Positions 1 through 64,000 of a DNA stretch of 64,000 nucleotides are shown here, one piece after another. Both the position numbers and the translations under genes were made by a program. Within the stretch, counting starts at the first letter, position 1. Each line of letters opens with the position of its first letter. This DNA is from Terriglobia bacterium (GTDB taxonomy: Bacteria; Acidobacteriota; Terriglobia; Terriglobales; Acidobacteriaceae), in NCBI GenBank assembly GCA_032252755.1, contig JAVUPY010000032.1, positions 62,001 through 126,000 on the forward strand, read 5' to 3'. A model generated the notes under the pieces. That model had not been told where the DNA came from and did not search any database. It saw nothing but the letters and a program-made list of their open reading frames with translations.

Positions 1-342
1 TGTTTCGACGCTTCCCGGCTCAAGTTTCAGGCTGATTTCCTGCACCTGTGAAACTTCCAGGGTGATATCCGCCGTGGCGGTTTTGAAGCTCTGCTGCTTT
101 ACTTCAACGTGGTACTTTCCTGCCGGCAGAGCGGCTACAACATACGAGCCGCTTCCATCGGTTTCTACGGTTACGGCTCTCGCGGTTCCAACGTTCGTTA
201 CTGTTACGGTCGCGTTCGGAATCGCTGCGCCGCTCTGATCTGTGATTGTTCCAACTAGGCGTGCGGTGTCGCTCTGTGCAAAAGCTGCAACGGTGAACAG
301 AACGAGCGCAGCCAGACACAAGACGATTGTAATTCGCCTCAT
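1..342 (-). CDS. TonB-dependent receptor, Oar-like, N-terminal part (gene runs off left edge)
   Basis: Only the first 114 codons lie in the window; the frame is still open at base 1. The protein starts with a signal peptide of about 22 residues (MRRITIVLCL, hydrophobic core, cleavage near AFA-QS). A carboxypeptidase-regulatory-like beta-sandwich follows (residues about 28-108, motif DQSGAAIPNATVTV). In acidobacteria this domain usually caps very large TonB-dependent outer-membrane receptors. The ATG at 342 is preceded on the minus strand by GAGAGGGG (346-353). It is divergent from the secreted glucosidase at 620, so the receptor may import its oligosaccharide products; that link is inference. 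The barrel itself is outside the window, so another surface protein carrying this domain is possible. Confidence 0.8.
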   Translation of the reverse strand, partial: MRRITIVLCLAALVLFTVAAFAQSDTARLVGTITDQSGAAIPNATVTVTNVGTARAVTVETDGSGSYVVAALPAGKYHVEVKQQSFKTATADITLEVSQVQEISLKLEPGSVET

Positions 343-619
343 TTGCCCCTCTCTTTTTTTAAAAGCAACTGACTTGATTACGGGAAGAACCCGCAATGGC
401 TTACGTACGTCAGAGCCGACGCGAAACCGACTATGGGGTTCGGATTATGGCTAAATCGGTCTTCTTATTTTCGCGCTCGGCAAAATCCGCTGAATGGGGT
501 TGCGGATATTCGTAAACCGATTTCTATTCTGCTCCATGCCTAAACGATTTACAACGGGTTGACAAAAGCTTTTCCACAGGTAGACGCTTCTATTTTCATC
601 TTCAGGAGCCTACTTTCAT
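343..619. promoter_or_regulatory. Divergent regulatory region with short direct and inverted repeats
   Basis: This gene-free interval lies between the divergent receptor and GH31 genes. AAATCGGT (453-460) is answered by its exact complement ACCGATTT (516-523). AAACCGA recurs at 424-430 and 514-520, and ATGGGGTT followed by CGGAT occurs near 434 and 494. A near-palindrome TAAACGATTTA (541-551) sits just before a good -35 hexamer TTGACA (559-564), which has only a weak -10 (TAGACG, 16 bp away). The pattern would suit a LacI-type or similar dimeric sugar regulator acting on both genes, but no regulator gene is nearby. Confidence 0.4.
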
Positions 620-3085
620 ATGTCTTCTCGCCCGCTGCGGCTTTCACTCTGCACCTTAATACTGATTACTTTCTCGATTCCGCTTTTCGCCCTCGCGGAA
701 ACCCGCACGACTGGCCCGGTCAGCGCCGTGCGCGAAATCTCCGACGGGGCGCAGTTCCGCGCCGGCGATGCCCTCGTCCGCATCACGATGGTCGCTCCCG
801 GAATCTGGCGTCTGCGCTACGCAATTCAGCCGAGTTTCCCGCCCGACCACTCCTTCGCCGTCGTCCCGCAGCCCAAGCTTCCAGCCAACTCCGTTCGCAT
901 GACTCAATCGGCAACCGCGCTGAAGCTGACTGACGGCAACGTCAACCTCACAGTCAACAAATCCAACGGCATCATCTCCATCTTGCAGGCTACCGGCGAA
1001 ACCCTTCTTGCCGATCAACCGGATCATCCCGCGACCTGGAGCGGCACTGGCTTTCGCATCTACAAGACGATGACTCCGCTCGAGGCCTTCTTCGGCCTCG
1101 GCGACAAGTCCGATGGCATGAACCACCGCGGCTACGCTTACACCAACTGGAACACCGACGCCTTCGACTGGCAGCAAGGCACAGATCCGCTCTACAAATC
1201 CATTCCCTTCTTCATCGGCATGACCGCGAACGGCACCGCCTTCGGCGTTTTCCTCGACAACACCTACCGAACCAGCTTCGACTTCGGCAAGGAATCCAAC
1301 TCCTACTTCTCCTTCGGCGCCGACGGCGGCGAACTCAACTACTACTTCATCGCCGGACCGACTCCCAGGCAGGTCGTCGAACGTTACACCTCGCTCACCG
1401 GACGCACTCCGCTTCCGCCGCTCTTTGCGCTCGGATTTCAGCAGTCGCGCTACAGCTACTATCCCGAAGCGCGCGTCCGCCAGATCGCCGACGAGTTCCG
1501 CACGCGCAAGATTCCTTGCGACGTCCTCTATCTCGACATCGATTACCAGCAGGGATACAAAGCGTTCACCATAAACCGCGACTACTTCCCGACTTTCGAG
1601 CAGATGGTGAAGGATCTCGACCAGCAGGGCTTCAAGACGGTACTCATCTCCGATCTCCACCTGAAGAAGGAGGTCGGCTACAAGCCCTACGACCAAGGCA
1701 CCGCCCGCGACTACTTCGTCAAGAATCCTGACGGCTCGCAGTACGTTGGCCGGGTTTGGCCCGGGCCTAGCGTCTTCCCCGATTTCACGCTCACTCCCGT
1801 GCGCAAGTGGTACGGCTCGCTTTACAAGATGTTCACCGACATGGGCGTCGCGGGTTTCTGGAACGACATGAACGAGCCTGCGGTGTTCCGATATCCCGAG
1901 AAGACGATGCCGCTCAACACAGTCCATCGCGTCGATGCCGAGACTGAGAACCGCAATCCCGGAGGACCAGTCCGCACGACCGATCACCGCGAGATTCACA
2001 ACGTCTTCGGCATGGAGAACGTTCGCGCCACGCACGATGGACTGCTCGCACTTCGTCCCAACGAGCGTCCCTTCGTGCTCACGCGCGCGGCCTTTGCAGG
2101 AACGCAGCGCTATGCGGCGACTTGGACTGGCGACAACTCATCGACCTGGGTTCACTATCGCCTCACGGTTCCGACGCTGCTCAACATGAGCGTCAGCGGA
2201 TATCCGCTCGTCGGCGCCGACGTCGGCGGATTCGGCGAAAGCCCGACACCGGAGCTGCTCACGCGATGGATCGAGCTCGGCGCGTTTCAGCCTATCGATC
2301 GCGATCACACCACCAAAGGCTCGCGAAACCAGGAACCGTGGGTCGACGGTCCCGAGCAGGAAACCATTCGCCGCCGCTATATCGAAACTCGCTATCGACT
2401 CCTTCCTTACATCTACACCTCGATGGAGGAGACTTCGCGAACGGGAATCCCGCTGATGCGGCCGATGTTCCTCGAGCATCCGATCCTGGGGCTGATGGAA
2501 AACGTCAACGATCACGAGTATTACTTCGGTCCCGATCTGCTCGTCGCACCGAAACTCCTCGAGACGCTCGACTCTTACGACGTCAATCTTCCCGCGGGAA
2601 CCTGGTACGACTACTGGACTGGACAGAAAGTCGAGGCGAAAGAACAGCCCGCGTGGGACGCGGAGACTGTGGAGGGCGCGCCCAAACCGCCGATGATTGA
2701 GACTCTAAAACTCGATCCGAAGCTCGACGAACTTCCTGTCTATGTTCGCGGTGGCTCGATCATTCCGCACCAGCCACTGGTGCAGTCGACGGCCGAGAAA
2801 CCGGTCGGCCCGCTTCAACTCGCCGTCTACCCTGGTCCAAACTGTTCCGGCTCCGTCTACACCGACGACGGCCACACCTTCGACTACCAGCAGGGACACT
2901 ACTTCCGCCAGTCCTTCACCTGCGACGCAACTCCGCGGGGCATAACCGTGAAGCTCGCCGCTCCCGAAGGAGACTTCACGCCGTGGTGGACACAACTGCG
3001 CATCACGGTCTACGGCCAGCGAGAACCAATCTCGCGCGATGTTCTGTTCTCACGGGAAGCGCAGACGATCTCGATTAATTACTGA
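620..3085 (+). CDS. Secreted GH31 alpha-glucosidase/alpha-xylosidase family enzyme
   Basis: This 821-residue retaining glycoside hydrolase of family 31 would release alpha-linked glucose or xylose from oligosaccharides in the periplasm or outside the cell. A signal peptide spans residues 1-26 (ends ALA-ET). The GH31 signature WNDMNEP contains the predicted nucleophile Asp416, and the TWTGDN motif holds the acid/base Asp505. The order is N-terminal beta-sandwich (about 40-230), TIM barrel (about 250-640) and C-terminal beta-sandwich domains. AGGAG at 604-608 precedes the ATG at 620. It is divergent from a TonB receptor, which suggests a small glycan-use pair. Whether the substrate is maltose, isomaltose or xyloside cannot be read from the sequence. 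Confidence 0.93.
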   Translation: MSSRPLRLSLCTLILITFSIPLFALAETRTTGPVSAVREISDGAQFRAGDALVRITMVAPGIWRLRYAIQPSFPPDHSFAVVPQPKLPANSVRMTQSATALKLTDGNVNLTVNKSNGIISILQATGETLLADQPDHPATWSGTGFRIYKTMTPLEAFFGLGDKSDGMNHRGYAYTNWNTDAFDWQQGTDPLYKSIPFFIGMTANGTAFGVFLDNTYRTSFDFGKESNSYFSFGADGGELNYYFIAGPTPRQVVERYTSLTGRTPLPPLFALGFQQSRYSYYPEARVRQIADEFRTRKIPCDVLYLDIDYQQGYKAFTINRDYFPTFEQMVKDLDQQGFKTVLISDLHLKKEVGYKPYDQGTARDYFVKNPDGSQYVGRVWPGPSVFPDFTLTPVRKWYGSLYKMFTDMGVAGFWNDMNEPAVFRYPEKTMPLNTVHRVDAETENRNPGGPVRTTDHREIHNVFGMENVRATHDGLLALRPNERPFVLTRAAFAGTQRYAATWTGDNSSTWVHYRLTVPTLLNMSVSGYPLVGADVGGFGESPTPELLTRWIELGAFQPIDRDHTTKGSRNQEPWVDGPEQETIRRRYIETRYRLLPYIYTSMEETSRTGIPLMRPMFLEHPILGLMENVNDHEYYFGPDLLVAPKLLETLDSYDVNLPAGTWYDYWTGQKVEAKEQPAWDAETVEGAPKPPMIETLKLDPKLDELPVYVRGGSIIPHQPLVQSTAEKPVGPLQLAVYPGPNCSGSVYTDDGHTFDYQQGHYFRQSFTCDATPRGITVKLAAPEGDFTPWWTQLRITVYGQREPISRDVLFSREAQTISINY

Positions 3086-3103
3086 TTACAGATTCCTGAA
3101 TGG

Positions 3104-3148
3104 ATGCCCCTTCCTGGTTCAGCCAGGAGGGGCATTTGTCTTTCTATT
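3104..3148 (+). terminator. Rho-independent terminator after the GH31 gene
   Basis: The left arm ATGCCCCTTCCTGG (3104-3117) pairs with CCAGGAGGGGCAT (3123-3135), giving about 13 bp with one bulged T and a 5-nt loop. A T-rich tract (TTGTCTTTCT) follows. It begins about 18 bp past the stop codon at 3085. Confidence 0.8.
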
Positions 3149-3745
3149 CCGGTTCACCCGATCTTCGGTTATCGGTTGCTTTCTATCTCCGCTGTACTTC
3201 CCTCAGCACCGCTCTCGCCAACGAAACCGAGTCGGCGATTACGCTGGATACGCGAGGACTCGGCCGAATGTCCTCCCCACGCAGCCGAATCACCGCAATC
3301 AGAGAAGCGGCAACCAACAACGCGCCGTCCAGCCGGCTTGAATTGGCCGCCAAACCGATACTCTGCAGCGGTGCCCTCGGCGTATCCATCGCTCACCAGC
3401 TTAGGAGAATAAATAGCGAAAGTCAACGCCGGTCCGTCAACAGTGGAAGTGGAGCAGTTTTCAACAGCACCCGAGTGTGAGGAGCACCGATTCTCATTGA
3501 CACCTCTGCCAACAAGCCCATAATTGCGCACAGCAGTCGTCTCTCCGAAGCGCAATTCTTCGATTCTGGTCCACACGCCCCCTGAGACGACTTCGGGTCC
3601 ACGGGGAAGAACCCACAACAGGATTATCCAGGCGCGGTAATAACTCGAGCCGAAGAGCGCTCGTTCACTGCCGCAAATCACCTTCTCGCAAGGCTCCGCC
3701 GCATGCACCTTGGCAGAGTCAAACGACGAACGCAGGAGGTGCACC
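3149..3745. other. Intergenic region, nothing recognised
   Basis: About 600 bp without a supported gene. Open frames exist on both strands but have no ribosome-binding site, no recognisable domain and no signal peptide. The region ends at the AGGAGGT ribosome-binding site of the next gene (3734-3740). Confidence 0.5.
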
Positions 3746-4453
3746 GTGGGTTATCCGTTACTCGCGCTGCTGTTGACTTCGCAGCTTTTGATTTTCGATC
3801 TTCTCGGACAAGAAACTCCACGCGTTCATCGCGCACCACCCGCACCGCATGCAACTACATTTCCCGTCTGGCTCATGAGAAAAGTCGATGCGAAAAAGAT
3901 ACGAGTCGGTGATGAAATACGTTTCAAGTCCTATAGCGGGTTTTTGATCGGAAAAACCGTTATTCCTTCGGCGATTTTCTGCGGGCGCGTGGTCTACGTG
4001 CAGCGACCCGATGAGAATGAGGAGCGAGAGTCACGCTTAGGAATCGTCGTGGAACAGGTGAAGTGGAAGAGCTCTTCTCTTTGGCTGAACGCGTACATTG
4101 TGGGTTTCGGATCGTATCGCGTGACAACCGAAAACCTGGGGAAAAACCGACAACCTGATTGGTTTGAAAATCGGCCACCGGGAACATCCGAGTTCGAGCA
4201 GAGCAGCGGTTCGACGCCTCCAGCAAATGTCAAAAGAAGATTTTCGACGGATTTCGACCTGGATAGCTTACGTTCGATCGGTGAAAATCGGCGTGATGTC
4301 CGCACACTCGACTACAGCGAATCGATTACCGGGGTTTACATACTGCAGACGACTGTTGATGGCAAGCACCGCACAATTCTGGTACGCCGAGACAAGAACA
4401 TAGTTTTGCCCAAGTACCTGCCGGTGATGTTGGAACAAATCGACGAACAGTGA
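3746..4453 (+). CDS. Conserved secreted protein of unknown function
   Basis: The best start is the GTG at 3746, because a perfect AGGAGGT lies at 3734-3740 with 5-nt spacing. It gives 235 residues with an N-terminal signal peptide (GYPLLALLLTSQLLIFDLL, about 25 residues). The following stretch (KVDAKKIRVGDEIRFKS, then a VIPSAIFCGRVVYVQ strand) resembles an exported domain that recurs in acidobacterial proteins, in which a 'KVGDEV ... LPKG..L.GRV' pattern is typical. The rest is low-complexity and ends in a beta-rich tail. No catalytic motif is visible. It is convergent with the permease at 4476. Confidence 0.65.
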   Translation: MGYPLLALLLTSQLLIFDLLGQETPRVHRAPPAPHATTFPVWLMRKVDAKKIRVGDEIRFKSYSGFLIGKTVIPSAIFCGRVVYVQRPDENEERESRLGIVVEQVKWKSSSLWLNAYIVGFGSYRVTTENLGKNRQPDWFENRPPGTSEFEQSSGSTPPANVKRRFSTDFDLDSLRSIGENRRDVRTLDYSESITGVYILQTTVDGKHRTILVRRDKNIVLPKYLPVMLEQIDEQ

Positions 4454-4475
4454 TCAGAAGGTAAAACTTATTGTT

Positions 4476-6914
4476 TTACTCCGCCCGCAGTGTTTCCATC
4501 GGATTCACGCGCGTAGCACGCCATGCGGGCAATAGACAGGCGGCCGCTGCGATCGCGACCAACAGTACAATCACAGCCGCGAAAGTAACAGGATCGTGGG
4601 ACCCAATGCCATAGATCATCGTGCTCATGAGGCGCGTGACTACGAAGGCACCGGCCAAACCAATCGCCGCGCCGAGCAGTGCGAGTCGCATACCGTGTCC
4701 CACCACGAGCCGGACGATGTCTCGCCGTTCCGCGCCCAGCGCCACGCGGATGCCAACTTCCTGTCGGCGTTGATTCACCCAGTACGCCAGCGTGCCATAT
4801 AGCCCCAGGCCCGCCAGCAGCATCGCAATTGCGGAGAACAATGCCAGGGTGATCGTCGTGACACGCTGCGAAACGAGAGAGTCTGAGATGATCTGGTCCA
4901 TCATCACCAGTTGCGCCAGCGGAAGACCCGGATCGCGCGCGGCCACTACTTTGCGAATGGACGCGGCCACGGTTTCCGGTGCGATGGCCGTCCGCACCAC
5001 GAAATGCATCGAAGGGCGCGGCTGGAACTGATCGTAAGAAAGATACATTGCCATGTGGCCCGGGTCGTCCACCGTGTCAAGGCGTGCCGCGCCGACGACT
5101 CCGATGACCTCGCAGTTGACCGGTTCCTGCGGGCTGAGGATGCCGAGGTTTGCCGTCAATTGCTGCCCGATGGGATTCTCGCCGGGGAATAGTGTTCTGG
5201 CTAGCCGTTCGTCGATGACCACTGTCGGCGGCCTTCCCTTGAGATCGGATCGACCGATCGCGCGCCCCGACAGCAGCGGGATTCCCGAGGCCTCAAGATA
5301 TCCCGGCAGAACCAGGCGTACATTTGCGCTTTCCTCCTGTGAGGGATTTATCGGAGGGCGCGATGCCGCCCACACTGGATAATTTCCCCAAGGGTTCTTG
5401 ATCGGCAGCTTGTCCACGAATCCAACCCCTGTTACGCCGGGAATGGTGGTCAAGTCATCGCGCAGTCCATCGAAGAACTGGAACCGGCGATCCGGCGGAT
5501 ACGCGGAGTTCGGGAGTTGGATCTCGCCGGTTAGCAGATGTTCGGTGTGGAATCCGAGATTGGTCTTCGCCAGTTCGGCGAAGCTGCGCACCAGCAGTCC
5601 CGCGCCGACCAGCAGCACTAGCGAGACCGCGACCTGTCCGACGACGAGCGCCGCGCGCAGCCGCTGTCCGCCGCGGGTTCCCGTGCTGCGGACGCCGTGG
5701 GCCAACTGCTCGCCGGGGTTCAGTGACGATGCGCGTAACGCGGGCACCAGGCCAAAGAGCAGTCCGGTCAGCATCGAGACGCCTACGGCGAAGAGCAACA
5801 CCGGCCAGTGCATCCCGGTCGGCGTGACTCCCGAGCGCGTCAGGCCAACTGCGATCGGCAACAGCCTCTGCAACCAGAACGCCAGCGCGACACCGACTGC
5901 TCCCGCAAGCATCGCCAGCATCATGCTCTCGATCAGCAACTGTGCGAGGATGCGTCGTCGCGATGCACCCAACGCAGCGCGAATCGCCAGTTCCTGGCCG
6001 CGCAGCGCGCCTCGCGCCAGCAGAAGGCCAGCGACATTCGCGCAAGCGATCAGTAAGACCAGTCCGACCGCGCCCATCAGCAGATACATGCTTGGCGTCT
6101 GCGAGCGCAACATTCCGGACTGCAGCCGCTCGAGGGTGAATCCCTTCTCGCTGTTTGTCTCGGGATACTGGTGTCGCAAGCGGTCGGCGATCGTGTTCGC
6201 CTCGGCCTGCGCCTGCTCCATGCTGACTCCCGGCTTCATGCGCGCGACGAGCAGCCAGTTGTGGAAGAGGCGCGTCTCGGGGCCGTCTTCCTCGCCCTGT
6301 CGCATCGGCGTCCACATGTCGGCGTCGGCCAGCAGCCGCGCTGAGGGGGGAGCCACGCCGATGATCGTCGCCGAGATTGTCTGCTTCGCGACGCCGCTCA
6401 GCATCAGCGGTTGTCCGAGCGCCTTCTCAACGCTGCCATAGCGACGGCGAGCGTAGCCTTCGGTCACCACGGCGACGTACGGCGCTCCGGCCTTCCCTTC
6501 CTCAGGGCGGAACCAGCGGCCCGCGGCAGGCGCTACCTTCAGGGTGTCAAACCAGTTCCATGACACGTACATCGCCGCCGCAAACTCCGGACGCTTTCCG
6601 CCGGCGACGATGACTTGCCGCGCGCCGGGAGAAGTTGCGGCTACCGACTCCATGGTCGAATTCTGGTCGCGGTAATCATAGTAGTCGGGAAATGAGGAGA
6701 CTGGGTTGATCTCGCCGCTGAAGGTGGTATCGACCAGAACCAACCGATCGGGATTGGGGAACGGCAGCGGCTTGAGCAGCGCCTGGTGCAGGATGGAGAA
6801 CATTGCCGTGTTCGCGCCAATGCCAATGGCCAGCGTTGCTACCACAACCGCGATGAATCCGGGGTTTCTCCTCCACATTCGTAATGCGTGGCGAACATCC
6901 TGGCTTATCTCCAT
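4476..6914 (-). CDS. ABC transporter permease of the acidobacterial MacB/FtsX tandem type (ADOP family)
   Basis: This 812-residue permease combines two MacB-type periplasmic domains and two FtsX-type membrane domains in one chain. It opens with the short DVRHALRMWRRNPGF motif typical of acidobacterial permeases, then TM1 (about 20-43) and a periplasmic domain (about 45-270). Three TM segments follow (about 280-390), then TM5 (about 425-447), a second periplasmic domain (about 450-670) and three last helices (about 690-800). It ends with PAWRATRVNPMETLRAE, the usual C-terminus of this family. Such proteins occur in many copies per acidobacterial genome and pair with MacB-like ATPases; no ATPase is adjacent here. 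The substrate is unknown (efflux of peptides or small molecules is the family's usual role). Confidence 0.9.
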   Translation of the reverse strand: MEISQDVRHALRMWRRNPGFIAVVVATLAIGIGANTAMFSILHQALLKPLPFPNPDRLVLVDTTFSGEINPVSSFPDYYDYRDQNSTMESVAATSPGARQVIVAGGKRPEFAAAMYVSWNWFDTLKVAPAAGRWFRPEEGKAGAPYVAVVTEGYARRRYGSVEKALGQPLMLSGVAKQTISATIIGVAPPSARLLADADMWTPMRQGEEDGPETRLFHNWLLVARMKPGVSMEQAQAEANTIADRLRHQYPETNSEKGFTLERLQSGMLRSQTPSMYLLMGAVGLVLLIACANVAGLLLARGALRGQELAIRAALGASRRRILAQLLIESMMLAMLAGAVGVALAFWLQRLLPIAVGLTRSGVTPTGMHWPVLLFAVGVSMLTGLLFGLVPALRASSLNPGEQLAHGVRSTGTRGGQRLRAALVVGQVAVSLVLLVGAGLLVRSFAELAKTNLGFHTEHLLTGEIQLPNSAYPPDRRFQFFDGLRDDLTTIPGVTGVGFVDKLPIKNPWGNYPVWAASRPPINPSQEESANVRLVLPGYLEASGIPLLSGRAIGRSDLKGRPPTVVIDERLARTLFPGENPIGQQLTANLGILSPQEPVNCEVIGVVGAARLDTVDDPGHMAMYLSYDQFQPRPSMHFVVRTAIAPETVAASIRKVVAARDPGLPLAQLVMMDQIISDSLVSQRVTTITLALFSAIAMLLAGLGLYGTLAYWVNQRRQEVGIRVALGAERRDIVRLVVGHGMRLALLGAAIGLAGAFVVTRLMSTMIYGIGSHDPVTFAAVIVLLVAIAAAACLLPAWRATRVNPMETLRAE

Positions 6915-7593
6915 TCCGGCAGTCCTCCGGCTAATCGCTCAGATGATAGACGTTTCACGAGTTCCTACGTAACTATCTCGCTCAAGTGAAGCCAGTCAGC
7001 TGCGTGCTCGTTTCGGAGAGCCACCCCTATTTATTCAGATCCTTGTTTGCAATATTTTGCGGAAATTTCCCTGCTGAAAGACTGAGAGGCAAGAACTTAA
7101 ATCTGAAAACATCCAGAGATCGTTTCTTTTCAGGATATTGCGCGCGAAAAATGTGATTTCCGCATCGTGTTATCGGATATAGAGAGCGAGGCACAAGGTG
7201 CAAGAATCCCTCTATGCGCAAAAACCCGGTTCCCAGGTTTCGGTTCTCAGTTCCCGCCGAAAAGCAAAAGCACCCGAGACGAACCAGATCGAGTCCGAAG
7301 GACGACTGGTGGTAGCTCAGGATCTTCAGTCCTGGGAAATGGAAGGCGCACATCTTCCCTTCACTTGGCGTGCGCGGGTTGAGAAAGAACGGAAAGCAAC
7401 CGAAGAACCGAAGATCGGGTGAACCGAAGACCGGACTTCCGTGCTAAAAGCGACGGCGCCCGCTGGGGGCGCCGCTCGATGCACTGTGTCCAGAACTATT
7501 GTAAATGTTGGCGTCAAGAGGGTCGGTGGTTGGGGATGAGAAAATTCCCGGGGAGTTCCGAAATGGGAAAAGTCGACCTGGGCAAGACACACT
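6915..7593. other. Intergenic region, no supported gene
   Basis: About 680 bp between the permease start and the end of the PAS-LuxR gene. Open frames here lack ribosome-binding sites and recognisable sequence. It holds one probable terminator (7445-7473) and a short 'GGTTCTCAGTTCC' motif near 7240 that resembles repeats elsewhere in the window. Confidence 0.5.
7445..7473 (-). terminator. Possible terminator downstream of the PAS-LuxR gene
   Basis: GGCGCCC (7455-7461) and GGGCGCC (7467-7473) form a perfect 7-bp GC stem with a 5-nt loop. Read on the minus strand it is followed by GTCGCTTTTAG. It lies about 120 bp beyond the stop of the minus-strand regulator at 7594. Confidence 0.45.
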
Positions 7594-8247
7594 TTAGATC
7601 AATTTCCGCTGCATGGCATTCATGACGGCTTCAAGCCGGTTGCGCGTTCGCAGCTTCTGATTGATGTGATGGAGATGGTTGCGAAGAGTCTGCGGGCTTA
7701 TCTCGAGAACGCGAGCCACCTCGTCAGAATCCTTGCCGTCGGCAAACATACGCAGGATCTGGATCTCTTGTTCGGAAAGAGGAGAAATCGGGGCGGCGCG
7801 GACCGAGGTTTCACCGGCGGCGGTGAGCTGCTTTGAGAGGTCGAGCATTGTGCGCACAAGATTTTCAGCCCGTTTTTGCTCAGTGATGTCGTGCGCCAAG
7901 TGCAGAAGTAAGCGGTGGCTGTTACGCGGATTATCGAAGACCAGGGTGGACATGTTGATCCACAGCCGATCACCGCTCTTCTTCTTAACACTCATGTCGA
8001 AGTTCGGTATCTCGGTCCTGCCACCGCTGCAATCGAGGACGCTAGCGTGTTGATGGCAGACGTGTGTGCCTAAGGGATCGACACCCTCCAGTACGTCGAA
8101 GCAGGTTTTGTGCAGAACCTCGCCCGCGCTGTAGCCGAGGAGTTTCTCGGCACCCTTATTCCAAGACAAGATTTCACCCTGAGGGGTAACCGCAAAGGCC
8201 GCATCAGTGGTGCGCTCAAGCAGGGCAAATACTTCACTCTCCAGCAC
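7594..8247 (-). CDS. PAS-LuxR transcriptional regulator
   Basis: A 217-residue regulator with a PAS sensor domain (about 5-130, ending in the HDITEQKRAE linker) and a LuxR-type helix-turn-helix (about 150-210). The GTG start at 8247 has GGAG 7 nt upstream. The PAS domain has an unusual Cys/His cluster (Cys49, His62, Cys64, His65, His67, Cys73) that could bind a metal, iron-sulfur cluster or heme; this is inferred only from spacing. It is divergent from nirK with a 128-bp shared promoter region, so regulation of the nirK operon in response to nitrite, NO or redox state is the most likely role. No receiver domain is present. Confidence 0.85.
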   Translation of the reverse strand: MLESEVFALLERTTDAAFAVTPQGEILSWNKGAEKLLGYSAGEVLHKTCFDVLEGVDPLGTHVCHQHASVLDCSGGRTEIPNFDMSVKKKSGDRLWINMSTLVFDNPRNSHRLLLHLAHDITEQKRAENLVRTMLDLSKQLTAAGETSVRAAPISPLSEQEIQILRMFADGKDSDEVARVLEISPQTLRNHLHHINQKLRTRNRLEAVMNAMQRKLI

Positions 8248-8375
8248 TTAGGTACTCCGTGACAATCGTTGAAGTGAGCGGTACGCGTGTTCCATTGAGA
8301 TATATCGCTTCACGACTCAATTATAGGTCAGCTGATCAAGACAAAACACCGCCTCGACAGCACAAAGAGGCATAT
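8248..8375. promoter_or_regulatory. Shared promoter region of the PAS-LuxR gene and nirK operon
   Basis: These 128 bp between divergent genes must contain both promoters. The inverted pair TTGAG (8295-8299) and CTCAA (8316-8320), spaced by 16 bp, is a possible regulator site. No convincing FNR/NNR box (TTGAT-N4-ATCAA) is visible. AAAGAGG at 8364-8370 is the nirK ribosome-binding site. Confidence 0.35.
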
Positions 8376-10277
8376 ATGCAACCAAACAGTGGTTCTAAAG
8401 TTCGCCTCACGATTTCGTCACTCGGGCTGTTGTTCCTGTTCTTTTTCGGATCGGCTCATGTTCAAGCCCAAACGTCCTCGCACGCGATGCATATGGGGAC
8501 GGCAAACTCCACCAGAACAGTGGATATTGTCCGCGCCCCCACGGATGTTCCGCCTCCGATAGGCAATCGCGGGCCCGCCGTAGTTCGGGTAACACTGACG
8601 GCTGAGGAAGTGATTGGGGATCTGGATTCGTCCAGCGGAACCAAGTACCGGTACTGGACCTTCAATGGCAAAGTTCCCGCGCCAATGATTCGCGTGCGCC
8701 AGGGCGATACGGTGGAAGTGACGTTGAAGAACGATGCCGGCAGCCACATGGTTCATTCGGTCGACTTCCACGCAGCACTTGGGCCGGGTGGAGGCGCAGC
8801 ATTCTCGCAAGCTGCTCCTGGGCAGTCAAAAACGTTCAGCTTCAAAGCGACCACACCTGGGTTATTCGTGTATCACTGCGGGACCCCTATGATCGCCGAG
8901 CACATTGCGAACGGGATGTACGGGCTGATCCTGGTGGAACCCGCGGGTGGGCTGCCGCATGTGGATCATGAGTACTACCTGATGCAGGGCGAGTTCTACA
9001 CTGCCGGACCAGAAGGAACTCCGGGATTACAGCAGTTCAGCGCGGCCAAGCTGATGAAAGAAGAACCGGACTATTTTGTGTTCAACGGAGCGGTTGACGC
9101 ACTCACAAAAACAAGGTCGATGCAGGCGAATGTCGGCGATACGGTCCGTATATTCTTCGGCGATGCTGGACCGAACAAGGCGTCTTCGCTGCACATGGTA
9201 GGCGAGATCTTCACCAAGGATTATCAGCTAGGTTCCATGTCGATGCCCCTTACCGGTGTTCAGACCGCAAGCGTGCCGCCCGGCGGGGCCGCAATGCTGG
9301 AATTAACGGCGACTGCTCCGGGCAATTTTGCCCTGATGGACCATGCAATGTCGCGAATGGCCAAAGGACTAATGGCGAATCTCGCGGTGACTGGAACGGA
9401 TACTGCAAAGTTGATGTCCGAAGGCCCGGTCTCGGCTGAGTCGGGAGAGTCCGTGCTGAGCGGCATGACGAAGATAGATATGGAAGCTCCGGTTGAAGGT
9501 TCCGCGCGGAGCGTATCCATGTGGGCCGGCAGTGCAGATGAAACGGGTACAAAGGTTACGGAACCCACGGCCATGTCTATGCCAATGGAGCATACCTCCG
9601 GGCGAATTGCAGCGGCATCCGGCTCGCCTACTATAGCGAAACGCGGCTCGCCGACTGAATTGGATGGATGCATGAACACGGTGAGTGGCGGCGAGGTGAT
9701 GCTGAAGCTTCTTGGTTCTTCCAAGATCTATCGGCTGGAAGCGCAGCCGTTCCTGTTCTCGGAGAATTCTGGCCGAATCGTCCACGTAACCGGGCATGTG
9801 GGAAGTGTCGTGGAGGTGGAGGATCCTAATATTCCAAGCTTTGTGGTTGATACCCTCCAGGCGGTTGCCCCCAATTGTTCGGTGAGAATGAGTGCGGCGG
9901 ATGTCCGGAAGATCGTGACCAAGGCATCGAGCGCAACGGTCCGGATGGGAGAAATGAGATTCGAGCCCGCGAACCTGACGGTCGAAGCAGGGGAAAAAGT
10001 GACTTGGAAGAACTCATCAAATGTCACGCACAACGTGGTTGATGATGCAAGCAAGGCTGTCTACCTGAGAGATGTGAACCTGCCGTCTGGGACCAAACCG
10101 TTCGATTCCGGGTACCTTGTGCCCGATCAGACTTACTCACGTGTGTTCACGACGCCGGGGATTTATCGTTACGTCTGCACGCTTCACGAAGCAAGCGGGA
10201 TGAAGGGAACGATCATCGTAAGACCGAGGACGACGGAGGTGGCCAGTAGCAATTCCGGAAGTAAAGCAGATCAGTGA
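8376..10277 (+). CDS. nirK: Copper-containing nitrite reductase with extra C-terminal cupredoxin domain
   Basis: NirK reduces nitrite to nitric oxide in the periplasm. The ATG at 8376 (RBS AAAGAGG, 5-nt spacing) gives 633 residues with a signal peptide of about 32 residues. The two-cupredoxin NirK core (about 65-345) keeps all expected residues: type-1 copper His127, Cys168, His176, Met181; type-2 copper His132, His167, His323; catalytic Asp130 and His273. A spacer and a small beta domain follow (about 425-510), then a third cupredoxin domain with its own type-1 set (THNV; CTLHEASGM). This tail may act as a built-in electron donor. It is the first gene of a five-gene set with a hemerythrin, consistent with NO production and handling. 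Confidence 0.93.
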   Translation: MQPNSGSKVRLTISSLGLLFLFFFGSAHVQAQTSSHAMHMGTANSTRTVDIVRAPTDVPPPIGNRGPAVVRVTLTAEEVIGDLDSSSGTKYRYWTFNGKVPAPMIRVRQGDTVEVTLKNDAGSHMVHSVDFHAALGPGGGAAFSQAAPGQSKTFSFKATTPGLFVYHCGTPMIAEHIANGMYGLILVEPAGGLPHVDHEYYLMQGEFYTAGPEGTPGLQQFSAAKLMKEEPDYFVFNGAVDALTKTRSMQANVGDTVRIFFGDAGPNKASSLHMVGEIFTKDYQLGSMSMPLTGVQTASVPPGGAAMLELTATAPGNFALMDHAMSRMAKGLMANLAVTGTDTAKLMSEGPVSAESGESVLSGMTKIDMEAPVEGSARSVSMWAGSADETGTKVTEPTAMSMPMEHTSGRIAAASGSPTIAKRGSPTELDGCMNTVSGGEVMLKLLGSSKIYRLEAQPFLFSENSGRIVHVTGHVGSVVEVEDPNIPSFVVDTLQAVAPNCSVRMSAADVRKIVTKASSATVRMGEMRFEPANLTVEAGEKVTWKNSSNVTHNVVDDASKAVYLRDVNLPSGTKPFDSGYLVPDQTYSRVFTTPGIYRYVCTLHEASGMKGTIIVRPRTTEVASSNSGSKADQ

Positions 10278-10304
10278 AGGCTAACCGTCGGGGAGGATAG
10301 GAAG

Positions 10305-10631
10305 ATGGAATACAAATTCATGCCGAATCTTAGTAGCGAAATAACTGTCCCGAACGAAGGAATTATCAGCAAGGTGATACACAAAGACCAGTTTACGAAT
10401 GTCACGCTGTTCGGCTTTTCGAAAGGCCAGGAACTCTCAACGCATTCCGCGCCGACCCCAGCCATCTTGCAGTTCTTGAGTGGTGAGGCAGAAGTCAGAC
10501 TAGGGGACGACACGGTGAAGGCCAATGCAGGATCGTTTGCCTATATGCCGCCGACATTGCCACATGCGATTTCAGCGACAAGTGAGTGCATTATGCTGCT
10601 GATCCAAATCAAGGTGCCTGGGAATCAGTAA
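10305..10631 (+). CDS. Small cupin-domain protein
   Basis: A 108-residue single cupin barrel. Visible cupin features are QELSTHSAPTPAILQFLSGE in motif 1 and a PPTLPHAI in motif 2, which supply His residues suited to one metal ion. There is no signal peptide, so it is cytoplasmic. GGAGGA lies just before the ATG, and the gene starts 27 bp after nirK. Its place in the nirK operon suggests a sensor, dioxygenase or metal-binding accessory role, but the family is too diverse to say which. Confidence 0.85.
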   Translation: MEYKFMPNLSSEITVPNEGIISKVIHKDQFTNVTLFGFSKGQELSTHSAPTPAILQFLSGEAEVRLGDDTVKANAGSFAYMPPTLPHAISATSECIMLLIQIKVPGNQ

Positions 10632-10645
10632 GCGGAGGAGAAAAG

Positions 10646-10909
10646 ATGATTACCAAGTGTGCAAATCCGGCGTGTAGCAGGCCCTTTCAATACCTGCGTG
10701 GTGGCCGGCTCTATTGCTTTGAACTTCGACCGCAGACTTTTGTAGGGGGTACGCGAAAGAGATTAGCCGTGTATTTCTGGATCTGCGATAGCTGTGCCAA
10801 CAGTCTATCGCTGGAATTCGATGCGGAACGAGGAGTGTTCCTCAAGGAGTCATGGGAGCGCGCCGTTCCGCCAAAACAACTGCATTGTGAGGCGTGCAAA
10901 GACGTTTAA
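10646..10909 (+). CDS. Small Cys-rich (zinc-ribbon-like) protein, function unknown
   Basis: The ATG at 10646 with GGAGGAG at 10634-10640 gives 87 residues. Pairs of cysteines (CANPAC near the N-terminus, CDSC in the middle, CEAC at the C-terminus) look like a metal-binding ribbon. It has no signal peptide and no catalytic motif. Tight spacing (14 bp after the cupin, 16 bp before the hemerythrin) puts it in the nirK operon. It may be a metal-binding adaptor or a regulator; nothing in the sequence decides between these. Confidence 0.75.
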   Translation: MITKCANPACSRPFQYLRGGRLYCFELRPQTFVGGTRKRLAVYFWICDSCANSLSLEFDAERGVFLKESWERAVPPKQLHCEACKDV

Positions 10910-10925
10910 GCGTCGAGGAGTATCT

Positions 10926-11510
10926 ATGACAAATGCGATGGAAACACTTGAGCGCGAGCATCGAACGATCGAAAAGGTATTAGCCGTTATGGCGAGAGTA
11001 CAGGAACAACTGGATCTCAAGCACGATATAAATGCGGAGATTCTGCGCGATTTGCTTCAATTCATGAGGATTTTTTGCGACCAGTATCACCAGGCGAGAG
11101 AAGAAGGCTACCTGTTTCCATTGTTGGAGGAGAGGGGAATACCAGCCACGGGCTGCCCGATTGCAGTACTGAAGAGTGAACACGGGAAGATTCTGCGCCT
11201 GGTTAACGAGCTTTCAGAATCAACTGCGGCCTATTTGGCCGATGGACACTCGGGAAGATCGAACCTGAAAGAAGCGCTCCACAATCTGATGAGCTTTTTT
11301 CCTGAGCACATATGGAAAGAGGATTACCTACTATTCCCGATGGCGGAAAAAGTGCTCTCTCCTTCCGATCAGGAGATCCTGCTTCGACAATTCGCTCTCG
11401 CCGAACTCGACTTGGGGGGACGAATCAATGAGGAATTCGAAGCCCTGGCCGAGAATCTCTCAGAACGGGTAGAGTGCTGCCCGCAATGCTCTAACCCGCA
11501 GGTCGCTTAA
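10926..11510 (+). CDS. Hemerythrin HHE-domain protein
   Basis: A 194-residue four-helix protein with the non-heme diiron ligand pattern of the HHE family: EHRTIEKV, CDQYHQAREEGYLFPLL, EHGKILRLV and FFPEHIWKEDYLLFPM. The start ATG at 10926 follows GAGGAG. A C-terminal CCPQC motif is an add-on that could bind metal. Hemerythrin-like proteins next to NO-producing reductases are commonly linked to NO binding or repair of iron-sulfur damage (YtfE/RIC type), which fits the nirK operon. It lacks the ScdA N-terminal domain of classical RIC proteins, so direct repair activity is uncertain. Confidence 0.88.
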   Translation: MTNAMETLEREHRTIEKVLAVMARVQEQLDLKHDINAEILRDLLQFMRIFCDQYHQAREEGYLFPLLEERGIPATGCPIAVLKSEHGKILRLVNELSESTAAYLADGHSGRSNLKEALHNLMSFFPEHIWKEDYLLFPMAEKVLSPSDQEILLRQFALAELDLGGRINEEFEALAENLSERVECCPQCSNPQVA

Positions 11511-11519
11511 GGGACGCTT

Positions 11520-11816
11520 ATGAACATTCTTGACCATATTGCGATCCGGTTGGCGTGCCCTGCTTGCGGCAATCACTATGATGTACCGCTGAGTGATGTG
11601 ATGCTTTCGCATGAGGTCGTTCGAACTGGATGCCCGGTCTGCCATGAAACAGAGTGCCCACCCGTATTCCAGGTACGACTGTTCGGCTGCGCAGAAATCA
11701 AAGAATTGGGAGGAGCGTGGAAGAAGGTCGTGGAAAAAGCTGAGCGAGCAGGCGGAGAACTGGTTGTGTCAGGCGACTCGCGAGATCGTCCAGCCCCAAA
11801 TCAACTGTCGCGCTAA
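11520..11816 (+). CDS. Small double-CxxC protein, function unknown
   Basis: A 98-residue cytoplasmic protein with two CxxC pairs (CPAC at about 13-16, CPVC at about 38-41), a likely zinc ribbon. The rest is a short amphipathic helix (GGAWKKVVEKAERAGGE) and a polar tail. AAGGGA precedes the ATG at 11520. It is the last gene of the nirK set, 9 bp after the hemerythrin. No family was recognised. Confidence 0.7.
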   Translation: MNILDHIAIRLACPACGNHYDVPLSDVMLSHEVVRTGCPVCHETECPPVFQVRLFGCAEIKELGGAWKKVVEKAERAGGELVVSGDSRDRPAPNQLSR

Positions 11817-11857
11817 CAGTTTGCTTTCCCTATCCTCTCCGAATTACTCTCTCCTCG

Positions 11858-13390
11858 ATGTCATTCCCACGATCCAGCGGCCTTCTTCTGCATCCAACTT
11901 CCCTTCCCGGACCTTATGGCATCGGCGATCTGGGGCCTGAAGCGTATCGGTTCGCCGACTTCCTCCACGGAGCCGGACAGACGATCTGGCAGGTGCTTCC
12001 GCTCAATCCCACCGGTTACGCGGATTCGCCCTACCAATGTTTCTCGGCGTTTGCCGGGAATCCGCTGCTGCTGAGCCTGGACCGGTTGATGGAGCAGGGT
12101 CTGCTGCGGCAGGCGGACCTCGAGGGGACTCCCGAGTTCCCCAAGGACGAGGTCGCGTATGGGCGGGTGATCGATTGGAAATATCCGATCCTGCGAAAGG
12201 CAGCTCGAAATTTCTTTTCGAACAACTCGGGAGATTTGCACTCGCAGTTCGATGCCTTCTGCGAAGCGAACGCCGCATGGCTGGACGACTTCGCGCTCTT
12301 CATGGCAGTGAAGGAAGCTCACGGACTGGTGATGTGGACGCTGTGGGACAAAGCGATTGCGCGCCGCGACGCCAAGGCGATGAAGTCGTGGCGCGAGCGT
12401 TGCGCTGTCTCGATTGCGGCGCACAAGTTCTGGCAGTTCGAGTTCTCGCGGCAGTGGCGCGCACTGCAGCGGTATTGCCGCGAACGGAAGATCCGCATTA
12501 TGGGCGATATACCGATCTATGTCGCGCATGATTCGGCGGACGTTTGGGCGAGACCGGATTTGTTTCACCTGAAGCCGGACGGTAACCCGGCGCTGATCGC
12601 GGGGGTTCCGCCAGATTACTTCTCGGCGACAGGACAGTTGTGGGGAAACCCAATTTATCGCTGGGACCTGATGAAGGCGAACGGGTATACGTGGTGGATC
12701 GAGCGGTTCCGCGCGGCGTTGGCGCTGTTCGACCTGATGAGGGTCGATCACTTCCGCGGGTTCGAGGCGTATTGGGAGATTCCGGGAGGAAATAAGACGG
12801 CGCAGAATGGGCGCTGGATCAAGGGTCCGGGAGCGGAACTGTTCGACGTGGTCACGGCCACTCTCGGGCCGCTGCCGATCGTGGCAGAGAACCTTGGGGT
12901 CATCACGCCGGATGTCGAGGCTATTCGGCATCGCTTCGGGTTCCCGGGAATGGCGTTGATGCAGTTCGGGTACGGTACGGATCCGCAGGGACCGTCGTTC
13001 CGCCCTCATAACTACGTTCGCGACCTGGTGGCTTATACCGGAGGTCACGATAACGACACGATGGTTGGGTGGTGGACGTCGGGCGTAGCGGACAGCACGC
13101 GGAGCGAAGAGGATCTGCGACGCGAGCACAAGTTTGTGTCGGAGTACTTCGGGTTCTCGCTGGACGATCCGACGGTGGAGATCAACTGGGTGTTCATTCG
13201 CGCGCTGTATATGTCGGTGGCGAACACGGCGCTGGTGCCTGTGCAAGACGTGCTGGGGCTCGGCGGCCTGGCGCGGATGAACCTGCCGGGGCGTCCGTGG
13301 GGAAACTGGAAGTGGCGGCTGGTGGAAGGGCAGCTTACGGAGAAGCATCAAGCTCGATTGAAGGAGTTTACGCGTGTCTACGACCGCTAG
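11858..13390 (+). CDS. malQ: 4-alpha-glucanotransferase (amylomaltase)
   Basis: GH77 disproportionating enzyme, 510 residues, the usual size of the short bacterial form. It transfers maltosyl or longer units between alpha-1,4-glucans, releasing glucose, in the cytoplasm. It opens with SSGLLLHPTSLPGPYGIGDL and carries the catalytic triad: nucleophile Asp297 (MRVDHFRGFEAYW), acid/base Glu344 (VAENLG) and transition-state stabiliser Asp398 (GGHDNDT). No clear ribosome-binding site is seen before 11858. The 3' end overlaps the sugar transporter gene by 17 bp, so import and use of maltodextrin are probably coupled. Confidence 0.96.
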   Translation: MSFPRSSGLLLHPTSLPGPYGIGDLGPEAYRFADFLHGAGQTIWQVLPLNPTGYADSPYQCFSAFAGNPLLLSLDRLMEQGLLRQADLEGTPEFPKDEVAYGRVIDWKYPILRKAARNFFSNNSGDLHSQFDAFCEANAAWLDDFALFMAVKEAHGLVMWTLWDKAIARRDAKAMKSWRERCAVSIAAHKFWQFEFSRQWRALQRYCRERKIRIMGDIPIYVAHDSADVWARPDLFHLKPDGNPALIAGVPPDYFSATGQLWGNPIYRWDLMKANGYTWWIERFRAALALFDLMRVDHFRGFEAYWEIPGGNKTAQNGRWIKGPGAELFDVVTATLGPLPIVAENLGVITPDVEAIRHRFGFPGMALMQFGYGTDPQGPSFRPHNYVRDLVAYTGGHDNDTMVGWWTSGVADSTRSEEDLRREHKFVSEYFGFSLDDPTVEINWVFIRALYMSVANTALVPVQDVLGLGGLARMNLPGRPWGNWKWRLVEGQLTEKHQARLKEFTRVYDR

Positions 13391-14753
13391 TAGCGCACCG
13401 AAGGTAGTAAGCAAACCGCGGCTGTCGTTCTGGCAGATATGGAATATGAGCTTCGGCTTCGGCGGAATCCAGTTCGGCTGGGGCCTGCAGATGGCAAACA
13501 TGAGCGCGATCTACGAGTATCTCGGCGCGCATGCTGATCAGCTTGCGTACCTGTGGCTGGCGGCGCCGCTTACGGGACTGTTGGTGCAGCCGATCATCGG
13601 CCATGCGAGCGACAGGACGTGGAACGCGCTGGGACGCCGGCGGCCGTACTTCCTGGCAGGGGCGATCCTCAGTTCGCTGGCGCTGGTGCTGATGCCTCGG
13701 AGTTCGGTTCTGTGGATGGCGGCGGGGCTGCTGTGGATACTCGATGCGTCGATCAACGTCAGCATGGAGCCGTTTCGGGCGTTCGTCGCGGATATGCTGC
13801 CGGAAGAACAGCGAACCAGCGGGTTCGCGATGCAGAGCATATTTATCGGCATCGGCGCGGTGGTGGCGTCGGCGATGCCTTACATGCTGACGCACTGGTT
13901 CCACGTCAGCGACACCGCTGGCGCCACCTCGGCGATTCCCTTCACGGTGCGGCTGTCGTTCTATCTCGGCGCGGCGGCGTTCTTTGGAGCGGTGCTGTAT
14001 ACGATTCTGACGACGAAGGAATATCCGCCCGACGATATGGAAGCGTTTCGGCGGATGAAGGCGGAGCATACGGGCCTGGCACAGAATGTGGGCGAGATCC
14101 TGCACTCGATTCGGACGATGCCGAAGACGATGAGGCAGCTTGCGCCAGTGCAGTTCTGCACGTGGCTGGGACTGTTCTGCATGTGGCTGTATTTCGGCGT
14201 GGCGATTGCGCGGAGTGTGTTTGGCGCAACCTCGCCGCAGTCGCCGAGCTATACCGATGGGATCAAGTGGGGAGGCATCTGCTTTGCGGCGTACTCAGTG
14301 GTGACGTTCGTATTCGCGTTCGCGCTTCCCGCGATTGCGAAAGCGATAGGCCGGAAAGGCACACACACGCTTTGCCTGCTGTGCGGCGGGGCGGGGTTGC
14401 TGTCGGTTGCGATGATTCATACGCCGATGATGCTGATGCTGCCGATGGCGGGAGTTGGGATTGCGTGGGCGAGCATTCTCGCGATGCCGTATGCGGTTCT
14501 GGTGGGATCGCTGCCGCCGGCAAAGGTTGGCGTCTACATGGGGATTTTCAACTTCTTCATCGTGCTGCCGGAGATCATTGCGGGAGCGCTGTTTAATCGC
14601 GTGGTCAATTTCCTGATCCCGCGGCTGCCGGCTTCGATGGATGTGAGGCTCGCGGTAGTCATGATCGGCGGGTGCGCGCTGATTCTCGCAGCGTTGCTGA
14701 TGCTGCGGGTCGAGGATGCCAGCGATCCCGCAAGGGCAGCAATTAGCAACTAG
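13374..14753 (+). CDS. MFS sugar:proton symporter, SLC45/GPH-like
   Basis: A 459-residue transporter with about 12 membrane helices. The loop [17 protein letters not shown] between helices 2 and 3 matches the 'SDR ... GRRRP' signature of the sucrose/maltose SLC45 and plant SUC type carriers. The GTG start at 13374 has AAGGAG at 13361-13366 inside the end of malQ, giving a 17-bp overlap and probable translational coupling. The context points to maltose or maltodextrin uptake. The exact sugar is inference. Confidence 0.88.
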
Positions 14754-14804
14754 CAACCAAAGACGCGTATCTCCTGGCGCGGGCATTCTCAAAATCCTGC
14801 ATTT

Positions 14805-16520
14805 TTATTTTTCTACCCGGTACACGCTGACGCGTGGTTTACCCGGCGTGTCGAACTGAACCCAAAGCACCAGGTGCTGCGGGAAACGATGCACGGAATA
14901 CCAGACATCGTCTCCGCGGATGGCGACGACGTAGTTGGCGTACTTCGCGGGGTCGGCAAGCGATTCTTCCCATTGGGTGTGCGCGCCTTCCCAGATGACC
15001 CGGTGAAGCGGGATTCCGGCGCGTTGCAGAGCGCCGACGTAGTCCACGGTTCCCATGAGGATGATGGAGTGCGGGGGAATTTGGCGCAGAGCCTTGGCCA
15101 GGCGACGCTCGAGCATGACGCGGGTGATGCTGTTGACGCGGGCTTCGCGAAGAGAGATTGGTGTTTGGACGGCGACGAGAAGATAACTTGCGGCGACGAT
15201 CGCGACGAGAGCGATTTGTGCGGCCCACCTGATCTCTTTGCGCCACGAAGCTGCAAGCAGTGCGTAGAACGCCACGGAGATGAATACGGCGAAGGCCGGC
15301 AGAAGTTCTATCCCATAGCGCACGTTGTAGTAAGAGTGCGGCCACCATACCGGCATGAAGATGGGAACACTACCGTAGGCGACGGAGTAGGCGTAGAACG
15401 GGATTGGAAGCAGCAACAGCAGGTAACTTTTCGGCATGTGGTAGCGCAACACGAGCAGTGCGCCTGCCAGGGCGATCAGGAAGAATGGCGTCTCGAGCCA
15501 ACCACCAGAGACATTCAGCTTCGCGTCTTTCAAGAAATAGATCGTCGAAGTCATCAATGATCCGGTACCGGGATGAGGCGGACTGCCGGCCTGCATGGAT
15601 CGAGTTTCGATGGCCTTCGCGGAGTAGGGGCCGTTCATGAAGTCGAGTGGGCGACCGGAGAGCGCGTAGTTCTGCGCGAGCCAGAGTGCACCCATGAGGG
15701 CGCAGAGGGCCATAAATGCGATGAGCGAACGTGCAACACGATGGGATTCGTAACCCACATCTGCTGACTGCGGCAGATGTGGGGCACCAGTTCCCTTTCG
15801 CCAAGTCCACCATCGGATAAGGACGACAATTCCGAAGATGGCGCTGTACACCCAGCCGTCGTAGCGCGTCAGCATGGAGGCGGCGAGCGCGATGGCACAG
15901 TACTCGAGCGATTTGTGCGGCGGATATTTCTCGCGGAAAGCGTCGTCGGCACGCAAGCCAATGAGGAATCGATCGAGGTAGACGAGCGACCAGATGAAAA
16001 AGACCAGGAAAACGGGCTCGGTCATCGCGGTCGACTGCAGATAGAGCAGGTTCGGGTTCAGGCCGTAGATGGCGGCGGCGAGCAACGCCGGCCATTTCCC
16101 CAGTCGCAGGAAAACGAGCTTGTAGATGCCAATGACGCCGAGGATGTAGGCGAGCATCGATGGGACGGAGGCGCCCCAGCCGGTCGTCCACATCTGTTGA
16201 TTGACGATGAACGGAATGATGAGCAGGTGCGGCAGTGGCAGCCAGACGGTGCCGAGACGGAGAAGGCCGGGATTGATGCAGTCGAATACGTGGCGGGCAA
16301 TATTGATGTGCGCCACGGCGTCGCCGTATAGAAGGATTTCGTGGCGGAAAAAGAACCAGATGAAAGAGCAAAGCGAGACGAGGGTAACAAGGGCGAGCAT
16401 ACGCACGGAGATGCGAGACTCGGCAATCTTTATCGGGGGCGCGGAGTCGTGCTTCCGATGTGGAAGGCGCCTATTGTCCGGGGATGTTGAAGTGACCGGC
16501 ATTGAACTTGGACTCCGCAA
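14805..16520 (-). CDS. Integral membrane glycosyltransferase, GT39/ArnT-like (PMT superfamily)
   Basis: A 571-residue polytopic protein with about 11 membrane segments. The first extracytoplasmic loop holds the acidic YGDAVAHINIA motif, as expected for polyprenyl-phosphate-dependent GT-C enzymes. A soluble C-terminal part (about 430-571) follows the last helix. Substrate and acceptor are unknown. The first 38 residues are polar and unlike a GT-C start, so translation could begin downstream near the codon for MLALVTL (about 16400). A 30-bp palindrome (15754-15783) lies in frame in the loop between two helices. Convergent with the sugar symporter. Confidence 0.8.
   Translation of the reverse strand: MRSPSSMPVTSTSPDNRRLPHRKHDSAPPIKIAESRISVRMLALVTLVSLCSFIWFFFRHEILLYGDAVAHINIARHVFDCINPGLLRLGTVWLPLPHLLIIPFIVNQQMWTTGWGASVPSMLAYILGVIGIYKLVFLRLGKWPALLAAAIYGLNPNLLYLQSTAMTEPVFLVFFIWSLVYLDRFLIGLRADDAFREKYPPHKSLEYCAIALAASMLTRYDGWVYSAIFGIVVLIRWWTWRKGTGAPHLPQSADVGYESHRVARSLIAFMALCALMGALWLAQNYALSGRPLDFMNGPYSAKAIETRSMQAGSPPHPGTGSLMTSTIYFLKDAKLNVSGGWLETPFFLIALAGALLVLRYHMPKSYLLLLLPIPFYAYSVAYGSVPIFMPVWWPHSYYNVRYGIELLPAFAVFISVAFYALLAASWRKEIRWAAQIALVAIVAASYLLVAVQTPISLREARVNSITRVMLERRLAKALRQIPPHSIILMGTVDYVGALQRAGIPLHRVIWEGAHTQWEESLADPAKYANYVVAIRGDDVWYSVHRFPQHLVLWVQFDTPGKPRVSVYRVEK
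15754..15783. repeat. 30-bp palindromic repeat, copy 1 (inside the glycosyltransferase gene)
   Basis: The 11-bp arm CCCACATCTGC (15754-15764) and its exact complement GCAGATGTGGG (15773-15783) flank an 8-nt loop. A second copy with identical arms and the same loop length lies at 51308-51337. Here it is translated as part of a cytoplasmic or periplasmic loop without breaking the frame. Confidence 0.85.
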
Positions 16521-16549
16521 TCAGGGGCGTGGGGAGAGAAAACCTAGGG

Positions 16550-16588
16550 GGCTGAAGCCGCAGCGGCCTTGAACGGCGGCTGAAGCCG
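16550..16588. repeat. Tandem GGCTGAAGCCG repeat
   Basis: GGCTGAAGCCG occurs at 16550-16560 and 16578-16588, 28 bp apart. Each unit can fold on itself (GGCT/AGCC). It lies between the glycosyltransferase start and the end of the PfkB gene and may act as a small intergenic repeat or weak transcript end. Confidence 0.6.
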
Positions 16589-16627
16589 TGCCCCTTCAAA
16601 GCAATCTACGACATAGCTTCTCATTCC

Positions 16628-17551
16628 TCAATCCAGGTGCGTCAAATTCCTAAACGCGCGGAAGCGCTCGTCGATCTCAGCCTTGGTCAGGTTCTGCAGG
16701 CGCTCCGGACCGAAGCGCTCGACTGCGAACGAACCCATGACGCTGCCGTAGAACATGGCGTGCTTCAGTGTCTCGCGCGAAATTTCTTTCTGCGAGCCGA
16801 TGTAGCCCATGAAGCCGCCGGCGAAGGAGTCGCCTGCGCCGGTGGGATCGAAGACCTCTTCGATGGGAAGAGCCGGGGCTCGGAATGCTTTTACGCCGTT
16901 GCCGTATGAGTTCTCTTTGAAGAAAATGGTCGCTCCGTACTCGCCGTGTTTGATGACGAGTGCCTTGGGGCCTATCTCGAGGATATTGTTGGCCGCTCGC
17001 GGCACGCTGGTGTCGCCGGTCAGCATCCTGGCTTCAGTGTCGTTGATGAGCAGAATGTCGACGCCTTTGAGAGTCTCCATGAGCTGCGGGCGCGTGTTGT
17101 TGATCCAGTAATTCATGGTGTCGCCGCCGACGAGCTTTACGTGCGGCATGGAGTCGCGCACCTGCTTCTGCAGGTCGGGCTGGATGTTTGCCAGGAAAAG
17201 GAAATCGCTGTCGTTGTAGGCGGCGGGAATTCGTGGCTGGAAATTCGCGAAGACGTTCAGGTCAGTGAACTTGGTTTGCGCCTCATTGAGATTCTCGCCA
17301 TACTCTCCGCCCCAATGGAAGGTCTTACCGTTGGCGTGCTCGATGCCGCGAGTGTCGACGCCATGCGAGGTGAGAACCTGTTCATGTTCCTGGGTGAAAT
17401 CTTCGCCAACAACAGCCAGCACCCGAACTTCCGTAAAGTAGCTTGCGGCGAGGGAAAAGTAGGTCGCGGCGCCCCCAAGGATTTTGTGGCGCTCGCCGAA
17501 TTGCGACTTGATGGTGTCGAAGGCGACTGAGCCGACAACGAGGATAGACAT
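16628..17551 (-). CDS. PfkB-family carbohydrate/nucleoside kinase
   Basis: A 307-residue ribokinase-fold kinase. It has the N-terminal substrate glycine motif (GGAATYFSLA) and the C-terminal signature DPTGAGDSFAGG, in which the Asp is the catalytic base. It is about the normal family length. GGAGG stands 8 nt before the ATG at 17551. It starts 14 bp after the MTA phosphorylase, so the two are probably cotranscribed. That suggests a substrate from nucleoside or methylthioribose metabolism, perhaps adenosine or ribose, but substrate residues do not decide it. Confidence 0.88.
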   Translation of the reverse strand: MSILVVGSVAFDTIKSQFGERHKILGGAATYFSLAASYFTEVRVLAVVGEDFTQEHEQVLTSHGVDTRGIEHANGKTFHWGGEYGENLNEAQTKFTDLNVFANFQPRIPAAYNDSDFLFLANIQPDLQKQVRDSMPHVKLVGGDTMNYWINNTRPQLMETLKGVDILLINDTEARMLTGDTSVPRAANNILEIGPKALVIKHGEYGATIFFKENSYGNGVKAFRAPALPIEEVFDPTGAGDSFAGGFMGYIGSQKEISRETLKHAMFYGSVMGSFAVERFGPERLQNLTKAEIDERFRAFRNLTHLD

Positions 17552-17565
17552 TTAAATCGCCTCCG

Positions 17566-18426
17566 TTAAACGTACTTTCCGATGATGAGTTTCAGCTTCT
17601 CTTTCGTTGCGGCCGGGATCGCATCTTTTGAGGTGATGATGGCGCTTGCCAGGGCCGACCCGCATTTGCAGGTGCGCTCTTTTGGCATTGCTTCTACGGC
17701 TTCACGTACGACGTTGCAGGCGTTCTCGGCATTCTTCAGCAGCACGGCAACGATCTGATCGACGGTGACCTCGTCGTGGTGCGGATGCCAGCAATCGTAG
17801 TCGGTCACCATGGCGACGGTGACGTAGCAAAGCTCGGCTTCGCGTGCTAGCTTTGCCTCCTGCAGGTTGGTCATGCCTATGACGTCCATGCCCCACGAGC
17901 GATAGAGATTCGACTCGGCTTTTGTCGAGAACTGCGGCCCTTCCATGCAGATGTAGGTTCCGCCGAGTTTGACGTTCACGCCGGCGCGCTTGCAGGCGTC
18001 GTGAACGACTTTCTGGGAGCGCTCGCAGATGGGATCACCGAAAGCGATGTGCGCGACGACTCCGTCGCCGAAGAAGGTTGAAACGCGATGCTTGGTGCGG
18101 TCGTAGAACTGGTCGGGAAGCACGAAGTCCAGTGGAGCGTGCTCCTGCTTCAACGAGCCTACCGCCGAGATGGAGAGGATGCGCTCAACTCCGAGCTGCT
18201 TCATGCCGTGGATGTTGGCGCGGAAGTTCAGCTCCGAGGGCATGAGGCGGTGTCCGCGGCCGTGGCGTGCAAGGAATGCGACTTTTCGGCCGCCGAGGGT
18301 GCCGACCATGTAGCTGTCGGAAGGTTTGCCGAAAGGGGTTTCGAGCGCGACCTCGTGGAGGTCGGTGAGGCCCTTCATTTGATAAAGACCACTACCGCCA
18401 ATAATGCCGATTTCAGCTTGTGCCAA
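17566..18426 (-). CDS. mtnP: S-methyl-5'-thioadenosine phosphorylase
   Basis: A trimeric-type purine phosphorylase that splits methylthioadenosine with phosphate into adenine and methylthioribose-1-phosphate. The opening GIIGGSGLY is the phosphate-binding loop typical of MtnP. Further motifs are RHGRGH and [12 protein letters not shown] and the adenine/MTA pocket [15 protein letters not shown]. The start is probably the TTG at 18426 (giving 286 residues), because AGGAG lies 9 nt upstream. An ATG 33 bp further upstream is in frame but has no ribosome-binding site. It leads a probable two-gene operon with the PfkB kinase. Confidence 0.92.
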
Positions 18427-18612
18427 TCGCGGAAGCTCCTGTGTGGAACTGAAAAGCAAGTGGAACTAGGAATTATAAACAACGGCAAAACTGGACCGCG
18501 GATTTGCGCGGATCACACTACGTCAAAGCTTGAGGCCTTACCAGCGACCCTCGGCGAAGCCCCGGTCGTTCTTGCCTTTGTTTTGCCGCTTTTCCCTTTG
18601 CCGTTTTGCCGT

Positions 18613-20094
18613 TCATTCAATTTCAACGAAGACTGCGTCCCTCAGCTTGTCCGCCGTTGCCGGGTCGAAGCTTTCGCTGACAAATGCGGAGTCTCCGCGG
18701 AGTTCGATGATGACTGGCCCTTCTTCGGTCATCCACTCGCCGCGGGTTCCCTGGCCTAAGGGCTTGGTGGCGGTGAGTTTCGAATAGCGCTTCTGAAGAG
18801 CTTTGGCGTAGTCGTCGGCGAAGAGTTTGGCGGCGTCCGGTGACGCCCACTTTGAGACGTAGACCATGGCCATGTTAGCTTCGTCGAGTTTGCCGTCGGA
18901 GCCGACCTTGGTGCCGGGCTCCTTATAACTCAGGTAGTAGCCGCCGCGCCAGCTTGGAGAGATCGCATCGGCGGTCTCGGTGTTCAACCATTGCTTGAAC
19001 ATGAGTTGAACGTCGTATTCGCCCATGAAGCCGTAATCCCAGCGCTGCCACTTCTTGCCGAGAACCTTGTCGAGATCGGCAACTTTGACGTTCGGCACGG
19101 TTTCGCCAGACAAGTATGTCTGCGGCTCCATGATGTTGCGGGTCGTGGTCGGCGGATTCGTCAGCAGGCCGGCAAAGCCGCCCTCGGTCCCACGTTTAAG
19201 TTCTACTTGAAGGACGAAATTCATCCCGTCCGAGTAGGGGAACATGAGGCTGTCGCGCAGGAACAACGGTGCTTTGCTGAAGACGGGAGAGCCGGAGATG
19301 TCGCCGCCGCCCATGCCGGCGCGCATCATGCCAACAAACTGCGGGGCGTCGGTGACGCGGAGTTTGTACGCGCGCAGCATATAGTCGAGGAGGACGATCA
19401 TGCCCTGACCTTCGATGACGGCTTCGCGCGCGCCGCGCCGCTCATCCTGCTCGATCTCTTCCTGGATGTTCCTGGGCTTGCCGCCGGCCTCCATCCACTT
19501 TTCCATGTCGTAGTTCTGATCCTGCAGGGCATGCGTCAACTCGTGGGCCATAACCGGTTTTTGCTCTTCGGCATCCACCCAGTCGAGCATGTTCACGGTC
19601 TTGGTTTTGGGATCGTAGTAGCCGGCCACCTGCTCTTTCATGAGCGTGAGCATGAAGGAGCGGAGGTCGAAGTCCCTGGGAAGGAGGCGGAATTTCTTCA
19701 GGCTCGTCTCGGACTTCTCCAGTTTTTCGGCGTCCTTGTCCTCTTTCATGCGCTTTTCGAGGAAGGCTCCGACTTCTTCGCGCGTGACGAGGCGGCGCTT
19801 GATGGGTTCCTTGATGGGCAGGCCGGAGTCTTTGCTGACGAAAGCAAGGATGTCGTCGAGCGATTTAAAGAGCTGCTCGGCTTCAGCCTGCGAGAGATGG
19901 TGCTCGCGAGGAACGATGGTCTGGTCCTGCCCCTGGGGTGCCTGCGGCGGCGGCGAGACCTTCTCCGGCCCAGGTTGCTGCGGGGGCGTCTGCGTGGGTG
20001 CCTGCTGAGCGACAGCGGCTAGTGCGAGCAGCAATGACAGAAGCGGGACAAGAAACCAGTTGCGGAGTGGGTGAGCCGGATGAGTTCTGTTCAC
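18613..20094 (-). CDS. Secreted zinc metallopeptidase-like protein (HExxH)
   Basis: The GTG at 20094 with AAGGA upstream gives 493 residues with a signal peptide (WFLVPLLSLLLALAAVA) and a Pro/Gln-rich linker. The motif MAHELTHALQDQNYD contains HELTH, the zinc-binding and catalytic motif. A downstream Glu in REAVIEGQGM is a candidate third ligand, so it looks like a gluzincin. The rest resembles conserved acidobacterial exported proteins of unknown substrate. A longer in-frame extension to 20268 exists but would put the signal peptide internally. Confidence 0.75.
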   Translation of the reverse strand: MNRTHPAHPLRNWFLVPLLSLLLALAAVAQQAPTQTPPQQPGPEKVSPPPQAPQGQDQTIVPREHHLSQAEAEQLFKSLDDILAFVSKDSGLPIKEPIKRRLVTREEVGAFLEKRMKEDKDAEKLEKSETSLKKFRLLPRDFDLRSFMLTLMKEQVAGYYDPKTKTVNMLDWVDAEEQKPVMAHELTHALQDQNYDMEKWMEAGGKPRNIQEEIEQDERRGAREAVIEGQGMIVLLDYMLRAYKLRVTDAPQFVGMMRAGMGGGDISGSPVFSKAPLFLRDSLMFPYSDGMNFVLQVELKRGTEGGFAGLLTNPPTTTRNIMEPQTYLSGETVPNVKVADLDKVLGKKWQRWDYGFMGEYDVQLMFKQWLNTETADAISPSWRGGYYLSYKEPGTKVGSDGKLDEANMAMVYVSKWASPDAAKLFADDYAKALQKRYSKLTATKPLGQGTRGEWMTEEGPVIIELRGDSAFVSESFDPATADKLRDAVFVEIE

Positions 20095-20240
20095 AAGTTC
20101 CTTCTGGGCAAAGTCTATACCCTTAGATGTTGCTGGCGTCGGTTGAGTCCGGGCCGCGATCCGCTTCTCCTTCGTCCGCTGCTGAATCGGGCTGTACCAG
20201 ATTACCCGATTGGCAGCGTTTGCGATTACCATGTCCGAAC

Positions 20241-20723
20241 ATGCCCGAAGGTAACCCAGAAAAGGCAATGGAGTACTTCAAACTGGCCTACGACAAGCAG
20301 GCCGAAGGAGAGTACCGCGAGGCAATCGAGCTATATACGAAGTCGATTGAGGCCTTCCCTTCCGCCGAGCCGTACACGTTTCGGGGCTGGGCTTATTCAT
20401 ATCTCGAGGATTACGAGCAGGCGATTGAAGACTGCAAGCGGGCCATCGAAATCGACCCGGAGTTTGGGAATCCCTACAACGATATTGGCGCTTACCTGAT
20501 TGAGCTCGACAAGCCGGATGAGGCGATTGTTTGGCTGGAGAAGGCGATCGGGGCCAAGCGGTATGAGGCGCGCTGCTATCCGTACTACAACCTCGGGCGG
20601 GTGTATGAGGCTCGGCACGAATGGAAACGGGCGCGGGAGTGCTATCAAAAGGCACTGGCCGAGAATGGGGAATACCTCGCGCCGGCGAGGGCGTTGAAGA
20701 GGTTGAGCGCAATGTTCAACTGA
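20241..20723 (+). CDS. TPR-repeat protein
   Basis: About 160 residues forming three to four tetratricopeptide repeats (for example YDKQAEGEYREAIELYTKSI and AYSYLEDYEQAIEDCKRAI). Such proteins are scaffolds for protein binding. There is no signal peptide with this start. The start is uncertain: ATG 20241 has no good ribosome-binding site, and upstream in-frame codons overlap the divergent peptidase leader. Partner unknown. Confidence 0.75.
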   Translation: MPEGNPEKAMEYFKLAYDKQAEGEYREAIELYTKSIEAFPSAEPYTFRGWAYSYLEDYEQAIEDCKRAIEIDPEFGNPYNDIGAYLIELDKPDEAIVWLEKAIGAKRYEARCYPYYNLGRVYEARHEWKRARECYQKALAENGEYLAPARALKRLSAMFN

Positions 20724-20795
20724 AGGAATTGTGCCATCGGGTGATCGGGCTATCGTGCCATCGAAAAGCAATCGCACAATGGCGCACTGCCACGA

Positions 20796-21863
20796 TTACA
20801 AGACGCGCTTGGCAATCCATTCCGTCAATTCTCTCGTTCCCATTGTCCCGCCGACGTCGGTCGTGAGCTTTTTCTCTTTGACGGCTGCGGCGACGGCGGT
20901 TTCCATCTTTTTGGCTTCGGCGGTGAGGCCGAGGTAGTCGAGCATCATGGCGGCGCTGAGGATGGCGCCCATTGGGTTGGCGACGTTCTTGCCCGCGAGG
21001 GGTGGGGCGGACCCGTGGACGGGTTCGAACATGGAGGTGCGGCCCGGGTGAATGTTGCCACTCGCAGCCATGCCGAGGCCACCCTGGAGAGCGGCGGCGA
21101 GATCGGTGAGGATGTCGCCGAACATGTTGTTGGTGACGATGACTTCGAGAGATTGCGGCTCGCGCACCATTTGCAGGCAAAGGGCGTCGACGTACATGTT
21201 CTGCGGCGTGATGTCGGTGTAGTCGGCGGAGACCTGCTTGAACACCTTTTGCCAGAGACCTCCGGCGTAGCTCATGACGTTGGATTTGTCGGCCATGAGG
21301 ACCCTCTTGCGGCCGTGGTGGCGGGCGTAGTCGAAGGCGAAGCGGATGATGCGCTCGACACCCTTTCGGGTATTGATGTCTTCCTGCGTGGCGACTTCGT
21401 CCGGAGTGTCGCGCTTGAAGATTCCGCCCATGTCCATGTAAACGCCTTCGGTGTTCTCGCGAATGACGGTGAAGTCGATCATCTCGGGCGTGACATTTTT
21501 GAGTGGGCAGAGAGCAGAGTCGAGCAGTTTGACCGGGCGGACATTCGCGTAGAGGTCCATGCGGAAGCGCATTCCGAGCAGGATTTCCTTGGCGTGAATG
21601 TTGGTTTTGACGCGAGGGTCGCCGAGGGCGCCGACGAAGATGGCGTCGAAGTCGCGCGCGAGCATCTCGAAGCCGTCTGGCGGGATGGTGGTGCCGTCCT
21701 TCAGGTACCGGTCGGCGGACCAGTCGAACTCGGTGAACTCAACCGACGCGCCAGTTGCGCGGATCACGTTGAGGGCGGCGGGAATGACTTCTTTGCCGAT
21801 GCCGTCGCCGGGAACGACGGCGATCTTGTGGGCGCGTTTTGAAACGTTCTGAGTCACGGGCAT
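20796..21863 (-). CDS. Isopropylmalate/tartrate-type beta-decarboxylating dehydrogenase
   Basis: A 355-residue member of the isocitrate/isopropylmalate dehydrogenase family, NAD(P)- and metal-dependent. The start [11 protein letters not shown] and the metal-site [12 protein letters not shown] are family hallmarks. The substrate helix reads IRENTEGVY rather than the 'RELTGGIYF' of typical LeuB. It is closer to tartrate/D-malate or homoisocitrate enzymes, so the leuB label is withheld. The ATG at 21863 avoids overlap with hpnE, which ends 42 bp upstream. It may be transcribed with the hopanoid genes, although a metabolic link is not obvious. Confidence 0.8.
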
Positions 21864-21904
21864 AGATAGTATCGGGAAACAGCGTAATCGGCTAATCGGA
21901 ACCG

Positions 21905-23350
21905 TTAACGGAAGAGGCGCATGAGGCCGCGCGCGGGCAGGTCGGGGACGAGGAAACGCGAGTCGTCGCCGCGGGTATTGGCGAGCACCTGCGCGGTGAT
22001 GTAGCCACCGCGGACGGCGCCTTCCATGGTGGCGGGCCATCCGGTGGCGGTCCAGTCTCCGGAGAGGAAGACGCGGGGCCAGGCGGTGAGCGGGGTGGGA
22101 CGATGACGCTCGAGGCCGGGTGCAGGCGAGAAGGTCGCGTGGACTTCTTTCACGACTGTTGATTTCAGGACGCGAGCTTCCTTCGCGGCGGGGAAGAATT
22201 CTGCGAGTTCACGGAGCGCGAGGTCGAGGATGTCGTTGCGGCTGCGGGTGAGAAGCGATTTCGAGGAACTCACTACGAGTTCGAGATAGCTACCGGCGGC
22301 GAGAGGCGCATCGGGCGAACTGGCACGTTCGAGAATGCGCGATTTCTGGAACATCCATTGGATGGTGCGGTCGAGGAGCACGGCGTGATCGAGTTGCGTG
22401 ATCTCGCGATCGAACCAGAAATGGATGCCTGTGATGGGCGAGCTTGTGAATTGCACGAGTTGCTCGCGGATCGGCTCGGATTCGGTGGAGTGCGGGAGGA
22501 TCGAATCGAGATGCGAGAACGGGACGGCGGAGATGAGGTAGTGGAAGACGATCTCTTCGCCGCCGACGCCGACCGAAACGTGGTCGGCGGCGGGAGTGAA
22601 GGATTCGACCGACGAGCGCAGATGCACCTGGCCGCCGCGTTCGCGGATGTAGTCGGCGGCGGAGCCGTAAAGTCGCGAAAGCGGAACCGTGGGAACGCCC
22701 ATGCGTCCGGCTTCGGCGGACTTGAGGAAAGCGTCGCGGAACACCATGGCACCGTAAGCGACGGAGACGCGTTCGAGGTCCTCGTTCAGCGCGCTGACGA
22801 GTACGGGTGACCAGAAGCGATCGATCGCCTGCTGCGTCTGGCCATGATGACGGAGCCACTCAAGGAAGCTTTTGCCATTATCCGCAGGAACGCGCGGCAT
22901 CAGTGCTGTCATAGCGCGGCCGATGCCGAGTTTGTCGGTGAGGGAGAGCAGATCGAAGCGCAAGAACGATGGCGAGGCGTGGAAGGGTGCGGGCCATCCG
23001 GATGCGCCGATTTCGCCAGCCTGGCCGCCCGGAAGCATGAAGGTGAGGCGGTCGTACCAGCGGATCTTGTCCTGCACGCCGAGGCGTCCGTAGAAGTCGA
23101 CAAGGTTGGTGCAGCAGCCGAGCAGGATGTGCTGGCAGTTGTCGACGATTTCGCCGGTGCCGGGATGCTCGTAAGACGACGCGCGGCCACCGAGGTATGG
23201 GCGGCGCTCAAACAGCGTGACGCGATAGCCGGCCTCGGAAAGAGCGCAGGCGGCTGCGAGTCCGGAGAGACCGCCGCCAATGACGGCGACGGACGCAGCG
23301 GTGCCGGCGTCGGTGAGGATCGGCGCGGGTTGGGTAAGGGTCGAACTCAC
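21905..23350 (-). CDS. hpnE: Hydroxysqualene reductase, squalene-associated FAD oxidoreductase
   Basis: HpnE reduces hydroxysqualene to squalene in the three-step HpnCDE route. The protein has 481 residues. The FAD-binding fold is seen at the N-terminus (VAVIGGGLSGLAAACALSEAG around residues 18-38, followed by ERRPYLGGRASSY). The C-terminus has the second flavin motif (FLSGDWTATGWPATMEGAVRGG). The GTG start at 23350 overlaps the hpnD stop as GTGA, so translation is probably coupled. Last of the clear hopanoid genes on this strand. Confidence 0.92.
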   Translation of the reverse strand: MSSTLTQPAPILTDAGTAASVAVIGGGLSGLAAACALSEAGYRVTLFERRPYLGGRASSYEHPGTGEIVDNCQHILLGCCTNLVDFYGRLGVQDKIRWYDRLTFMLPGGQAGEIGASGWPAPFHASPSFLRFDLLSLTDKLGIGRAMTALMPRVPADNGKSFLEWLRHHGQTQQAIDRFWSPVLVSALNEDLERVSVAYGAMVFRDAFLKSAEAGRMGVPTVPLSRLYGSAADYIRERGGQVHLRSSVESFTPAADHVSVGVGGEEIVFHYLISAVPFSHLDSILPHSTESEPIREQLVQFTSSPITGIHFWFDREITQLDHAVLLDRTIQWMFQKSRILERASSPDAPLAAGSYLELVVSSSKSLLTRSRNDILDLALRELAEFFPAAKEARVLKSTVVKEVHATFSPAPGLERHRPTPLTAWPRVFLSGDWTATGWPATMEGAVRGGYITAQVLANTRGDDSRFLVPDLPARGLMRLFR

Positions 23351-24288
23351 GTAAGACGTTTCAGGAAACCTTTGAAAAGGATACCTGACTTTTCGAGTCC
23401 GCTGAGACGAATGCGGCGGGAGTAGACGTCGTACTGGCGCTCGACCATGCGATCGAGCAGGCGATGGTAGATGGTGACGAGCGTCCAAAGGGCACCCTGG
23501 CTGTCTTCGTCGATGAGCGGCAGGAGTTTGTCGGCGGCTTTGTAGAATTCGCGAGCGCGATTAGCTTCCATTTCCAGCAGCGGGCGCAGACGTTCGAGAT
23601 TCGAACCGGAGACGAGTTCTTCGGCGGAGATGCCGAATTGCTCGAGGTCTTCCTGCGGTATGTAGACGCGGCCGAGCGAGCCGTCTTCCTTGATATCGCG
23701 AAGGATATTCGTGAGTTGGAAGGCGACCCCAACTTCTTCGGCGAGTTGCTCGGCGAACTGCTCCCGGTAGCCGAAGATGCGGATGCATGTCAATCCGACG
23801 ACGGACGCGACATGATAGCAGTAGTCGTAAAGTTCGGCGAAGGTGCGGTAGGCAATGCGGACGGTATCGGGCGCGGATTGCGCGAGTTCGGCGGGTGAGG
23901 GATCGCCAGGACTGTTGGCGTAGAGGTCCATGGCAGTTCCCTGCACCAATTTGTCGAGGAGTTCGGTGGGGATGTTGTATTTCTGCTGGGCGTCGCGCAG
24001 GGCCATGAAGACGGGATCATCGGTGGCGGAGCCTTCGACGACGCGATGGAACCGGTCCAGCCATTCACTCAGTTTGCGGCGACGCTCAGGGATAGGGAGT
24101 GAAGCGTCGTCGGAGAGGTCGTCGGCGTGGCGCATGAATGCGTAGACGGCGGAGAGGGCGTTGCGCTTGGGGCGCGGCAGTGCGAGGAATCCGTAATAAA
24201 AATTGCGCGCGGCAGAGCGGGTGATGTGGCGACAAACGCCATACGCGGTCTCGAGTTGGAGTGGATGCTGCTGCACGGCGGCGCTCAT
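23347..24288 (-). CDS. hpnD: Presqualene diphosphate synthase
   Basis: A 313-residue trans-isoprenyl diphosphate synthase of the squalene/phytoene synthase family. It condenses two farnesyl diphosphates to presqualene diphosphate. It shows both Asp-rich motifs: MRHADDLSDD (about 52-61) and NILRDIKEDGSLGRVYIPQ (about 190-208). The ATG overlaps the hpnC stop (ATGA) and its own stop overlaps hpnE, so hpnC-hpnD-hpnE form a coupled block. Confidence 0.94.
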   Translation of the reverse strand: MSAAVQQHPLQLETAYGVCRHITRSAARNFYYGFLALPRPKRNALSAVYAFMRHADDLSDDASLPIPERRRKLSEWLDRFHRVVEGSATDDPVFMALRDAQQKYNIPTELLDKLVQGTAMDLYANSPGDPSPAELAQSAPDTVRIAYRTFAELYDYCYHVASVVGLTCIRIFGYREQFAEQLAEEVGVAFQLTNILRDIKEDGSLGRVYIPQEDLEQFGISAEELVSGSNLERLRPLLEMEANRAREFYKAADKLLPLIDEDSQGALWTLVTIYHRLLDRMVERQYDVYSRRIRLSGLEKSGILFKGFLKRLT

Positions 24289-25238
24289 GCCACCTTCCCG
24301 ACCAGGGCCCGAAGCAGCAGTGCCAGCTTGCGCGGCTTGGAGATCACGGGACGCGACTTGAGTACATCATAGCCCTGCTTCTCGATAGCATCGAGAATCG
24401 CCTGGCCACCGCGCGAGAAAAGTTCGATATCGAGGGCAAGATGGCGATCGACCTTCTGAACGAGGGGCAGGCCGCGATCGAACCACTCTCGTGCGCGGGC
24501 GACTTCGAACTTCATCATCTCGCGGAACTGCGGGGTAAAGCGGCGCTGGGCGATATCGGACTCGGAAACACCGAAGAGACGTAGACTCTCCTGCGGCAGA
24601 TACATGCGTCCGTTGGCGTAATCGCGAGCGACATCCTGCCAGTGATTCGCTAACTGAAGGGCGGTACAGGTGCAGTCGGAAAGCCGCTGGCGCTCTGCGT
24701 CCGAGTAACCGCAGAGATAGAGTACGAGGTGGCCAACAGGATTGGCGGAGTTCTTGCAGTATTCGAGTACCTCGTCAAAGTTTTCATAGCGCGTCTTGGT
24801 CTGGTCCTCGCGGAAAGCGATCAAGAGATCGGAGAACTCATGGTGAGGAATTCCAAACTGGCGAATGGTTTCTTCCAGCGCGATGAACACGGGATGACGT
24901 GATCCTGGTTGCGAGATGTCGGCGAGATGCGCGTAACAGGCATCTAGTTCGTGCTGCCAGAGATCGAGTAATGCAAGCGACAGTTGGGTATCCCCGACTT
25001 CGTCGCCGAGATCGTCTGAGATTCGACAGTAGGAGTAGACGTTGAAGAAGTGCTGGTGCAGGTGCTTCGGTAAAAACCAGGAGACTACGTTGAAGTTCTC
25101 GTAATGGCCACGTGCAAGACGCGCGCAGTAGGCCTGCGCTTCGGCGAGAGAAGGCGCCACGTCGGGGATCTCGTATCCGGCGGGAAGTCGCGACCAGGCA
25201 GTGCGGACGTCGAGAGCCTCGTTGGTGGTAGGGTCCAT
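24285..25238 (-). CDS. hpnC: Hydroxysqualene synthase
   Basis: HpnC converts presqualene diphosphate to hydroxysqualene. It is a second squalene-synthase-fold protein (317 residues from ATG 25238; a TTG four codons earlier is possible). It has YCRISDDLGDE as first Asp motif and ANHWQDVARDYANGRMYLPQ as second. It resembles HpnD in fold but not closely, as expected for the HpnC branch. A 117-bp gap with a palindrome separates it from the dehydrogenase gene upstream. Confidence 0.93.
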   Translation of the reverse strand: MDPTTNEALDVRTAWSRLPAGYEIPDVAPSLAEAQAYCARLARGHYENFNVVSWFLPKHLHQHFFNVYSYCRISDDLGDEVGDTQLSLALLDLWQHELDACYAHLADISQPGSRHPVFIALEETIRQFGIPHHEFSDLLIAFREDQTKTRYENFDEVLEYCKNSANPVGHLVLYLCGYSDAERQRLSDCTCTALQLANHWQDVARDYANGRMYLPQESLRLFGVSESDIAQRRFTPQFREMMKFEVARAREWFDRGLPLVQKVDRHLALDIELFSRGGQAILDAIEKQGYDVLKSRPVISKPRKLALLLRALVGKVA

Positions 25239-25314
25239 AGGATTCCACAATTGACGATTTTCTCAATGACGATTGGAAAATCAAAGTCCAACAGCAGATT
25301 CCCCGGGCTGACCA

Positions 25315-25339
25315 CCCCAACGAGATGCGCTCGTTGGGG
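25315..25339. repeat. Perfect 10-bp-arm palindrome in the hopanoid operon
   Basis: CCCCAACGAG (25315-25324) and CTCGTTGGGG (25330-25339) flank a 5-nt loop. It sits in the only larger gap within the minus-strand hopanoid block (25239-25355), between the first dehydrogenase and hpnC. No T-run follows on the minus strand, so it is more likely an RNA-stabilising or processing hairpin or a small repeat than a terminator. Confidence 0.7.
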
Positions 25340-25355
25340 ACCGCGCGCCACGACC

Positions 25356-26405
25356 TTAGTGTCCCGGGATGATCGCTGTCTTGATGTCTCCGTTGCGGTT
25401 GCTCATGTGGCGCAGCACCTGCTGCAAGCGAGAGAGCGGTGCTTCTCCGGTAATGTAATCGTTGGCTCGGATCTTCCCTTCTGTAATGAGCGCAAAAGCG
25501 CGGCGCACAGTCTCCGGGGTGTGATGGAATGTCGCCTTGAGCGTGATCTCCGAGTAGTGGAGACGCTGTGTATCGAGGTTGACCTTCGTGCCGCTTGCGC
25601 ATCCGCCAAAAAAGTTTACCGTCCCGCCCTTGCGTACCATGTCGATAGCCCACTCCCAGGCCTCGGGACGACCGACAGCTTCAACGACTACGTCGGAGCC
25701 ACGACGATCATTGGTGAGGGCGCGGACGGCATCGACGGCATCGTTAACCTTCGTGATTTGTACCACATCATGGGCGCCCATTTTGCGCGCGCCCTCGACC
25801 TGCGAGTCGCGCTTGACGACGGCGATGACGTTGCAGCCGACGAGTTTGGCGACCTGCATGAACATCATGCCGATCGAGCCACCCCCGATGACGGTGACGG
25901 TGTCGCCGATTTCGAGGCCGGTTTCATGCAATCCGCGCAGCACGCAGGCGAGCGGTTCGACCATCGCCGCTTCTTCGTAGCTTACGTCGGGTGGAACCGG
26001 CAGCATGTTGGTTTCGACGATGCGCTTGGGAATGCGAATGTACTCGGCGTAGGCACCGTTGTTGAAGAGCAAGTCTTCGCAGAGATTTTCCTGGTGCTTG
26101 GAGCAGTAGAAACACATTCCGCAGGGAGCGGAGTTGAGAGCGACGACGCGCTGGCCTTTGCGGAACCCTCGGACGCCCGGACCAAGTTGCTCGATGGTTC
26201 CGGCGAGTTCGTGCCCGAACAGGGCCGGGGGCACGATCATTCGGGCGTGATAACCGCGCTGGTAGACCTTCAGATCCGTTCCACAGGTGAGCGCGACGTG
26301 CACCTTGATGAGGACTTCTCCGTCGCCGACGCGTGGGATAGGAACTTTCTCGATCTTAACGTCCTCTTTACCGTAGAGGACTGCTGCTGTCATTTGTCCG
26401 TTCAC
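25356..26405 (-). CDS. Zinc-dependent medium-chain alcohol dehydrogenase (hopanoid cluster, copy 1)
   Basis: A 349-residue MDR-family NAD(P)-dependent dehydrogenase of the threonine/sorbitol dehydrogenase type. It has catalytic zinc ligands (CGTDLKVY; GHELAGTIE), the structural-zinc Cys set (CGMCFYCSKHQENLC) and a Rossmann motif (VTVIGGGSIGMMFMQVAK). The start is the GTG at 26405 or the ATG at 26393. It lies between hpnC and a paralogue in the same operon, only 22 bp after the latter. A role in hopanoid side-chain reduction or oxidation is inference from context; the family is too broad to assign a substrate. Confidence 0.85.
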   Translation of the reverse strand: MNGQMTAAVLYGKEDVKIEKVPIPRVGDGEVLIKVHVALTCGTDLKVYQRGYHARMIVPPALFGHELAGTIEQLGPGVRGFRKGQRVVALNSAPCGMCFYCSKHQENLCEDLLFNNGAYAEYIRIPKRIVETNMLPVPPDVSYEEAAMVEPLACVLRGLHETGLEIGDTVTVIGGGSIGMMFMQVAKLVGCNVIAVVKRDSQVEGARKMGAHDVVQITKVNDAVDAVRALTNDRRGSDVVVEAVGRPEAWEWAIDMVRKGGTVNFFGGCASGTKVNLDTQRLHYSEITLKATFHHTPETVRRAFALITEGKIRANDYITGEAPLSRLQQVLRHMSNRNGDIKTAIIPGH

Positions 26406-26427
26406 TCTCTAATTTCCTTCCTTCTTC

Positions 26428-27546
26428 TCACACTGCTCTTCCGTGGTCCGGTTGAATAGCTATCTTCATGGTGTCCGGCTTGGGACGAGCAGCCAGTTGT
26501 AACGCCTCCACGGCCTGCTGCAGCGGAAATCGATGGCTGTAAAGCGAAGCCAGATCCATTTCGCGACTGAAGACGAAACGAAGCGACTCCTCCTGCAGAT
26601 CCACGGACGCGCTATAGGAGCCCAACAACGCTTTTTCGTCGACGCAAACAGCGGCGGAATCGATGACGGCGTCACTGTGTTGCGTTTGCGCAAACAACAA
26701 AACGCGACCACCAGGACGCGCGGCATCCATGGCGGGCCGAATCAGAGCATTTCCTGCAACGGCAAGAATGACCGCATCCGCGCCCCTGCCTTCTGTCAAT
26801 TCCCGGGTTCGCTCGACTGCGTTGACTGCGGATGCGTCAATGGTCGTGGTGAGACCAAAAGACATGGATATTGTAAGCCTCTGGGCGAATAAATCGGAAG
26901 CGACAACCTTGGCACCGGCACGCTTGGCGAGAAAACCCATCATGAGACCAATAGGGCCTTGACCGATCACAAGTACGGTTTCGCCGTGCTGGAGACGAAG
27001 CGTCTCGATGCCTTTCATGACGGTGTTGACGGGCTCGATGTAAGAAGCCTGTTCATAACTGACGTCGTCGGGAATCTTGACAGCTCCACCGTTGTCGACG
27101 ATCCAGTCCATGACTCGAACGTACTCGGAGAATCCGCCGCCCGAGGGTTCGTAACCCGCGGTGACGCCAACCTTCTTGTAGACCGGGCACTGTGAGAAAA
27201 CCTTGTTGCGGCAGTAGTAGCACTGGCGGCATGGGATGTGATGGAAGACCATGACGCGGTCCCCGACGGCGAAATTGCGAACGCCTGTGCCGGTGGCAAC
27301 GATGTCTCCGGCGGTTTCATGGCCGAAGATGCGCGGGGCCGAGTGCGAGCCGGTGGAAATCTTCTTGAGGTCAGTGCCGCAGATGCCGCAGGTATGCACG
27401 CGGATGAGGAGTTCGCCGGCACCAATCCGCGGGACTGGGACGGTCTCCATGCGGACGTCGTTGACGCCGTAATAAACGGCGGCAAGCATGTGGGAAGGGA
27501 TTTTACCTTCCTGCCGCCGATCGCCGATTTGAGTTGCTACGGACAA
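26428..27546 (-). CDS. Zinc-dependent medium-chain alcohol dehydrogenase (hopanoid cluster, copy 2)
   Basis: A 372-residue MDR dehydrogenase related to the neighbour but clearly diverged. It keeps CGICGTDLKK, GHETAGDIV, the four-Cys structural zinc loop (CRQCYYCRNKVFSQC) and the nucleotide motif VLVIGQGPIGLMMGFLAKRAG. The start is TTG at 27546, supported by AAGGAG 4 nt upstream inside the end of hpnG. The 8-bp gap to hpnG shows it belongs to the hopanoid operon. Two tandem paralogues suggest either two successive redox steps or a heteromeric enzyme. Confidence 0.86.
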   Translation of the reverse strand: MSVATQIGDRRQEGKIPSHMLAAVYYGVNDVRMETVPVPRIGAGELLIRVHTCGICGTDLKKISTGSHSAPRIFGHETAGDIVATGTGVRNFAVGDRVMVFHHIPCRQCYYCRNKVFSQCPVYKKVGVTAGYEPSGGGFSEYVRVMDWIVDNGGAVKIPDDVSYEQASYIEPVNTVMKGIETLRLQHGETVLVIGQGPIGLMMGFLAKRAGAKVVASDLFAQRLTISMSFGLTTTIDASAVNAVERTRELTEGRGADAVILAVAGNALIRPAMDAARPGGRVLLFAQTQHSDAVIDSAAVCVDEKALLGSYSASVDLQEESLRFVFSREMDLASLYSHRFPLQQAVEALQLAARPKPDTMKIAIQPDHGRAV

Positions 27547-27554
27547 GAGTCTCC

Positions 27555-28262
27555 TTAACTGACGCGCATGGTGTTGAGAAGCTGGTTAAAAGAAGCAGCG
27601 CTGTCGATGCGTGCCAGGAATTCGCAGAGCGCATTCGCGGCCTTGTCGGCATTGCGCTTCAGGCGTACGAGTGCGGACCAGAGCGCAGGACGGACTGCGG
27701 CATGCATCGCGAAACGGTATGCATGGAACTCACCACGGCTGTCGATGAAACGGTCCATGGGCGGCAACCCCAAGCTGGCTTCGTCGGAAATGGCTTTCAC
27801 TGCCAGGAAGCGAACACCGCGGGCTTGCGCTATCGCGGCGACGTATGCGGCCTCCATATCGACGGCGTCGGCGGCATATTTAGTTTTGAGTTCCTGTTTC
27901 ACGCGCGGATTCACTATGTCGGCGACGCTGACGAGAGTTCCCTCTCCACCGTCTATGCTAAATGTTTGTTCCTCCGGCAAGGCCAGCACTTTAGTGGGGA
28001 CAACCACCGTGCCGACGGCCAGGGACTCGCGTATCGCTCCGGCGAAACCGGCTGAGATGATGAGCGCCGGTTGGCGGAATGTAAGTACGGCGTCGGCGGC
28101 CTGCCGAGCAGCGCGGGGGCCGATGCCGCCGGCAAAGGCGATCACGTTGCCTCGTTCGTAAAAGCGATAGCGCGGACCGAGGATCACGTTCCAGCCGCGA
28201 ATCAGTGGAGCGATCTCGCGCTCCATGGCGGCTATGATGGCGACTTCCGTGCGATCGCTCAT
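27555..28262 (-). CDS. hpnG: Hopanoid-associated nucleoside phosphorylase
   Basis: HpnG removes adenine from adenosylhopane to give (phospho)ribosylhopane. The 235-residue protein belongs to the MTA/SAH-nucleosidase fold: VAIIAAMEREI at the start, SAGFAGAIRESLAVGTVVVP in the middle and VDMEAAYVAAIAQ holding the nucleoside-binding Met-Glu. ATG 28262 overlaps the hpnA stop (ATGA). Position directly after hpnA and near hpnH makes the assignment strong. Confidence 0.92.
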   Translation of the reverse strand: MSDRTEVAIIAAMEREIAPLIRGWNVILGPRYRFYERGNVIAFAGGIGPRAARQAADAVLTFRQPALIISAGFAGAIRESLAVGTVVVPTKVLALPEEQTFSIDGGEGTLVSVADIVNPRVKQELKTKYAADAVDMEAAYVAAIAQARGVRFLAVKAISDEASLGLPPMDRFIDSRGEFHAYRFAMHAAVRPALWSALVRLKRNADKAANALCEFLARIDSAASFNQLLNTMRVS

Positions 28263-29278
28263 GCCGTCATCACCGCGGGCTGAGAGTAAGCGGGCGCGTA
28301 GCCGTGGGCGACGAACCACTCGGCGGCGCGGCGGAGACAATCATCGACTGGAGCGGAGTGATAGCCCAGTTCCTTTTCCGCGCGCCCGGACGATACCCAC
28401 ATTTTCTTGCGGCCCATGCGAACGGCGTCGAGGGTGACGCGGGGTTCGCGACCGCGAATCTTCCCCGTCCACAGTTCATCGCAGATACCGGCCATCAGCG
28501 TGACCGCGTGCGGAACCTTGACCGTGGGAGACGGCAGTCCGGTGATGGCGGCGAGTTTGTCGAGCATCTCCTTCAGTGTGAGATTCTCGCCACCGATGAT
28601 GTAGCGCACGCCGGAGTGACCTCTCTCGGCGGCAAGCAAGTGGGCGCTGGCGACGTCCTTCACGTCGACGAGGTTGAGGCCGGTATCGGAGTAGGCTGGA
28701 AACTTGCGCTTGAGGAAATCGACCACGATGCGGCCAGTGGGCGTGGGCTTGATGTCCTGTTCGCCAATGGGCGTACTCGGGTTAACGATGACGACGTCCA
28801 CGCCTTCTTTCGCGGCATTGATGGCGACTTGTTCGGCGAGAAACTTGGAGCGCTTGTAGTGGCCGATCATGTCGGTGAGCGAGACCGGCGTTTCTTCATC
28901 CGTAATTGGGCCGCCATGGCCGAAACCCATGGTGGCTACACTGGAGCAGTAGACAATGCGGCGGACTCCGGCGGATTGTGCGGACTTGATGATGGCTTCC
29001 GTCCCAGCGACGTTGGCGGCGTACATCTCCTCGGGATTGCGGGTCCAGAGACGGTAGTCGGCGCCGACGTGGAAGACGAGTTCGCAACCCTGCATAGCGG
29101 GCGCGAGAGAAGAGGGATCGCGAAGATCACCGAGGACGATGTCGGCGCGGAGATGCTCGACATTATCGCGGCGACTGGTTGGGCGAACGAGAAGGCGGAG
29201 GTCGGCGCCAGCGACTGCCAGCGCTTGCGCGACGTGGCTGCCGACGAATCCGGTGGCACCTGTGAGAAAAGTTCTCAG
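28259..29278 (-). CDS. hpnA: Hopanoid-associated NAD-dependent sugar epimerase
   Basis: A 339-residue extended short-chain dehydrogenase. The N-terminal Rossmann motif TGATGFVGSHVAQ is encoded upstream of the first ATG (29095). An in-frame stop lies two codons before the motif-bearing segment, and the only initiator candidate in between is CTG at 29278 with GGAG 9 nt upstream. Starting at the ATG would delete the NAD-binding strand. The active site follows as YKRSKFLAEQVA (Tyr-x3-Lys). The family is always found with hopanoid genes; its exact reaction is not established. The stop overlaps hpnG. Confidence 0.88.
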   Translation of the reverse strand: MRTFLTGATGFVGSHVAQALAVAGADLRLLVRPTSRRDNVEHLRADIVLGDLRDPSSLAPAMQGCELVFHVGADYRLWTRNPEEMYAANVAGTEAIIKSAQSAGVRRIVYCSSVATMGFGHGGPITDEETPVSLTDMIGHYKRSKFLAEQVAINAAKEGVDVVIVNPSTPIGEQDIKPTPTGRIVVDFLKRKFPAYSDTGLNLVDVKDVASAHLLAAERGHSGVRYIIGGENLTLKEMLDKLAAITGLPSPTVKVPHAVTLMAGICDELWTGKIRGREPRVTLDAVRMGRKKMWVSSGRAEKELGYHSAPVDDCLRRAAEWFVAHGYAPAYSQPAVMTA

Positions 29279-29330
29279 TTGTCAGTTCTCCGTTCTCTTC
29301 GTTCTCCGTTCATCGTTCTTCATGAAAGCA
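29271..29330. repeat. Degenerate GTTCTC-rich repeat upstream of hpnA
   Basis: GTTCTC/TTCTCCGTT units recur several times in about 50 bp across the hpnA start. Similar GTTCTCAGTTC words occur near 7240 and 60400. It contributes the GGAG ribosome-binding site of hpnA on the minus strand. Confidence 0.5.
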
Positions 29331-29344
29331 CAAACAAAGCGGCA

Positions 29345-29749
29345 CTACTCTTGCGTGTCGGGCGCGAGGTTGTAGACCTCGCCCTTCGCGCGCTTCTCCC
29401 AATATTTCCTGACCCAGGCTTCCCAACTCTTGCCGGCGGCGGTGTCGCGGCCGCTGAATGCGAGGGCGGCGATGTCCGAGTATGGGATGGACTGGCGCTG
29501 GTTCGAATCTTTCGGCAGGATGCGAACGAGGGATGCGTTCAGCGTCGGAGCCGATTTGCGATCAAAAATGTAACCCTCAACGATAGTTCCGTCTTTCTTC
29601 GTGATCGTCACGTCGCCGCGATAGTCGAAGGCCTTCTCGAGGGCTTCGCGGATTTCATTTTCGGCGGCGAGTTTGGGAACCCAACCCTGGAGCGTGGCGT
29701 GCTCGGTAATCGAAGCTTCATTTTGCATGTGCTTTTCAGACACGGTCAT
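29345..29749 (-). CDS. Unknown protein encoded between hpnH and hpnA
   Basis: A 134-residue soluble protein with no signal peptide. The middle (AFDYRGDVTITKKDGTIVEG, then a beta strand IFDRK) looks like a small beta-barrel or LSm-like domain. It is followed by SIPYSDIAALAFSGRDTA and a basic Trp-rich helix (SWEAWVRKYWEKRAKGE). The ATG overlaps the hpnH stop by 4 bp, so it is translated with hpnH. I do not recognise the family. Its fixed place in the operon suggests a chaperone, binding partner or regulator for hopanoid side-chain synthesis. Confidence 0.75.
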   Translation of the reverse strand: MTVSEKHMQNEASITEHATLQGWVPKLAAENEIREALEKAFDYRGDVTITKKDGTIVEGYIFDRKSAPTLNASLVRILPKDSNQRQSIPYSDIAALAFSGRDTAAGKSWEAWVRKYWEKRAKGEVYNLAPDTQE

Positions 29750-30855
29750 CGCTCCTGCGGCGCAATTTGCACGAGGGGATTGCGCGCGTGCGCTGGGATG
29801 ACTTTGTTCTTCTTCAGCGCGTCCATGGCTTCGGGATCTTCGTAGCGATTGTTAACCATGGCTTTCACGGTTGCGACCATGCCGCCGACGGAATGAAACG
29901 TATCGTTCACCGCCGACGGTTCGAAGCCGCTGTGCACCATGCAGTTCTGGCACTTTGGGTTTCCGCTGGCGTGTCCGTAGCTCTCCCACTCGGTCTCTTC
30001 CATCAGTTCCTGAAAGGTTTCGGCGTAACCGTCTTGCAGCAGGTAACAGGGTTTCTGCCAGCCGAAGACGTTGTACGTGGGAATGCCCCAGGGGGTGCAA
30101 TCGTAGTCGCGCTTGCCCATGAGGAATTCGAGGAAGAGCGGGCTCTGGTTGAAGCGCCAGGACTTGCTGCGGTTGCTGAGAATCTGACGGTAGAGTTCTT
30201 TCGCCTGCTGACGGGCGAGGAAGTGCGACTGGTCGGGCGCCTTCTCGTAGCTGTAGCCCGGCGAGATCATCATGCCTTCCACGCCGAGCGACATGATCTC
30301 GTCCATGAAACGGCGAACGCTCTTGGGATCGGCGCCTTCGAAAAGAGTCGAATTGGTGGTCGTACGGAACCCTTTTTCGAGAAGCAGCTTGATTGCTTCA
30401 ATTGCGATGTCGTAGGTGCCTTCACGGGCGACAGCGAAGTCGTGATGTTCGCGTTCGCCGTCGAGGTGAATGGTGAAGGTCAGGTACTTGCTGGGCTTGA
30501 AAAGATGGAGCTTCTCTTTCAGGAGAAGCGCATTGGTGCAGACGTAGACGTATTTGCCGCGAGCGATCAGACCTTCGACGATTTCGCCGATCTGCGGATG
30601 CATGAGTGGCTCGCCACCGGGGATGTTCACGATAGGCGCGCCACATTCTTCAACCGCTTTAAAGCACTCTTCTGGAGAGAGCTGGCTCTTGAGAACGTGT
30701 GCTGGATACTGGATTTTTCCGCAGCCGGCGCAGGCGAGATTGCAGCGGAAGAGAATCTCCAGCATGACGACGAGCGGGTACCGCTGACGTCCGGCCAGCT
30801 TCTGCTTCACAACATAAGAAGCTACGGTCCACATTTGGGATACTGGCACGGGCAT
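29746..30855 (-). CDS. hpnH: Adenosylhopane synthase, radical SAM
   Basis: HpnH adds the 5'-deoxyadenosyl radical to diploptene, the first step of extended hopanoid side-chain synthesis. The 369-residue protein has the radical-SAM cluster motif Cys38-x3-Cys42-x2-Cys45 (CNLACAGC), the GGEP motif (IPGGEPLMHP) and a C-terminal Cys-rich part (CQNCMVHSGFEPSA) typical of HpnH. GGAGGAG precedes the ATG. It starts 32 bp after shc. Confidence 0.95.
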   Translation of the reverse strand: MPVPVSQMWTVASYVVKQKLAGRQRYPLVVMLEILFRCNLACAGCGKIQYPAHVLKSQLSPEECFKAVEECGAPIVNIPGGEPLMHPQIGEIVEGLIARGKYVYVCTNALLLKEKLHLFKPSKYLTFTIHLDGEREHHDFAVAREGTYDIAIEAIKLLLEKGFRTTTNSTLFEGADPKSVRRFMDEIMSLGVEGMMISPGYSYEKAPDQSHFLARQQAKELYRQILSNRSKSWRFNQSPLFLEFLMGKRDYDCTPWGIPTYNVFGWQKPCYLLQDGYAETFQELMEETEWESYGHASGNPKCQNCMVHSGFEPSAVNDTFHSVGGMVATVKAMVNNRYEDPEAMDALKKNKVIPAHARNPLVQIAPQER

Positions 30856-30887
30856 GAACTAAAAACTCCTCCGGGAACTTTTCATCG

Positions 30888-32840
30888 CTAAAAGTTGTTG
30901 GTCACCTTGGCGTACTTGGTCAAGGCAAGCAGCGGGAAATACTGGTAGTACAGCGTGTACTTCAGGTAGAACACGCGCGGGAAGCCCGTTCCCGTGTAGG
31001 GCCACTCGTACCAGGAACCATTCTCTTGCTGATGCTGCAATAAATACGCGATGCCGCGACTGAGTGAATCGCTGCGGGTGTCTCCCGCGGCAAGTAGGCC
31101 AAGTACGGCCCAGGCTGTCTGCGAACAAGTGCTCTGGCCGACGCCCTTCTGCGTCGAATCGTCGTAGGAGCCGCAACTCTCGCCCCAGCCGCCGTCGGCA
31201 TTCTGAACCATGCGGATCCACTCGGCCGCTTGCTGAACCATGGGCTCGTGGTTGTCGATGCCGATGGCATCGAGGCCGCGGAGCACGCACATTGTTCCGT
31301 AAAGATAGTTGACGCCCCAGCGTCCGAACCAACTACCGTCAGGCTCCTGCTCGGAACGAATGAACTTGAGAGCGCGCTGCACGGGCTTGTCTTTCAAGGT
31401 AAAGCCGTTCGTCGCGAGACACTCGAGAACGCGGCCGGTGATGTCGACGCTCGGTGGATCGAGCATGGCATTGTGATCGGCGAATGGAACGTACTGAAAG
31501 ACCATGCGCGTGTTGTCTTTGTCGAACGAGGCCCAGCCGCCGTTCTTGCACTGCATGGCGAGCACCCACTTGAGAGCGCGCTGGACGGACTCTGACTGGA
31601 AACGCTCTTCCGAGGTGTCGACGTGGCTGAGGCCGAGCATGACCATGGCGCTGTCGTCGACGTCGGGATAGAACTCGTTGTTGAACTCGAAGTACCAGCC
31701 GCCCGGTTCCACATTCCGGACCTTCACGGACCAATCGCCCTTCGTCCGGATCTGTTTTTTCAGCATCCATTCGGCGGCATTGACGAGACGAGGGTCCCGA
31801 CGGTTATCGCTGGACTCACCGAGGGCGAACATGGCGTAGGCGGTGTCCCATACCGGCGACATGCAGGGCTGCATACGGAACGTGTCTTCTTCCTCGATGC
31901 CGAGCTTCTCGAATTCGTCGAGTGCGCGGATAAACTGCGGATCGTCCATGGAGTAGCCGAGGCAGCGCAGCGCAATGATGGAGTTCAGGATCGCCGGGTA
32001 GATGGCCCCGAGACCATCGGACATCTCGAAGCGCTCGAGCATCCACTCCTCCGCGGACTTCAGGGCGATGCTGCGCAGGGGGCGGACATGCACACGCTCG
32101 AACCAGTGGGCGATGAGATCGATAACAAGGAACGTGTTTCGCCAACTGAGGATCTTGTCTTTGTTCCACTTCAGCTTGAGCGAGGTATGATGGCGACCTT
32201 CGGGAAACAACTCGTCGATTGCCATGTGATCCGGAATCTTCTTGAACGGCTTCTTGGCGTAGCAGATCGAGAGCGGAATCAGGATGGCGCGCGACCACGA
32301 GGAGATTTCGTAGATGTTGAACCAGAACCAGTTCGGGAACAGGACGATCTCCGGCGGAATCGCGGGAACTGCATCGTAGTCGTACTGGCCGAGAGCGCAG
32401 AGATAGAGCTTCGTGAAGGTATTAACTGCCGGGACGCCGCCCTGGCTGAGAATCCACTGGCGAGACTTGGTGAGCGCGGGATGATCGGGAGCGTAGCCGG
32501 CCATCTTCAGCGCGAAGTAGGCCTTCACGGCAGCACTGATGTTCGAGGGGCCACCGTTGTAAATCGGCCAACCGCCGTCTTCATTTTGGAAACGAAGAAT
32601 GTGATTCGCACATTTGGCAAAACGCTTCTCGTCGACCGTCCCGAGAAGCATGTGCATGAAGATGTAGTCGGAAACGAGGGTGGTGTCGGCTTCCAGTTCA
32701 CCGAACCAGTAGCCTTCCGGATGCTGACGGGAAAAAAGGTGCTCGCGTGCGGCGGATATCGCGCTCGCCAGGCGAGACTTGATGCCGTCGATCTTTCCAA
32801 AGCGTATTTCTGCGACCTGCTTGGGGGAGGTCTCGTCCAT
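30888..32840 (-). CDS. shc: Squalene-hopene cyclase
   Basis: Membrane-associated class II terpene cyclase of 650 residues that turns squalene into hopene/hopanol. The catalytic acid motif DVDD is at residues 393-396. Several QW repeats are visible (for example QHPEGYWFGEL, QNEDGGWPIY, QCKNGGWASFD, QNADGGWGES). It heads the hopanoid genes on the minus strand, 81 bp after ispH, so isoprenoid supply and cyclisation may be cotranscribed. Confidence 0.97.
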   Translation of the reverse strand: MDETSPKQVAEIRFGKIDGIKSRLASAISAAREHLFSRQHPEGYWFGELEADTTLVSDYIFMHMLLGTVDEKRFAKCANHILRFQNEDGGWPIYNGGPSNISAAVKAYFALKMAGYAPDHPALTKSRQWILSQGGVPAVNTFTKLYLCALGQYDYDAVPAIPPEIVLFPNWFWFNIYEISSWSRAILIPLSICYAKKPFKKIPDHMAIDELFPEGRHHTSLKLKWNKDKILSWRNTFLVIDLIAHWFERVHVRPLRSIALKSAEEWMLERFEMSDGLGAIYPAILNSIIALRCLGYSMDDPQFIRALDEFEKLGIEEEDTFRMQPCMSPVWDTAYAMFALGESSDNRRDPRLVNAAEWMLKKQIRTKGDWSVKVRNVEPGGWYFEFNNEFYPDVDDSAMVMLGLSHVDTSEERFQSESVQRALKWVLAMQCKNGGWASFDKDNTRMVFQYVPFADHNAMLDPPSVDITGRVLECLATNGFTLKDKPVQRALKFIRSEQEPDGSWFGRWGVNYLYGTMCVLRGLDAIGIDNHEPMVQQAAEWIRMVQNADGGWGESCGSYDDSTQKGVGQSTCSQTAWAVLGLLAAGDTRSDSLSRGIAYLLQHQQENGSWYEWPYTGTGFPRVFYLKYTLYYQYFPLLALTKYAKVTNNF

Positions 32841-32921
32841 AAGTTCTCAAAAATTCCTGGTAACTATCCCACCTGAACGCGTAACAAACGCGCATTGAGA
32901 ATGGGGCACCCAGTTACCTTA

Positions 32922-33896
32922 TCAATCGGCCACGGCCGGGGCGGAGCCAATGGCTTCGACAATTTCCGGCGGCAGCGCAAAACGTACGTTCTCCGAAACG
33001 ACCTCTACCTCTTCCAAGTTCGTGTAGCCGCGATCGCGCAGGTAAAGGATCGTTTCCTCGACCAAGTGCTCAGGGGCCGAAGCTCCCGCGGTCAGGGCAA
33101 TCGTATTTGCGCCCTCCAGCCACTCGGGCTTGATAGCGCGGCAATTCTCGATCAGGTACGAATTTGTGCGCAGGTTCTGCGCGACTTCAACTAATCGGTT
33201 CGAGTTCGAGCTATTATCGGAACCCACAACGAGAACGAGGTCAGCCTGCTTGGCGACGTTCTTGACGGCTACCTGACGGTTCTCGGTTGCATAGCAGATG
33301 TCCTGGGCATGCGGTCCCTTGATATTGGGGAACTTCTTCTTCAGAGCCTCGATGATGTCCTTGGCCTCATCCAGCGAAAGCGTCGTCTGGGTCAGGTAAG
33401 CGACGCGGTTCGGATCCGGCACATGGATGTCTTCCACGGCTTCCGGCGTGCTCACTACCTTCGTAACGGCTGGAGCTTCGCCCAGAGTGCCGATGATCTC
33501 GTCATGGTTGAGGTGTCCGATGAGGATCAACGAGTAGCCTTCCTTGGCAAACTTGACGGCCTCAACGTGAACCTTGGTGACCAGCGGGCACGTGGCATCG
33601 ATAACCCGCAGATTTCGGGTCTTGCTGGCATCGCGGACCTCCGGGGCGACACCGTGGGCAGAATAGATGACGCGCTCGCCTTCCGGTACTTCCTCGATTT
33701 CGTCGACGAAGATGGCGCCCTTGGCGCGAAGATCCTCGACGACGTGACGGTTATGAACGATCTCCTTGCGGACATAGATCGGCGGGCCGAAGGTATCGAG
33801 CGCGATGCGGACGATGTCGATGGCGCGAACCACTCCGGCACAAAAGCCGCGTGGTTTCAGGAGAAGCAATGTCTTTGCGTCGTTAGTCTGAGTCAT
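32922..33896 (-). CDS. ispH: 4-hydroxy-3-methylbut-2-enyl diphosphate reductase
   Basis: The last enzyme of the MEP isoprenoid pathway, a [4Fe-4S] reductase making IPP and DMAPP. It has the three expected cluster cysteines in KPRGFCAGVVRAI, DATCPLVTKVH and ICYATENRQ. A second signature is HGVAPEV, with the catalytic Glu in the TEN motif. The start is ATG 33896 (324 residues) or GTG 33914; neither has a strong ribosome-binding site. Placement just upstream of shc suits precursor supply for hopanoids. Confidence 0.96.
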   Translation of the reverse strand: MTQTNDAKTLLLLKPRGFCAGVVRAIDIVRIALDTFGPPIYVRKEIVHNRHVVEDLRAKGAIFVDEIEEVPEGERVIYSAHGVAPEVRDASKTRNLRVIDATCPLVTKVHVEAVKFAKEGYSLILIGHLNHDEIIGTLGEAPAVTKVVSTPEAVEDIHVPDPNRVAYLTQTTLSLDEAKDIIEALKKKFPNIKGPHAQDICYATENRQVAVKNVAKQADLVLVVGSDNSSNSNRLVEVAQNLRTNSYLIENCRAIKPEWLEGANTIALTAGASAPEHLVEETILYLRDRGYTNLEEVEVVSENVRFALPPEIVEAIGSAPAVAD

Positions 33897-33914
33897 CAGT
33901 TTTGCGTATGCCAC

Positions 33915-34339
33915 CAGCGCGAAAAACCCGCAGTTACCCCACCATTACCCTATCGTAATTCCAACGGAATCACGAACATAAGCACAGAGAAAGGCCGGGT
34001 TCCAACAGCGCACGGCGGGAATTCCGCAGTGAACTGCTGCCCTCGCCCAGTCCTGCCAAATATGGCAGAGATGAGAGGACGGCCCTGCCACAGTTGGACC
34101 CCCTGATAGTACAGATGCGGTACGACAAACGGCATGCAGTACGGGGGATCTCCCAATGCGTGCAGGGTAGAACGCCAGCAACTAACCTGTGACAGCATTG
34201 TACAAGGAAGGAACCCTCACTAGACGCCGAAAGGTGCCGGATGGGTTACGGACCTACCTTCCATTGGGGGAACGAAGAAAGAGCGAAAGCACAGGACAAG
34301 GTTCAAGAACAAGGGGAAGCCGTACTGGGTATTCCCGTT
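33915..34339. other. Intergenic region, no supported gene
   Basis: About 425 bp between the ispH start and the end of the sensor kinase gene. It must hold the ispH/hopanoid promoter, but no convincing -35/-10 pair stands out. Short open frames lack ribosome-binding sites. Confidence 0.45.
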
Positions 34340-35932
34340 TCAACTGCCGGATGTGGATTCAGCGCGAAGGGGTTCTTCCGCCTCTTTCGTTTTGGCAGCG
34401 TGTGCGAGTTTGGCTGCCGGAAATGTGAGGTGGAAAACAGTGCCGTGGTTCTCAAAATCGGTAGAACTGGTCACGGTGATGGTGCCACTGTTGCGGGCGA
34501 CGAGTTCCCGGGAGACCCAAAGGCCGAGACCGGTGCCGACGTCTTTCTTCGTCGTAAAGAAGGGATCGAAAATTTTCATCAGGTTCTGCTCGGCTATGCC
34601 ATATCCATTGTCGGCAATTTCGATTATGACGGTTTGATCGGCGGTAGCGATGGTGATATCGAGACGACCGCTTTCGCCGTGCATGGCGTCTACGGCGTTG
34701 GCGATGAGATTGGATAAGACCTGCCGGATTTCGCCAGTCTTGGCGAAGATTTCCGAGTCGGGGTCGCAGTGACGGCCGACCGCAACCTTCCCTTCCAACT
34801 TGTTGCGATACACGTCCAGAACTCCATCCAGCAGCGCAGAGACCTTGATGACGGAGGGCTTTGCTTCTTCTCGATAAAACCCGAGGGTACGCCGGGCAAT
34901 GGCGGCAACGCGGACCAATTCGCTCTCGGTAATCTCAAGGTATTTGGCACGCAGGTCCTGGGGCACGCTCTCGGTTTTCAAAAGGTAAATGATGTTCGTG
35001 ATCGACTCGAGCGGATTGTTGATTTCATGCGCGATGGATGCAGCCATTCGGCCAGCCGCGGCAATCTGGCCGCTGCGGAGGAGGGCGGACTCCATCTCGA
35101 CTTTTTTCCGGTCGGCCTCGTTCAGAGTGGTCGCCGTCCAGACTGCAAGGGCCGTGAATACCGTCGCGAAAGCTATGACGGAAAGCGCAATGCCAAACCG
35201 CTCGGTGACGAATCCCCCTTCTTCCGCCCAGAGTTGAATAGCTCCAAAGGCGGGAAGCAGGATGATGACGGCGACTATCATTTGCCGGGTCGCGACGGCA
35301 CCGGCGAACGGACTGAGAAGGGTCTCAGCAGTCACTGGTTGCGCCGGCCCGCAGAGCAGAGCGAAACCCAAAACCGCGAAAAGAATGGCCGTATGTACGG
35401 CCATCACGTGACTATAAAGCTGTTGTACTCCATAAAGATATGCAATAAGGCTCAAGTATGAGACGAGCAATACCGGAAGCGAGAAGTATTCGCTTAAGCC
35501 GCGTCTCGGTATCCGCAACGTCACCAGGCTAATGCCCGCCAGCACGAAGCCGATGGCGGTGTTGGGGACGAAGCGGCCCGGCAAGGGGATATTCCAGTCG
35601 GAGAGCCGGTGCGCCATGAAAAGGCGGTCTATACTGAGGTCGATTCCGAACACGTATTCGGTAACGGTCGCCAGCGCAAACATGCCGACCAGGAGGCCGA
35701 TGATCGCTCCGAGTTCAGGACGCCAGCGGCCACCCGAGACTTGCAACAGAATCGAGACCCCACACAGGACAAAACAGAGCGCAGTGTTGGGCGCGACGAA
35801 AGTACCCAGAGCTTCACCCTTGAGAATGGGGATACGGAACTGCCAGCCCGCAATGACGCAAAGGCCCGCGAGAATGTTGATGCCAGCGAGCCAAACTGCT
35901 ATCCGGGGCAGAAGGTTGCGAGAATCCGTCAT
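34340..35932 (-). CDS. Membrane sensor histidine kinase
   Basis: A 530-residue kinase. Seven or eight hydrophobic segments fill residues about 10-265. A HisKA domain follows with phospho-acceptor His302 (ASIAHEINNPLE) and then a complete HATPase (NLIANAVDAM; DNGYGI; DPFFTTKKDVGTGLGLWVSREL). No PAS or receiver domain is seen, and no response regulator is adjacent, so the partner is unknown. The signal is probably sensed in or near the membrane. A 14-bp palindrome lies 34 bp upstream of the start. Confidence 0.9.
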   Translation of the reverse strand: MTDSRNLLPRIAVWLAGINILAGLCVIAGWQFRIPILKGEALGTFVAPNTALCFVLCGVSILLQVSGGRWRPELGAIIGLLVGMFALATVTEYVFGIDLSIDRLFMAHRLSDWNIPLPGRFVPNTAIGFVLAGISLVTLRIPRRGLSEYFSLPVLLVSYLSLIAYLYGVQQLYSHVMAVHTAILFAVLGFALLCGPAQPVTAETLLSPFAGAVATRQMIVAVIILLPAFGAIQLWAEEGGFVTERFGIALSVIAFATVFTALAVWTATTLNEADRKKVEMESALLRSGQIAAAGRMAASIAHEINNPLESITNIIYLLKTESVPQDLRAKYLEITESELVRVAAIARRTLGFYREEAKPSVIKVSALLDGVLDVYRNKLEGKVAVGRHCDPDSEIFAKTGEIRQVLSNLIANAVDAMHGESGRLDITIATADQTVIIEIADNGYGIAEQNLMKIFDPFFTTKKDVGTGLGLWVSRELVARNSGTITVTSSTDFENHGTVFHLTFPAAKLAHAAKTKEAEEPLRAESTSGS

Positions 35933-35965
35933 TGGGGGCGGCGCAAATCAATGAAGGTGCGATGG

Positions 35966-35979
35966 TGCACTATAGTGCA
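35966..35979. promoter_or_regulatory. Perfect 14-bp palindrome upstream of the sensor kinase
   Basis: TGCACTATAGTGCA is its own reverse complement. It lies in the 111-bp gap between recN and the kinase, 34 bp before the kinase start on the minus strand, where an operator would sit. The binding protein is unknown. Confidence 0.5.
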
Positions 35980-36043
35980 TCACGTGTGCAGTTGGATGCA
36001 ATCGGGAGAGCCTGAAAGTCTTAAAAAGAGGGCGACAGGCGCA

Positions 36044-37738
36044 TTATGGCAGAGATTTGCCTGCCACCTGGGTCAGCATCTGCTCGGCATTCTTGAGGCT
36101 GGCTTCGGTGAGCCTGGCTCCACTGAGCATGCGGGCGATCTCTTCCACGCGCTCTTTCCCGTCCAGCGGAAGCACGGTGGTCCGGGTGCGGCCGGCGGAT
36201 TCCTTTTTTGCGATAAGGAAATGGTGGTCGGCGAACGAAGCGATTTGAGGCAGGTGGGTTATGCAGAGAACCTGCTTCGTTCGCGAGAGGGCTTTCAGCT
36301 TCCGGCCGACAGCTTCGGCGGCTCGACCGCCAATGCCGGTGTCGATCTCGTCGAAAACCAAGGTTCGCTGGTGGTCGGACTTCTTCGTGCCACGACCCGC
36401 TTCGACCGAAGCCTTGAGGGCGAGCATGACGCGCGAGAGTTCCCCGCCGGAAGCGATGTGCTCGATGGCACCGAGGGGCTCGCCGAGATTAGCTGAAATC
36501 AGGTACGCGACCTGGTCGAAGCCGGTCGAGGTCCAGTTCCCTTCCTCGTCGGAGCCGCTGACGTCGATCTTGAACTTTGCCTTCATGGCGAGATCGTTGA
36601 CCTCGGCTTCAACGGTCTTCTCGAGTTTGTGGGCTACTTCGTAGCGCTTCTTGGAGAGCGTACGGGCCTCGGCCAGATACATTTCGGCAGCCTTGTCAAG
36701 CTGCTTCTTCAAATCACGGAGAACCTCATCCTTATTTTCGATTTCGTTGAGCTTGCGGCGGAGGTCGTCCGCGTAGGTGAGCACGTCTTCCAGCGTGGTG
36801 CCGTACTTGCGGCGGAGACGATCGATGAGGGCGAGGCGGTCTTCAACTTCGGCGAGACGCTCGGGGGAAGCGTCTATGCTCTCAGAATAGTCGCGAAGAG
36901 TAATTCCGATTTCGGCAACTGTGATGCGAGCGGACTCAATCTGGGAGATCGATTCCTGGAACTTCGGGTCGAAGCGCGCGAGATCTTCAAGTTGCCTCAT
37001 GGCAGCCGCGATCGTTGCCGACGCGGATTGCGCATTGTCGTACAGCGAATCGTAGGCGGAGAGGGCGGCATTGAGGATGCGCTCGGAGTTGGCCAGCACG
37101 CGTTTTTCGGATTCGAGCTTCTGGTCCTCGCCGGCATGAAGCGCAGCATTGTCGATCTCTTTGAGCTGGAAGCTCCAGAGATCGACGAGACGGAGTTTGT
37201 CCTTCTCGCCCTGCTCGAGTTCGGCAATGTGCTGGCGGATGCGGTTCCACTCGGCGAAGGCGTTCGTGACGGCAGCCGTGTCGATCCCGGAAGCGGTATC
37301 GAGGAGAGCAAGGCGCGCGGGTGGATCGAATGCCATCATCGACTCATTCTGCGCATGGACAATGGCGAGGTGCGGCGCCAGTTGCTTGAGAACCGCGACA
37401 GTCGCAGGCTGATTGTTGACGAAGACGCGGGCCTTGCCGGTGGAAAGGATTTCGCGACGAAGTATGACCTGGTCGGCGTCGGAGTCGAGTCCGTTGGCTT
37501 CGAGGGCCTCGCACAATGGCCTCGAATCGGCTTCGAAGACGGCGGTGATGATGGCGCGGTCGGAGCCGTGCCGGATCACGTCTGTCGAGGCTTTTTCGCC
37601 GAGGAGCAGGGCCAGAGCGTCGATAAGAATGGACTTGCCGGCGCCGGTTTCGCCGGTCAGGAGATTGAGGCCGGGGCCGAACTCCACGACCACGTTGTCA
37701 ATGACGGCGTAGTTTTCAACCCGAAGTTCGAGCAGCAC
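36044..37738 (-). CDS. recN: DNA repair protein RecN
   Basis: An SMC-like ATPase for double-strand break repair, 564 residues. The start LRVENYAVID and Walker A GETGAGKS (29-36) are typical. A coiled-coil middle (about 155-360) and the C-terminal ABC signature (ASGGELSRVMLALK) with Walker B (TLVFDEIDTGIGG) complete the split ATPase. Length and order match the family. No SOS-type operator was identified upstream. Confidence 0.96.
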   Translation of the reverse strand: MLLELRVENYAVIDNVVVEFGPGLNLLTGETGAGKSILIDALALLLGEKASTDVIRHGSDRAIITAVFEADSRPLCEALEANGLDSDADQVILRREILSTGKARVFVNNQPATVAVLKQLAPHLAIVHAQNESMMAFDPPARLALLDTASGIDTAAVTNAFAEWNRIRQHIAELEQGEKDKLRLVDLWSFQLKEIDNAALHAGEDQKLESEKRVLANSERILNAALSAYDSLYDNAQSASATIAAAMRQLEDLARFDPKFQESISQIESARITVAEIGITLRDYSESIDASPERLAEVEDRLALIDRLRRKYGTTLEDVLTYADDLRRKLNEIENKDEVLRDLKKQLDKAAEMYLAEARTLSKKRYEVAHKLEKTVEAEVNDLAMKAKFKIDVSGSDEEGNWTSTGFDQVAYLISANLGEPLGAIEHIASGGELSRVMLALKASVEAGRGTKKSDHQRTLVFDEIDTGIGGRAAEAVGRKLKALSRTKQVLCITHLPQIASFADHHFLIAKKESAGRTRTTVLPLDGKERVEEIARMLSGARLTEASLKNAEQMLTQVAGKSLP

Positions 37739-37810
37739 CAGAGAGCCCTTTTGAGAGGGAGTCGAGCGAAGGATAGCACGGGAAAGAAAAACAAACCACG
37801 AAGGACACTA

Positions 37811-37851
37811 AAGGGCATGAAGGACTCAGCTCAGTGGTCCTTCGTGCCCTT
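37811..37851. repeat. Long inverted repeat between recN and the DUF6249-like gene
   Basis: AAGGGCATGAAGGAC (37811-37825) and GTCCTTCGTGCCCTT (37837-37851) pair over 15 bp with a single G-T wobble and an 11-nt loop. CCACGAAGGAC just before it and TTTGTGGTT just after extend a weaker pairing. The CCTTCGTGGT word recurs near 54680. It may act as a terminator on either strand. Confidence 0.65.
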
Positions 37852-37863
37852 TGTGGTTAAGTC

Positions 37864-38223
37864 TTACTGGTGAACCTGCAGGTCGCGCTTCACCATCAGG
37901 TGGTCGACGAAGAAGCCGATGCCGATGGCGAACGGGATCAGGCCGAAGTAGGACGCGATGTAGGCGTCGTGCTCAATGCGGCCGATGAGGGCAAAGGTTG
38001 CCGTCCAGCCCAGGGCCGCGCATACGAGCAGGATGCCGGCACGACGCGAGCGCGCTACCTGTGTAAGTTCGGGCTCCATGGGGACCGCCACGCCGCGGGC
38101 GATAGCCGCCATTCGCTCCTCGCTCTTGAGCCGTCGAACCCGGAAATAGGTGTACAAAGCCGCGAGCGGGATACCGCACGTCAAAACCACTGCCGCCAAT
38201 CCGATGAACTCTCCGCCGTTCAT
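37864..38223 (-). CDS. Small membrane protein, DUF6249-like
   Basis: 119 residues from ATG 38223 (GGAGG 7 nt upstream). One helix at the N-terminus (FIGLAAVVLTCGIPLAALY), a basic cytoplasmic stretch with 'RLKSEERMAAIARGV', and two C-terminal helices. This layout, with the 'ERMAAIARG' segment, is typical of a small bacterial membrane family of unknown function. Confidence 0.75.
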   Translation of the reverse strand: MNGGEFIGLAAVVLTCGIPLAALYTYFRVRRLKSEERMAAIARGVAVPMEPELTQVARSRRAGILLVCAALGWTATFALIGRIEHDAYIASYFGLIPFAIGIGFFVDHLMVKRDLQVHQ

Positions 38224-38354
38224 ATCATCCTCCGTGCCGCGCCGAGGGCGCTGGGTCACTGTCTGAAACCCACTGACAATGGAAGATACGTTGGGGGAGG
38301 TAAGGAAGTTCCGGGAGAGTCGGGCGCTCTCATGCGAAAATCGAGGGTTCTGTC

Positions 38355-40448
38355 ATGGGTACGACAAATCGAGAGACGAGGACAGCGGAATTCGAGCTAC
38401 CAGGATTCATCCAGGCCGTCCGGGAGAGGATGGCGGACGACTTGGTTCGCCGAGGTCGTCGCGCCCGGTGGAACGATGTTTCTGTTGGGCGATCTGTCGA
38501 CCGGATCCTCATTCGACTTCTGTTCCTGCGGATGTGCGAGGACCGCGGCGTGCCCCTTTCAGAAGCACAATGGCGAACAATCGAGAAGACGCTGGGGCTT
38601 GTGCCTTCCGACGACCAACTTCAGGACTCGAATGTGCCCGACCGCCTTCTGGCGAACCTTGCCGATGGGTTTGCACGCGATTGGCCGGATTTGGCGGCCA
38701 TTACCACAGAGGCTCTCGGCTCGATATACGAGAGCTTCCTGGCGAAGAGATTGACTCTTGCACGGAGCGGGCCTCGGTTCGAACCGGCACGAGACAGGCG
38801 CAAGCACGCGGGGGCCTTTTACACTCCGCAATACATCGTTGACTACATCGTCGAGGAAACAGTGGGGAAACTCGTCGCGGGCAAGTCTCCGGCTGAGATG
38901 AGAACGATGCGATTCGTCGATCCGGCGTGTGGCGGGGGCAGGTTCCTGCTGCGAGTGTATGAGCGAATGCTGGAGGAGCACTCGCGCTGGTTCGAGCGGC
39001 ATCCTGAAGAGCGGGAATATGCAACGGGTGATCGTCATGGGAAGGTGCGACTGCCGTTTGCTATTCGACGACAAGTTCTGGCGGAGTGCGTTTTCGGGGT
39101 CGACTTCGACGCAGAAGCGGTCGAAGTAACCAAGCTGTCGCTGATTTTGAAATTGCTGGAGGGCGGCGGAGAGGCGCAGAGACCGGATCTCGCAGAAGAG
39201 TTGCCGAACCTCTCAACCAACATCAAGTGCGGAAACTCGCTCGTTGCCCCCGGACCGGATACGCCAGATGGCCTCGCCGGGTTCTCATGGGAGCAGGAAT
39301 TCACAGAGGTCTTTCGCTCCGACGGGTTTGACGTTGTGCTTGGTAATCCGCCTTACGGAGCAGAATTGAGCGGGGTTGTGCGCAAGTACCTGGGGAACCG
39401 CTTCGACCTTGGAACCAGCGATACAGCGGCGTTAATGATGGTTCACTCGTTGCGAGCGCTCACAAAGCCCGGTGGTGTTAACGGATTTATCGTGCCGAAG
39501 GCGTTTACGTACTCATCGAGTTGGGAGAAAGTTCGCGGCGAAATGATCGACGCACTGACGACGCTGGTGGACGTCGGAAAAGTCTGGCCGAAGGTGAAGC
39601 TCGAGCAGGTTATCTATGTTGCAGAGAAGGGCGCGAGCACGGGGACCTACACCAATCGGCGGCGGGAGGAAGAGCGATTCTGTGATGTCGCTGAAATTCA
39701 GAAGGAACACAGTGGCACGTTTGGTTTCTTTCTTAATGGGATTACGCGAGCGGAACTTGAGGTGGGGCTAAAGATTCGGAATGTTGGGAGTTTCCTGGGC
39801 GAGTACATCACGAACACACGCGGCGCGATGATCCAGGGCGATGTTTTCGAACGGGCCGGAGGGCGCCGGGTAATCGGCGGGAAGCAGATTCAGCGCTTTC
39901 GGATCGCCGGCGAGAAGGGATTCGTCTCGACGAACGCCGACCTACCAGAGAATGCGTTCGTGCGGCCCGGGAGCATCCTGGTGCAGAACATCGTTGCACA
40001 TATCGAGAACCCGGTGGATCACATCAAGATCACGGCTGCCATTGCAACTGACAAGATCGCGCCGCAGATCGTAATACTCGACACGGTCAACCAACTGGCC
40101 AACAACTCAGGGCTTTCTTCTTATTTCTTTCTTGCCATCCTGAATTCGCAACTGATGAATTGGTTCGTGTACCGCTTCATCTTCGCCAAGGCGATTCGCA
40201 CGATGCACTTTGATGGGCCTGTGACCGTGCGCATTCCGATTCCGCGACTCACCTCTGCAAACAAGCTCGTATACGAGGAGGTTGTGGATGCTGTGCGGGC
40301 TTTGACTTCTGATGGCTCTTGCCAGGCGACTACGGTTATCGAGCGAGGCTTGCAGACACTGTACGGACTCGGACCAAAAGATGTCGCGGTAATCGAAAGC
40401 GCGATGCCCGAGATGAACGCGCGATCGGCTACTGCTTTTCGGCCATGA
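38355..40448 (+). CDS. Eco57I/type IIG-like adenine DNA methyltransferase
   Basis: A 697-residue protein. An N-terminal helical region (about 10-150) contains VDRILIRLLFLRMCEDRG. The methyltransferase domain has the SAM motif DPACGGG (189-195) and the catalytic NPPY (331-334), giving an N6-adenine methylase. A C-terminal TaqI-like target-recognition region follows (about 440-690). The N-terminal part is too short and lacks a visible PD-(D/E)xK nuclease, and no restriction gene is next to it, so it may be a solitary or BREX-like modification enzyme. GAGGG precedes the ATG. The last 20 bp overlap the convergent lipoprotein gene. Confidence 0.82.
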   Translation: MGTTNRETRTAEFELPGFIQAVRERMADDLVRRGRRARWNDVSVGRSVDRILIRLLFLRMCEDRGVPLSEAQWRTIEKTLGLVPSDDQLQDSNVPDRLLANLADGFARDWPDLAAITTEALGSIYESFLAKRLTLARSGPRFEPARDRRKHAGAFYTPQYIVDYIVEETVGKLVAGKSPAEMRTMRFVDPACGGGRFLLRVYERMLEEHSRWFERHPEEREYATGDRHGKVRLPFAIRRQVLAECVFGVDFDAEAVEVTKLSLILKLLEGGGEAQRPDLAEELPNLSTNIKCGNSLVAPGPDTPDGLAGFSWEQEFTEVFRSDGFDVVLGNPPYGAELSGVVRKYLGNRFDLGTSDTAALMMVHSLRALTKPGGVNGFIVPKAFTYSSSWEKVRGEMIDALTTLVDVGKVWPKVKLEQVIYVAEKGASTGTYTNRRREEERFCDVAEIQKEHSGTFGFFLNGITRAELEVGLKIRNVGSFLGEYITNTRGAMIQGDVFERAGGRRVIGGKQIQRFRIAGEKGFVSTNADLPENAFVRPGSILVQNIVAHIENPVDHIKITAAIATDKIAPQIVILDTVNQLANNSGLSSYFFLAILNSQLMNWFVYRFIFAKAIRTMHFDGPVTVRIPIPRLTSANKLVYEEVVDAVRALTSDGSCQATTVIERGLQTLYGLGPKDVAVIESAMPEMNARSATAFRP

Positions 40449-41244
40449 CTGTCTGGCCGGTTTTCTCTATCTCGACATACTTCCCGTTTCGGAAGCGCAG
40501 GCGCTCAGTGCCCTTCACTGTGTGAAGATCATAAGGGCCCTTCATCGCCATGTCTTTTCCGGAGAGCGTCAGCACGATGTCGTCGTAGCTGGGATTTGAA
40601 CCGGGCACGAACCGGAGGTCGCGGCGATAGCCGAAGCACGGATAGGAGCCGCCGCAGTCGTCCTCGTTGTTATCGGCGGCGATAATCTGGAACGCATCCT
40701 GCACCCCGCCCTTCCACGGCACGAGCAGCGCCTCCTGCGTCATGGTCTGCGCCCGGCTCGTGGTGACGCGCAGCAGGAGCGCGTGGCGGTCCGGCCCAAG
40801 CTGTACCAACTCTGCCGCGGGCGGCTTACCAAAATCGCCGAAGACAAGCGCGGCGCGGCTGACACTCTCCAGTTGCCACCCATTGGTGCCGGAAACGAAT
40901 ACCGCCGCGGAGATGAGAGGTGCACAACCTCTACAATCGAAGGGCTGTCCGGCGGGCTTCGCCCACGTGAGCATGTAGTATTTGCGGATGCCGTTCTCGC
41001 TGGTTTCCTGCGTGAAGAATGGGCGTGCCCTGATTTCGTCCTTGTCTGCAAAGTTGGGATCCTTCACCGCTCCCTGGGGCACGCGATACAGCGACGCCTT
41101 GATGATGAGATCGAAGTTGCCAAAAAGCGTTCGCATGGCCTCGGTGCTCTCGAACGGACGCGACTCAGCGGGTTGGGCCTGATGACGAGCGCACCCGGCG
41201 AACAAGAGGGTCCCGAAAATCAAACTTGCGATTAACTTGCGCAT
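40429..41244 (-). CDS. Lipoprotein of unknown function
   Basis: ATG 41244 gives 271 residues with a lipoprotein signal peptide (MRKLIASLIFGTLLFAGC, lipobox LFAGC). The mature part is a beta-rich domain with scattered Cys (DCRGCAPLISA; DCGGSYPCFGY) that could form disulfides. No family recognised. It is convergent with, and overlaps by 20 bp, the methyltransferase gene. Confidence 0.75.
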   Translation of the reverse strand: MRKLIASLIFGTLLFAGCARHQAQPAESRPFESTEAMRTLFGNFDLIIKASLYRVPQGAVKDPNFADKDEIRARPFFTQETSENGIRKYYMLTWAKPAGQPFDCRGCAPLISAAVFVSGTNGWQLESVSRAALVFGDFGKPPAAELVQLGPDRHALLLRVTTSRAQTMTQEALLVPWKGGVQDAFQIIAADNNEDDCGGSYPCFGYRRDLRFVPGSNPSYDDIVLTLSGKDMAMKGPYDLHTVKGTERLRFRNGKYVEIEKTGQTVMAEKQ

Positions 41245-41359
41245 AACCAGGGTCTTGCCCCTCAATGTGTAACCCCGACACTGGCACAGTGTTGTCCTCG
41301 ACAAGTGCATCCAACACCACACCCGCAACTCTCATCCAACTTGTTTCGAGGTAGTAGGG

Positions 41360-42391
41360 GTGTGTTCTAACATGTTTCATAAACGCGGGAGCACTCATTT
41401 ACTTTTCTTCACATTTCTGAGTTCGGTAATGCTGGCGGCAGTCGCGTGTTCGGGGGGATCTCGCGTGGACCTGCATAAGACGCTCGAGTCCAACTGGCGC
41501 GAACCAGGAGAGGGTGCAGACCCAATGCTGATTGCCGCTTATCAGCCTTGGTTTGGGCGTCCGAACCATATCAATGTCGGATACTCTTCGCAGGATCGGG
41601 TTGTCCTCGAACGACAGGTTGGCGAAGCCAAGCAGTTGGGCATTCGCGCGTTCATCGTGAACTGGTACGGCAAGCGCGACCACTTCGAGGACACGAGCTA
41701 TTCCCTGCTGCAAGAGGTTGCGGCGGAAAATGGATTCAAGACTGCGATCATGTACGACGAAAACGATCGCGACCCGGGGAGCACGACCGCGGCGGTCATC
41801 TCCGACCTGCAGTACGCCTACGATCGCTACATTTCGCCGCAGGTGCCGGACCGGGATGCCTACCTGCGGTTCAATGGGCGGCCGATGATCTTTATCTTTC
41901 CGAAGTCGAACCGCACAAACTGGAATCGCGTGCGGCAGGTACTGAACTCGTGGGAAGATCCGCCGCTGCTCATCTACGAAGGTATCAACGAGAAATTCGT
42001 CGATGACTTCGACGGGTTCTTCGCGTGGGTGCATCCGGGCAAAGAAGGATGGACGCGCAATGGCAGCAACTGGGGTGAGGATTACCTCGAGAACTTCTAC
42101 AAAACCATGAACAACAAGTACCCGAACAAGATCCCCGTGGGAGGGGCGTGGCCCGGGTTCAACGACTCGAGGGCTTCATGGGGCCGAAACCGCAGGATGG
42201 ACGCGCGTTGCGGGAAAACGTTCGAGGAGTCACTGCGTCTCTTCAGGCGCTACTACAACGCCGATCATCCGCTTCCCTTCCTGATGATCGTGACCTGGAA
42301 TGACTACGAAGAAGGCACCGCAATTGAACGGGGATACGCCCATTGCGGTCGCGGGCAGTCATCGCCATATAACACCTTCGGAACCGAGTAA
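41360..42391 (+). CDS. GH99-like / WbsX-type lipoprotein
   Basis: 343 residues from GTG 41360 (GAGGT at 41348-41352); ATG 41372 is an alternative. The signal ends in AVAC, a lipobox. The body looks like a glycoside hydrolase family 99-type TIM barrel: LIAAYQPWFGRP, a middle IVNWYG strand, and TWNDYEEGTAIE near the end, equivalent to the 'WNEW.EGT' motif. GH99 enzymes act on alpha-mannans; related proteins act in polysaccharide synthesis. Substrate not known. Confidence 0.7.
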   Translation: MCSNMFHKRGSTHLLFFTFLSSVMLAAVACSGGSRVDLHKTLESNWREPGEGADPMLIAAYQPWFGRPNHINVGYSSQDRVVLERQVGEAKQLGIRAFIVNWYGKRDHFEDTSYSLLQEVAAENGFKTAIMYDENDRDPGSTTAAVISDLQYAYDRYISPQVPDRDAYLRFNGRPMIFIFPKSNRTNWNRVRQVLNSWEDPPLLIYEGINEKFVDDFDGFFAWVHPGKEGWTRNGSNWGEDYLENFYKTMNNKYPNKIPVGGAWPGFNDSRASWGRNRRMDARCGKTFEESLRLFRRYYNADHPLPFLMIVTWNDYEEGTAIERGYAHCGRGQSSPYNTFGTE

Positions 42392-42422
42392 CAGAGAGAC
42401 CCGGAACAGAAAGCAGCAACAC

Positions 42423-43823
42423 TCACCCGCGAATTTCGTTCATGAAGATGAAGTAGGACATCTGCCAGAGTTCGGTGGGGATGCTGCCGCGTGGGCGCGC
42501 GGTCACTACGAGGTTGTACTCGTCGGTCGCGGGCAACTTCTCGAGTACGGACAGTTCGTTGTTCGGCTCAATCAGGGCGAGGTACTCGAGGAAATGGTAG
42601 ATGTCGGGATCGCCGCTGTAACCATTCCCCGCGAACGATATGTCCGTGTGCTCTCCCGCGAAGTGCCACGCCAGCGAGGCCGCCATCGCGACGGCGCGCT
42701 CGTAGACTTCGGGGCCGACGGATCCGGGAGTCGTGTTGTCAAAGATGAGGCGCATCTTGCGCTCGTCCTCGCGAGTGAACTCGCGAACTTTGAGCGAACC
42801 AGATTTCGCGGTGGACTTCCAATCGACGTGGCGCGCGGAGTCTTCGGGTTCGTATTCGCGAATTCGGTAGAGATCGTATCCGCGGCCTCGGACATACGTT
42901 TCGAATTCGCCGGTGATCAGCGGCAGAACCTCGAAAAATTCGTCGGTGGGTTCGACCGAGGGATAGACGATGATCTCGCGAGTGAGCGGCACGCGACGTG
43001 TCTTCACCAGGAAGGAAAACGGAAAACGTGTCGAAAGCCCGAATCCGTTCTGCACGAATCGTCCACGGCGCGGAAAAAAGAGATCGACGTCGGCGTGACC
43101 GGATTCGCCCGCCGGAACATAGGGAAAATAGACACGTTGATCGAAGAAGTTAGGGACCGGTGCGCTGACACGCACTCGTTCGAGCGCGACGTCGGGCCAG
43201 CGAATCCAGGATCGGTGACTCTGGGTGGACTTGGGAAATTCAAAGGTGGCGCGGTGCCAGACCCAACGCACCTTTTGGCCTTTTTGCTTGGGCGGGATGA
43301 CGCTGGCGGAGAGCAGGGGCAGCAACTGGCGTCGGACGTGAAGGATGAATCGGCCGAGCATGTGCCGGCCGGCAAATACCTGGCCCGGCAGCACGACTTC
43401 CAGATCGACGTCTTTGAGGTTCATCGCAGAGGCAACTCCGCTCACGAGAACCGCGGCCAGCATTGCGGCCACAACAAGAAATAGCAGGTTATTGCCGGTG
43501 TTGAGTGCGGCGATGCCGATGACGACCGTCAAAATGATGTAGAAGACGCCTTCTTTCGTGACTTCGTAGTTGAAGGCATCGCGAATTCGGCCGACCCCGA
43601 CGCGGCGCGCCAGGTACGGAACCGTGGTGACACCCACTGCTGTCGCCAACACCAGCGCCAGCGATGCAAACGCCATGCTCGCGATCATGTTCCCGCCTTC
43701 GCTGAAGGCGGTGGAAAGCAGCGCCATGCCGAAGGCAAGCACGAGGCCAATCACCGCGATCACAAAGCGAATCCACGCTTCGCGATCGACGCCAGCGAGA
43801 ATGTCTTTCAGAGTGTCACGCAT
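42423..43823 (-). CDS. DUF58 membrane protein
   Basis: 466 residues with about four membrane helices in the first 150 residues (with GNNLLFLVVAAMLAAVLVSG). The DUF58 core follows, with the hallmark EYEPEDSARHVDWKSTAKSG. DUF58 proteins usually neighbour a MoxR ATPase and von Willebrand-type proteins, but no MoxR gene lies in this window. Role unknown. Confidence 0.9.
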   Translation of the reverse strand: MRDTLKDILAGVDREAWIRFVIAVIGLVLAFGMALLSTAFSEGGNMIASMAFASLALVLATAVGVTTVPYLARRVGVGRIRDAFNYEVTKEGVFYIILTVVIGIAALNTGNNLLFLVVAAMLAAVLVSGVASAMNLKDVDLEVVLPGQVFAGRHMLGRFILHVRRQLLPLLSASVIPPKQKGQKVRWVWHRATFEFPKSTQSHRSWIRWPDVALERVRVSAPVPNFFDQRVYFPYVPAGESGHADVDLFFPRRGRFVQNGFGLSTRFPFSFLVKTRRVPLTREIIVYPSVEPTDEFFEVLPLITGEFETYVRGRGYDLYRIREYEPEDSARHVDWKSTAKSGSLKVREFTREDERKMRLIFDNTTPGSVGPEVYERAVAMAASLAWHFAGEHTDISFAGNGYSGDPDIYHFLEYLALIEPNNELSVLEKLPATDEYNLVVTARPRGSIPTELWQMSYFIFMNEIRG

Positions 43824-43907
43824 ACCGAACTACTGAGGAGCAAGGTTCAAGGCACGAGACGACTCGGGTTTGTGTCCTTGCACCTTGCACCTTGTACTTC
43901 ACAAGAA
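43824..43907. repeat. Short CTTGCAC direct repeats
   Basis: In this 84-bp gap CCTTGCACCTTGCACCTTG repeats an 8-bp unit, and GGTTCAAGGCAC is a related inverse copy. It is a small simple repeat between two minus-strand genes. Confidence 0.5.
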
Positions 43908-44528
43908 TCACTCTTCGATTAACCGCGCTTTCTTTCTCGCGCGGTAGGTTCGCCAGATCATATACGCGATCCAGAGCGCGATTATTCCGATGACCAGGTT
44001 GACCCGGCCCATGATTCGAACCAGGTCATCCCATTCTTCGCCGAACTCGTAGCCAACGACGGAGATCACGCTGACCCAGAGCGCAGCCCCGAGGAAATTA
44101 AAGATGGTGAACTTCCGCCAATCCATTTTCAGCGCGCCGGCCATCGGTCCGGCAATGATTCTCATCCCGAAGACGAAGCGCGCGAAGAAGATTGCGAGCG
44201 GGCCGCGCTTGGCGAATAGCGCCTCGCCTTTCTGAATGACACTTGCGGGAATCCGGAAAAGGTGCGAGTAGCGGTCGAGCAAAGGGCGGCCGCCCTTTCG
44301 ACCGATCCAGTACCCGATGTTGTCGCCCAGGGTGGCGGCAGCTATTCCGACCACGATGATGTAGCGTAGTTTGAGTTCCTGCTGGTCGAAGGCGAGAAAG
44401 CTTGCGAAAAGAAGAACGGTTTCGCCGGGCACGGGAACGCCCGCATTTTCGAGCAGCAGGGCGAAGAAAACAGTCCAGTAGCCGTACTGGTCAAAAAAGC
44501 TTCGCAATAGCTCGAGTCCGTCGTTCAC
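43908..44528 (-). CDS. DedA-family membrane protein
   Basis: 206 residues. DedA (SNARE-associated/VTT) proteins move polyprenyl- or phospholipids across the inner membrane. Seen here: ENAGVPVPGETVLLFASFLA, the DNIGYWIGR motif, and RFVFGMRIIAGPMAGALKM with its conserved Arg. About four to five helices. It lies 1 bp after the hydrolase gene stop and is probably cotranscribed with it. Confidence 0.92.
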   Translation of the reverse strand: MNDGLELLRSFFDQYGYWTVFFALLLENAGVPVPGETVLLFASFLAFDQQELKLRYIIVVGIAAATLGDNIGYWIGRKGGRPLLDRYSHLFRIPASVIQKGEALFAKRGPLAIFFARFVFGMRIIAGPMAGALKMDWRKFTIFNFLGAALWVSVISVVGYEFGEEWDDLVRIMGRVNLVIGIIALWIAYMIWRTYRARKKARLIEE

Positions 44529-44529
44529 C

Positions 44530-45375
44530 TCAGCTCCTCAGAAAATCCAGCAGGATGCGATTGAATTCCTCCGGGTACTCCTCATAGGGGAGGTGCCCGG
44601 CGCGATCCATTACCACAAGCTTCGCATTCTTCAAGTGGCGCTTCAACTCTTCTCCGCCAATCAAAGGTACTACTCTGTCTTTCCGTCCCCAGATCAATAG
44701 CGTCGACAAATCGCCGATCTGTTCCACCGCCGTCCTGAGATACGCTAGATCGCTGCGCCAGGTTCGACAAATCGCGATCCCATAATCGATGGTTCGCGGC
44801 TCGTCCAGTCCCTTCTGATAGCCATCCCGTGTCGCCTGTGTCAGCAGGGAGTTGTCGCCATACATGCGTTCCAGCATCGACAACTTCGGGATACCAACGA
44901 TCGGCGCGAGCATCTTGAAAAATGCGGCACCGATGGGGTGTCCGAAGATCGCCGTCCGCTTGTGCCCCCGCGTGGTCCAGGGGTTCACACCGTCAACCGA
45001 GACCAATTTTCCTATCAGTCCCCGGCCCTTCTGGCGGTCGCGCGCGGCCATCGCCAGCACCAAGCCGCCACCATGCGAAGTTCCAACCAAAGCTGCGTCT
45101 CGAATGCTAATCTCGGCCATCCAGTCGAGCATCCGGTCGGCAGTTGTGGGCAGGTCATACGGTACTGCCCCAACTAGCGGACGATCCGAAAAGCCCATGC
45201 CCAGCAGATCCACGGCGTATACGGTGAACTCTTTGGCCAGCGCCTCCCAGTTGAATCGCCAGGAGAACGAGTAGCCGAACAGTCCATGAATCAGCACTAC
45301 CGGCGGTCCGGAACCCCCGCGCAAATAGCGCATCCGGTGGCCCGCCACAGTGGACCAGCATTCTTCACCAAACAT
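44530..45375 (-). CDS. Alpha/beta-hydrolase
   Basis: 281 residues from ATG 45375, chosen because AAGGA is 7 nt upstream; an in-frame extension to 45531 lacks support. The fold shows the oxyanion motif PVVLIHGLFGYSFSW, a nucleophile elbow GTSHGGG (Ser), an Asp loop (WGRKDRVVPL) and the C-terminal His (DRAGHLPYEEYPEEFN). Esterase, lipase or C-C hydrolase roles are all possible. Confidence 0.88.
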   Translation of the reverse strand: MFGEECWSTVAGHRMRYLRGGSGPPVVLIHGLFGYSFSWRFNWEALAKEFTVYAVDLLGMGFSDRPLVGAVPYDLPTTADRMLDWMAEISIRDAALVGTSHGGGLVLAMAARDRQKGRGLIGKLVSVDGVNPWTTRGHKRTAIFGHPIGAAFFKMLAPIVGIPKLSMLERMYGDNSLLTQATRDGYQKGLDEPRTIDYGIAICRTWRSDLAYLRTAVEQIGDLSTLLIWGRKDRVVPLIGGEELKRHLKNAKLVVMDRAGHLPYEEYPEEFNRILLDFLRS

Positions 45376-45712
45376 GAAACGGTCCTTGCGTAATTGGTCC
45401 GTTTTAAGCTTTGGAGCGCTTACCAGTTCCTCATTGCTGTTGCGATTTGTAAATGTGACCTTGGTATCCGTCGTTGTCTCCACAGTCCCGGCACTCTTGT
45501 GCCTCGATCTAAATCGCTTGCTGCCGGACAACCGTTCCGGACGGGGTGGAATCTATCCCGAACATATCGCCTCTGTCGCTTCTGTGTGGGGAGTCTCCAA
45601 TGGCTCCCCTTTTTTACTGAAGTTCAATCGGTTTTCAGATATCCGCTCTCCGTAAGAAGCCAAAACCCGCGACAACAGAAGCGTAGCACCTTCTTTGTCA
45701 TAAGGCGGTGAG
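45376..45712. other. Intergenic region with structured plus-strand element
   Basis: About 340 bp between the divergent hydrolase and acetyltransferase genes. It contains CCGGA/TCCGG and CGGG/CCCG hairpins between about 45520 and 45562, followed by a strong plus-strand terminator (45588-45615). No protein-coding gene is convincing. It could be the leader of the acetyltransferase gene or encode a small RNA. Confidence 0.4.
45588..45615 (+). terminator. Rho-independent terminator without an obvious upstream gene
   Basis: GGGGAGTC (45588-45595) pairs with GGCTCCCC (45602-45609) including one G-T pair, with a 6-nt loop, followed by six T residues. It points along the plus strand, yet the nearest upstream gene is on the minus strand. 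Confidence 0.75.
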
Positions 45713-46294
45713 ATGCTAGATTTCTGTCCAGCAATGGGTGAGAAAAACTTTCCGCGGAAAATCGAGACTGAGCGTCTCATCTTACGTCCCTATCGCGCTG
45801 GGGACGCTCTCGAGCTACTCGGGTTGGTGGATGGGAACCGCCTGGAACTGATTCGAGAATTCGCACAGATTGCGGCGCTGCAGAACCGGGAACAGATGGA
45901 TAACTTCATTCTCACCAAGCGCGAGCAGTGGGAACAGCGCAAAAACTTCTGCTATGGGATCTGGCAGAAGGGTGCCGAGCAACTGATCGGGCAAATACAG
46001 GTAAAGAACATTACGTGGGAGATACCGGCAGCTGAATTGAGCTATTTCATTGGCAAGGAATCGCAACGGCGTGGATACGCGAGCGAGTGTATTCGCGCGG
46101 TTGTTGCAATGGCTTTCGACGAACTTCAATTTGAACGAATCTTCGTACGGATTCTTCCATCCAATGTGAAAAGTCGTGCGATCGCGAAGAAGCTCGGTTT
46201 TCAGGAAGAAGGTCTGCACAGAAACGCATTCCGTTGTGGATTCGGGCAATTGCACGACGTTTACTATCTGTCGGCTACCAAAGGAAATCACTGA
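45713..46294 (+). CDS. GNAT acetyltransferase, RimJ/RimL-like
   Basis: 193 residues of the GNAT fold. The start IETERLILRPYRAGDAL, the acetyl-CoA loop region SQRRGYASECIRAVVAMAF and the end (NVKSRAIAKKLGFQEEG) are typical of N-terminal or ribosomal-protein acetyltransferases. AAGG 7 nt before the ATG supports this start. Substrate unknown. Confidence 0.88.
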   Translation: MLDFCPAMGEKNFPRKIETERLILRPYRAGDALELLGLVDGNRLELIREFAQIAALQNREQMDNFILTKREQWEQRKNFCYGIWQKGAEQLIGQIQVKNITWEIPAAELSYFIGKESQRRGYASECIRAVVAMAFDELQFERIFVRILPSNVKSRAIAKKLGFQEEGLHRNAFRCGFGQLHDVYYLSATKGNH

Positions 46295-46335
46295 ATTCCA
46301 AGTAACAGATCCATCCAATTTGTGCGGAGAAAGAC

Positions 46336-46656
46336 ATGGCCGTAACGCTTGTTAACTGTTTTGAGGTGCCCACCGGTCGAGAGGACGAATTCTTCACCCT
46401 GTGGCAGGAAGTGAATGAGTACATGCGTGCGCAGCCCGGGTATCTGGGCCACACACTCTATCGCGCAGTGAACCCTGATGCTTCGTTTCGTTTCGTCAAC
46501 GTCGCCAATTGGGAATCCGCCGGGCACTTCCGCGCCTCGCACAGCGACGAATTTCGAAAATTAGTCAGCCGACCTGAATGGACCGCTTTTACCTCCAAAC
46601 CTGGACTTTACGAGGTCGTACACAAGGGCGAGGCGCAAGCCGCAGCAGCAGGATAA
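46336..46656 (+). CDS. Antibiotic biosynthesis monooxygenase (ABM) family protein
   Basis: 106 residues forming a ferredoxin-like ABM domain: VTLVNCFEVPTGREDEFF, AQPGYLGHTLYRAV and FRFVNVANWESAGHFRA. This small dimeric fold includes quinol monooxygenases and heme-degrading enzymes. GGAG precedes the ATG. It follows the acetyltransferase by 41 bp on the same strand and may be cotranscribed. Confidence 0.85.
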   Translation: MAVTLVNCFEVPTGREDEFFTLWQEVNEYMRAQPGYLGHTLYRAVNPDASFRFVNVANWESAGHFRASHSDEFRKLVSRPEWTAFTSKPGLYEVVHKGEAQAAAAG

Positions 46657-46880
46657 TCGGCGGCTACCTGCTTCCCGGTTGAGCGTTCCCTTCCGCGATC
46701 TCCGATGTGCGGTGCGGGCACCTTGTCGCCTGGATCGCGTGGAATCGCAGTGCTCCACATGTAAGGCCCCGATCACCAAATGCCAGTGTGTAACTTCTTC
46801 TATTTCACTGCGCTTAGGGCTGGATATGCTTTTTGGGAGCGGATTTCCATTTTCTGTAACTTTGGCCAGAAAACTAAGGG

Positions 46881-46886
46881 TATAAT
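46881..46886 (+). promoter_or_regulatory. Possible -10 box for the sensor kinase gene
   Basis: A consensus TATAAT lies 40 bp before the ATG at 46926. No good -35 hexamer stands at 16-18 bp (nearest TAACTT, 18 bp). Confidence 0.35.
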
Positions 46887-46925
46887 CCAATAATCCTATA
46901 TACCGCACGCACTTAGCGGGATCAG

Positions 46926-49850
46926 ATGGCTACCGACCTAGTGGCACCCGACTTGCAGAAAACAGAGCGGGAGAATTCCGTCTCGTCGAGGCGAAGTTCT
47001 CGCCAGGCGCCTAACGGTCCCATGACCAAGGATCTGCAAATCCGGTTCGCGGCCATCCTCCTCGGAATCCTCACCGTCACCGCGGTAGTCTTCGCCTGGA
47101 TCAATTACGAAAAAGAAACCCAGTGGGAATCGCCCGTCGATGGCGTGTGGTGGGTAGAGCACGATGGCCGCGTAATGGCACAGCGCGTCGACCCCGCCGG
47201 TCCGGGCGACAAGGCAGGAATTAAGGTCGGAGACCAACTGGTCGCTATCAACGGCGCACAGGTTCATCGAACTGCCGATGCGGTTCGGCAGATGTACCGC
47301 ACTGGTGTCTGGAAGCAGGCGACGTACTCGGTCGTGCGTGATGGCATTCGCGTTGATATTCAAGGCGTCCTGCTGGCTCCGGCCGACCGCTCGTTCAATC
47401 TTGGCCTGCGAATCATCGCGCTGATTTATCTCGGCATCGGACTGTATGTCCTCCTCAGGCGCTGGACTGCGCCGAAGTCGACGCACTTCTACCTGTTCTG
47501 CCTGGTTTCATTCATCTTCTACTCGTTCAAATACACGGGGAAGCTGAACCAGTTTGACCTTAGTATCTACTGGGGCAATGTCGTTGCGTGGCTGTTGCAG
47601 CCGGCGCTGTTCGTGCATTTCGCGCTGACCTTCCCTGAAAAGAAGGTGTCCCTGGCGCGAAGAAATTGGCTGGCGTGGCTGATTTACATACCGGGCGCGC
47701 TACTCCTGGCGATGCACTTCTTCTTCGTGCAAATGACACCGCCGAGCGAACTGGTCCGCTGGAACCTCGACCGCATCCAGATGGTTTACCTCACGGGGTA
47801 TTACATTTGGGCCGCCGTGGTGCTGTTCCAAAGCTATCGCAATTCGCGCACGCCGCTGATGCGCCAGCAGATGAAGTGGGTGACGCGCGGCACGGTCCTT
47901 TCAGTCGCGCCCTTCACGCTCTTCTATGTCATTCCGTACCTGATGGGCGCATCACCGTCCTTCGCGATGAAGTTCTCGGTGCTGTCGCTGGTTTTCGTGC
48001 CGCTGACTTTCGGCTACGCGATCTTCCGCTACCGGTTGATGGATGTGGACCTGATCTTCAAGCGGGGCATGGCCTATACGCTGGCAGCGGCAACGATTGC
48101 AGGAATCTACTTCGCGGCCGTCGGCATGACAGCCGAGTTGTTCCACAAGAATTTCCCGAGCATGGGCCCGTCGGGATTGATCGCCGCGATCGTGGTGACG
48201 GCGCTGCTCTTCGATCCATTCAAAAACTACATCACCGACCGGCTCGACAAGATCTTCTACCGCAAGCGTTACGATTTCCGTAAAACGCTGCTGGAATTTG
48301 GCCGCGATTTGAACTCCGAAACGGATCTCGACCGGTTGCTGTCGATGGTCATTGACCGCCTGTCCCGCACCCTGGAAATCGACCGCATCGCGATCTTTAC
48401 GGCGACGGATAATGAGTTCGGGGACAGCTTCGTGCTTGCGAAGTCGTTCGGCATCGCGCAAACAACGGCGCTCGACCTGAGCTTCCTCGCCGATCGCCCT
48501 GAATACCAGTCCGGGCACCTGTTCTTCGACAACACCCACCAGGCGGTTCGGGAAACCGAGAGCGCGCAGCAGACGATCCAGAAGCTCGACCTGAATTACT
48601 ACATTCCCTGCACGGTGATGAACAAGACGATTGCCGTGCTCGGCATGGGCAAGACGAGCGAAGGCGACTTCCTGTCAAGCGAAGACGTCGAGTTGCTCGA
48701 AACGTTGGCCGGATACATCGGGATCGCCATTCAGAATGCTCGGCTGTACGATTCACTCGCGACCAAGGTGCAGCAGTACGAACGCCTGAAAGAGTTCAAC
48801 GAGAACATCGTCGAATCGATCAACGTTGGTATCTTCACGCTCGATCTCGACGACCGTATCGAATCCTGGAACGCGCAGATGGAAGTGATGTATGCCCTGC
48901 CGCGCGCCGAAGCCATCCGCCGGCCGATCAGCGAAGTTCTCCCGGCAAGCTTCTGCGAGGAGTTCTACCGCGTCCGGCAGAATGCGGGCATCCACAATCT
49001 TTACAAGTTCCGCCTGGGCACCACGGCGGGCGATACGCGCACCTGCAATATCGCGATCGCCCCACTCGTCACCCGCGACTTCAGCGCTGTGGGCCGCGTG
49101 GTGATCGTAGACGATATCACCGAGCGCATGGATCTCGAGGCGCAACTGGCGCAGTCCGACAAGATGTCGTCGATCGGTCTGCTGGCCGCCGGCGTCGCGC
49201 ACGAGGTCAACACACCGCTGGCCGTCATCTCTTCGTACGCGCAGATGCTCGCCAAGCAGTTGCAGGGCGACGAGAGACGCTCTGCCCTGCTGGACAAGAT
49301 CACGCGGCAGACCTTCCGTGCGTCGGAGATCGTTAACAATCTGCTGAACTTCTCTCGCACCAGCGGCACCGAGTTCAAGCCGGTGGACCTGAATAAGATC
49401 ATTCACGACACGCTGGCGCTGCTGGAACATCAGTTCAAAACCGCGGGGATCAAGGTACAGGGGGACTTAACAACCGGCTTGCCGCCGATCCAGGGCAACG
49501 CCGGGAAGCTGCAACAGGTCTTCCTGAACCTGTTCCTGAACGCGAAAGATGCGATGCCCAAAGGGGGCACTCTCAGCGTTGCGACGACGAATGGTCGCGC
49601 CGTGCACGTCACCGTAGGCGATACCGGCGAAGGCATCGCGGCGGAACACATTCACCGGATCTACGATCCGTTCTTCACGACCAAGAACCGGCCGAAGCAG
49701 GGCAACAGCGGCGGCACCGGACTTGGGCTCTCGGTTACCTACGGCATCATCCAGGAGCATGCCGGGAAGATTCGCGTTGAGAGCAAGCCTGGCGAAGGCA
49801 CGCGGTTCTTCATGGAATTCCCAATGATTCGAAAGGCGGTCAATGTCTGA
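46926..49850 (+). CDS. Multidomain sensor histidine kinase (PDZ, 7TM, GAF, PAS)
   Basis: 974 residues. After a first helix (about 38-60) comes a PDZ-like domain (about 75-150; DPAGPGDKAGIKVGDQLVAI). Seven or so helices follow (about 155-440). A GAF domain (about 455-605), a PAS domain (about 620-735), HisKA with His759 (AAGVAHEVNTPLAV) and HATPase (NLFLNAKDAM; GGTGLGLSVTYG) complete it. It overlaps the NtrC-type regulator by 8 bp, so the two form a two-component system. An alternative start at ATG 47022 would place a sigma-54-like promoter (46942-46957) just upstream. Confidence 0.92.
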   Translation: MATDLVAPDLQKTERENSVSSRRSSRQAPNGPMTKDLQIRFAAILLGILTVTAVVFAWINYEKETQWESPVDGVWWVEHDGRVMAQRVDPAGPGDKAGIKVGDQLVAINGAQVHRTADAVRQMYRTGVWKQATYSVVRDGIRVDIQGVLLAPADRSFNLGLRIIALIYLGIGLYVLLRRWTAPKSTHFYLFCLVSFIFYSFKYTGKLNQFDLSIYWGNVVAWLLQPALFVHFALTFPEKKVSLARRNWLAWLIYIPGALLLAMHFFFVQMTPPSELVRWNLDRIQMVYLTGYYIWAAVVLFQSYRNSRTPLMRQQMKWVTRGTVLSVAPFTLFYVIPYLMGASPSFAMKFSVLSLVFVPLTFGYAIFRYRLMDVDLIFKRGMAYTLAAATIAGIYFAAVGMTAELFHKNFPSMGPSGLIAAIVVTALLFDPFKNYITDRLDKIFYRKRYDFRKTLLEFGRDLNSETDLDRLLSMVIDRLSRTLEIDRIAIFTATDNEFGDSFVLAKSFGIAQTTALDLSFLADRPEYQSGHLFFDNTHQAVRETESAQQTIQKLDLNYYIPCTVMNKTIAVLGMGKTSEGDFLSSEDVELLETLAGYIGIAIQNARLYDSLATKVQQYERLKEFNENIVESINVGIFTLDLDDRIESWNAQMEVMYALPRAEAIRRPISEVLPASFCEEFYRVRQNAGIHNLYKFRLGTTAGDTRTCNIAIAPLVTRDFSAVGRVVIVDDITERMDLEAQLAQSDKMSSIGLLAAGVAHEVNTPLAVISSYAQMLAKQLQGDERRSALLDKITRQTFRASEIVNNLLNFSRTSGTEFKPVDLNKIIHDTLALLEHQFKTAGIKVQGDLTTGLPPIQGNAGKLQQVFLNLFLNAKDAMPKGGTLSVATTNGRAVHVTVGDTGEGIAAEHIHRIYDPFFTTKNRPKQGNSGGTGLGLSVTYGIIQEHAGKIRVESKPGEGTRFFMEFPMIRKAVNV
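46942..46957 (+). promoter_or_regulatory. Candidate sigma-54 promoter (-24/-12)
   Basis: TGGCACCCGACTTGCA matches the TGGCAC-N5-TTGCA pattern with GG and GC exactly 10 bp apart. It overlaps codons near the start of the kinase gene as annotated. It is upstream of an alternative ATG at 47022. Confidence 0.4.
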
Positions 49851-51291
49851 CGTACTGGTTTCCCGCCCTCCCAACGCCCAGAACGGCGCAACGGCGGGGA
49901 CGATCCTCATCATCGATGACGAGTTTGAAATCCGCGAGTCGCTGCAAACGTTGCTCGAAATGGAAGGCTACGCCGTGGAGGTCGCGGAGGACGGCGAACA
50001 GGGCCTGAACCAGATCGCCACGCGTCCCTTCGATCTCGTGCTGCTCGACTTCGCGCTTCCCGACCGGAACGGCATCGAAATTTTGCGCGACATTCGCGAG
50101 CGCGCGCCCGAACTCGCCGTCATCATGATCACCGCGTATGGCACGGTGGAAAACGCCGTTAACGCCATGCAGGGCGGTGCAGTCAACTTCATCCAGAAAC
50201 CGTGGCAAAACGAAAAGCTGCTGGCCGACGTAGCCGCTGCGATCGGTCGTCGGCGCGCGGAAGAAGAAAATATCCAGCTCAAGCGCATTCTCAACAAGCG
50301 CTACCGCTTTGAGAACATCGTCGGCAAGAGCGAGCCGATGCAGAAGATTTACGACCTGGTGCAACAGGTCGCGCCGAGCCGGAGCACCATCCTGCTGAAC
50401 GGCGAGAGCGGCACCGGCAAGGAACTGATCGCGAAGGCGATTCACATCAACTCGCCGCGCAAGGATCGCCCGTTCATTCCTGTCAATACCGGGTCCATGC
50501 CGGCCGACCTGCTGGAATCGACGCTTTTCGGCCACGTAAAGGGCGCTTTCACCAGCGCGGTGGCAAGCAAAAAGGGCCTGTTCGAAGTCGCGGATAAGGG
50601 CACGCTTTTCCTCGACGAAATCGGAACGATGTCGATGGAGACACAGGCGAAGATCCTGCGCGTCTTGCAGGACCGCAAATTCATGCACCTGGGCGGCATT
50701 CACGAAGTGCAGGTCGACGTCCGAATCGTCGCCGCGACGAACGTCGATCTCCGCCAGGCTGTGAAGGACGGCAAGTTCCGCGAGGACCTCTTCTATCGCC
50801 TGAACGTTATCACCATCGATCTGCCGCCGCTGCGCAATCGCAAGGAAGACATCCCGCTGCTGGTCGACCACTTCGTAAAACGCTTCTGCGAAGAGAATCA
50901 AAAGCCGCTACTCACGGTGACCTCCGCAGTACTGCACGCGCTGATGGATTACAACTTCCCCGGCAACGTTCGCGAGTTGGAAAACGTGATGGAGCGCGCG
51001 GTGGTGCTGGCCTCCGGAACGATGGTCACGCCGGACCTGCTGCCGGACAGCATTGTGGGCCGAAGTTCCACACTGGACCTGATCGGCTCGCGGCCTGACG
51101 CTTCCCTGTTTGACATCATGGAAGACGCCGAGCGCCGCATCATAAGCGAGATGCTGGAAAAATGTGCGTGGAACCAGACTGAAGCCGCCAAGCGCTTCCG
51201 TATCCCGCTCTCCACGCTGAACCAGAAGATCAAGCGTCTCGGTATAGAACTCGATAAGCGCAACGGCAACGGCCGCGAAGCTACCGCGTAA
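49843..51291 (+). CDS. NtrC-family response regulator (AAA+, Fis-type HTH)
   Basis: 482 residues: receiver domain (about 19-135; phospho-acceptor Asp69, Lys119), AAA+ domain (about 155-390; Walker A GESGTGK at 187-193; Walker B GTLFLDEIG) and a Fis-type HTH (TEAAKRFRIPLSTLNQKIKR). It would activate sigma-54 promoters when phosphorylated by the overlapping kinase. The sigma-54 contact loop reads GAFTSA (234-239), with Ser238 in place of the usual Gly, which may weaken or alter sigma-54 contact. Confidence 0.93.
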   Translation: MSDVLVSRPPNAQNGATAGTILIIDDEFEIRESLQTLLEMEGYAVEVAEDGEQGLNQIATRPFDLVLLDFALPDRNGIEILRDIRERAPELAVIMITAYGTVENAVNAMQGGAVNFIQKPWQNEKLLADVAAAIGRRRAEEENIQLKRILNKRYRFENIVGKSEPMQKIYDLVQQVAPSRSTILLNGESGTGKELIAKAIHINSPRKDRPFIPVNTGSMPADLLESTLFGHVKGAFTSAVASKKGLFEVADKGTLFLDEIGTMSMETQAKILRVLQDRKFMHLGGIHEVQVDVRIVAATNVDLRQAVKDGKFREDLFYRLNVITIDLPPLRNRKEDIPLLVDHFVKRFCEENQKPLLTVTSAVLHALMDYNFPGNVRELENVMERAVVLASGTMVTPDLLPDSIVGRSSTLDLIGSRPDASLFDIMEDAERRIISEMLEKCAWNQTEAAKRFRIPLSTLNQKIKRLGIELDKRNGNGREATA

Positions 51292-51307
51292 GTAGTCCGC
51301 TTCGTGT

Positions 51308-51337
51308 CCCACATCTGCCGCCGTTCGCAGATGTGGG
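51308..51337. repeat. 30-bp palindromic repeat, copy 2
   Basis: CCCACATCTGC (51308-51318) and GCAGATGTGGG (51327-51337) around an 8-nt loop; arms identical to those of the copy at 15754-15783. Here it is 16 bp past the response-regulator stop and is followed by TCTTTTCTG and a T-rich stretch, so it may terminate that operon. Confidence 0.85.
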
Positions 51338-51360
51338 TCTTTTCTGCTACTTTTTTCTTT

Positions 51361-53154
51361 ATGTCCAAGGTTGACGACGAACTGGCTGCTCTGCGGGCCC
51401 AGGTAGCTACCCTGACCTCACGCATCTATCGTCTCGAGCAGCAAGCAGGAATTCCGTCGGAGCAACCGGTGCCTCCGTTTCGAGCGCCAGCGCCAGTGAT
51501 CCCCGCGCCAACACCTTCGCCAAGGCTGCCGGCTCATCCCTCAGCGCGCGAGCCCCACCCCGGAGGCCTCGAGAGTAGGATCGGGCAGCTCTGGCTCAAT
51601 CGCATCGGCATCATTGCCACCCTCATCGGCATTTCCTATTTCATCAAGTACGCATTCGATAACAACTGGATCGGTGCGTCGGCGATCATCGCGCTTGGAC
51701 TGATTGGCGGTGTTGCGCTGATCGCATGGAGCGAGCTGTTTCGGCGAAAAGGGTTCGCGGGTTTCTCCTATTCCCTGAAGGCGATCGGCATCGGCACCCT
51801 CTATCTATCGCTCTGGGGTGCCTGTCAGGTCTACCAACTTATACCCGCAGCGGTTTCGTTCGTGGCAATGATCGCCGTGACGATCTTCACAATGTTCCTC
51901 GCCCTCAAGCAGGACGCGGAAATCCTCGCGGGGTTTGCGATGCTCGGCGGCTTTGCCACTCCTATCCTGCTCTCAACCGGGCAGAACCAGGAGGTGGTTC
52001 TCTTCTCCTACGTGTGCCTGCTCGATCTTGCCGTGCTCGCAATGGTGGCGCGGAAGCCGTGGCGGCGCTTGCTGGTCGGCAGTTTCATCGGCACGATCAT
52101 TCTCTACTGGGTTTGGGAATTTTCGTATTACAGCGGCCCGCAGCGCCCCCTGACGGTGTTCTACGCGGTGCTATTCGCCGCGATCTTCGCTGTCATTCCG
52201 CTGCTCACGCCGCTCACACGCTCGCGCTGGCACCAGGGCTTCTCGATCACGCTCACCGTCCTGCCGCTCGCAAATGCCGCGCAGTTGTTCGCGGCCCTCT
52301 ACGCCATGTACGACCAGGACCAGCCCACGCTTGCCTGGTACGCCGCCGGACTGACAGTCGTTTATGTTCTCCTGGGATTTCAACTCAAGCGCCGCGCCGG
52401 CGAGCCTGACGTCGTCCACCTCGTCGATCTCATTCACGCGACAATCGCTTTCACATTCGCCACACTTTACGTGCCTCTGGCGTTCCAAGCACACTGGATC
52501 ACTATCGGGTGGCTTATCGAATCGGGCCTGCTGCTGTTCGTGGCCAGCCGCATCAAGACCGATTTCTTACGTTATCTCGCGACCGCGACCTTACCCCTCG
52601 CGATCGTTCGCCTGCTATTTTTCGAGAGCTTCCAGGTTCAAACCGTCATGCTCAACGAACGCTTCGCGACTTACCTCGTAGCGATCGGGGTTCTCGGTGC
52701 AATCGTTGCTGCCGGGTATCGGAACGCGAGTCCGCGCGAAATGCCGTTTGTGCGTGCTGCGGCAGTGCTGCTGAACGTGCTGGCCCTCGTCGCACTCACA
52801 CTCGAAGCCTCCGACTATTTCAACCGCGAACTTGCCGCGTGGTTCCGCACGCACAACGTCGTCTCCCATGCCGGGACCCAGCAGATCATTTTCCAGCGGA
52901 ACCTCAGCTTCTCTGCGATCTGGCTCGCTTACGGTGCCGCGCTGATGATTTACGGCTTCTGGAAGATGTCGTCATTTGTGCGCTGGCAGGCTTTGGTGCT
53001 GATCGCCTTCACCGTCGGAAAGGTCTTTCTCTACGACGTTTCAGAACTACAGCAGGGGTACCGCATCGTGAGCTTTATCGCGCTGGGAATCGTGCTTATG
53101 GTGCTGTCCTACGCGTATCAACGCGATTGGCTGAAACTGTCATCCGCACGTTGA
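51361..53154 (+). CDS. DUF2339 polytopic membrane protein
   Basis: 597 residues from ATG 51361. A short N-terminal coiled-coil-like stretch (KVDDELAALRAQVATL) and a Pro-rich linker precede the first helices (LWLNRIGIIATLIGISYF), then around 17 or more membrane segments fill the rest. This is the pattern of DUF2339 membrane proteins, whose role is unknown. No good ribosome-binding site is visible. It follows the two-component operon after the palindrome. Confidence 0.85.
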   Translation: MSKVDDELAALRAQVATLTSRIYRLEQQAGIPSEQPVPPFRAPAPVIPAPTPSPRLPAHPSAREPHPGGLESRIGQLWLNRIGIIATLIGISYFIKYAFDNNWIGASAIIALGLIGGVALIAWSELFRRKGFAGFSYSLKAIGIGTLYLSLWGACQVYQLIPAAVSFVAMIAVTIFTMFLALKQDAEILAGFAMLGGFATPILLSTGQNQEVVLFSYVCLLDLAVLAMVARKPWRRLLVGSFIGTIILYWVWEFSYYSGPQRPLTVFYAVLFAAIFAVIPLLTPLTRSRWHQGFSITLTVLPLANAAQLFAALYAMYDQDQPTLAWYAAGLTVVYVLLGFQLKRRAGEPDVVHLVDLIHATIAFTFATLYVPLAFQAHWITIGWLIESGLLLFVASRIKTDFLRYLATATLPLAIVRLLFFESFQVQTVMLNERFATYLVAIGVLGAIVAAGYRNASPREMPFVRAAAVLLNVLALVALTLEASDYFNRELAAWFRTHNVVSHAGTQQIIFQRNLSFSAIWLAYGAALMIYGFWKMSSFVRWQALVLIAFTVGKVFLYDVSELQQGYRIVSFIALGIVLMVLSYAYQRDWLKLSSAR

Positions 53155-53175
53155 GTTACGCGCCGTGGGCGAAGA

Positions 53176-54015
53176 TTATCCCCAAATCTCCTTCGCAGTT
53201 CCGACCAGAATCCGCCGCTTTACTTCTTCACTCAGCGGCAGCGCGCGGAAATCGTCGAGATTGCCTTTTATATCCGGCACGCCCGGCCCAGGCCAATCCG
53301 TGCCGAACAGCGACTTGTGTGCGATTTCCTCCAGCCGCGGAAAATACTTGAGCAGCGATTTCGGCGGGTTCCCGCTGATGTCGAGATATACGTTAGGATG
53401 CCGCCGCACCAGGAAGAATGCGGTATCCATCCACAGTGGCCGTCCCCCGTGCGCCAGCAGGATTTTCAGCTTTGGGAAATCGACGGCGACATCGTCGACG
53501 TAAATCGGGTCTCCGTACTTGTTGCGCGCGCCAGGAAAAATCGATGTACCCGTATGAATCATCACCGGGATGCCGTTCGCCTCGGCGGCACTATAAATGA
53601 TCTCCAGTTCCTTCGTTCCGTGCAGGTAATCGTTGGGATAGAGCAACTGGTGCGGCGGGTGGATCTTGATCAGCCGAATGCCGAGGCGGACGATCTGCTC
53701 CATGTCGGCCAGCACGTTGGGCGAATGCTTCGGGTGGATGCTGCCGCACGATAAGAGGCGCTTCGGGTCGGCCTGCACGTATCGCGCAATCCACTCGTTG
53801 ACCTCGGGTGTGAACCCGATGATCTCCGGCGCGACGTAGTTGATGAGTACGGCACGATCCACGCCGCACGCATCAAGATGCGCGAGGAACGCCTTCGGCG
53901 AGCGCGAGAACTCCTCGATCTGCGCGAAGTTCGCTCGCTTGCGCTTCATCGTCGCCAGCGCCTCGGGTCGAAACATTTCTATGGGCGAAATATGTATGTG
54001 ACAGTCGGTGAGCAA
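53176..54015 (-). CDS. Amidohydrolase-family metal-dependent hydrolase
   Basis: 279 residues, TIM-barrel amidohydrolase-2 type. Metal and active-site residues are seen in DCHIHI (HxH), IKIHPPHQ, MIHTGT, LLAHGG and GTDWPGPG (Asp). The TTG start at 54015 has GGGAA upstream. Members decarboxylate or hydrolyse aromatic or cyclic carboxylates, which would suit the aromatic operon nearby, but it is not clearly cotranscribed with it. Confidence 0.85.
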   Translation of the reverse strand: MLTDCHIHISPIEMFRPEALATMKRKRANFAQIEEFSRSPKAFLAHLDACGVDRAVLINYVAPEIIGFTPEVNEWIARYVQADPKRLLSCGSIHPKHSPNVLADMEQIVRLGIRLIKIHPPHQLLYPNDYLHGTKELEIIYSAAEANGIPVMIHTGTSIFPGARNKYGDPIYVDDVAVDFPKLKILLAHGGRPLWMDTAFFLVRRHPNVYLDISGNPPKSLLKYFPRLEEIAHKSLFGTDWPGPGVPDIKGNLDDFRALPLSEEVKRRILVGTAKEIWG

Positions 54016-54143
54016 GTCAGTTCCCAGTGCCCGGTTCCAGTTGAATACCGGCGCTGATGAATTTACCAGATGAACAGCGAGTACCGGCAGGCGGTAAGAG
54101 AAAGGCTCCCGCTTTGGGCAGGAGCTCTCAATTCACAGTTCGA

Positions 54144-54614
54144 CTAGATATGACAATGTCTCATTCCGCGCTTCGCCAGGTATTGCTGGTGATAATCTTC
54201 TGCGCGGTAGAAAGTCTGCGCGGGGACAATCTCGGTCACGATTGGGTTCTGGAACTGCGCCTGGGCCGCCTGCTTTGAAGCCTTTGCTGCAGCTTCCTGC
54301 TCCGGTGAATGGAAGAAGATGACCGAACGATATTGCGTTCCGACATCCGGGCCCTGGCGGTTCTTTGTCGTCGGGTTATGCAGCTTCCAAAAACGGGCGA
54401 GCAGAGTGTCATACGATACACGAGCGGGATCGAACGTCACCTCGACAACCTCGGCATGACCGGTGCGGTCGGTGCACACGTCGTGGTAGGTCGGATTCTC
54501 GAACGTTCCGCCCTCATAGCCGACTGCTGCGTCGACCACACCTGGAATTTCGCGGAAATCAGCTTCTACGCCCCAGAAACACCCCGCCCCAAAAGTAGCT
54601 TTTTCGTAAGACAT
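54144..54614 (-). CDS. msrA: Peptide methionine sulfoxide reductase A
   Basis: 156 residues from ATG 54614 (AGGAG upstream). The catalytic Cys12 is in GAGCFWGVE; other motifs are [12 protein letters not shown] and YRSVIFF. C-terminal HYHQQYL is replaced by DYHQQYLAK, still typical. A near-terminal Cys (RHCHI) could serve as the resolving Cys. It lies 73 bp after the hcrB-like gene on the same strand. Repair of oxidised proteins would suit a cluster with oxygenase activity; cotranscription is possible but not shown. Confidence 0.95.
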
Positions 54615-54687
54615 AGTTTCTCCTGTGCTATTCGATGCAGTTCGAGGCTTTTGGTTACGACCTCGTGTCTCTTCGCGCCCTTCGTGG

Positions 54688-55671
54688 TCAGGCTTTGCCT
54701 GCCGCCAAAATCGCCTTCTTCGCGAACACCCGCACCATCTCCCGCCGATACTCTGGTGTGAGCATGGATGTGGTAAGCGGTTTTGCGGTCTGCGCCGCCA
54801 GTTCGGCGACAACCTGTGCGTAGTGCTCGCTCACGGCTCTCCCCACCAGAGCATGTTCAACGCTGGGCACCAGAAGAGGCGCGGGATTCACTCCGGTGAT
54901 CGCGACGCGCACCTGCTCGACGACGCCGCGATTGACCTTCATCGCAACCGCCACTCCGGCGAGCGGATAATCAATTGACCCACGAAGACGAAGCTTCTGG
55001 TAGTTCCCCTTCCAACCCGAGGACGCTTCCGGCAGCAGGACACGCGTCAGCATTTCGTAGCGCTGCATTCGTAGGTGAGCGATGCCGTCATTGCCATAGA
55101 ACTGCGCGATAGGGATGCGGCGGAATCCGTTCGGGCCAGCGACCTCAACTTCGGCATTGAGGCAGAGTAGCGCCGGCGCGGTGTCGCCGCTGAAGACCGC
55201 CCAGCAGACATCGCTCCCCGGCGCGACATGACACTGGTTCCCGTCCTTCTTCAGGCAGAAGCCGCAGCTCTTACGCCATTGCAGCGACTGGTTGTACCAG
55301 AGACAACGCGTATCAAGGCAGAGATTGCCTCCGAGTGTCCCCATATTGCGCAGCACCGGCGACGCGACTGTCACCGCGGCGTGGTGCAGCACGGAGTAAT
55401 TGCGCTGCAGAAAACCAGAATCTTCGATGTTGCTGATCGTCGTCAGCGCCCCGATCTCCACGCCTGCTCCCGGCATCGCGCGAATGCCGTGCATCGACTC
55501 GATCCCACGTATGTCCATCACGTACTTCGGCGTGAACAGCCGCTGTTTCATCGACGGGATCAGGTCGGTTCCCCCGGCTATGATCCGCACATCGGGCGCA
55601 TGCTGCTCAAGAAGGCGGACCGATTCCTGCACCGTTCGCGGACGCAGCAACCGGAACTCGGGGAGGCTCAT
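54688..55671 (-). CDS. hcrB: 4-hydroxybenzoyl-CoA reductase beta subunit-like, FAD plus [4Fe-4S]
   Basis: 327 residues of the molybdenum-hydroxylase FAD subunit fold ([25 protein letters not shown]). A loop not present in ordinary xanthine-dehydrogenase FAD subunits carries Cys123, Cys139, Cys147 and Cys156. From memory, the [4Fe-4S] ligands of the Thauera HcrB subunit are spaced the same way (122, 138, 146, 155). This extra cluster sets 4-hydroxybenzoyl-CoA reductases apart within the family and supports this label. The start overlaps the hcrA stop (ATGA). Confidence 0.82.
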
Positions 55672-58157
55672 CGGCTGCCCTCCGGTTTCGCGCCGTGTTC
55701 GCGGAACTGCGCGGGTGCGGCGGGATCGACACCCTCCGTCAGGTCGAGACGCTTCATTCCCTTTTGCGCACGCAGGGCGGCCAGTACACGCTCCGGCGTG
55801 AACGGAGCTTCATGCAGGCGCACGCCAACGGCGTCGAAAATGGCGTTGCTGATCACAGGAATTGTCGCGGCCAGCGAGCCCTCGCCGGCCTCCTTTGCAC
55901 CGAACGGACCTTCGGGTTCGATACTCTCGACAATGATTGGCTCGACCAGGGGCGATTCGATGGATGCTGGCGTCGCGTAATTAAGCAGGCCGGGATTCAT
56001 CGCCCGCCCGGCATTCCACGCGATCTCTTCCTGCAGCGCCTGGCCCAACCCCATCGAGACCGAACCGATGATCTGCCCTTCGACGCCGAGTGGGTTCAGC
56101 GCGCGACCGCAATCGTGCGCCGCCCAGATCTTATGTACCGTCACCTGCCCGGTCTCTTCGTCTACAGACACTTCAGCCACCTGCGCGGCATAAGAGTACG
56201 CTGGCGCAGGACCTACTCCCGCGCCCTTGAACAGCGCGCCGCGCGAATCCGACGGCGGAGAGTACCACCCGACGCCCCGTAAGGCACCAAACTTCGCGAT
56301 CGTGAGTTCGACCGCCTCGTCGAAGGTCATCCACTGTTTCTTCTTCTCCTCCCCGAAGATCTTCTGAAGAGAACCCCGAGGAGCACCGGATCGGGCGGCA
56401 ACACCGTGTACACGCTCCAGTCTCTCTAGTTCGATACTTCGCTCCATCCCCCGTCTGTAAATCGTCTCGTCTTTTATAACGACGTTCTCAGATTCGCAAC
56501 CGAACGAGCCGGCCGCCCCCGCGAGCATCTGGTTGCGCACGCTCTCTGCTGCATGCAGCGCGGCGTTTCCGGTCATGAGAGTTACACGACTCGAATAAGA
56601 ACCCAGATCGACTGGCGTTAGGTCCGTGTCGCCAGAGATGATTTTGACGCGGTCTAGTTTGCAGCCAAGTGCCTCGGCGACGATCTGGGCGATTACCGTG
56701 TCGGAGCCCTGCCCGATTTCCGGGGCGCCCGTGAACACGACCACCGAACCATCGCGCTCGAGTTTTACTTCGACCGTCGACTGTGGCGTATCGGAGCGTA
56801 GAATCGGATTCGCCGCGCCGCTCACATAATGACTACACGCCAATCCAAGGCCACGCCCGCGACCGAGTTTTCCCTTGCGGAGCTTCCACTGAGAACGCTC
56901 GACCACTTTCTCGATGCACTCGGGAAGGCCGTAACTTTGCACGCGCAGACCGTTCGCCGTGACCGTGGGCGCTTTCAGTAGATTTCGCGTGCGGATTACC
57001 GCGGGATCGATTTTCAGCTTCGCCGCGAGCTCGTCGAGGGCACTCTCGAACGCAAAGCGCACGTTGACCGTGCCGTGACCGCGCATGGCGCCACACGCGG
57101 GCTTGTTCGTGAGCACGCGGTAGCCGTCGAAGCGCACATGCTGCAGATCGTAAATCGCATGCAGCAGCGCCCCGGAATAGAGGACCGAGACAGGTCCGTA
57201 GGAGCAATATGCGCCGCCATCCTGGATGACTTTCGCGGAGACTCCGGTGATGCGGCCATCGTTTTTTGAGCCGATCTTCAAATCCACAATCGTTCTGGGT
57301 CGCCCACGGTGTGCCCAGAAGACTTCTTCGCGCGTGTAGGTGATCTTGACGGGAGCCATTGCCTTTCGCGCCGCAACGGCTGCAATGATCTCCAGCGGAT
57401 TAATCTCGCTCTTGCCGCCGAACCCGCCGCCGACCAGCGGCTTGATCACGCGTATCTGTGAAATCGGCAGATCGAGCACCAGGGAAAGCTTGTGCTGCAG
57501 GTAGAACGGCACCTGCGTCGAGGACCAGACGGTGAGCCGCCACGATTCGCCAGTCTGAGGATTGAGTTCAAACGCGGCCAGAGTGGAGTGGGGCTCCATC
57601 GCAGCGTGCGTCACTTCGTTCGCGATGTACCGAGCCTCGTGGACTAAATCGGCGGACGCCAGCACCGTGTCCGGATCGCCAAAAACGTGGTGATATTCCT
57701 TCTCGATATTGCGCGGCTTGTCGGCGTGAATGAGTTCGCCCGTCGCCTTCATCGACTGCTCGGGATCGAAGTAGGCCGGTAGCGGTTGATACTGAACATC
57801 AATCAGTTCCAGCGCGCGCTCTGCGGTCGCCTCATCGATCGCTATGACGCACGCGACGTTGTCGCCGATGTATCGAACTTTGTCGACCGCCAGCGCGGTC
57901 TCGTCATGACCGATCGGAAGAATGCCGTACGCCGTCGGACAGTCGGCGCCGGTGAGCACCGCCGCGACGCCGGCGAGTGCTTGCGCTTTCGAAGCGTCGA
58001 TGTGGAGAATTCGTGCGTGGGCGTGTGGGGAATGCAATATCTTACCGATGAGCATGCCGGGAAGCGAAATGTCGTCGGTGTACTGTCCGGCGCCTATCGT
58101 CTTTCGCGTTGCATCGACGAATGACACGGGCTTACCTACGACAGAGTAGTCGCTCAT
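55668..58157 (-). CDS. hcrA: 4-hydroxybenzoyl-CoA reductase alpha subunit-like (molybdopterin)
   Basis: 829 residues, a molybdenum hydroxylase large subunit. Seen are the N-terminal hammerhead domain (about 15-115), the GGGFGGK motif (about 230), GAMRGHG and the catalytic Glu756 in PFGAKEAGEGS. The enzyme would remove the para-hydroxyl of 4-hydroxybenzoyl-CoA to give benzoyl-CoA, with its two electron-transfer subunits encoded on both sides. The assignment to Hcr rests on the beta-subunit cluster and the neighbouring aromatic acyl-CoA genes. A plain xanthine or aldehyde dehydrogenase is the alternative. Confidence 0.82.
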   Translation of the reverse strand: MSDYSVVGKPVSFVDATRKTIGAGQYTDDISLPGMLIGKILHSPHAHARILHIDASKAQALAGVAAVLTGADCPTAYGILPIGHDETALAVDKVRYIGDNVACVIAIDEATAERALELIDVQYQPLPAYFDPEQSMKATGELIHADKPRNIEKEYHHVFGDPDTVLASADLVHEARYIANEVTHAAMEPHSTLAAFELNPQTGESWRLTVWSSTQVPFYLQHKLSLVLDLPISQIRVIKPLVGGGFGGKSEINPLEIIAAVAARKAMAPVKITYTREEVFWAHRGRPRTIVDLKIGSKNDGRITGVSAKVIQDGGAYCSYGPVSVLYSGALLHAIYDLQHVRFDGYRVLTNKPACGAMRGHGTVNVRFAFESALDELAAKLKIDPAVIRTRNLLKAPTVTANGLRVQSYGLPECIEKVVERSQWKLRKGKLGRGRGLGLACSHYVSGAANPILRSDTPQSTVEVKLERDGSVVVFTGAPEIGQGSDTVIAQIVAEALGCKLDRVKIISGDTDLTPVDLGSYSSRVTLMTGNAALHAAESVRNQMLAGAAGSFGCESENVVIKDETIYRRGMERSIELERLERVHGVAARSGAPRGSLQKIFGEEKKKQWMTFDEAVELTIAKFGALRGVGWYSPPSDSRGALFKGAGVGPAPAYSYAAQVAEVSVDEETGQVTVHKIWAAHDCGRALNPLGVEGQIIGSVSMGLGQALQEEIAWNAGRAMNPGLLNYATPASIESPLVEPIIVESIEPEGPFGAKEAGEGSLAATIPVISNAIFDAVGVRLHEAPFTPERVLAALRAQKGMKRLDLTEGVDPAAPAQFREHGAKPEGSR

Positions 58158-58642
58158 TCGCCCACGGCCGCCCGTGCCTGCGACTTCAATGCGAGTTTCA
58201 CCGCGTCGTACATCTGGGTGTACCCGGTGCAGCGACAGAGATTGCCGCTGATGGCGCGCTTGATCTCTTCATCGCTTGGGTCAGGATTGTTCTCCAGAAG
58301 CGCCTTAATCGTCATCAGGAAGCCGGGCGTGCAGAAGCCGCACTGGGAGCCGCCGCTGGCACCCCAGGCGCGCTGGAGAGCGTTGAGGCGGCCATCGCCT
58401 GCGAGCGACTCGACGGTCATGATCTCGCTTCCCTGGCATGAGGCTGCCAGTAATGTGCACGAAAGCATGGGAACGCCGTCGATGAGAACCGCGCAGGCGC
58501 CGCAGGAAGAGTCGTCGCACGCCTGCTTGGAGCCGGTCAGGCCGAGGTCCCGCCGCAGCACATCGAGCAACAGCCGGTTGGGTTCGGCCGCCAACTGGTG
58601 CTCCCGTCCATTCACACGAAGAGTTATGAGTTCTTTGTTCAT
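58154..58642 (-). CDS. hcrC: 4-hydroxybenzoyl-CoA reductase gamma subunit-like, [2Fe-2S]x2
   Basis: 162 residues from ATG 58642. The plant-type cluster motif CDDSSCGAC ... C (about 44-66) and the second cluster CGFCTPG ... CRCTG (about 104-141) are complete. This is the usual electron-entry subunit of the molybdenum hydroxylases. The stop overlaps hcrA (ATGA), so hcrC-hcrA-hcrB are translationally coupled in that order. Confidence 0.88.
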   Translation of the reverse strand: MNKELITLRVNGREHQLAAEPNRLLLDVLRRDLGLTGSKQACDDSSCGACAVLIDGVPMLSCTLLAASCQGSEIMTVESLAGDGRLNALQRAWGASGGSQCGFCTPGFLMTIKALLENNPDPSDEEIKRAISGNLCRCTGYTQMYDAVKLALKSQARAAVGE

Positions 58643-58711
58643 GACGGATGCGGTGTAGCGGAATAGTCTATCGTGTTTCGCGAAGGTACAAACGACTTTT
58701 GCGAGCAGCAA

Positions 58712-59032
58712 TCAGTACAGCGGCACCTTGGGATCGATTTCGCGCGACCAGCGGTCGATGCCGCCGCGTAAGGATTGAACCTGTTCGAATCCCTGCTGGC
58801 GCAGCCAGGCGGTCACGTTCAGCGAGCGCATGCCATGGTGACAGTAGACGACGATGTGCTGCTCGGGATCGAGTTCCTGCACCCGCGCCGGAATTTCGCC
58901 CATGGGAATGTGCACCGAGGGTTCAATCGCCGCTGTCGCGCGTTCCACCGGTTCGCGAACATCAAGAACAATGAGGTCGGCTTTGTTGTCGAGTTTCTGT
59001 TTCAGATCTTGTGTGGTGAGTTCCCAATCCAT
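58712..59032 (-). CDS. Single-domain rhodanese
   Basis: 106 residues with the rhodanese loop Cys64-H-H-G-M-R-S (VYCHHGMRS) and the opening DLIVLDVREPVE. It can carry a persulfide. It sits 69 bp upstream of the hcr genes in the same direction. Molybdenum hydroxylases need a sulfido ligand on Mo, so a sulfur-delivery role is a reasonable but unproven idea. Confidence 0.88.
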   Translation of the reverse strand: MDWELTTQDLKQKLDNKADLIVLDVREPVERATAAIEPSVHIPMGEIPARVQELDPEQHIVVYCHHGMRSLNVTAWLRQQGFEQVQSLRGGIDRWSREIDPKVPLY

Positions 59033-59067
59033 AAGCTACTCAGCTTCTCAACTACTCAGCGAAACAG

Positions 59068-59280
59068 TCAATACGTTCGGCGCATTGCAGACAGCCGCTG
59101 CGGCGTGACCTGCATATCGGCGGTTTCTATCACGACCGTGTCCATGCTACAGCCCGGGCATACTGCCGTCTCGCCTTCATTCCAGAAGTCCTGGATCTCC
59201 TTGAAGAGGAAAATGCGGCCACAGTTATAGCAGCCGCAAACTGCGTCAGGATTCGTGCGTTCGTAGTGGCCGTCACTCAT
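59068..59280 (-). CDS. Small Cys-rich protein in the aromatic operon
   Basis: 70 residues from ATG 59280. It holds CGCYNC (about 15-20) and CPGC (about 42-45), a probable zinc ribbon, and an aromatic acidic centre. Start overlaps the previous stop (ATGA). Function unknown. Confidence 0.65.
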   Translation of the reverse strand: MSDGHYERTNPDAVCGCYNCGRIFLFKEIQDFWNEGETAVCPGCSMDTVVIETADMQVTPQRLSAMRRTY

Positions 59281-59585
59281 AAGAACCAATAACGAAGAAT
59301 AATTCTGTTCAGAACTAAGTTTCTCCCGAGGACAGTCCGAATTGCCTGTTTGTATTGTTCTCTTGTAGAGGGGGTGATCATGGCCATTTGCAGCAACTCC
59401 GCCATCTTCCTCTCGAAGTCTTTCCCTTCCCATGGACTGGGCGAGTAAACAGACGGTCCCGAGTTGTAGTGTTCAGAGCCGAAGAGCCGGTTCTTGTCAC
59501 TATCGTAGAGGCTAGTCCCGTTTTCGCGGTAGGCCATGTAGTCCATCGCGGAAATCAGAGTCTCTTTTGCTTCGGTAACCGTCAC
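59277..59585 (-). CDS. Small hypothetical protein in the aromatic operon
   Basis: 102 residues from GTG 59585, whose GTGA overlaps the stop of the crotonase gene; GGTGGGG lies just upstream. The stop overlaps the next start as ATGA. The protein is soluble with helical stretches (AKETLISAMDYMAYREN; FERKMAELLQMAMI). No known family. The coupled overlaps on both sides support it being a real gene. Confidence 0.55.
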   Translation of the reverse strand: MTVTEAKETLISAMDYMAYRENGTSLYDSDKNRLFGSEHYNSGPSVYSPSPWEGKDFERKMAELLQMAMITPSTREQYKQAIRTVLGRNLVLNRIILRYWFL

Positions 59586-60349
59586 TTCCCCACCCACTTA
59601 GCCCGTCGCTTCTCCACAAACGCCCGGATTCCCTCTTTCGCGTCTTCGGTCTTCATCAGTTCGTCGACGTAGATTTGCTCGGAGCGGGCGAGACCCTTGT
59701 CGAAGTGTATGGCGTTCCAGGCGTAGAAGGCCTTTTTCGCGATGCCGAGTGCGGCCGGGCTGAACTGCTGGACGCGCGCGACGGTTTCGGTCATCGGTAT
59801 CTCAGGGTCGCCGGCAACGCCATTCACGAGGCCCATGTCGTGCGCCTCCTGGGCCGTCACCATGCGAGCGGTCAGGAGCAGTTCTGCGGCGCGCTTCTGG
59901 CCGATAACCGCACTCAGGGCCACCATCGCGACGGGTGCGTAGGATGCCAGCTTGATCTCCGGGAAGCCGAAAACCGCATCCGGACAGCAATAGATCAGAT
60001 CGCACATCAGCGCGAGTTCCGCGCCGCCACCCAGGCAATGTCGCCGGACCGTGGCTATCGTCAGCTTCCGAGAGTTGACAATCGCGCCGATGACTTCGTG
60101 AAATTTGCGCAGGATCGGCTCGAAACCGTCCGGATCATGTGAGCCTATATCGACTCCCGCGGAAAACGCGCGTTCGGAACCGGCAAATACGACCGCAACG
60201 ATTCCCGGTCGCCGCTCGATATCGGCAAGCGCGAGTGACAGGTCATCGATCATCTCAGCATCGATGATGTTCAGGGGCGGATTGTTCAGCGTGATTCGCG
60301 CGACCGTGGGATGAAGTTCAACTTTCAGACGACGGTATTGGTCGGACAT
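59582..60349 (-). CDS. Crotonase-family hydratase, cyclohexa-1,5-dienecarbonyl-CoA hydratase-like
   Basis: 255 residues. The crotonase fold retains both catalytic Glu (GGGAELALMCDLIYCCPDA and FGFPEIKL). Several segments recall the Thauera dienoyl-CoA hydratase (Dch): NPPLNIIDAEMI, the FSAGVDIGSHDPD segment and the C-terminal YVDELMKTEDAKEGIRAF. Dch hydrates the product of benzoyl-CoA reductase in the anaerobic pathway. The label dch is held back because crotonases are easily misassigned. Confidence 0.75.
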   Translation of the reverse strand: MSDQYRRLKVELHPTVARITLNNPPLNIIDAEMIDDLSLALADIERRPGIVAVVFAGSERAFSAGVDIGSHDPDGFEPILRKFHEVIGAIVNSRKLTIATVRRHCLGGGAELALMCDLIYCCPDAVFGFPEIKLASYAPVAMVALSAVIGQKRAAELLLTARMVTAQEAHDMGLVNGVAGDPEIPMTETVARVQQFSPAALGIAKKAFYAWNAIHFDKGLARSEQIYVDELMKTEDAKEGIRAFVEKRRAKWVGK

Positions 60350-60512
60350 GTTGGTCTCGGCTCCAGCACGTCAATAAAAGCTATTGTAAGGCAGGAGAGC
60401 AAGTTCTCAGTTCGGTTCTCAGTTCAGTTAGACCCCCGAGTGTTCGAGACAATCAAAGAACCAGAAAACTCTGGCCCAAGTGGGAATGAGAACCGAGAAC
60501 TGGGAATTGCTT
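60350..60512. repeat. GTTCTCAGTTC-type direct and inverted repeats
   Basis: AGTTCTCAGTTCGGTTCTCAG lies near 60403 and the opposite-sense GAGAACCGAGAACTGGGAA near 60486. They fill the 163-bp gap between boxB and the crotonase gene and could fold into a long hairpin. Confidence 0.55.
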
Positions 60513-61688
60513 CTAGATGTTGATCGCGCTCTTCCGCACCTCGCCGATCGACGCCAGCGGATCGCGTGCACCCTCCTTCGGGCTGATCCACTTCGGCTCA
60601 TTCCGAATGACGTCGAGCAGCCGCGCCCTGTCCTGCTCGTTCGGCAGCCACTCGCCCAGGCGCTGTTCGTATTCGCGATCGCCGACGGGTTCGCCTGTCT
60701 TCGGGTGAAACTTCTGATCTTTCCACCGGCCGATCTCGCGATTGAACTTAATGTCCGGCGCGTAGAGTGGCTCTGTTCCCGGCTTCAGGTAGTTGTTCAA
60801 CCGGTCGACCAGCCCCGCGACCTCCTGGTGATAGAGCGCCCGGTTGTAGTCGTTCAAATCGTCGAGATCCGCCGCCGTATCGTTCTTCGGCTCGTCGTAG
60901 CGCCCTTTCACACCCCAGACGTACGCCCAGTGTGCGCTCGACGAGTGATCCGTACCGAACAGGTCGTGTGAGCACGAGATCCACTTGTTGAGATATTTCT
61001 GCAGCAGGTCGGCGGGTATGATGCCCGCCTTCACGATGCGCGCGAGGCCGTCGTTGCCCGTACCCATGTGGAATGCCTCTTCGCGCAGCATGTAGCTCAT
61101 CGAGCGGCCCAGCGGCGCGAAGGCCGAGTACTTGAGCATTTGCAACTGGAACTTGCCGTCGCGGTCGACGAAGTCGGTGTAGGTGAAGAAGTCCAGCCAG
61201 TTATCGACGTCGACGTTGAAGGCGCCAAGCAGTCGCTGATTTTCAAACGCGCGACGTTCAAGCAGTTTCTGCGCTTCGACTTTTCCGGATGACCCGAAGA
61301 ATTCGACGAGGACCGCTGACATCTGCCAGCCGTGGCGCATCTCCTCGATCATCACGCGCGTGAGCGCCTGGCGGTCGTAGTCGGTCGGAGCGGTTTCGAA
61401 CAGGAAGCGCTGCTGCTCGACCGACGCGAACTCGGTGTCGCCCTGGTAGACGATCATGTTGAGTAGCGCGTCGCGGATGTTCTGCGTCGGAATCTGACGC
61501 ACGTTCTCCCACTTCTTGCGGCCCTTGAACGAGCCGAACTGGATCTCGTCGGTTTCGATGGCGCCGAAGAGCGTGTCGAACTTGAAGTTCTGGATCTCGC
61601 CGGTATTGACGCCGATTTCCTTGCGCCAATCTTCGAACATTCCGACCCAATCGTTGAAGCTGCCGATCTTGAAAACTTTTCCGGGCAT
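60513..61688 (-). CDS. boxB: Benzoyl-CoA 2,3-epoxidase subunit-like diiron protein
   Basis: 391 residues from ATG 61688 (GAGAGG upstream). Segments recall BoxB from memory: VYQGDTEFASVEQQRFL, KLLERRAFENQRLLGAFN, DRDGKFQLQML and EWLPNEQDRARLLD. Diiron ligands fit Glu86 or Glu91, the ExxH pairs Glu116/His119 (IEEMRH) and Glu204/His207 (REEAFH). It is shorter than the roughly 470 residues of classical BoxB, mostly through missing parts near the ends. It would epoxidise benzoyl-CoA or a related acyl-CoA with O2. No BoxA or BoxC gene is in the window. Confidence 0.8.
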   Translation of the reverse strand: MPGKVFKIGSFNDWVGMFEDWRKEIGVNTGEIQNFKFDTLFGAIETDEIQFGSFKGRKKWENVRQIPTQNIRDALLNMIVYQGDTEFASVEQQRFLFETAPTDYDRQALTRVMIEEMRHGWQMSAVLVEFFGSSGKVEAQKLLERRAFENQRLLGAFNVDVDNWLDFFTYTDFVDRDGKFQLQMLKYSAFAPLGRSMSYMLREEAFHMGTGNDGLARIVKAGIIPADLLQKYLNKWISCSHDLFGTDHSSSAHWAYVWGVKGRYDEPKNDTAADLDDLNDYNRALYHQEVAGLVDRLNNYLKPGTEPLYAPDIKFNREIGRWKDQKFHPKTGEPVGDREYEQRLGEWLPNEQDRARLLDVIRNEPKWISPKEGARDPLASIGEVRKSAINI

Positions 61689-61808
61689 AAGAACCTCTCT
61701 TGGGTGCCGGGTTCCGGGTTCCAAGTACCGGGTCACTTTCTTTTTTATCCAGAGTGCCAAGGCTAAACCGACTCTACCTCGGTACCCGGCGCCCGGTACC
61801 TGGTACCC
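61689..61808. repeat. GGTACC/GGTTCC-type repeats between boxB and the hydratase gene
   Basis: GGGTTCCGGGTTCC and, facing it, CGGTACCCGGCGCCCGGTACC occur within the 120-bp gap, a set of direct and inverted units. A possible stem or dispersed repeat; boxB still has its own ribosome-binding site after it. Confidence 0.55.
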
Positions 61809-62618
61809 CTACTTCGACTTAAACTCCGCCGGCCGTTTCTCCACGTACGCGTTCAGACCTTCTTTCGCGTCCTGCGAGTTGAAGAGCAGCGCCTGTAGTT
61901 CGCGTTCGATGGCGAGCGCGCTTTCCATTGGAAGCTCCCAGCCGGTCTGCACTGAACGTTTGATATGGCCAACGGCTTTCGCGGCCTTGTTCGGCGGGCA
62001 GAACTGGCGCGCGTAGTCCATGATGTTTACCATAAAATTTTCGCGCTCGAAGATGTCGTTGACGATGCCCATCTCCTTCGCCTCTTCGAACGAGAACGTG
62101 TTGCCGGTGACCATCAGTTCGATTGCCTTCGATTTGCCGACGAGGCGCGAAAGCCTCTGCGTTCCGCCAGTACCGGGCAGTACACCGAGATTGACTTCCG
62201 GAAGGCCGATTTTGCCGGCATCTTTGCGCGCGATACGAATATCGGCGGCCATGGCAATCTCGAGCCCACCGCCAACCGTGTGCCCGTTCAGCGCGGCGAT
62301 GACCAGCTTCGGCGTGTGCTCCAGGCGCAGCAGCGTCTCGTTCGCGTGCAGGCAGAAGTAGTACTTGAAGGTGGGATCGACCGAGGCGAGCATTTTGATG
62401 TTCGCGCCGGCGGAGAAGAACTTGTCGCCCGCACCGGTGAGCACGATTACATGAACATCGTTATCCATTCGCGCCCTAAGAATGGCATCGTCGAGTTGCC
62501 GGTTCATCTCGTAGGTATAGGTGTTCGCCGGGGGATCGTTCATCTCGATCACCGCGACGCCGTCGGCGACGCGATAGTTAATGAGCGTCTGGGTCTCGGT
62601 TGCGGAAGTGGTGGCCAT
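61809..62618 (-). CDS. Enoyl-CoA hydratase/isomerase
   Basis: 269 residues from ATG 62618 (AAGGAG upstream). The crotonase motif GGGLEIAMAADIRIA and the second catalytic region GLPEVNLGVLPGTGGTQRL hold both catalytic Glu, so hydratase activity is likely. It has the usual length. As the second gene after the TetR regulator it would take part in side-chain or ring-product breakdown. Confidence 0.88.
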   Translation of the reverse strand: MATTSATETQTLINYRVADGVAVIEMNDPPANTYTYEMNRQLDDAILRARMDNDVHVIVLTGAGDKFFSAGANIKMLASVDPTFKYYFCLHANETLLRLEHTPKLVIAALNGHTVGGGLEIAMAADIRIARKDAGKIGLPEVNLGVLPGTGGTQRLSRLVGKSKAIELMVTGNTFSFEEAKEMGIVNDIFERENFMVNIMDYARQFCPPNKAAKAVGHIKRSVQTGWELPMESALAIERELQALLFNSQDAKEGLNAYVEKRPAEFKSK

Positions 62619-62678
62619 GGTCACTCCTTTTCAAATCTTTAAGATGTCAGTAAAACAGAATTTCTTTGTGCCTTACCC

Positions 62679-63377
62679 CTACCTGGCACCGGTAGGGTTG
62701 GGTCTCTTCTCAGCAAATACGCCCTTCAAGAACATGTCCGCGATCTGCTCAGCCAGGTCATCACTGCCCGGATCGACCTGGGGGTTGTACCAGGTATAGA
62801 TCCAGTTCATCATGCCGAACAGGCTCATGACAGCGACTCGGCGCTCACTCCGGCGCGGGGGGCCATCGTTGCCGAACCTGTGCTTTCGCAGTTCGTCCAG
62901 CAGGCCGGAACACACGCGATAGTACTCACGCTTGATCGCTTGAATTTCTTTGCCATAACCGTTCTTCAGTGTGTTGTCTTCGTGCGCCAAAACCTTCATG
63001 GCCGTCATGTTCGCGACGAAGTACTCAATGTGATTGCGAATCATGGTGCGCACGGCATCTTCGGCATCACTGGTCGAGGCCAGTCGTTCGCGCAGTCTGT
63101 GCAGAACCTCGGTAAACGTGTGTCGCTGAATCAGGTAGAGCAGTTTGTCCTTCGATTCGAAGTAGTAGTACAGGCCGGCGAGGGACATTCCTGTGCGCCG
63201 CGACAGGTCGCGCATAGAGGCTCCCTCATAACCTTTTTCGTAGAAAACCTCGGCCCCGGCAGCGAGAATTTCGCCCAATCGCCTGTCGAAACGCGAATCG
63301 GCAGACGAGCTCCGCCGTGCCCCGTTTTCATTCGCACGCGAAGCCGCTCTCGTCGGTTTCACTGCCCTGAGTGCCAT
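62679..63377 (-). CDS. TetR-family regulator of the aromatic operon
   Basis: 232 residues. A basic N-terminal tail (about 1-30) precedes the HTH (EKGYEGASMRDLSRRTGMS and LYYYFESKDKL, about 48-80). A larger ligand domain ends with a Trp/Tyr-rich NWIYTWYNP motif common in acyl-CoA-sensing TetR proteins. It heads the minus-strand operon, 60 bp before the hydratase. A palindrome (63427-63440) lies 50 bp upstream of its start, over the predicted transcription start, so it likely represses itself and the whole operon until an aromatic acyl-CoA binds. Confidence 0.9.
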   Translation of the reverse strand: MALRAVKPTRAASRANENGARRSSSADSRFDRRLGEILAAGAEVFYEKGYEGASMRDLSRRTGMSLAGLYYYFESKDKLLYLIQRHTFTEVLHRLRERLASTSDAEDAVRTMIRNHIEYFVANMTAMKVLAHEDNTLKNGYGKEIQAIKREYYRVCSGLLDELRKHRFGNDGPPRRSERRVAVMSLFGMMNWIYTWYNPQVDPGSDDLAEQIADMFLKGVFAEKRPNPTGAR

Positions 63378-63426
63378 TCCCTGTGACGCCCCACGCGCCT
63401 GCTGCTTCCCACGAGCAGCCCTATTT

Positions 63427-63440
63427 CGAACGTTCGTTCG
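63427..63440. promoter_or_regulatory. TetR operator candidate
   Basis: CGAACGTTCGTTCG is an inverted repeat (CGAACG, 2-bp spacer, CGTTCG). It fits the CNAACGNNCGTTNG pattern that I recall for PaaR-type TetR repressors of aromatic acyl-CoA genes. It directly follows the predicted -10 box on the minus strand. Confidence 0.75.
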
Positions 63441-63469
63441 ATATTACAGATGATTCCGTTCAGGCGCAA
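63441..63469 (-). promoter_or_regulatory. Promoter of the tetR-aromatic operon
   Basis: On the minus strand, TTGCGC (63469-63464) and TAATAT (63446-63441) are spaced by exactly 17 bp. The operator begins at the next base, so a bound repressor would block the start site. Confidence 0.7.
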
Positions 63470-63679
63470 GATGCCGGAAAGGCGGTGGCAGGTGAAAAGC
63501 TGAGCAGTATCGATGAGGTAGGACAACCTGGAAATCCACAGGCCAGTGATGATTGCGAATCAACCAACAACCAGCCACTTATCACCAGCGACGGTCGTTT
63601 GGCATCTTACGGTTCCCTTCCCGCACCTAATTGGACGACAAATCTTCGGCGCGTCCTGCGCCTCCCCTGAGAGGTTTTC

Positions 63680-64000
63680 ATGGCCAGCTTCGTAAAAGAT
63701 GTGGAAGAAATCCGTCAACGCGCAATCTCAAAGATCGAGGATGGCGCCGTTACCGCCACCTACAAGGGCGACGTGGACCGCAGCATCGCAATCCTCAACG
63801 AGGCGCTCGCAACTGAAATTGTCTGCGTGCTTCGCTACATGCACCATTACTTCATGGCCACTGGCGTGCATGGTCGCGCCGTCGCCGACGAATTCAAAGA
63901 GCACGCCGACGCCGAACGCGAACACTCGGATGAAATCGCGGAGCGTATTCAGCAACTCGGCGGTAAACCAGATTTCAACCCCGCTTCCTTGCTGCAGCGC
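63680..64000 (+). CDS. Bacterioferritin/ferritin-like protein (runs off right edge)
   Basis: The first 107 codons are in the window. GAGAGG (63669-63674) precedes the ATG at 63680. The ferritin-like four-helix start includes AILNEALATEIVCVLRYMHHYF and EHADAEREHSDEIAERI with an ExxH iron-ligand pattern. It would store or detoxify iron. It is divergent from the TetR gene across a 302-bp region. Whether it binds heme like Bfr cannot be told from this part. Confidence 0.88.
   Translation, partial: MASFVKDVEEIRQRAISKIEDGAVTATYKGDVDRSIAILNEALATEIVCVLRYMHHYFMATGVHGRAVADEFKEHADAEREHSDEIAERIQQLGGKPDFNPASLLQR

Follow-up and report, generated by a model that had tools for sequence, protein, structure and literature searches.

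An acidobacterial operon that joins a compact BoxB-like diiron protein to 4-hydroxybenzoyl-CoA reductase-type genes: a proposed route for aromatic acyl-CoA

An operon on the minus strand of contig JAVUPY010000032.1 from a Terriglobia bacterium (Acidobacteriota) probably serves the use of aromatic acids as CoA thioesters: to judge from its genes, an Hcr-type enzyme would remove a hydroxyl group, a compact relative of the epoxidase BoxB would then epoxidise the product, and downstream steps would follow. Acidobacteriota belong to the most abundant bacteria of soils; to our knowledge, their handling of lignin-derived aromatic acids is poorly known. A preliminary description of the same DNA had proposed a funnel from 4-hydroxybenzoyl-CoA through benzoyl-CoA to the epoxide. 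This remains the best fit because the Hcr identity is strong, the BoxB active site is mostly kept and Hcr tracks BoxB across genomes, although one part of the original scheme, a cyclohexadienoyl-CoA hydratase (Dch), has found no support, and boxA, boxC, benzoate-CoA ligase and BcrB are missing over cut-off from this genome. Throughout, the window is the whole stretch of 64,000 nucleotides analysed.

Organisation and conservation of the operon

Ten minus-strand open reading frames were confirmed between positions 54688 and 63377, each at the coordinates first listed. The run opens with a TetR-family regulator (62679..63377; PF00440/PF17932), present in 45 of 48 relatives with well-covered flanks, and continues with ech, a single-domain crotonase (61809..62624; PF00378), and the compact BoxB-like diiron protein of 392 aa (60513..61691, in an ORF that opens at 61760). 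There follow a second crotonase (59582..60349; 43/48 relatives), a small protein of 106 aa (59277..59597), a small cysteine-rich protein of about 70 aa with the pattern CxCxxC...CxxC (59068..59280, start placed by eye) and a single-domain rhodanese (58712..59032; PF00581), the last found in 37/48 relatives, including loci without hcr. The Hcr-type genes come last: hcrC for the [2Fe-2S] subunit (58154..58711, the true start probably near 58642, by eye), hcrA for the molybdenum subunit (55668..58157) and hcrB for the FAD subunit with its cysteine-bearing Hcr insert (54688..55671).

The families first assigned (TetR, enoyl-CoA hydratase, BoxB-like, crotonase, rhodanese and three Hcr-type subunits) stand, but the Dch label does not, and neither does an end of the run at 54688. 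In 39 of the 48 relatives the run is closed by the counterpart of a minus-strand Amidohydro_2 gene (53176..54015; PF04909), separated from hcrB in the window by msrA (from 54144 to near 54614, the start placed by eye). The two small proteins had been described as unknown, and profile search agrees, giving no match worth the name: the 106-residue protein matched none, and the cysteine-rich one has no Pfam family. Among 80 relatives its longer ORF has just one match, a weak one, in L099.

For the genes found, order and single strand are kept in all 48 relatives, which are those with enough flank among the 80 most similar of 335, and this argues that the arrangement is not chance. Since 16 of the 48 operons contain no hcr gene at all, Hcr is optional there. 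Relatives' operons also encode a glutaconate-type CoA-transferase and, in many of them, an aldehyde dehydrogenase (ALDH). A promoter and terminator scan returned two promoter-like sites against a mean of 2.8 in shuffled sequences, which is no excess.

A compact relative of BoxB

We call the diiron protein BoxB-like rather than BoxB because it misses the cut-off of the BoxB equivalog model TIGR03225, scoring 239.2 against 499.1 bits, under half. Its translation probably starts at Met24 (window position 61691), where close homologs begin. The fold matches BoxB (3q1g) with a Z of 41.5 and an rmsd of 2.1 A over 361 residues, the next matches being far lower (SSO1313, Z 24.4; PaaA, Z 21.4), and the six diiron ligands are kept in the window protein and in 114 of 114 compact rows of our alignment, a set in which some genes, the window's own included, appear twice from overlapping loci. 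Seven residues position the benzoyl group of BoxB, according to the portion of PMC5489048 available to us: Gln116, Thr119, Ser123, Phe193, Phe203, Phe206 and Thr210. Five are identical in the window protein. The first four are found in 114/114 compact rows and Phe203 in 113/114; Phe206 is replaced by Tyr in 111/114, and Thr210 by Val or Ile in 114/114. The protein is like PaaA in its related fold and in the Ile or Val at the Thr210 position, where the single PaaA-like row examined also has Ile, but it keeps Thr119, Ser123 and Phe203, at each of which that row departs from BoxB. The BoxB-like identity first suggested is backed by the fold and by the full set of iron ligands; against it stand the missed cut-off and the two of the seven benzoyl-positioning residues that are changed nearly throughout the group. 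By fold and residues the protein lies nearer BoxB than PaaA, and the refuting outcome named beforehand, a diiron protein placed outside BoxB, did not occur.

The compact proteins, of about 390 aa, are a distinct group beside full-length BoxB, which in the BoxB tree is set off on a long branch; the root and the monophyly of the compact group are left unsettled by that tree. Among plasmids 14 records matched, none of them reaching 60% identity and the best 12 of the 14 standing at 37.6% or less; several are annotated as boxB. The general Pfam family PaaA_PaaC is the sole family that names the window's compact BoxB, and a second PaaA/PaaC-type gene was not found among the ten operon proteins scanned. 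We propose that the compact protein may be a benzoyl-CoA 2,3-epoxidase. If so, marker searches based on the curated boxA, boxB and boxC models overlook a common benzoyl-CoA route, because the window's compact BoxB falls so far below the TIGR03225 cut-off and is named by PaaA_PaaC alone.

A molybdenum enzyme of the 4-hydroxybenzoyl-CoA reductase type

The window HcrA scores 966.3 bits with TIGR03194, 28 short of the cut-off of 994.55 and far above the next model (553.2), and its pairwise score to 1RM6_A is 738 bits, the next being 294.9. Two orthologs that are 67-70% like the window copy pass the cut-off (L023, 1041.7 bits; L118, 998.9 bits), while that of L116 falls below it (826.0 bits). HcrB scores 341.2 bits against the TIGR03195 cut-off of 404.55, but its four insert cysteines, which we take to be ligands of a [4Fe-4S] cluster, all align with those of 1RM6_B, and the pattern recurs in 47 of 47 hcrB ORFs collected. 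HcrC reaches 183.6 bits with TIGR03193 (cut-off 257.8), level with the 182.5 bits of a model for glyceraldehyde dehydrogenase. Taken together, these profile and pairwise scores, on which the family placement is based, point strongly to an enzyme of the 4-hydroxybenzoyl-CoA reductase type. The three Hcr-type subunits recognised at the outset are borne out, and the molybdenum subunit does not fall with xanthine dehydrogenases, scoring far above those models. Three subunits, four insert cysteines and a clear best match for alpha and beta are shared with HcrABC of Thauera aromatica (1RM6); unlike that enzyme, the window set has an alpha subunit just under the curated cut-off and an unspecific gamma match, and lies inside an oxygenase operon.

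The two crotonases

The second crotonase had been likened to the anaerobic Dch, a resemblance that we could not uphold. It passes no model's cut-off, scoring 156.6 bits with TIGR03189 (Dch; cut-off 292.5) and 147.0 with a plain enoyl-CoA hydratase model, and in an alignment of 18 members TIGR03189 and the generic PRK07658 come out level by best E-value (3.7e-51 and 4.7e-51). We treat it as a generic enoyl-CoA hydratase/isomerase.

The first crotonase, ech, raises a sub-question: whether it opens the epoxide as a BoxC of one domain, the operon being a shrunken BoxB-BoxC pair. This would be compatible with the pathway proposed here, and it draws on several observations. The best BoxC match of the window genome is ech (91.6 bits against a cut-off of 712.3; the other match reaches 39.2), and it carries the FCxxxNE motif of BoxC with, by eye, both catalytic Glu positions. 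Among the crotonases counted the motif is limited to ech and BoxC, being present in 82/84 ech from boxB loci, 8/10 further ech and 5/5 BoxC and absent from all 76 second crotonases, 13 generic crotonases (hand-picked from the BoxC match list or adjoining fetched loci) and two others; in the crotonase tree ech and BoxC share one side of a 98/100 branch. The active centre, moreover, lies in the N-terminal domain of BoxC only, as stated in the portion seen of PMC4498308. We nevertheless judge the idea rather unlikely, and the simple equation of ech with BoxC is weakened, since copies of ech 78-80% alike are retained beside true BoxC in L133 and L136, and an ech-ALDH pair, 60% alike, adjoins true boxB-boxC in L181. 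Against it, too, the COG1024/COG447 genes of BoxR operons are assigned to the downstream 3-hydroxyacyl-CoA hydro-lyase step in the sections consulted of PMC6449761. Probably ech acts as the downstream hydratase.

Distribution and partners across genomes

Our sample of 100 genomes comprised the window's own (G000) and 99 relatives. Compact BoxB occurs in 42 (three of which, G024, G036 and G068, show part of the gene only), full-length BoxB in eight and both in none, while BoxC over cut-off is found in exactly the eight genomes with full-length BoxB. Two genomes of the window's family with true BoxB-BoxC, L133 and L136, keep ech, the CoA-transferase-like gctAB, the second crotonase, the rhodanese and hcrC-hcrA; the compact gene is absent. 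HcrA, at a threshold of our choosing (E up to 1e-150), is found in 36 genomes. BoxB, compact or full-length, accompanies it in 34 of these 36, against 16 of the 64 without HcrA, as raw counts that ignore kinship and that place G081 and G096 among the 64 despite hcrA of 41-45% beside their true box genes. Elsewhere, hcrCAB 58-67% identical to the window's stand divergent from true boxC-boxB within 2 kb (L118), and hcrCA 45-49% identical lie downstream of true boxC-boxB on the same strand (L116).

A BoxR/BzdR-family gene adjoins, or stands no more than two genes away from, compact boxB in four loci of other families (L108, L109, L110, L112) and true box genes in three (L114, L116, L117); of these seven regulators the three scanned pass the PRK08154 cut-off of 204 (L108, 301.3; L116, 295.9; L112, 269.3). 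NuoE/NuoF-like genes, a candidate stand-in for BoxA, are found by compact boxB in three genomes: they follow it immediately in L178 and in L180, and in L170 they are divergent from it.

The preliminary description had called for a genome-wide search for boxA, boxC, CoA ligases and a benzoyl-CoA reductase. With the BoxA, BoxC, benzoate-CoA ligase and BcrB models, none was found over cut-off in G000. For BoxC, ech is the best match there and a known BoxC passes. The best benzoate-CoA ligase match in G000 reaches 254.5 of 375.25 bits with the one model used, which was run on 41 genomes including G000 with an E-value limit of 1e-80, and a second time on G000 at the default limit. BcrB and PobA were sought in 61 genomes: BcrB has no match in G000, one over cut-off in the whole set and eight more below, and PobA over cut-off was not found in G000.

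These results bear on whether this is an ordinary box pathway in which BoxB has diverged and the partners are unlinked or too diverged for the models. Such a pathway, mechanistically nothing new and compatible with the proposed one, would accord with the BoxB fold and active site, with an unlinked ALDH in the genome, and with weak BoxA matches in 73 of the 100 genomes, including G000, where the highest score is 64.9 bits. We consider it decidedly unlikely: BoxA passes the cut-off in 0/100 genomes, though a known BoxA does so (682.8 against 459.2), the same kind of weak match appears in 13 of 14 control genomes, and BoxC over cut-off accompanies full-length BoxB only.

A proposed pathway

From the gene families and their company we infer every reaction and substrate as follows. 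HcrCAB would take the para-hydroxyl off 4-hydroxybenzoyl-CoA to give benzoyl-CoA, which the compact diiron protein, with O2 and two electrons, would epoxidise at C2-C3. The product would be hydrolysed and the resulting semialdehyde oxidised by an ALDH, operon-borne in many relatives; the nearest one in the window genome is unlinked to the operon and 56% like theirs. The acyl-CoA would then enter beta-oxidation-like steps, where the two crotonases most likely act.

More unlikely still than an ordinary box pathway is that the compact protein epoxidises another aryl- or heteroaryl-CoA in a separate box-like pathway, with the Hcr-type enzyme sharing its substrate (as a hydroxylase, for example), a reading to which the missed TIGR03225 cut-off, the changes at Phe206 and Thr210, the lack of BoxC or benzoate-CoA ligase over cut-off and the unusual additional genes (rhodanese, amidohydrolase, glutaconate-type CoA-transferase) would lend themselves, but against which stand the BoxR/BzdR-type regulators near compact boxB in other families, the alternation between compact BoxB and true BoxB-BoxC, the location of hcr close to true boxCB and the retained Hcr insert cysteines.

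The proposed benzoyl-CoA funnel shares with the box pathway (BoxA, BoxB, BoxC, BoxD) the diiron epoxidase fold with most active-site residues, a crotonase partner, an ALDH in relatives' operons and, in other families, a BoxR/BzdR-type regulator near the gene. It differs in an epoxidase about 80 residues shorter, in a genome without BoxA or BoxC over cut-off, in its TetR regulator and in having Hcr within the operon. The idea of the funnel is already known from Aromatoleum aromaticum EbN1, where, in the text seen of PMC9765128, 3-(4-hydroxyphenyl)propanoate is converted under oxic conditions through 4-hydroxybenzoyl-CoA and benzoyl-CoA into the box pathway; the proposed funnel is the same, but the window genome has no BcrB match and its steps sit in one conserved operon. 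Among the matches listed from open-licence PMC papers, none dealt with this operon.

Tentatively, and with some doubt, we would go further and suggest that compact BoxB might be a second class of benzoyl-CoA epoxidase without BoxA or BoxC, with a NuoE/NuoF-like NADH module donating electrons in some families, single-domain crotonases opening the ring, and an Hcr-coupled reductive-then-oxidative pathway spread across soil Acidobacteriota. The compact enzyme offers a concrete way to test if benzoyl-CoA epoxidases can do without BoxA and BoxC. With a molybdenum reductive dehydroxylase built into an oxygen-using operon, it also becomes directly testable whether a reaction normally assigned to anaerobic metabolism is used aerobically.

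Other genes of the operon

Of the 16 well-flanked operons that lack hcr, 15 have the rhodanese, which makes it less plausible that this protein serves the molybdenum cofactor of Hcr. The best solved relative of gctAB is glutaconate CoA-transferase, and the ENG motif, which presumably carries the catalytic Glu, is present in 23 of 23 gctB; on both grounds, roles as IpdAB- or AibAB-like hydrolase or decarboxylase are less likely. The NuoE/NuoF-like module consists of a 2Fe-2S ferredoxin and a Nuo51-type flavoprotein.

Organisation and conservation of the operon

The genome that carries the operon is a 5.39-Mb draft of 99.98% completeness and 3.03% contamination, and the operon's ten ORFs run on the minus strand from 63377 to 54688, as the preliminary description had placed them; past this run, after msrA, comes an Amidohydro_2 gene (53176-54015, minus strand). 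The species collection yielded 335 proteins related to the BoxB-like one, of which the best 80 were fetched; all 80 come from records titled as Acidobacteria, Candidatus Sulfotelmatobacter among them. These 80 provided 48 loci reaching 3.5 kb or more upstream of boxB and 9 kb or more downstream, in which the order tetR-ech-(ALDH)-boxB-(gctB)-second crotonase-(gctA)-rhodanese-hcrC-hcrA-hcrB-amidohydrolase is kept with no exception of order or strand. What varies is content: ech is present in all 48, tetR in 45, the second crotonase in 43, the amidohydrolase in 39 and the rhodanese in 37, followed by hcrC, hcrA and hcrB (32 each), ALDH (22) and gctA and gctB (13 each). The operon is devoid of hcr genes in 16 of the 48, and 15 of these also lack ALDH and gct, the other having ALDH. 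The ALDH and the CoA-transferase, whose nearest relative is the glutaconate CoA-transferase 1POI, were recognised from gaps between the operon genes of two relatives, and the L023 operon has both; neither is found within the window's operon, and the nearest ALDH elsewhere in that genome is 56% identical and unlinked to it.

A compact BoxB-like protein

The diiron protein is about 390 aa long, compared with 471-475 aa for the full-length BoxB rows of the tree set; it scores less than half the cut-off of the BoxB model, and Pfam assigns it to the general family PaaA_PaaC only. Its AlphaFold model (mean pLDDT 86.2) nevertheless superposes on BoxB with a Z of 41.5 (2.1 A over 361 residues), compared with 24.4 and 21.4 for the next families. 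At the positions named in excerpts of PMC5489048 as iron ligands and benzoyl-placing residues, all six ligands are present in 114 of 114 compact rows, as are Gln116, Thr119, Ser123 and Phe193, while Phe203 is found in 113; Phe206 is changed to Tyr in 111 of the 114 and Thr210 to Val or Ile in all. The single PaaA-like row departs from BoxB at Thr119, Ser123, Phe203 and Thr210, and at the last of these it has Ile, so that here the compact group resembles this PaaA-like row, which counts against reading the compact protein as an epoxidase of BoxB type. A third BoxB-like group occurs in other Acidobacteriota (L184, L185 and L186; 418-441 aa, 31-32% identity); it keeps every one of the six iron ligands but has Asn in place of Phe203.

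Our survey of 100 genomes, the window's own and 99 relatives, found compact BoxB in 42 and full-length BoxB in eight, never both together, and BoxC above cut-off in exactly the eight with full-length BoxB; in a phylum-wide set of 297 genomes, compact BoxB exceeded 400 bits in 18 and none of the genomes tabulated had both kinds. Two genomes of the window's own family that carry true BoxB-BoxC (G053 and G023, loci L133 and L136) lack the compact gene and retain ech, gctB, the second crotonase, gctA, the rhodanese and hcrA, with hcrC likewise retained in G053. This exchange, seen in nature, is the strongest indication that the compact enzyme may do the job of BoxB.

The molybdenum enzyme and its association with BoxB

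Scored with the 4-hydroxybenzoyl-CoA reductase alpha model (cut-off 994.55), HcrA of the window reaches 966.3 bits, the next model giving 553.2; among solved structures it scores 738 bits against 1RM6_A, the next being 294.9. Two orthologs pass the same cut-off (L023, 1041.7; L118, 998.9) and a more distant one falls below it (L116, 826.0). All four insert cysteines of 1RM6_B, which we take to be the ligands of a [4Fe-4S] cluster, are conserved in HcrB, and the pattern is present in all 47 hcrB ORFs collected; the match of HcrC is not specific to Hcr. With presence of HcrA set at E up to 1e-150, 36 of the 100 genomes have it and 34 of these have a BoxB of either kind, which is found in 16 of the 64 without HcrA (Fisher p 6e-12, uncorrected for kinship). 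As for the two exceptions, the ech-ALDH contig of G059 (L137) stops within ALDH, right before the place of boxB, and the HcrA match of G065 is at 49%. Hcr and BoxB lie on separate contigs or more than 100 kb apart in G001, G030, G049 and G066, and thus their link is not one of gene order alone.

The remaining steps of the proposed pathway

The best BoxC match in the window's genome is the operon's own ech. The motif FCxxxNE is present in 82 of 84 ech genes of boxB loci, eight of ten further ech genes and five of five BoxC, and in none of 76 second crotonases, 13 generic crotonases and two other crotonases. Because ech is retained in genomes that own a true BoxC, and because, in excerpts of PMC6449761, the COG1024/COG447 genes of BoxR operons are given the role of 3-hydroxyacyl-CoA hydro-lyase, we favour a role for ech as a putative downstream hydratase, ahead of a less likely, BoxC-like role. 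The second crotonase, which had been likened to cyclohexadienoyl-CoA hydratase, is generic. In three genomes with true BoxB (L131, L132 and L134) the ech homologue adjoins a small protein and a second crotonase, the small protein of L131 being SufT/PaaD-like (TIGR02945, 113.3 bits, cut-off 143.4).

Searches of the window's genome found no BoxA, BoxC or benzoate-CoA ligase above cut-off (best ligase match 254.5, cut-off 375.25), and neither a PobA match within an E limit of 1e-60 nor any match to BcrB. Across 61 genomes, PobA is above cut-off in three, and BcrB in one with eight more below. Two of the three PobA genomes, G028 and G024, have compact BoxB (only part of the gene in the 75% complete draft of G024) without an Hcr ortholog, as if hydroxylation took the place of dehydroxylation, two genomes being too few to judge.

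Regulators and candidate electron donors

A gene of the BzdR/BoxR family adjoins compact boxB or lies at most two genes from it in L108, L109, L110 and L112, and also accompanies the true box genes of L114, L116 and L117. The regulators of L108, L112 and L116 were scanned with PRK08154 and all three exceed its cut-off of 204 (269.3-301.3 bits); the other four were assigned through BLAST grouping. According to PMC4985591, benzoyl-CoA is the signal to which BzdR responds.

BoxA is above cut-off in none of the 100 genomes, including the eight with full-length BoxB, and the same model recovers the known BoxA of Mycetohabitans above cut-off, at 682.8 bits. In L178 and L180, genes for a thioredoxin-like [2Fe-2S] ferredoxin and for a NuoF-like flavoprotein come after compact boxB, a pair that in L170 comes after ech on the opposite strand; the NuoF-like proteins score 335.5-392.8 bits, under the NuoF cut-off of 558.65. 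A ferredoxin without NuoF adjoins or lies near boxB in L108-L111 and L169. Directly after the true boxC-boxB of L117 there is what appears by eye to be an adrenodoxin-type ferredoxin reductase (9468-10721, plus strand), possibly another substitute for BoxA. Several different reductases may thus serve as donors to the BoxB-type enzymes of Acidobacteriota.

Precedent and overall interpretation

The preliminary description, which had 4-hydroxybenzoyl-CoA dehydroxylated to benzoyl-CoA and then epoxidised, was largely right in what it observed, and its interpretation is partly supported, the operon being readable as a variant of the aerobic benzoyl-CoA route. The idea of a reductive/oxidative hybrid is already known from published precedents, among them SAR324 bins for which excerpts of PMC4782131 describe boxB and boxC, joined in some of the bins by a 4-hydroxybenzoyl-CoA reductase. 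As far as we searched the open-licence literature, what appears to be new is the compact BoxB group, the way it alternates with BoxB-BoxC, its sharing of a single operon with Hcr in Acidobacteriota, and the NuoE/NuoF-like genes as a candidate electron donor.

Other genes in the window

A few kilobases past the operon's last gene, on the opposite strand, an AtoS-like sensor kinase of 974 aa is followed by an AtoC/NtrC-like response regulator (46926-51291, plus strand), both scoring under their cut-offs. The window also carries a homologue of the copper nitrite reductase NirK (8259-10277, plus strand; TIGR02376, 320.0 bits, cut-off 296.3), whose ORF encodes 672 aa against a model of 326 positions, and a squalene-hopene cyclase (30888-32840, minus strand; 766.5 bits, cut-off 431.1).
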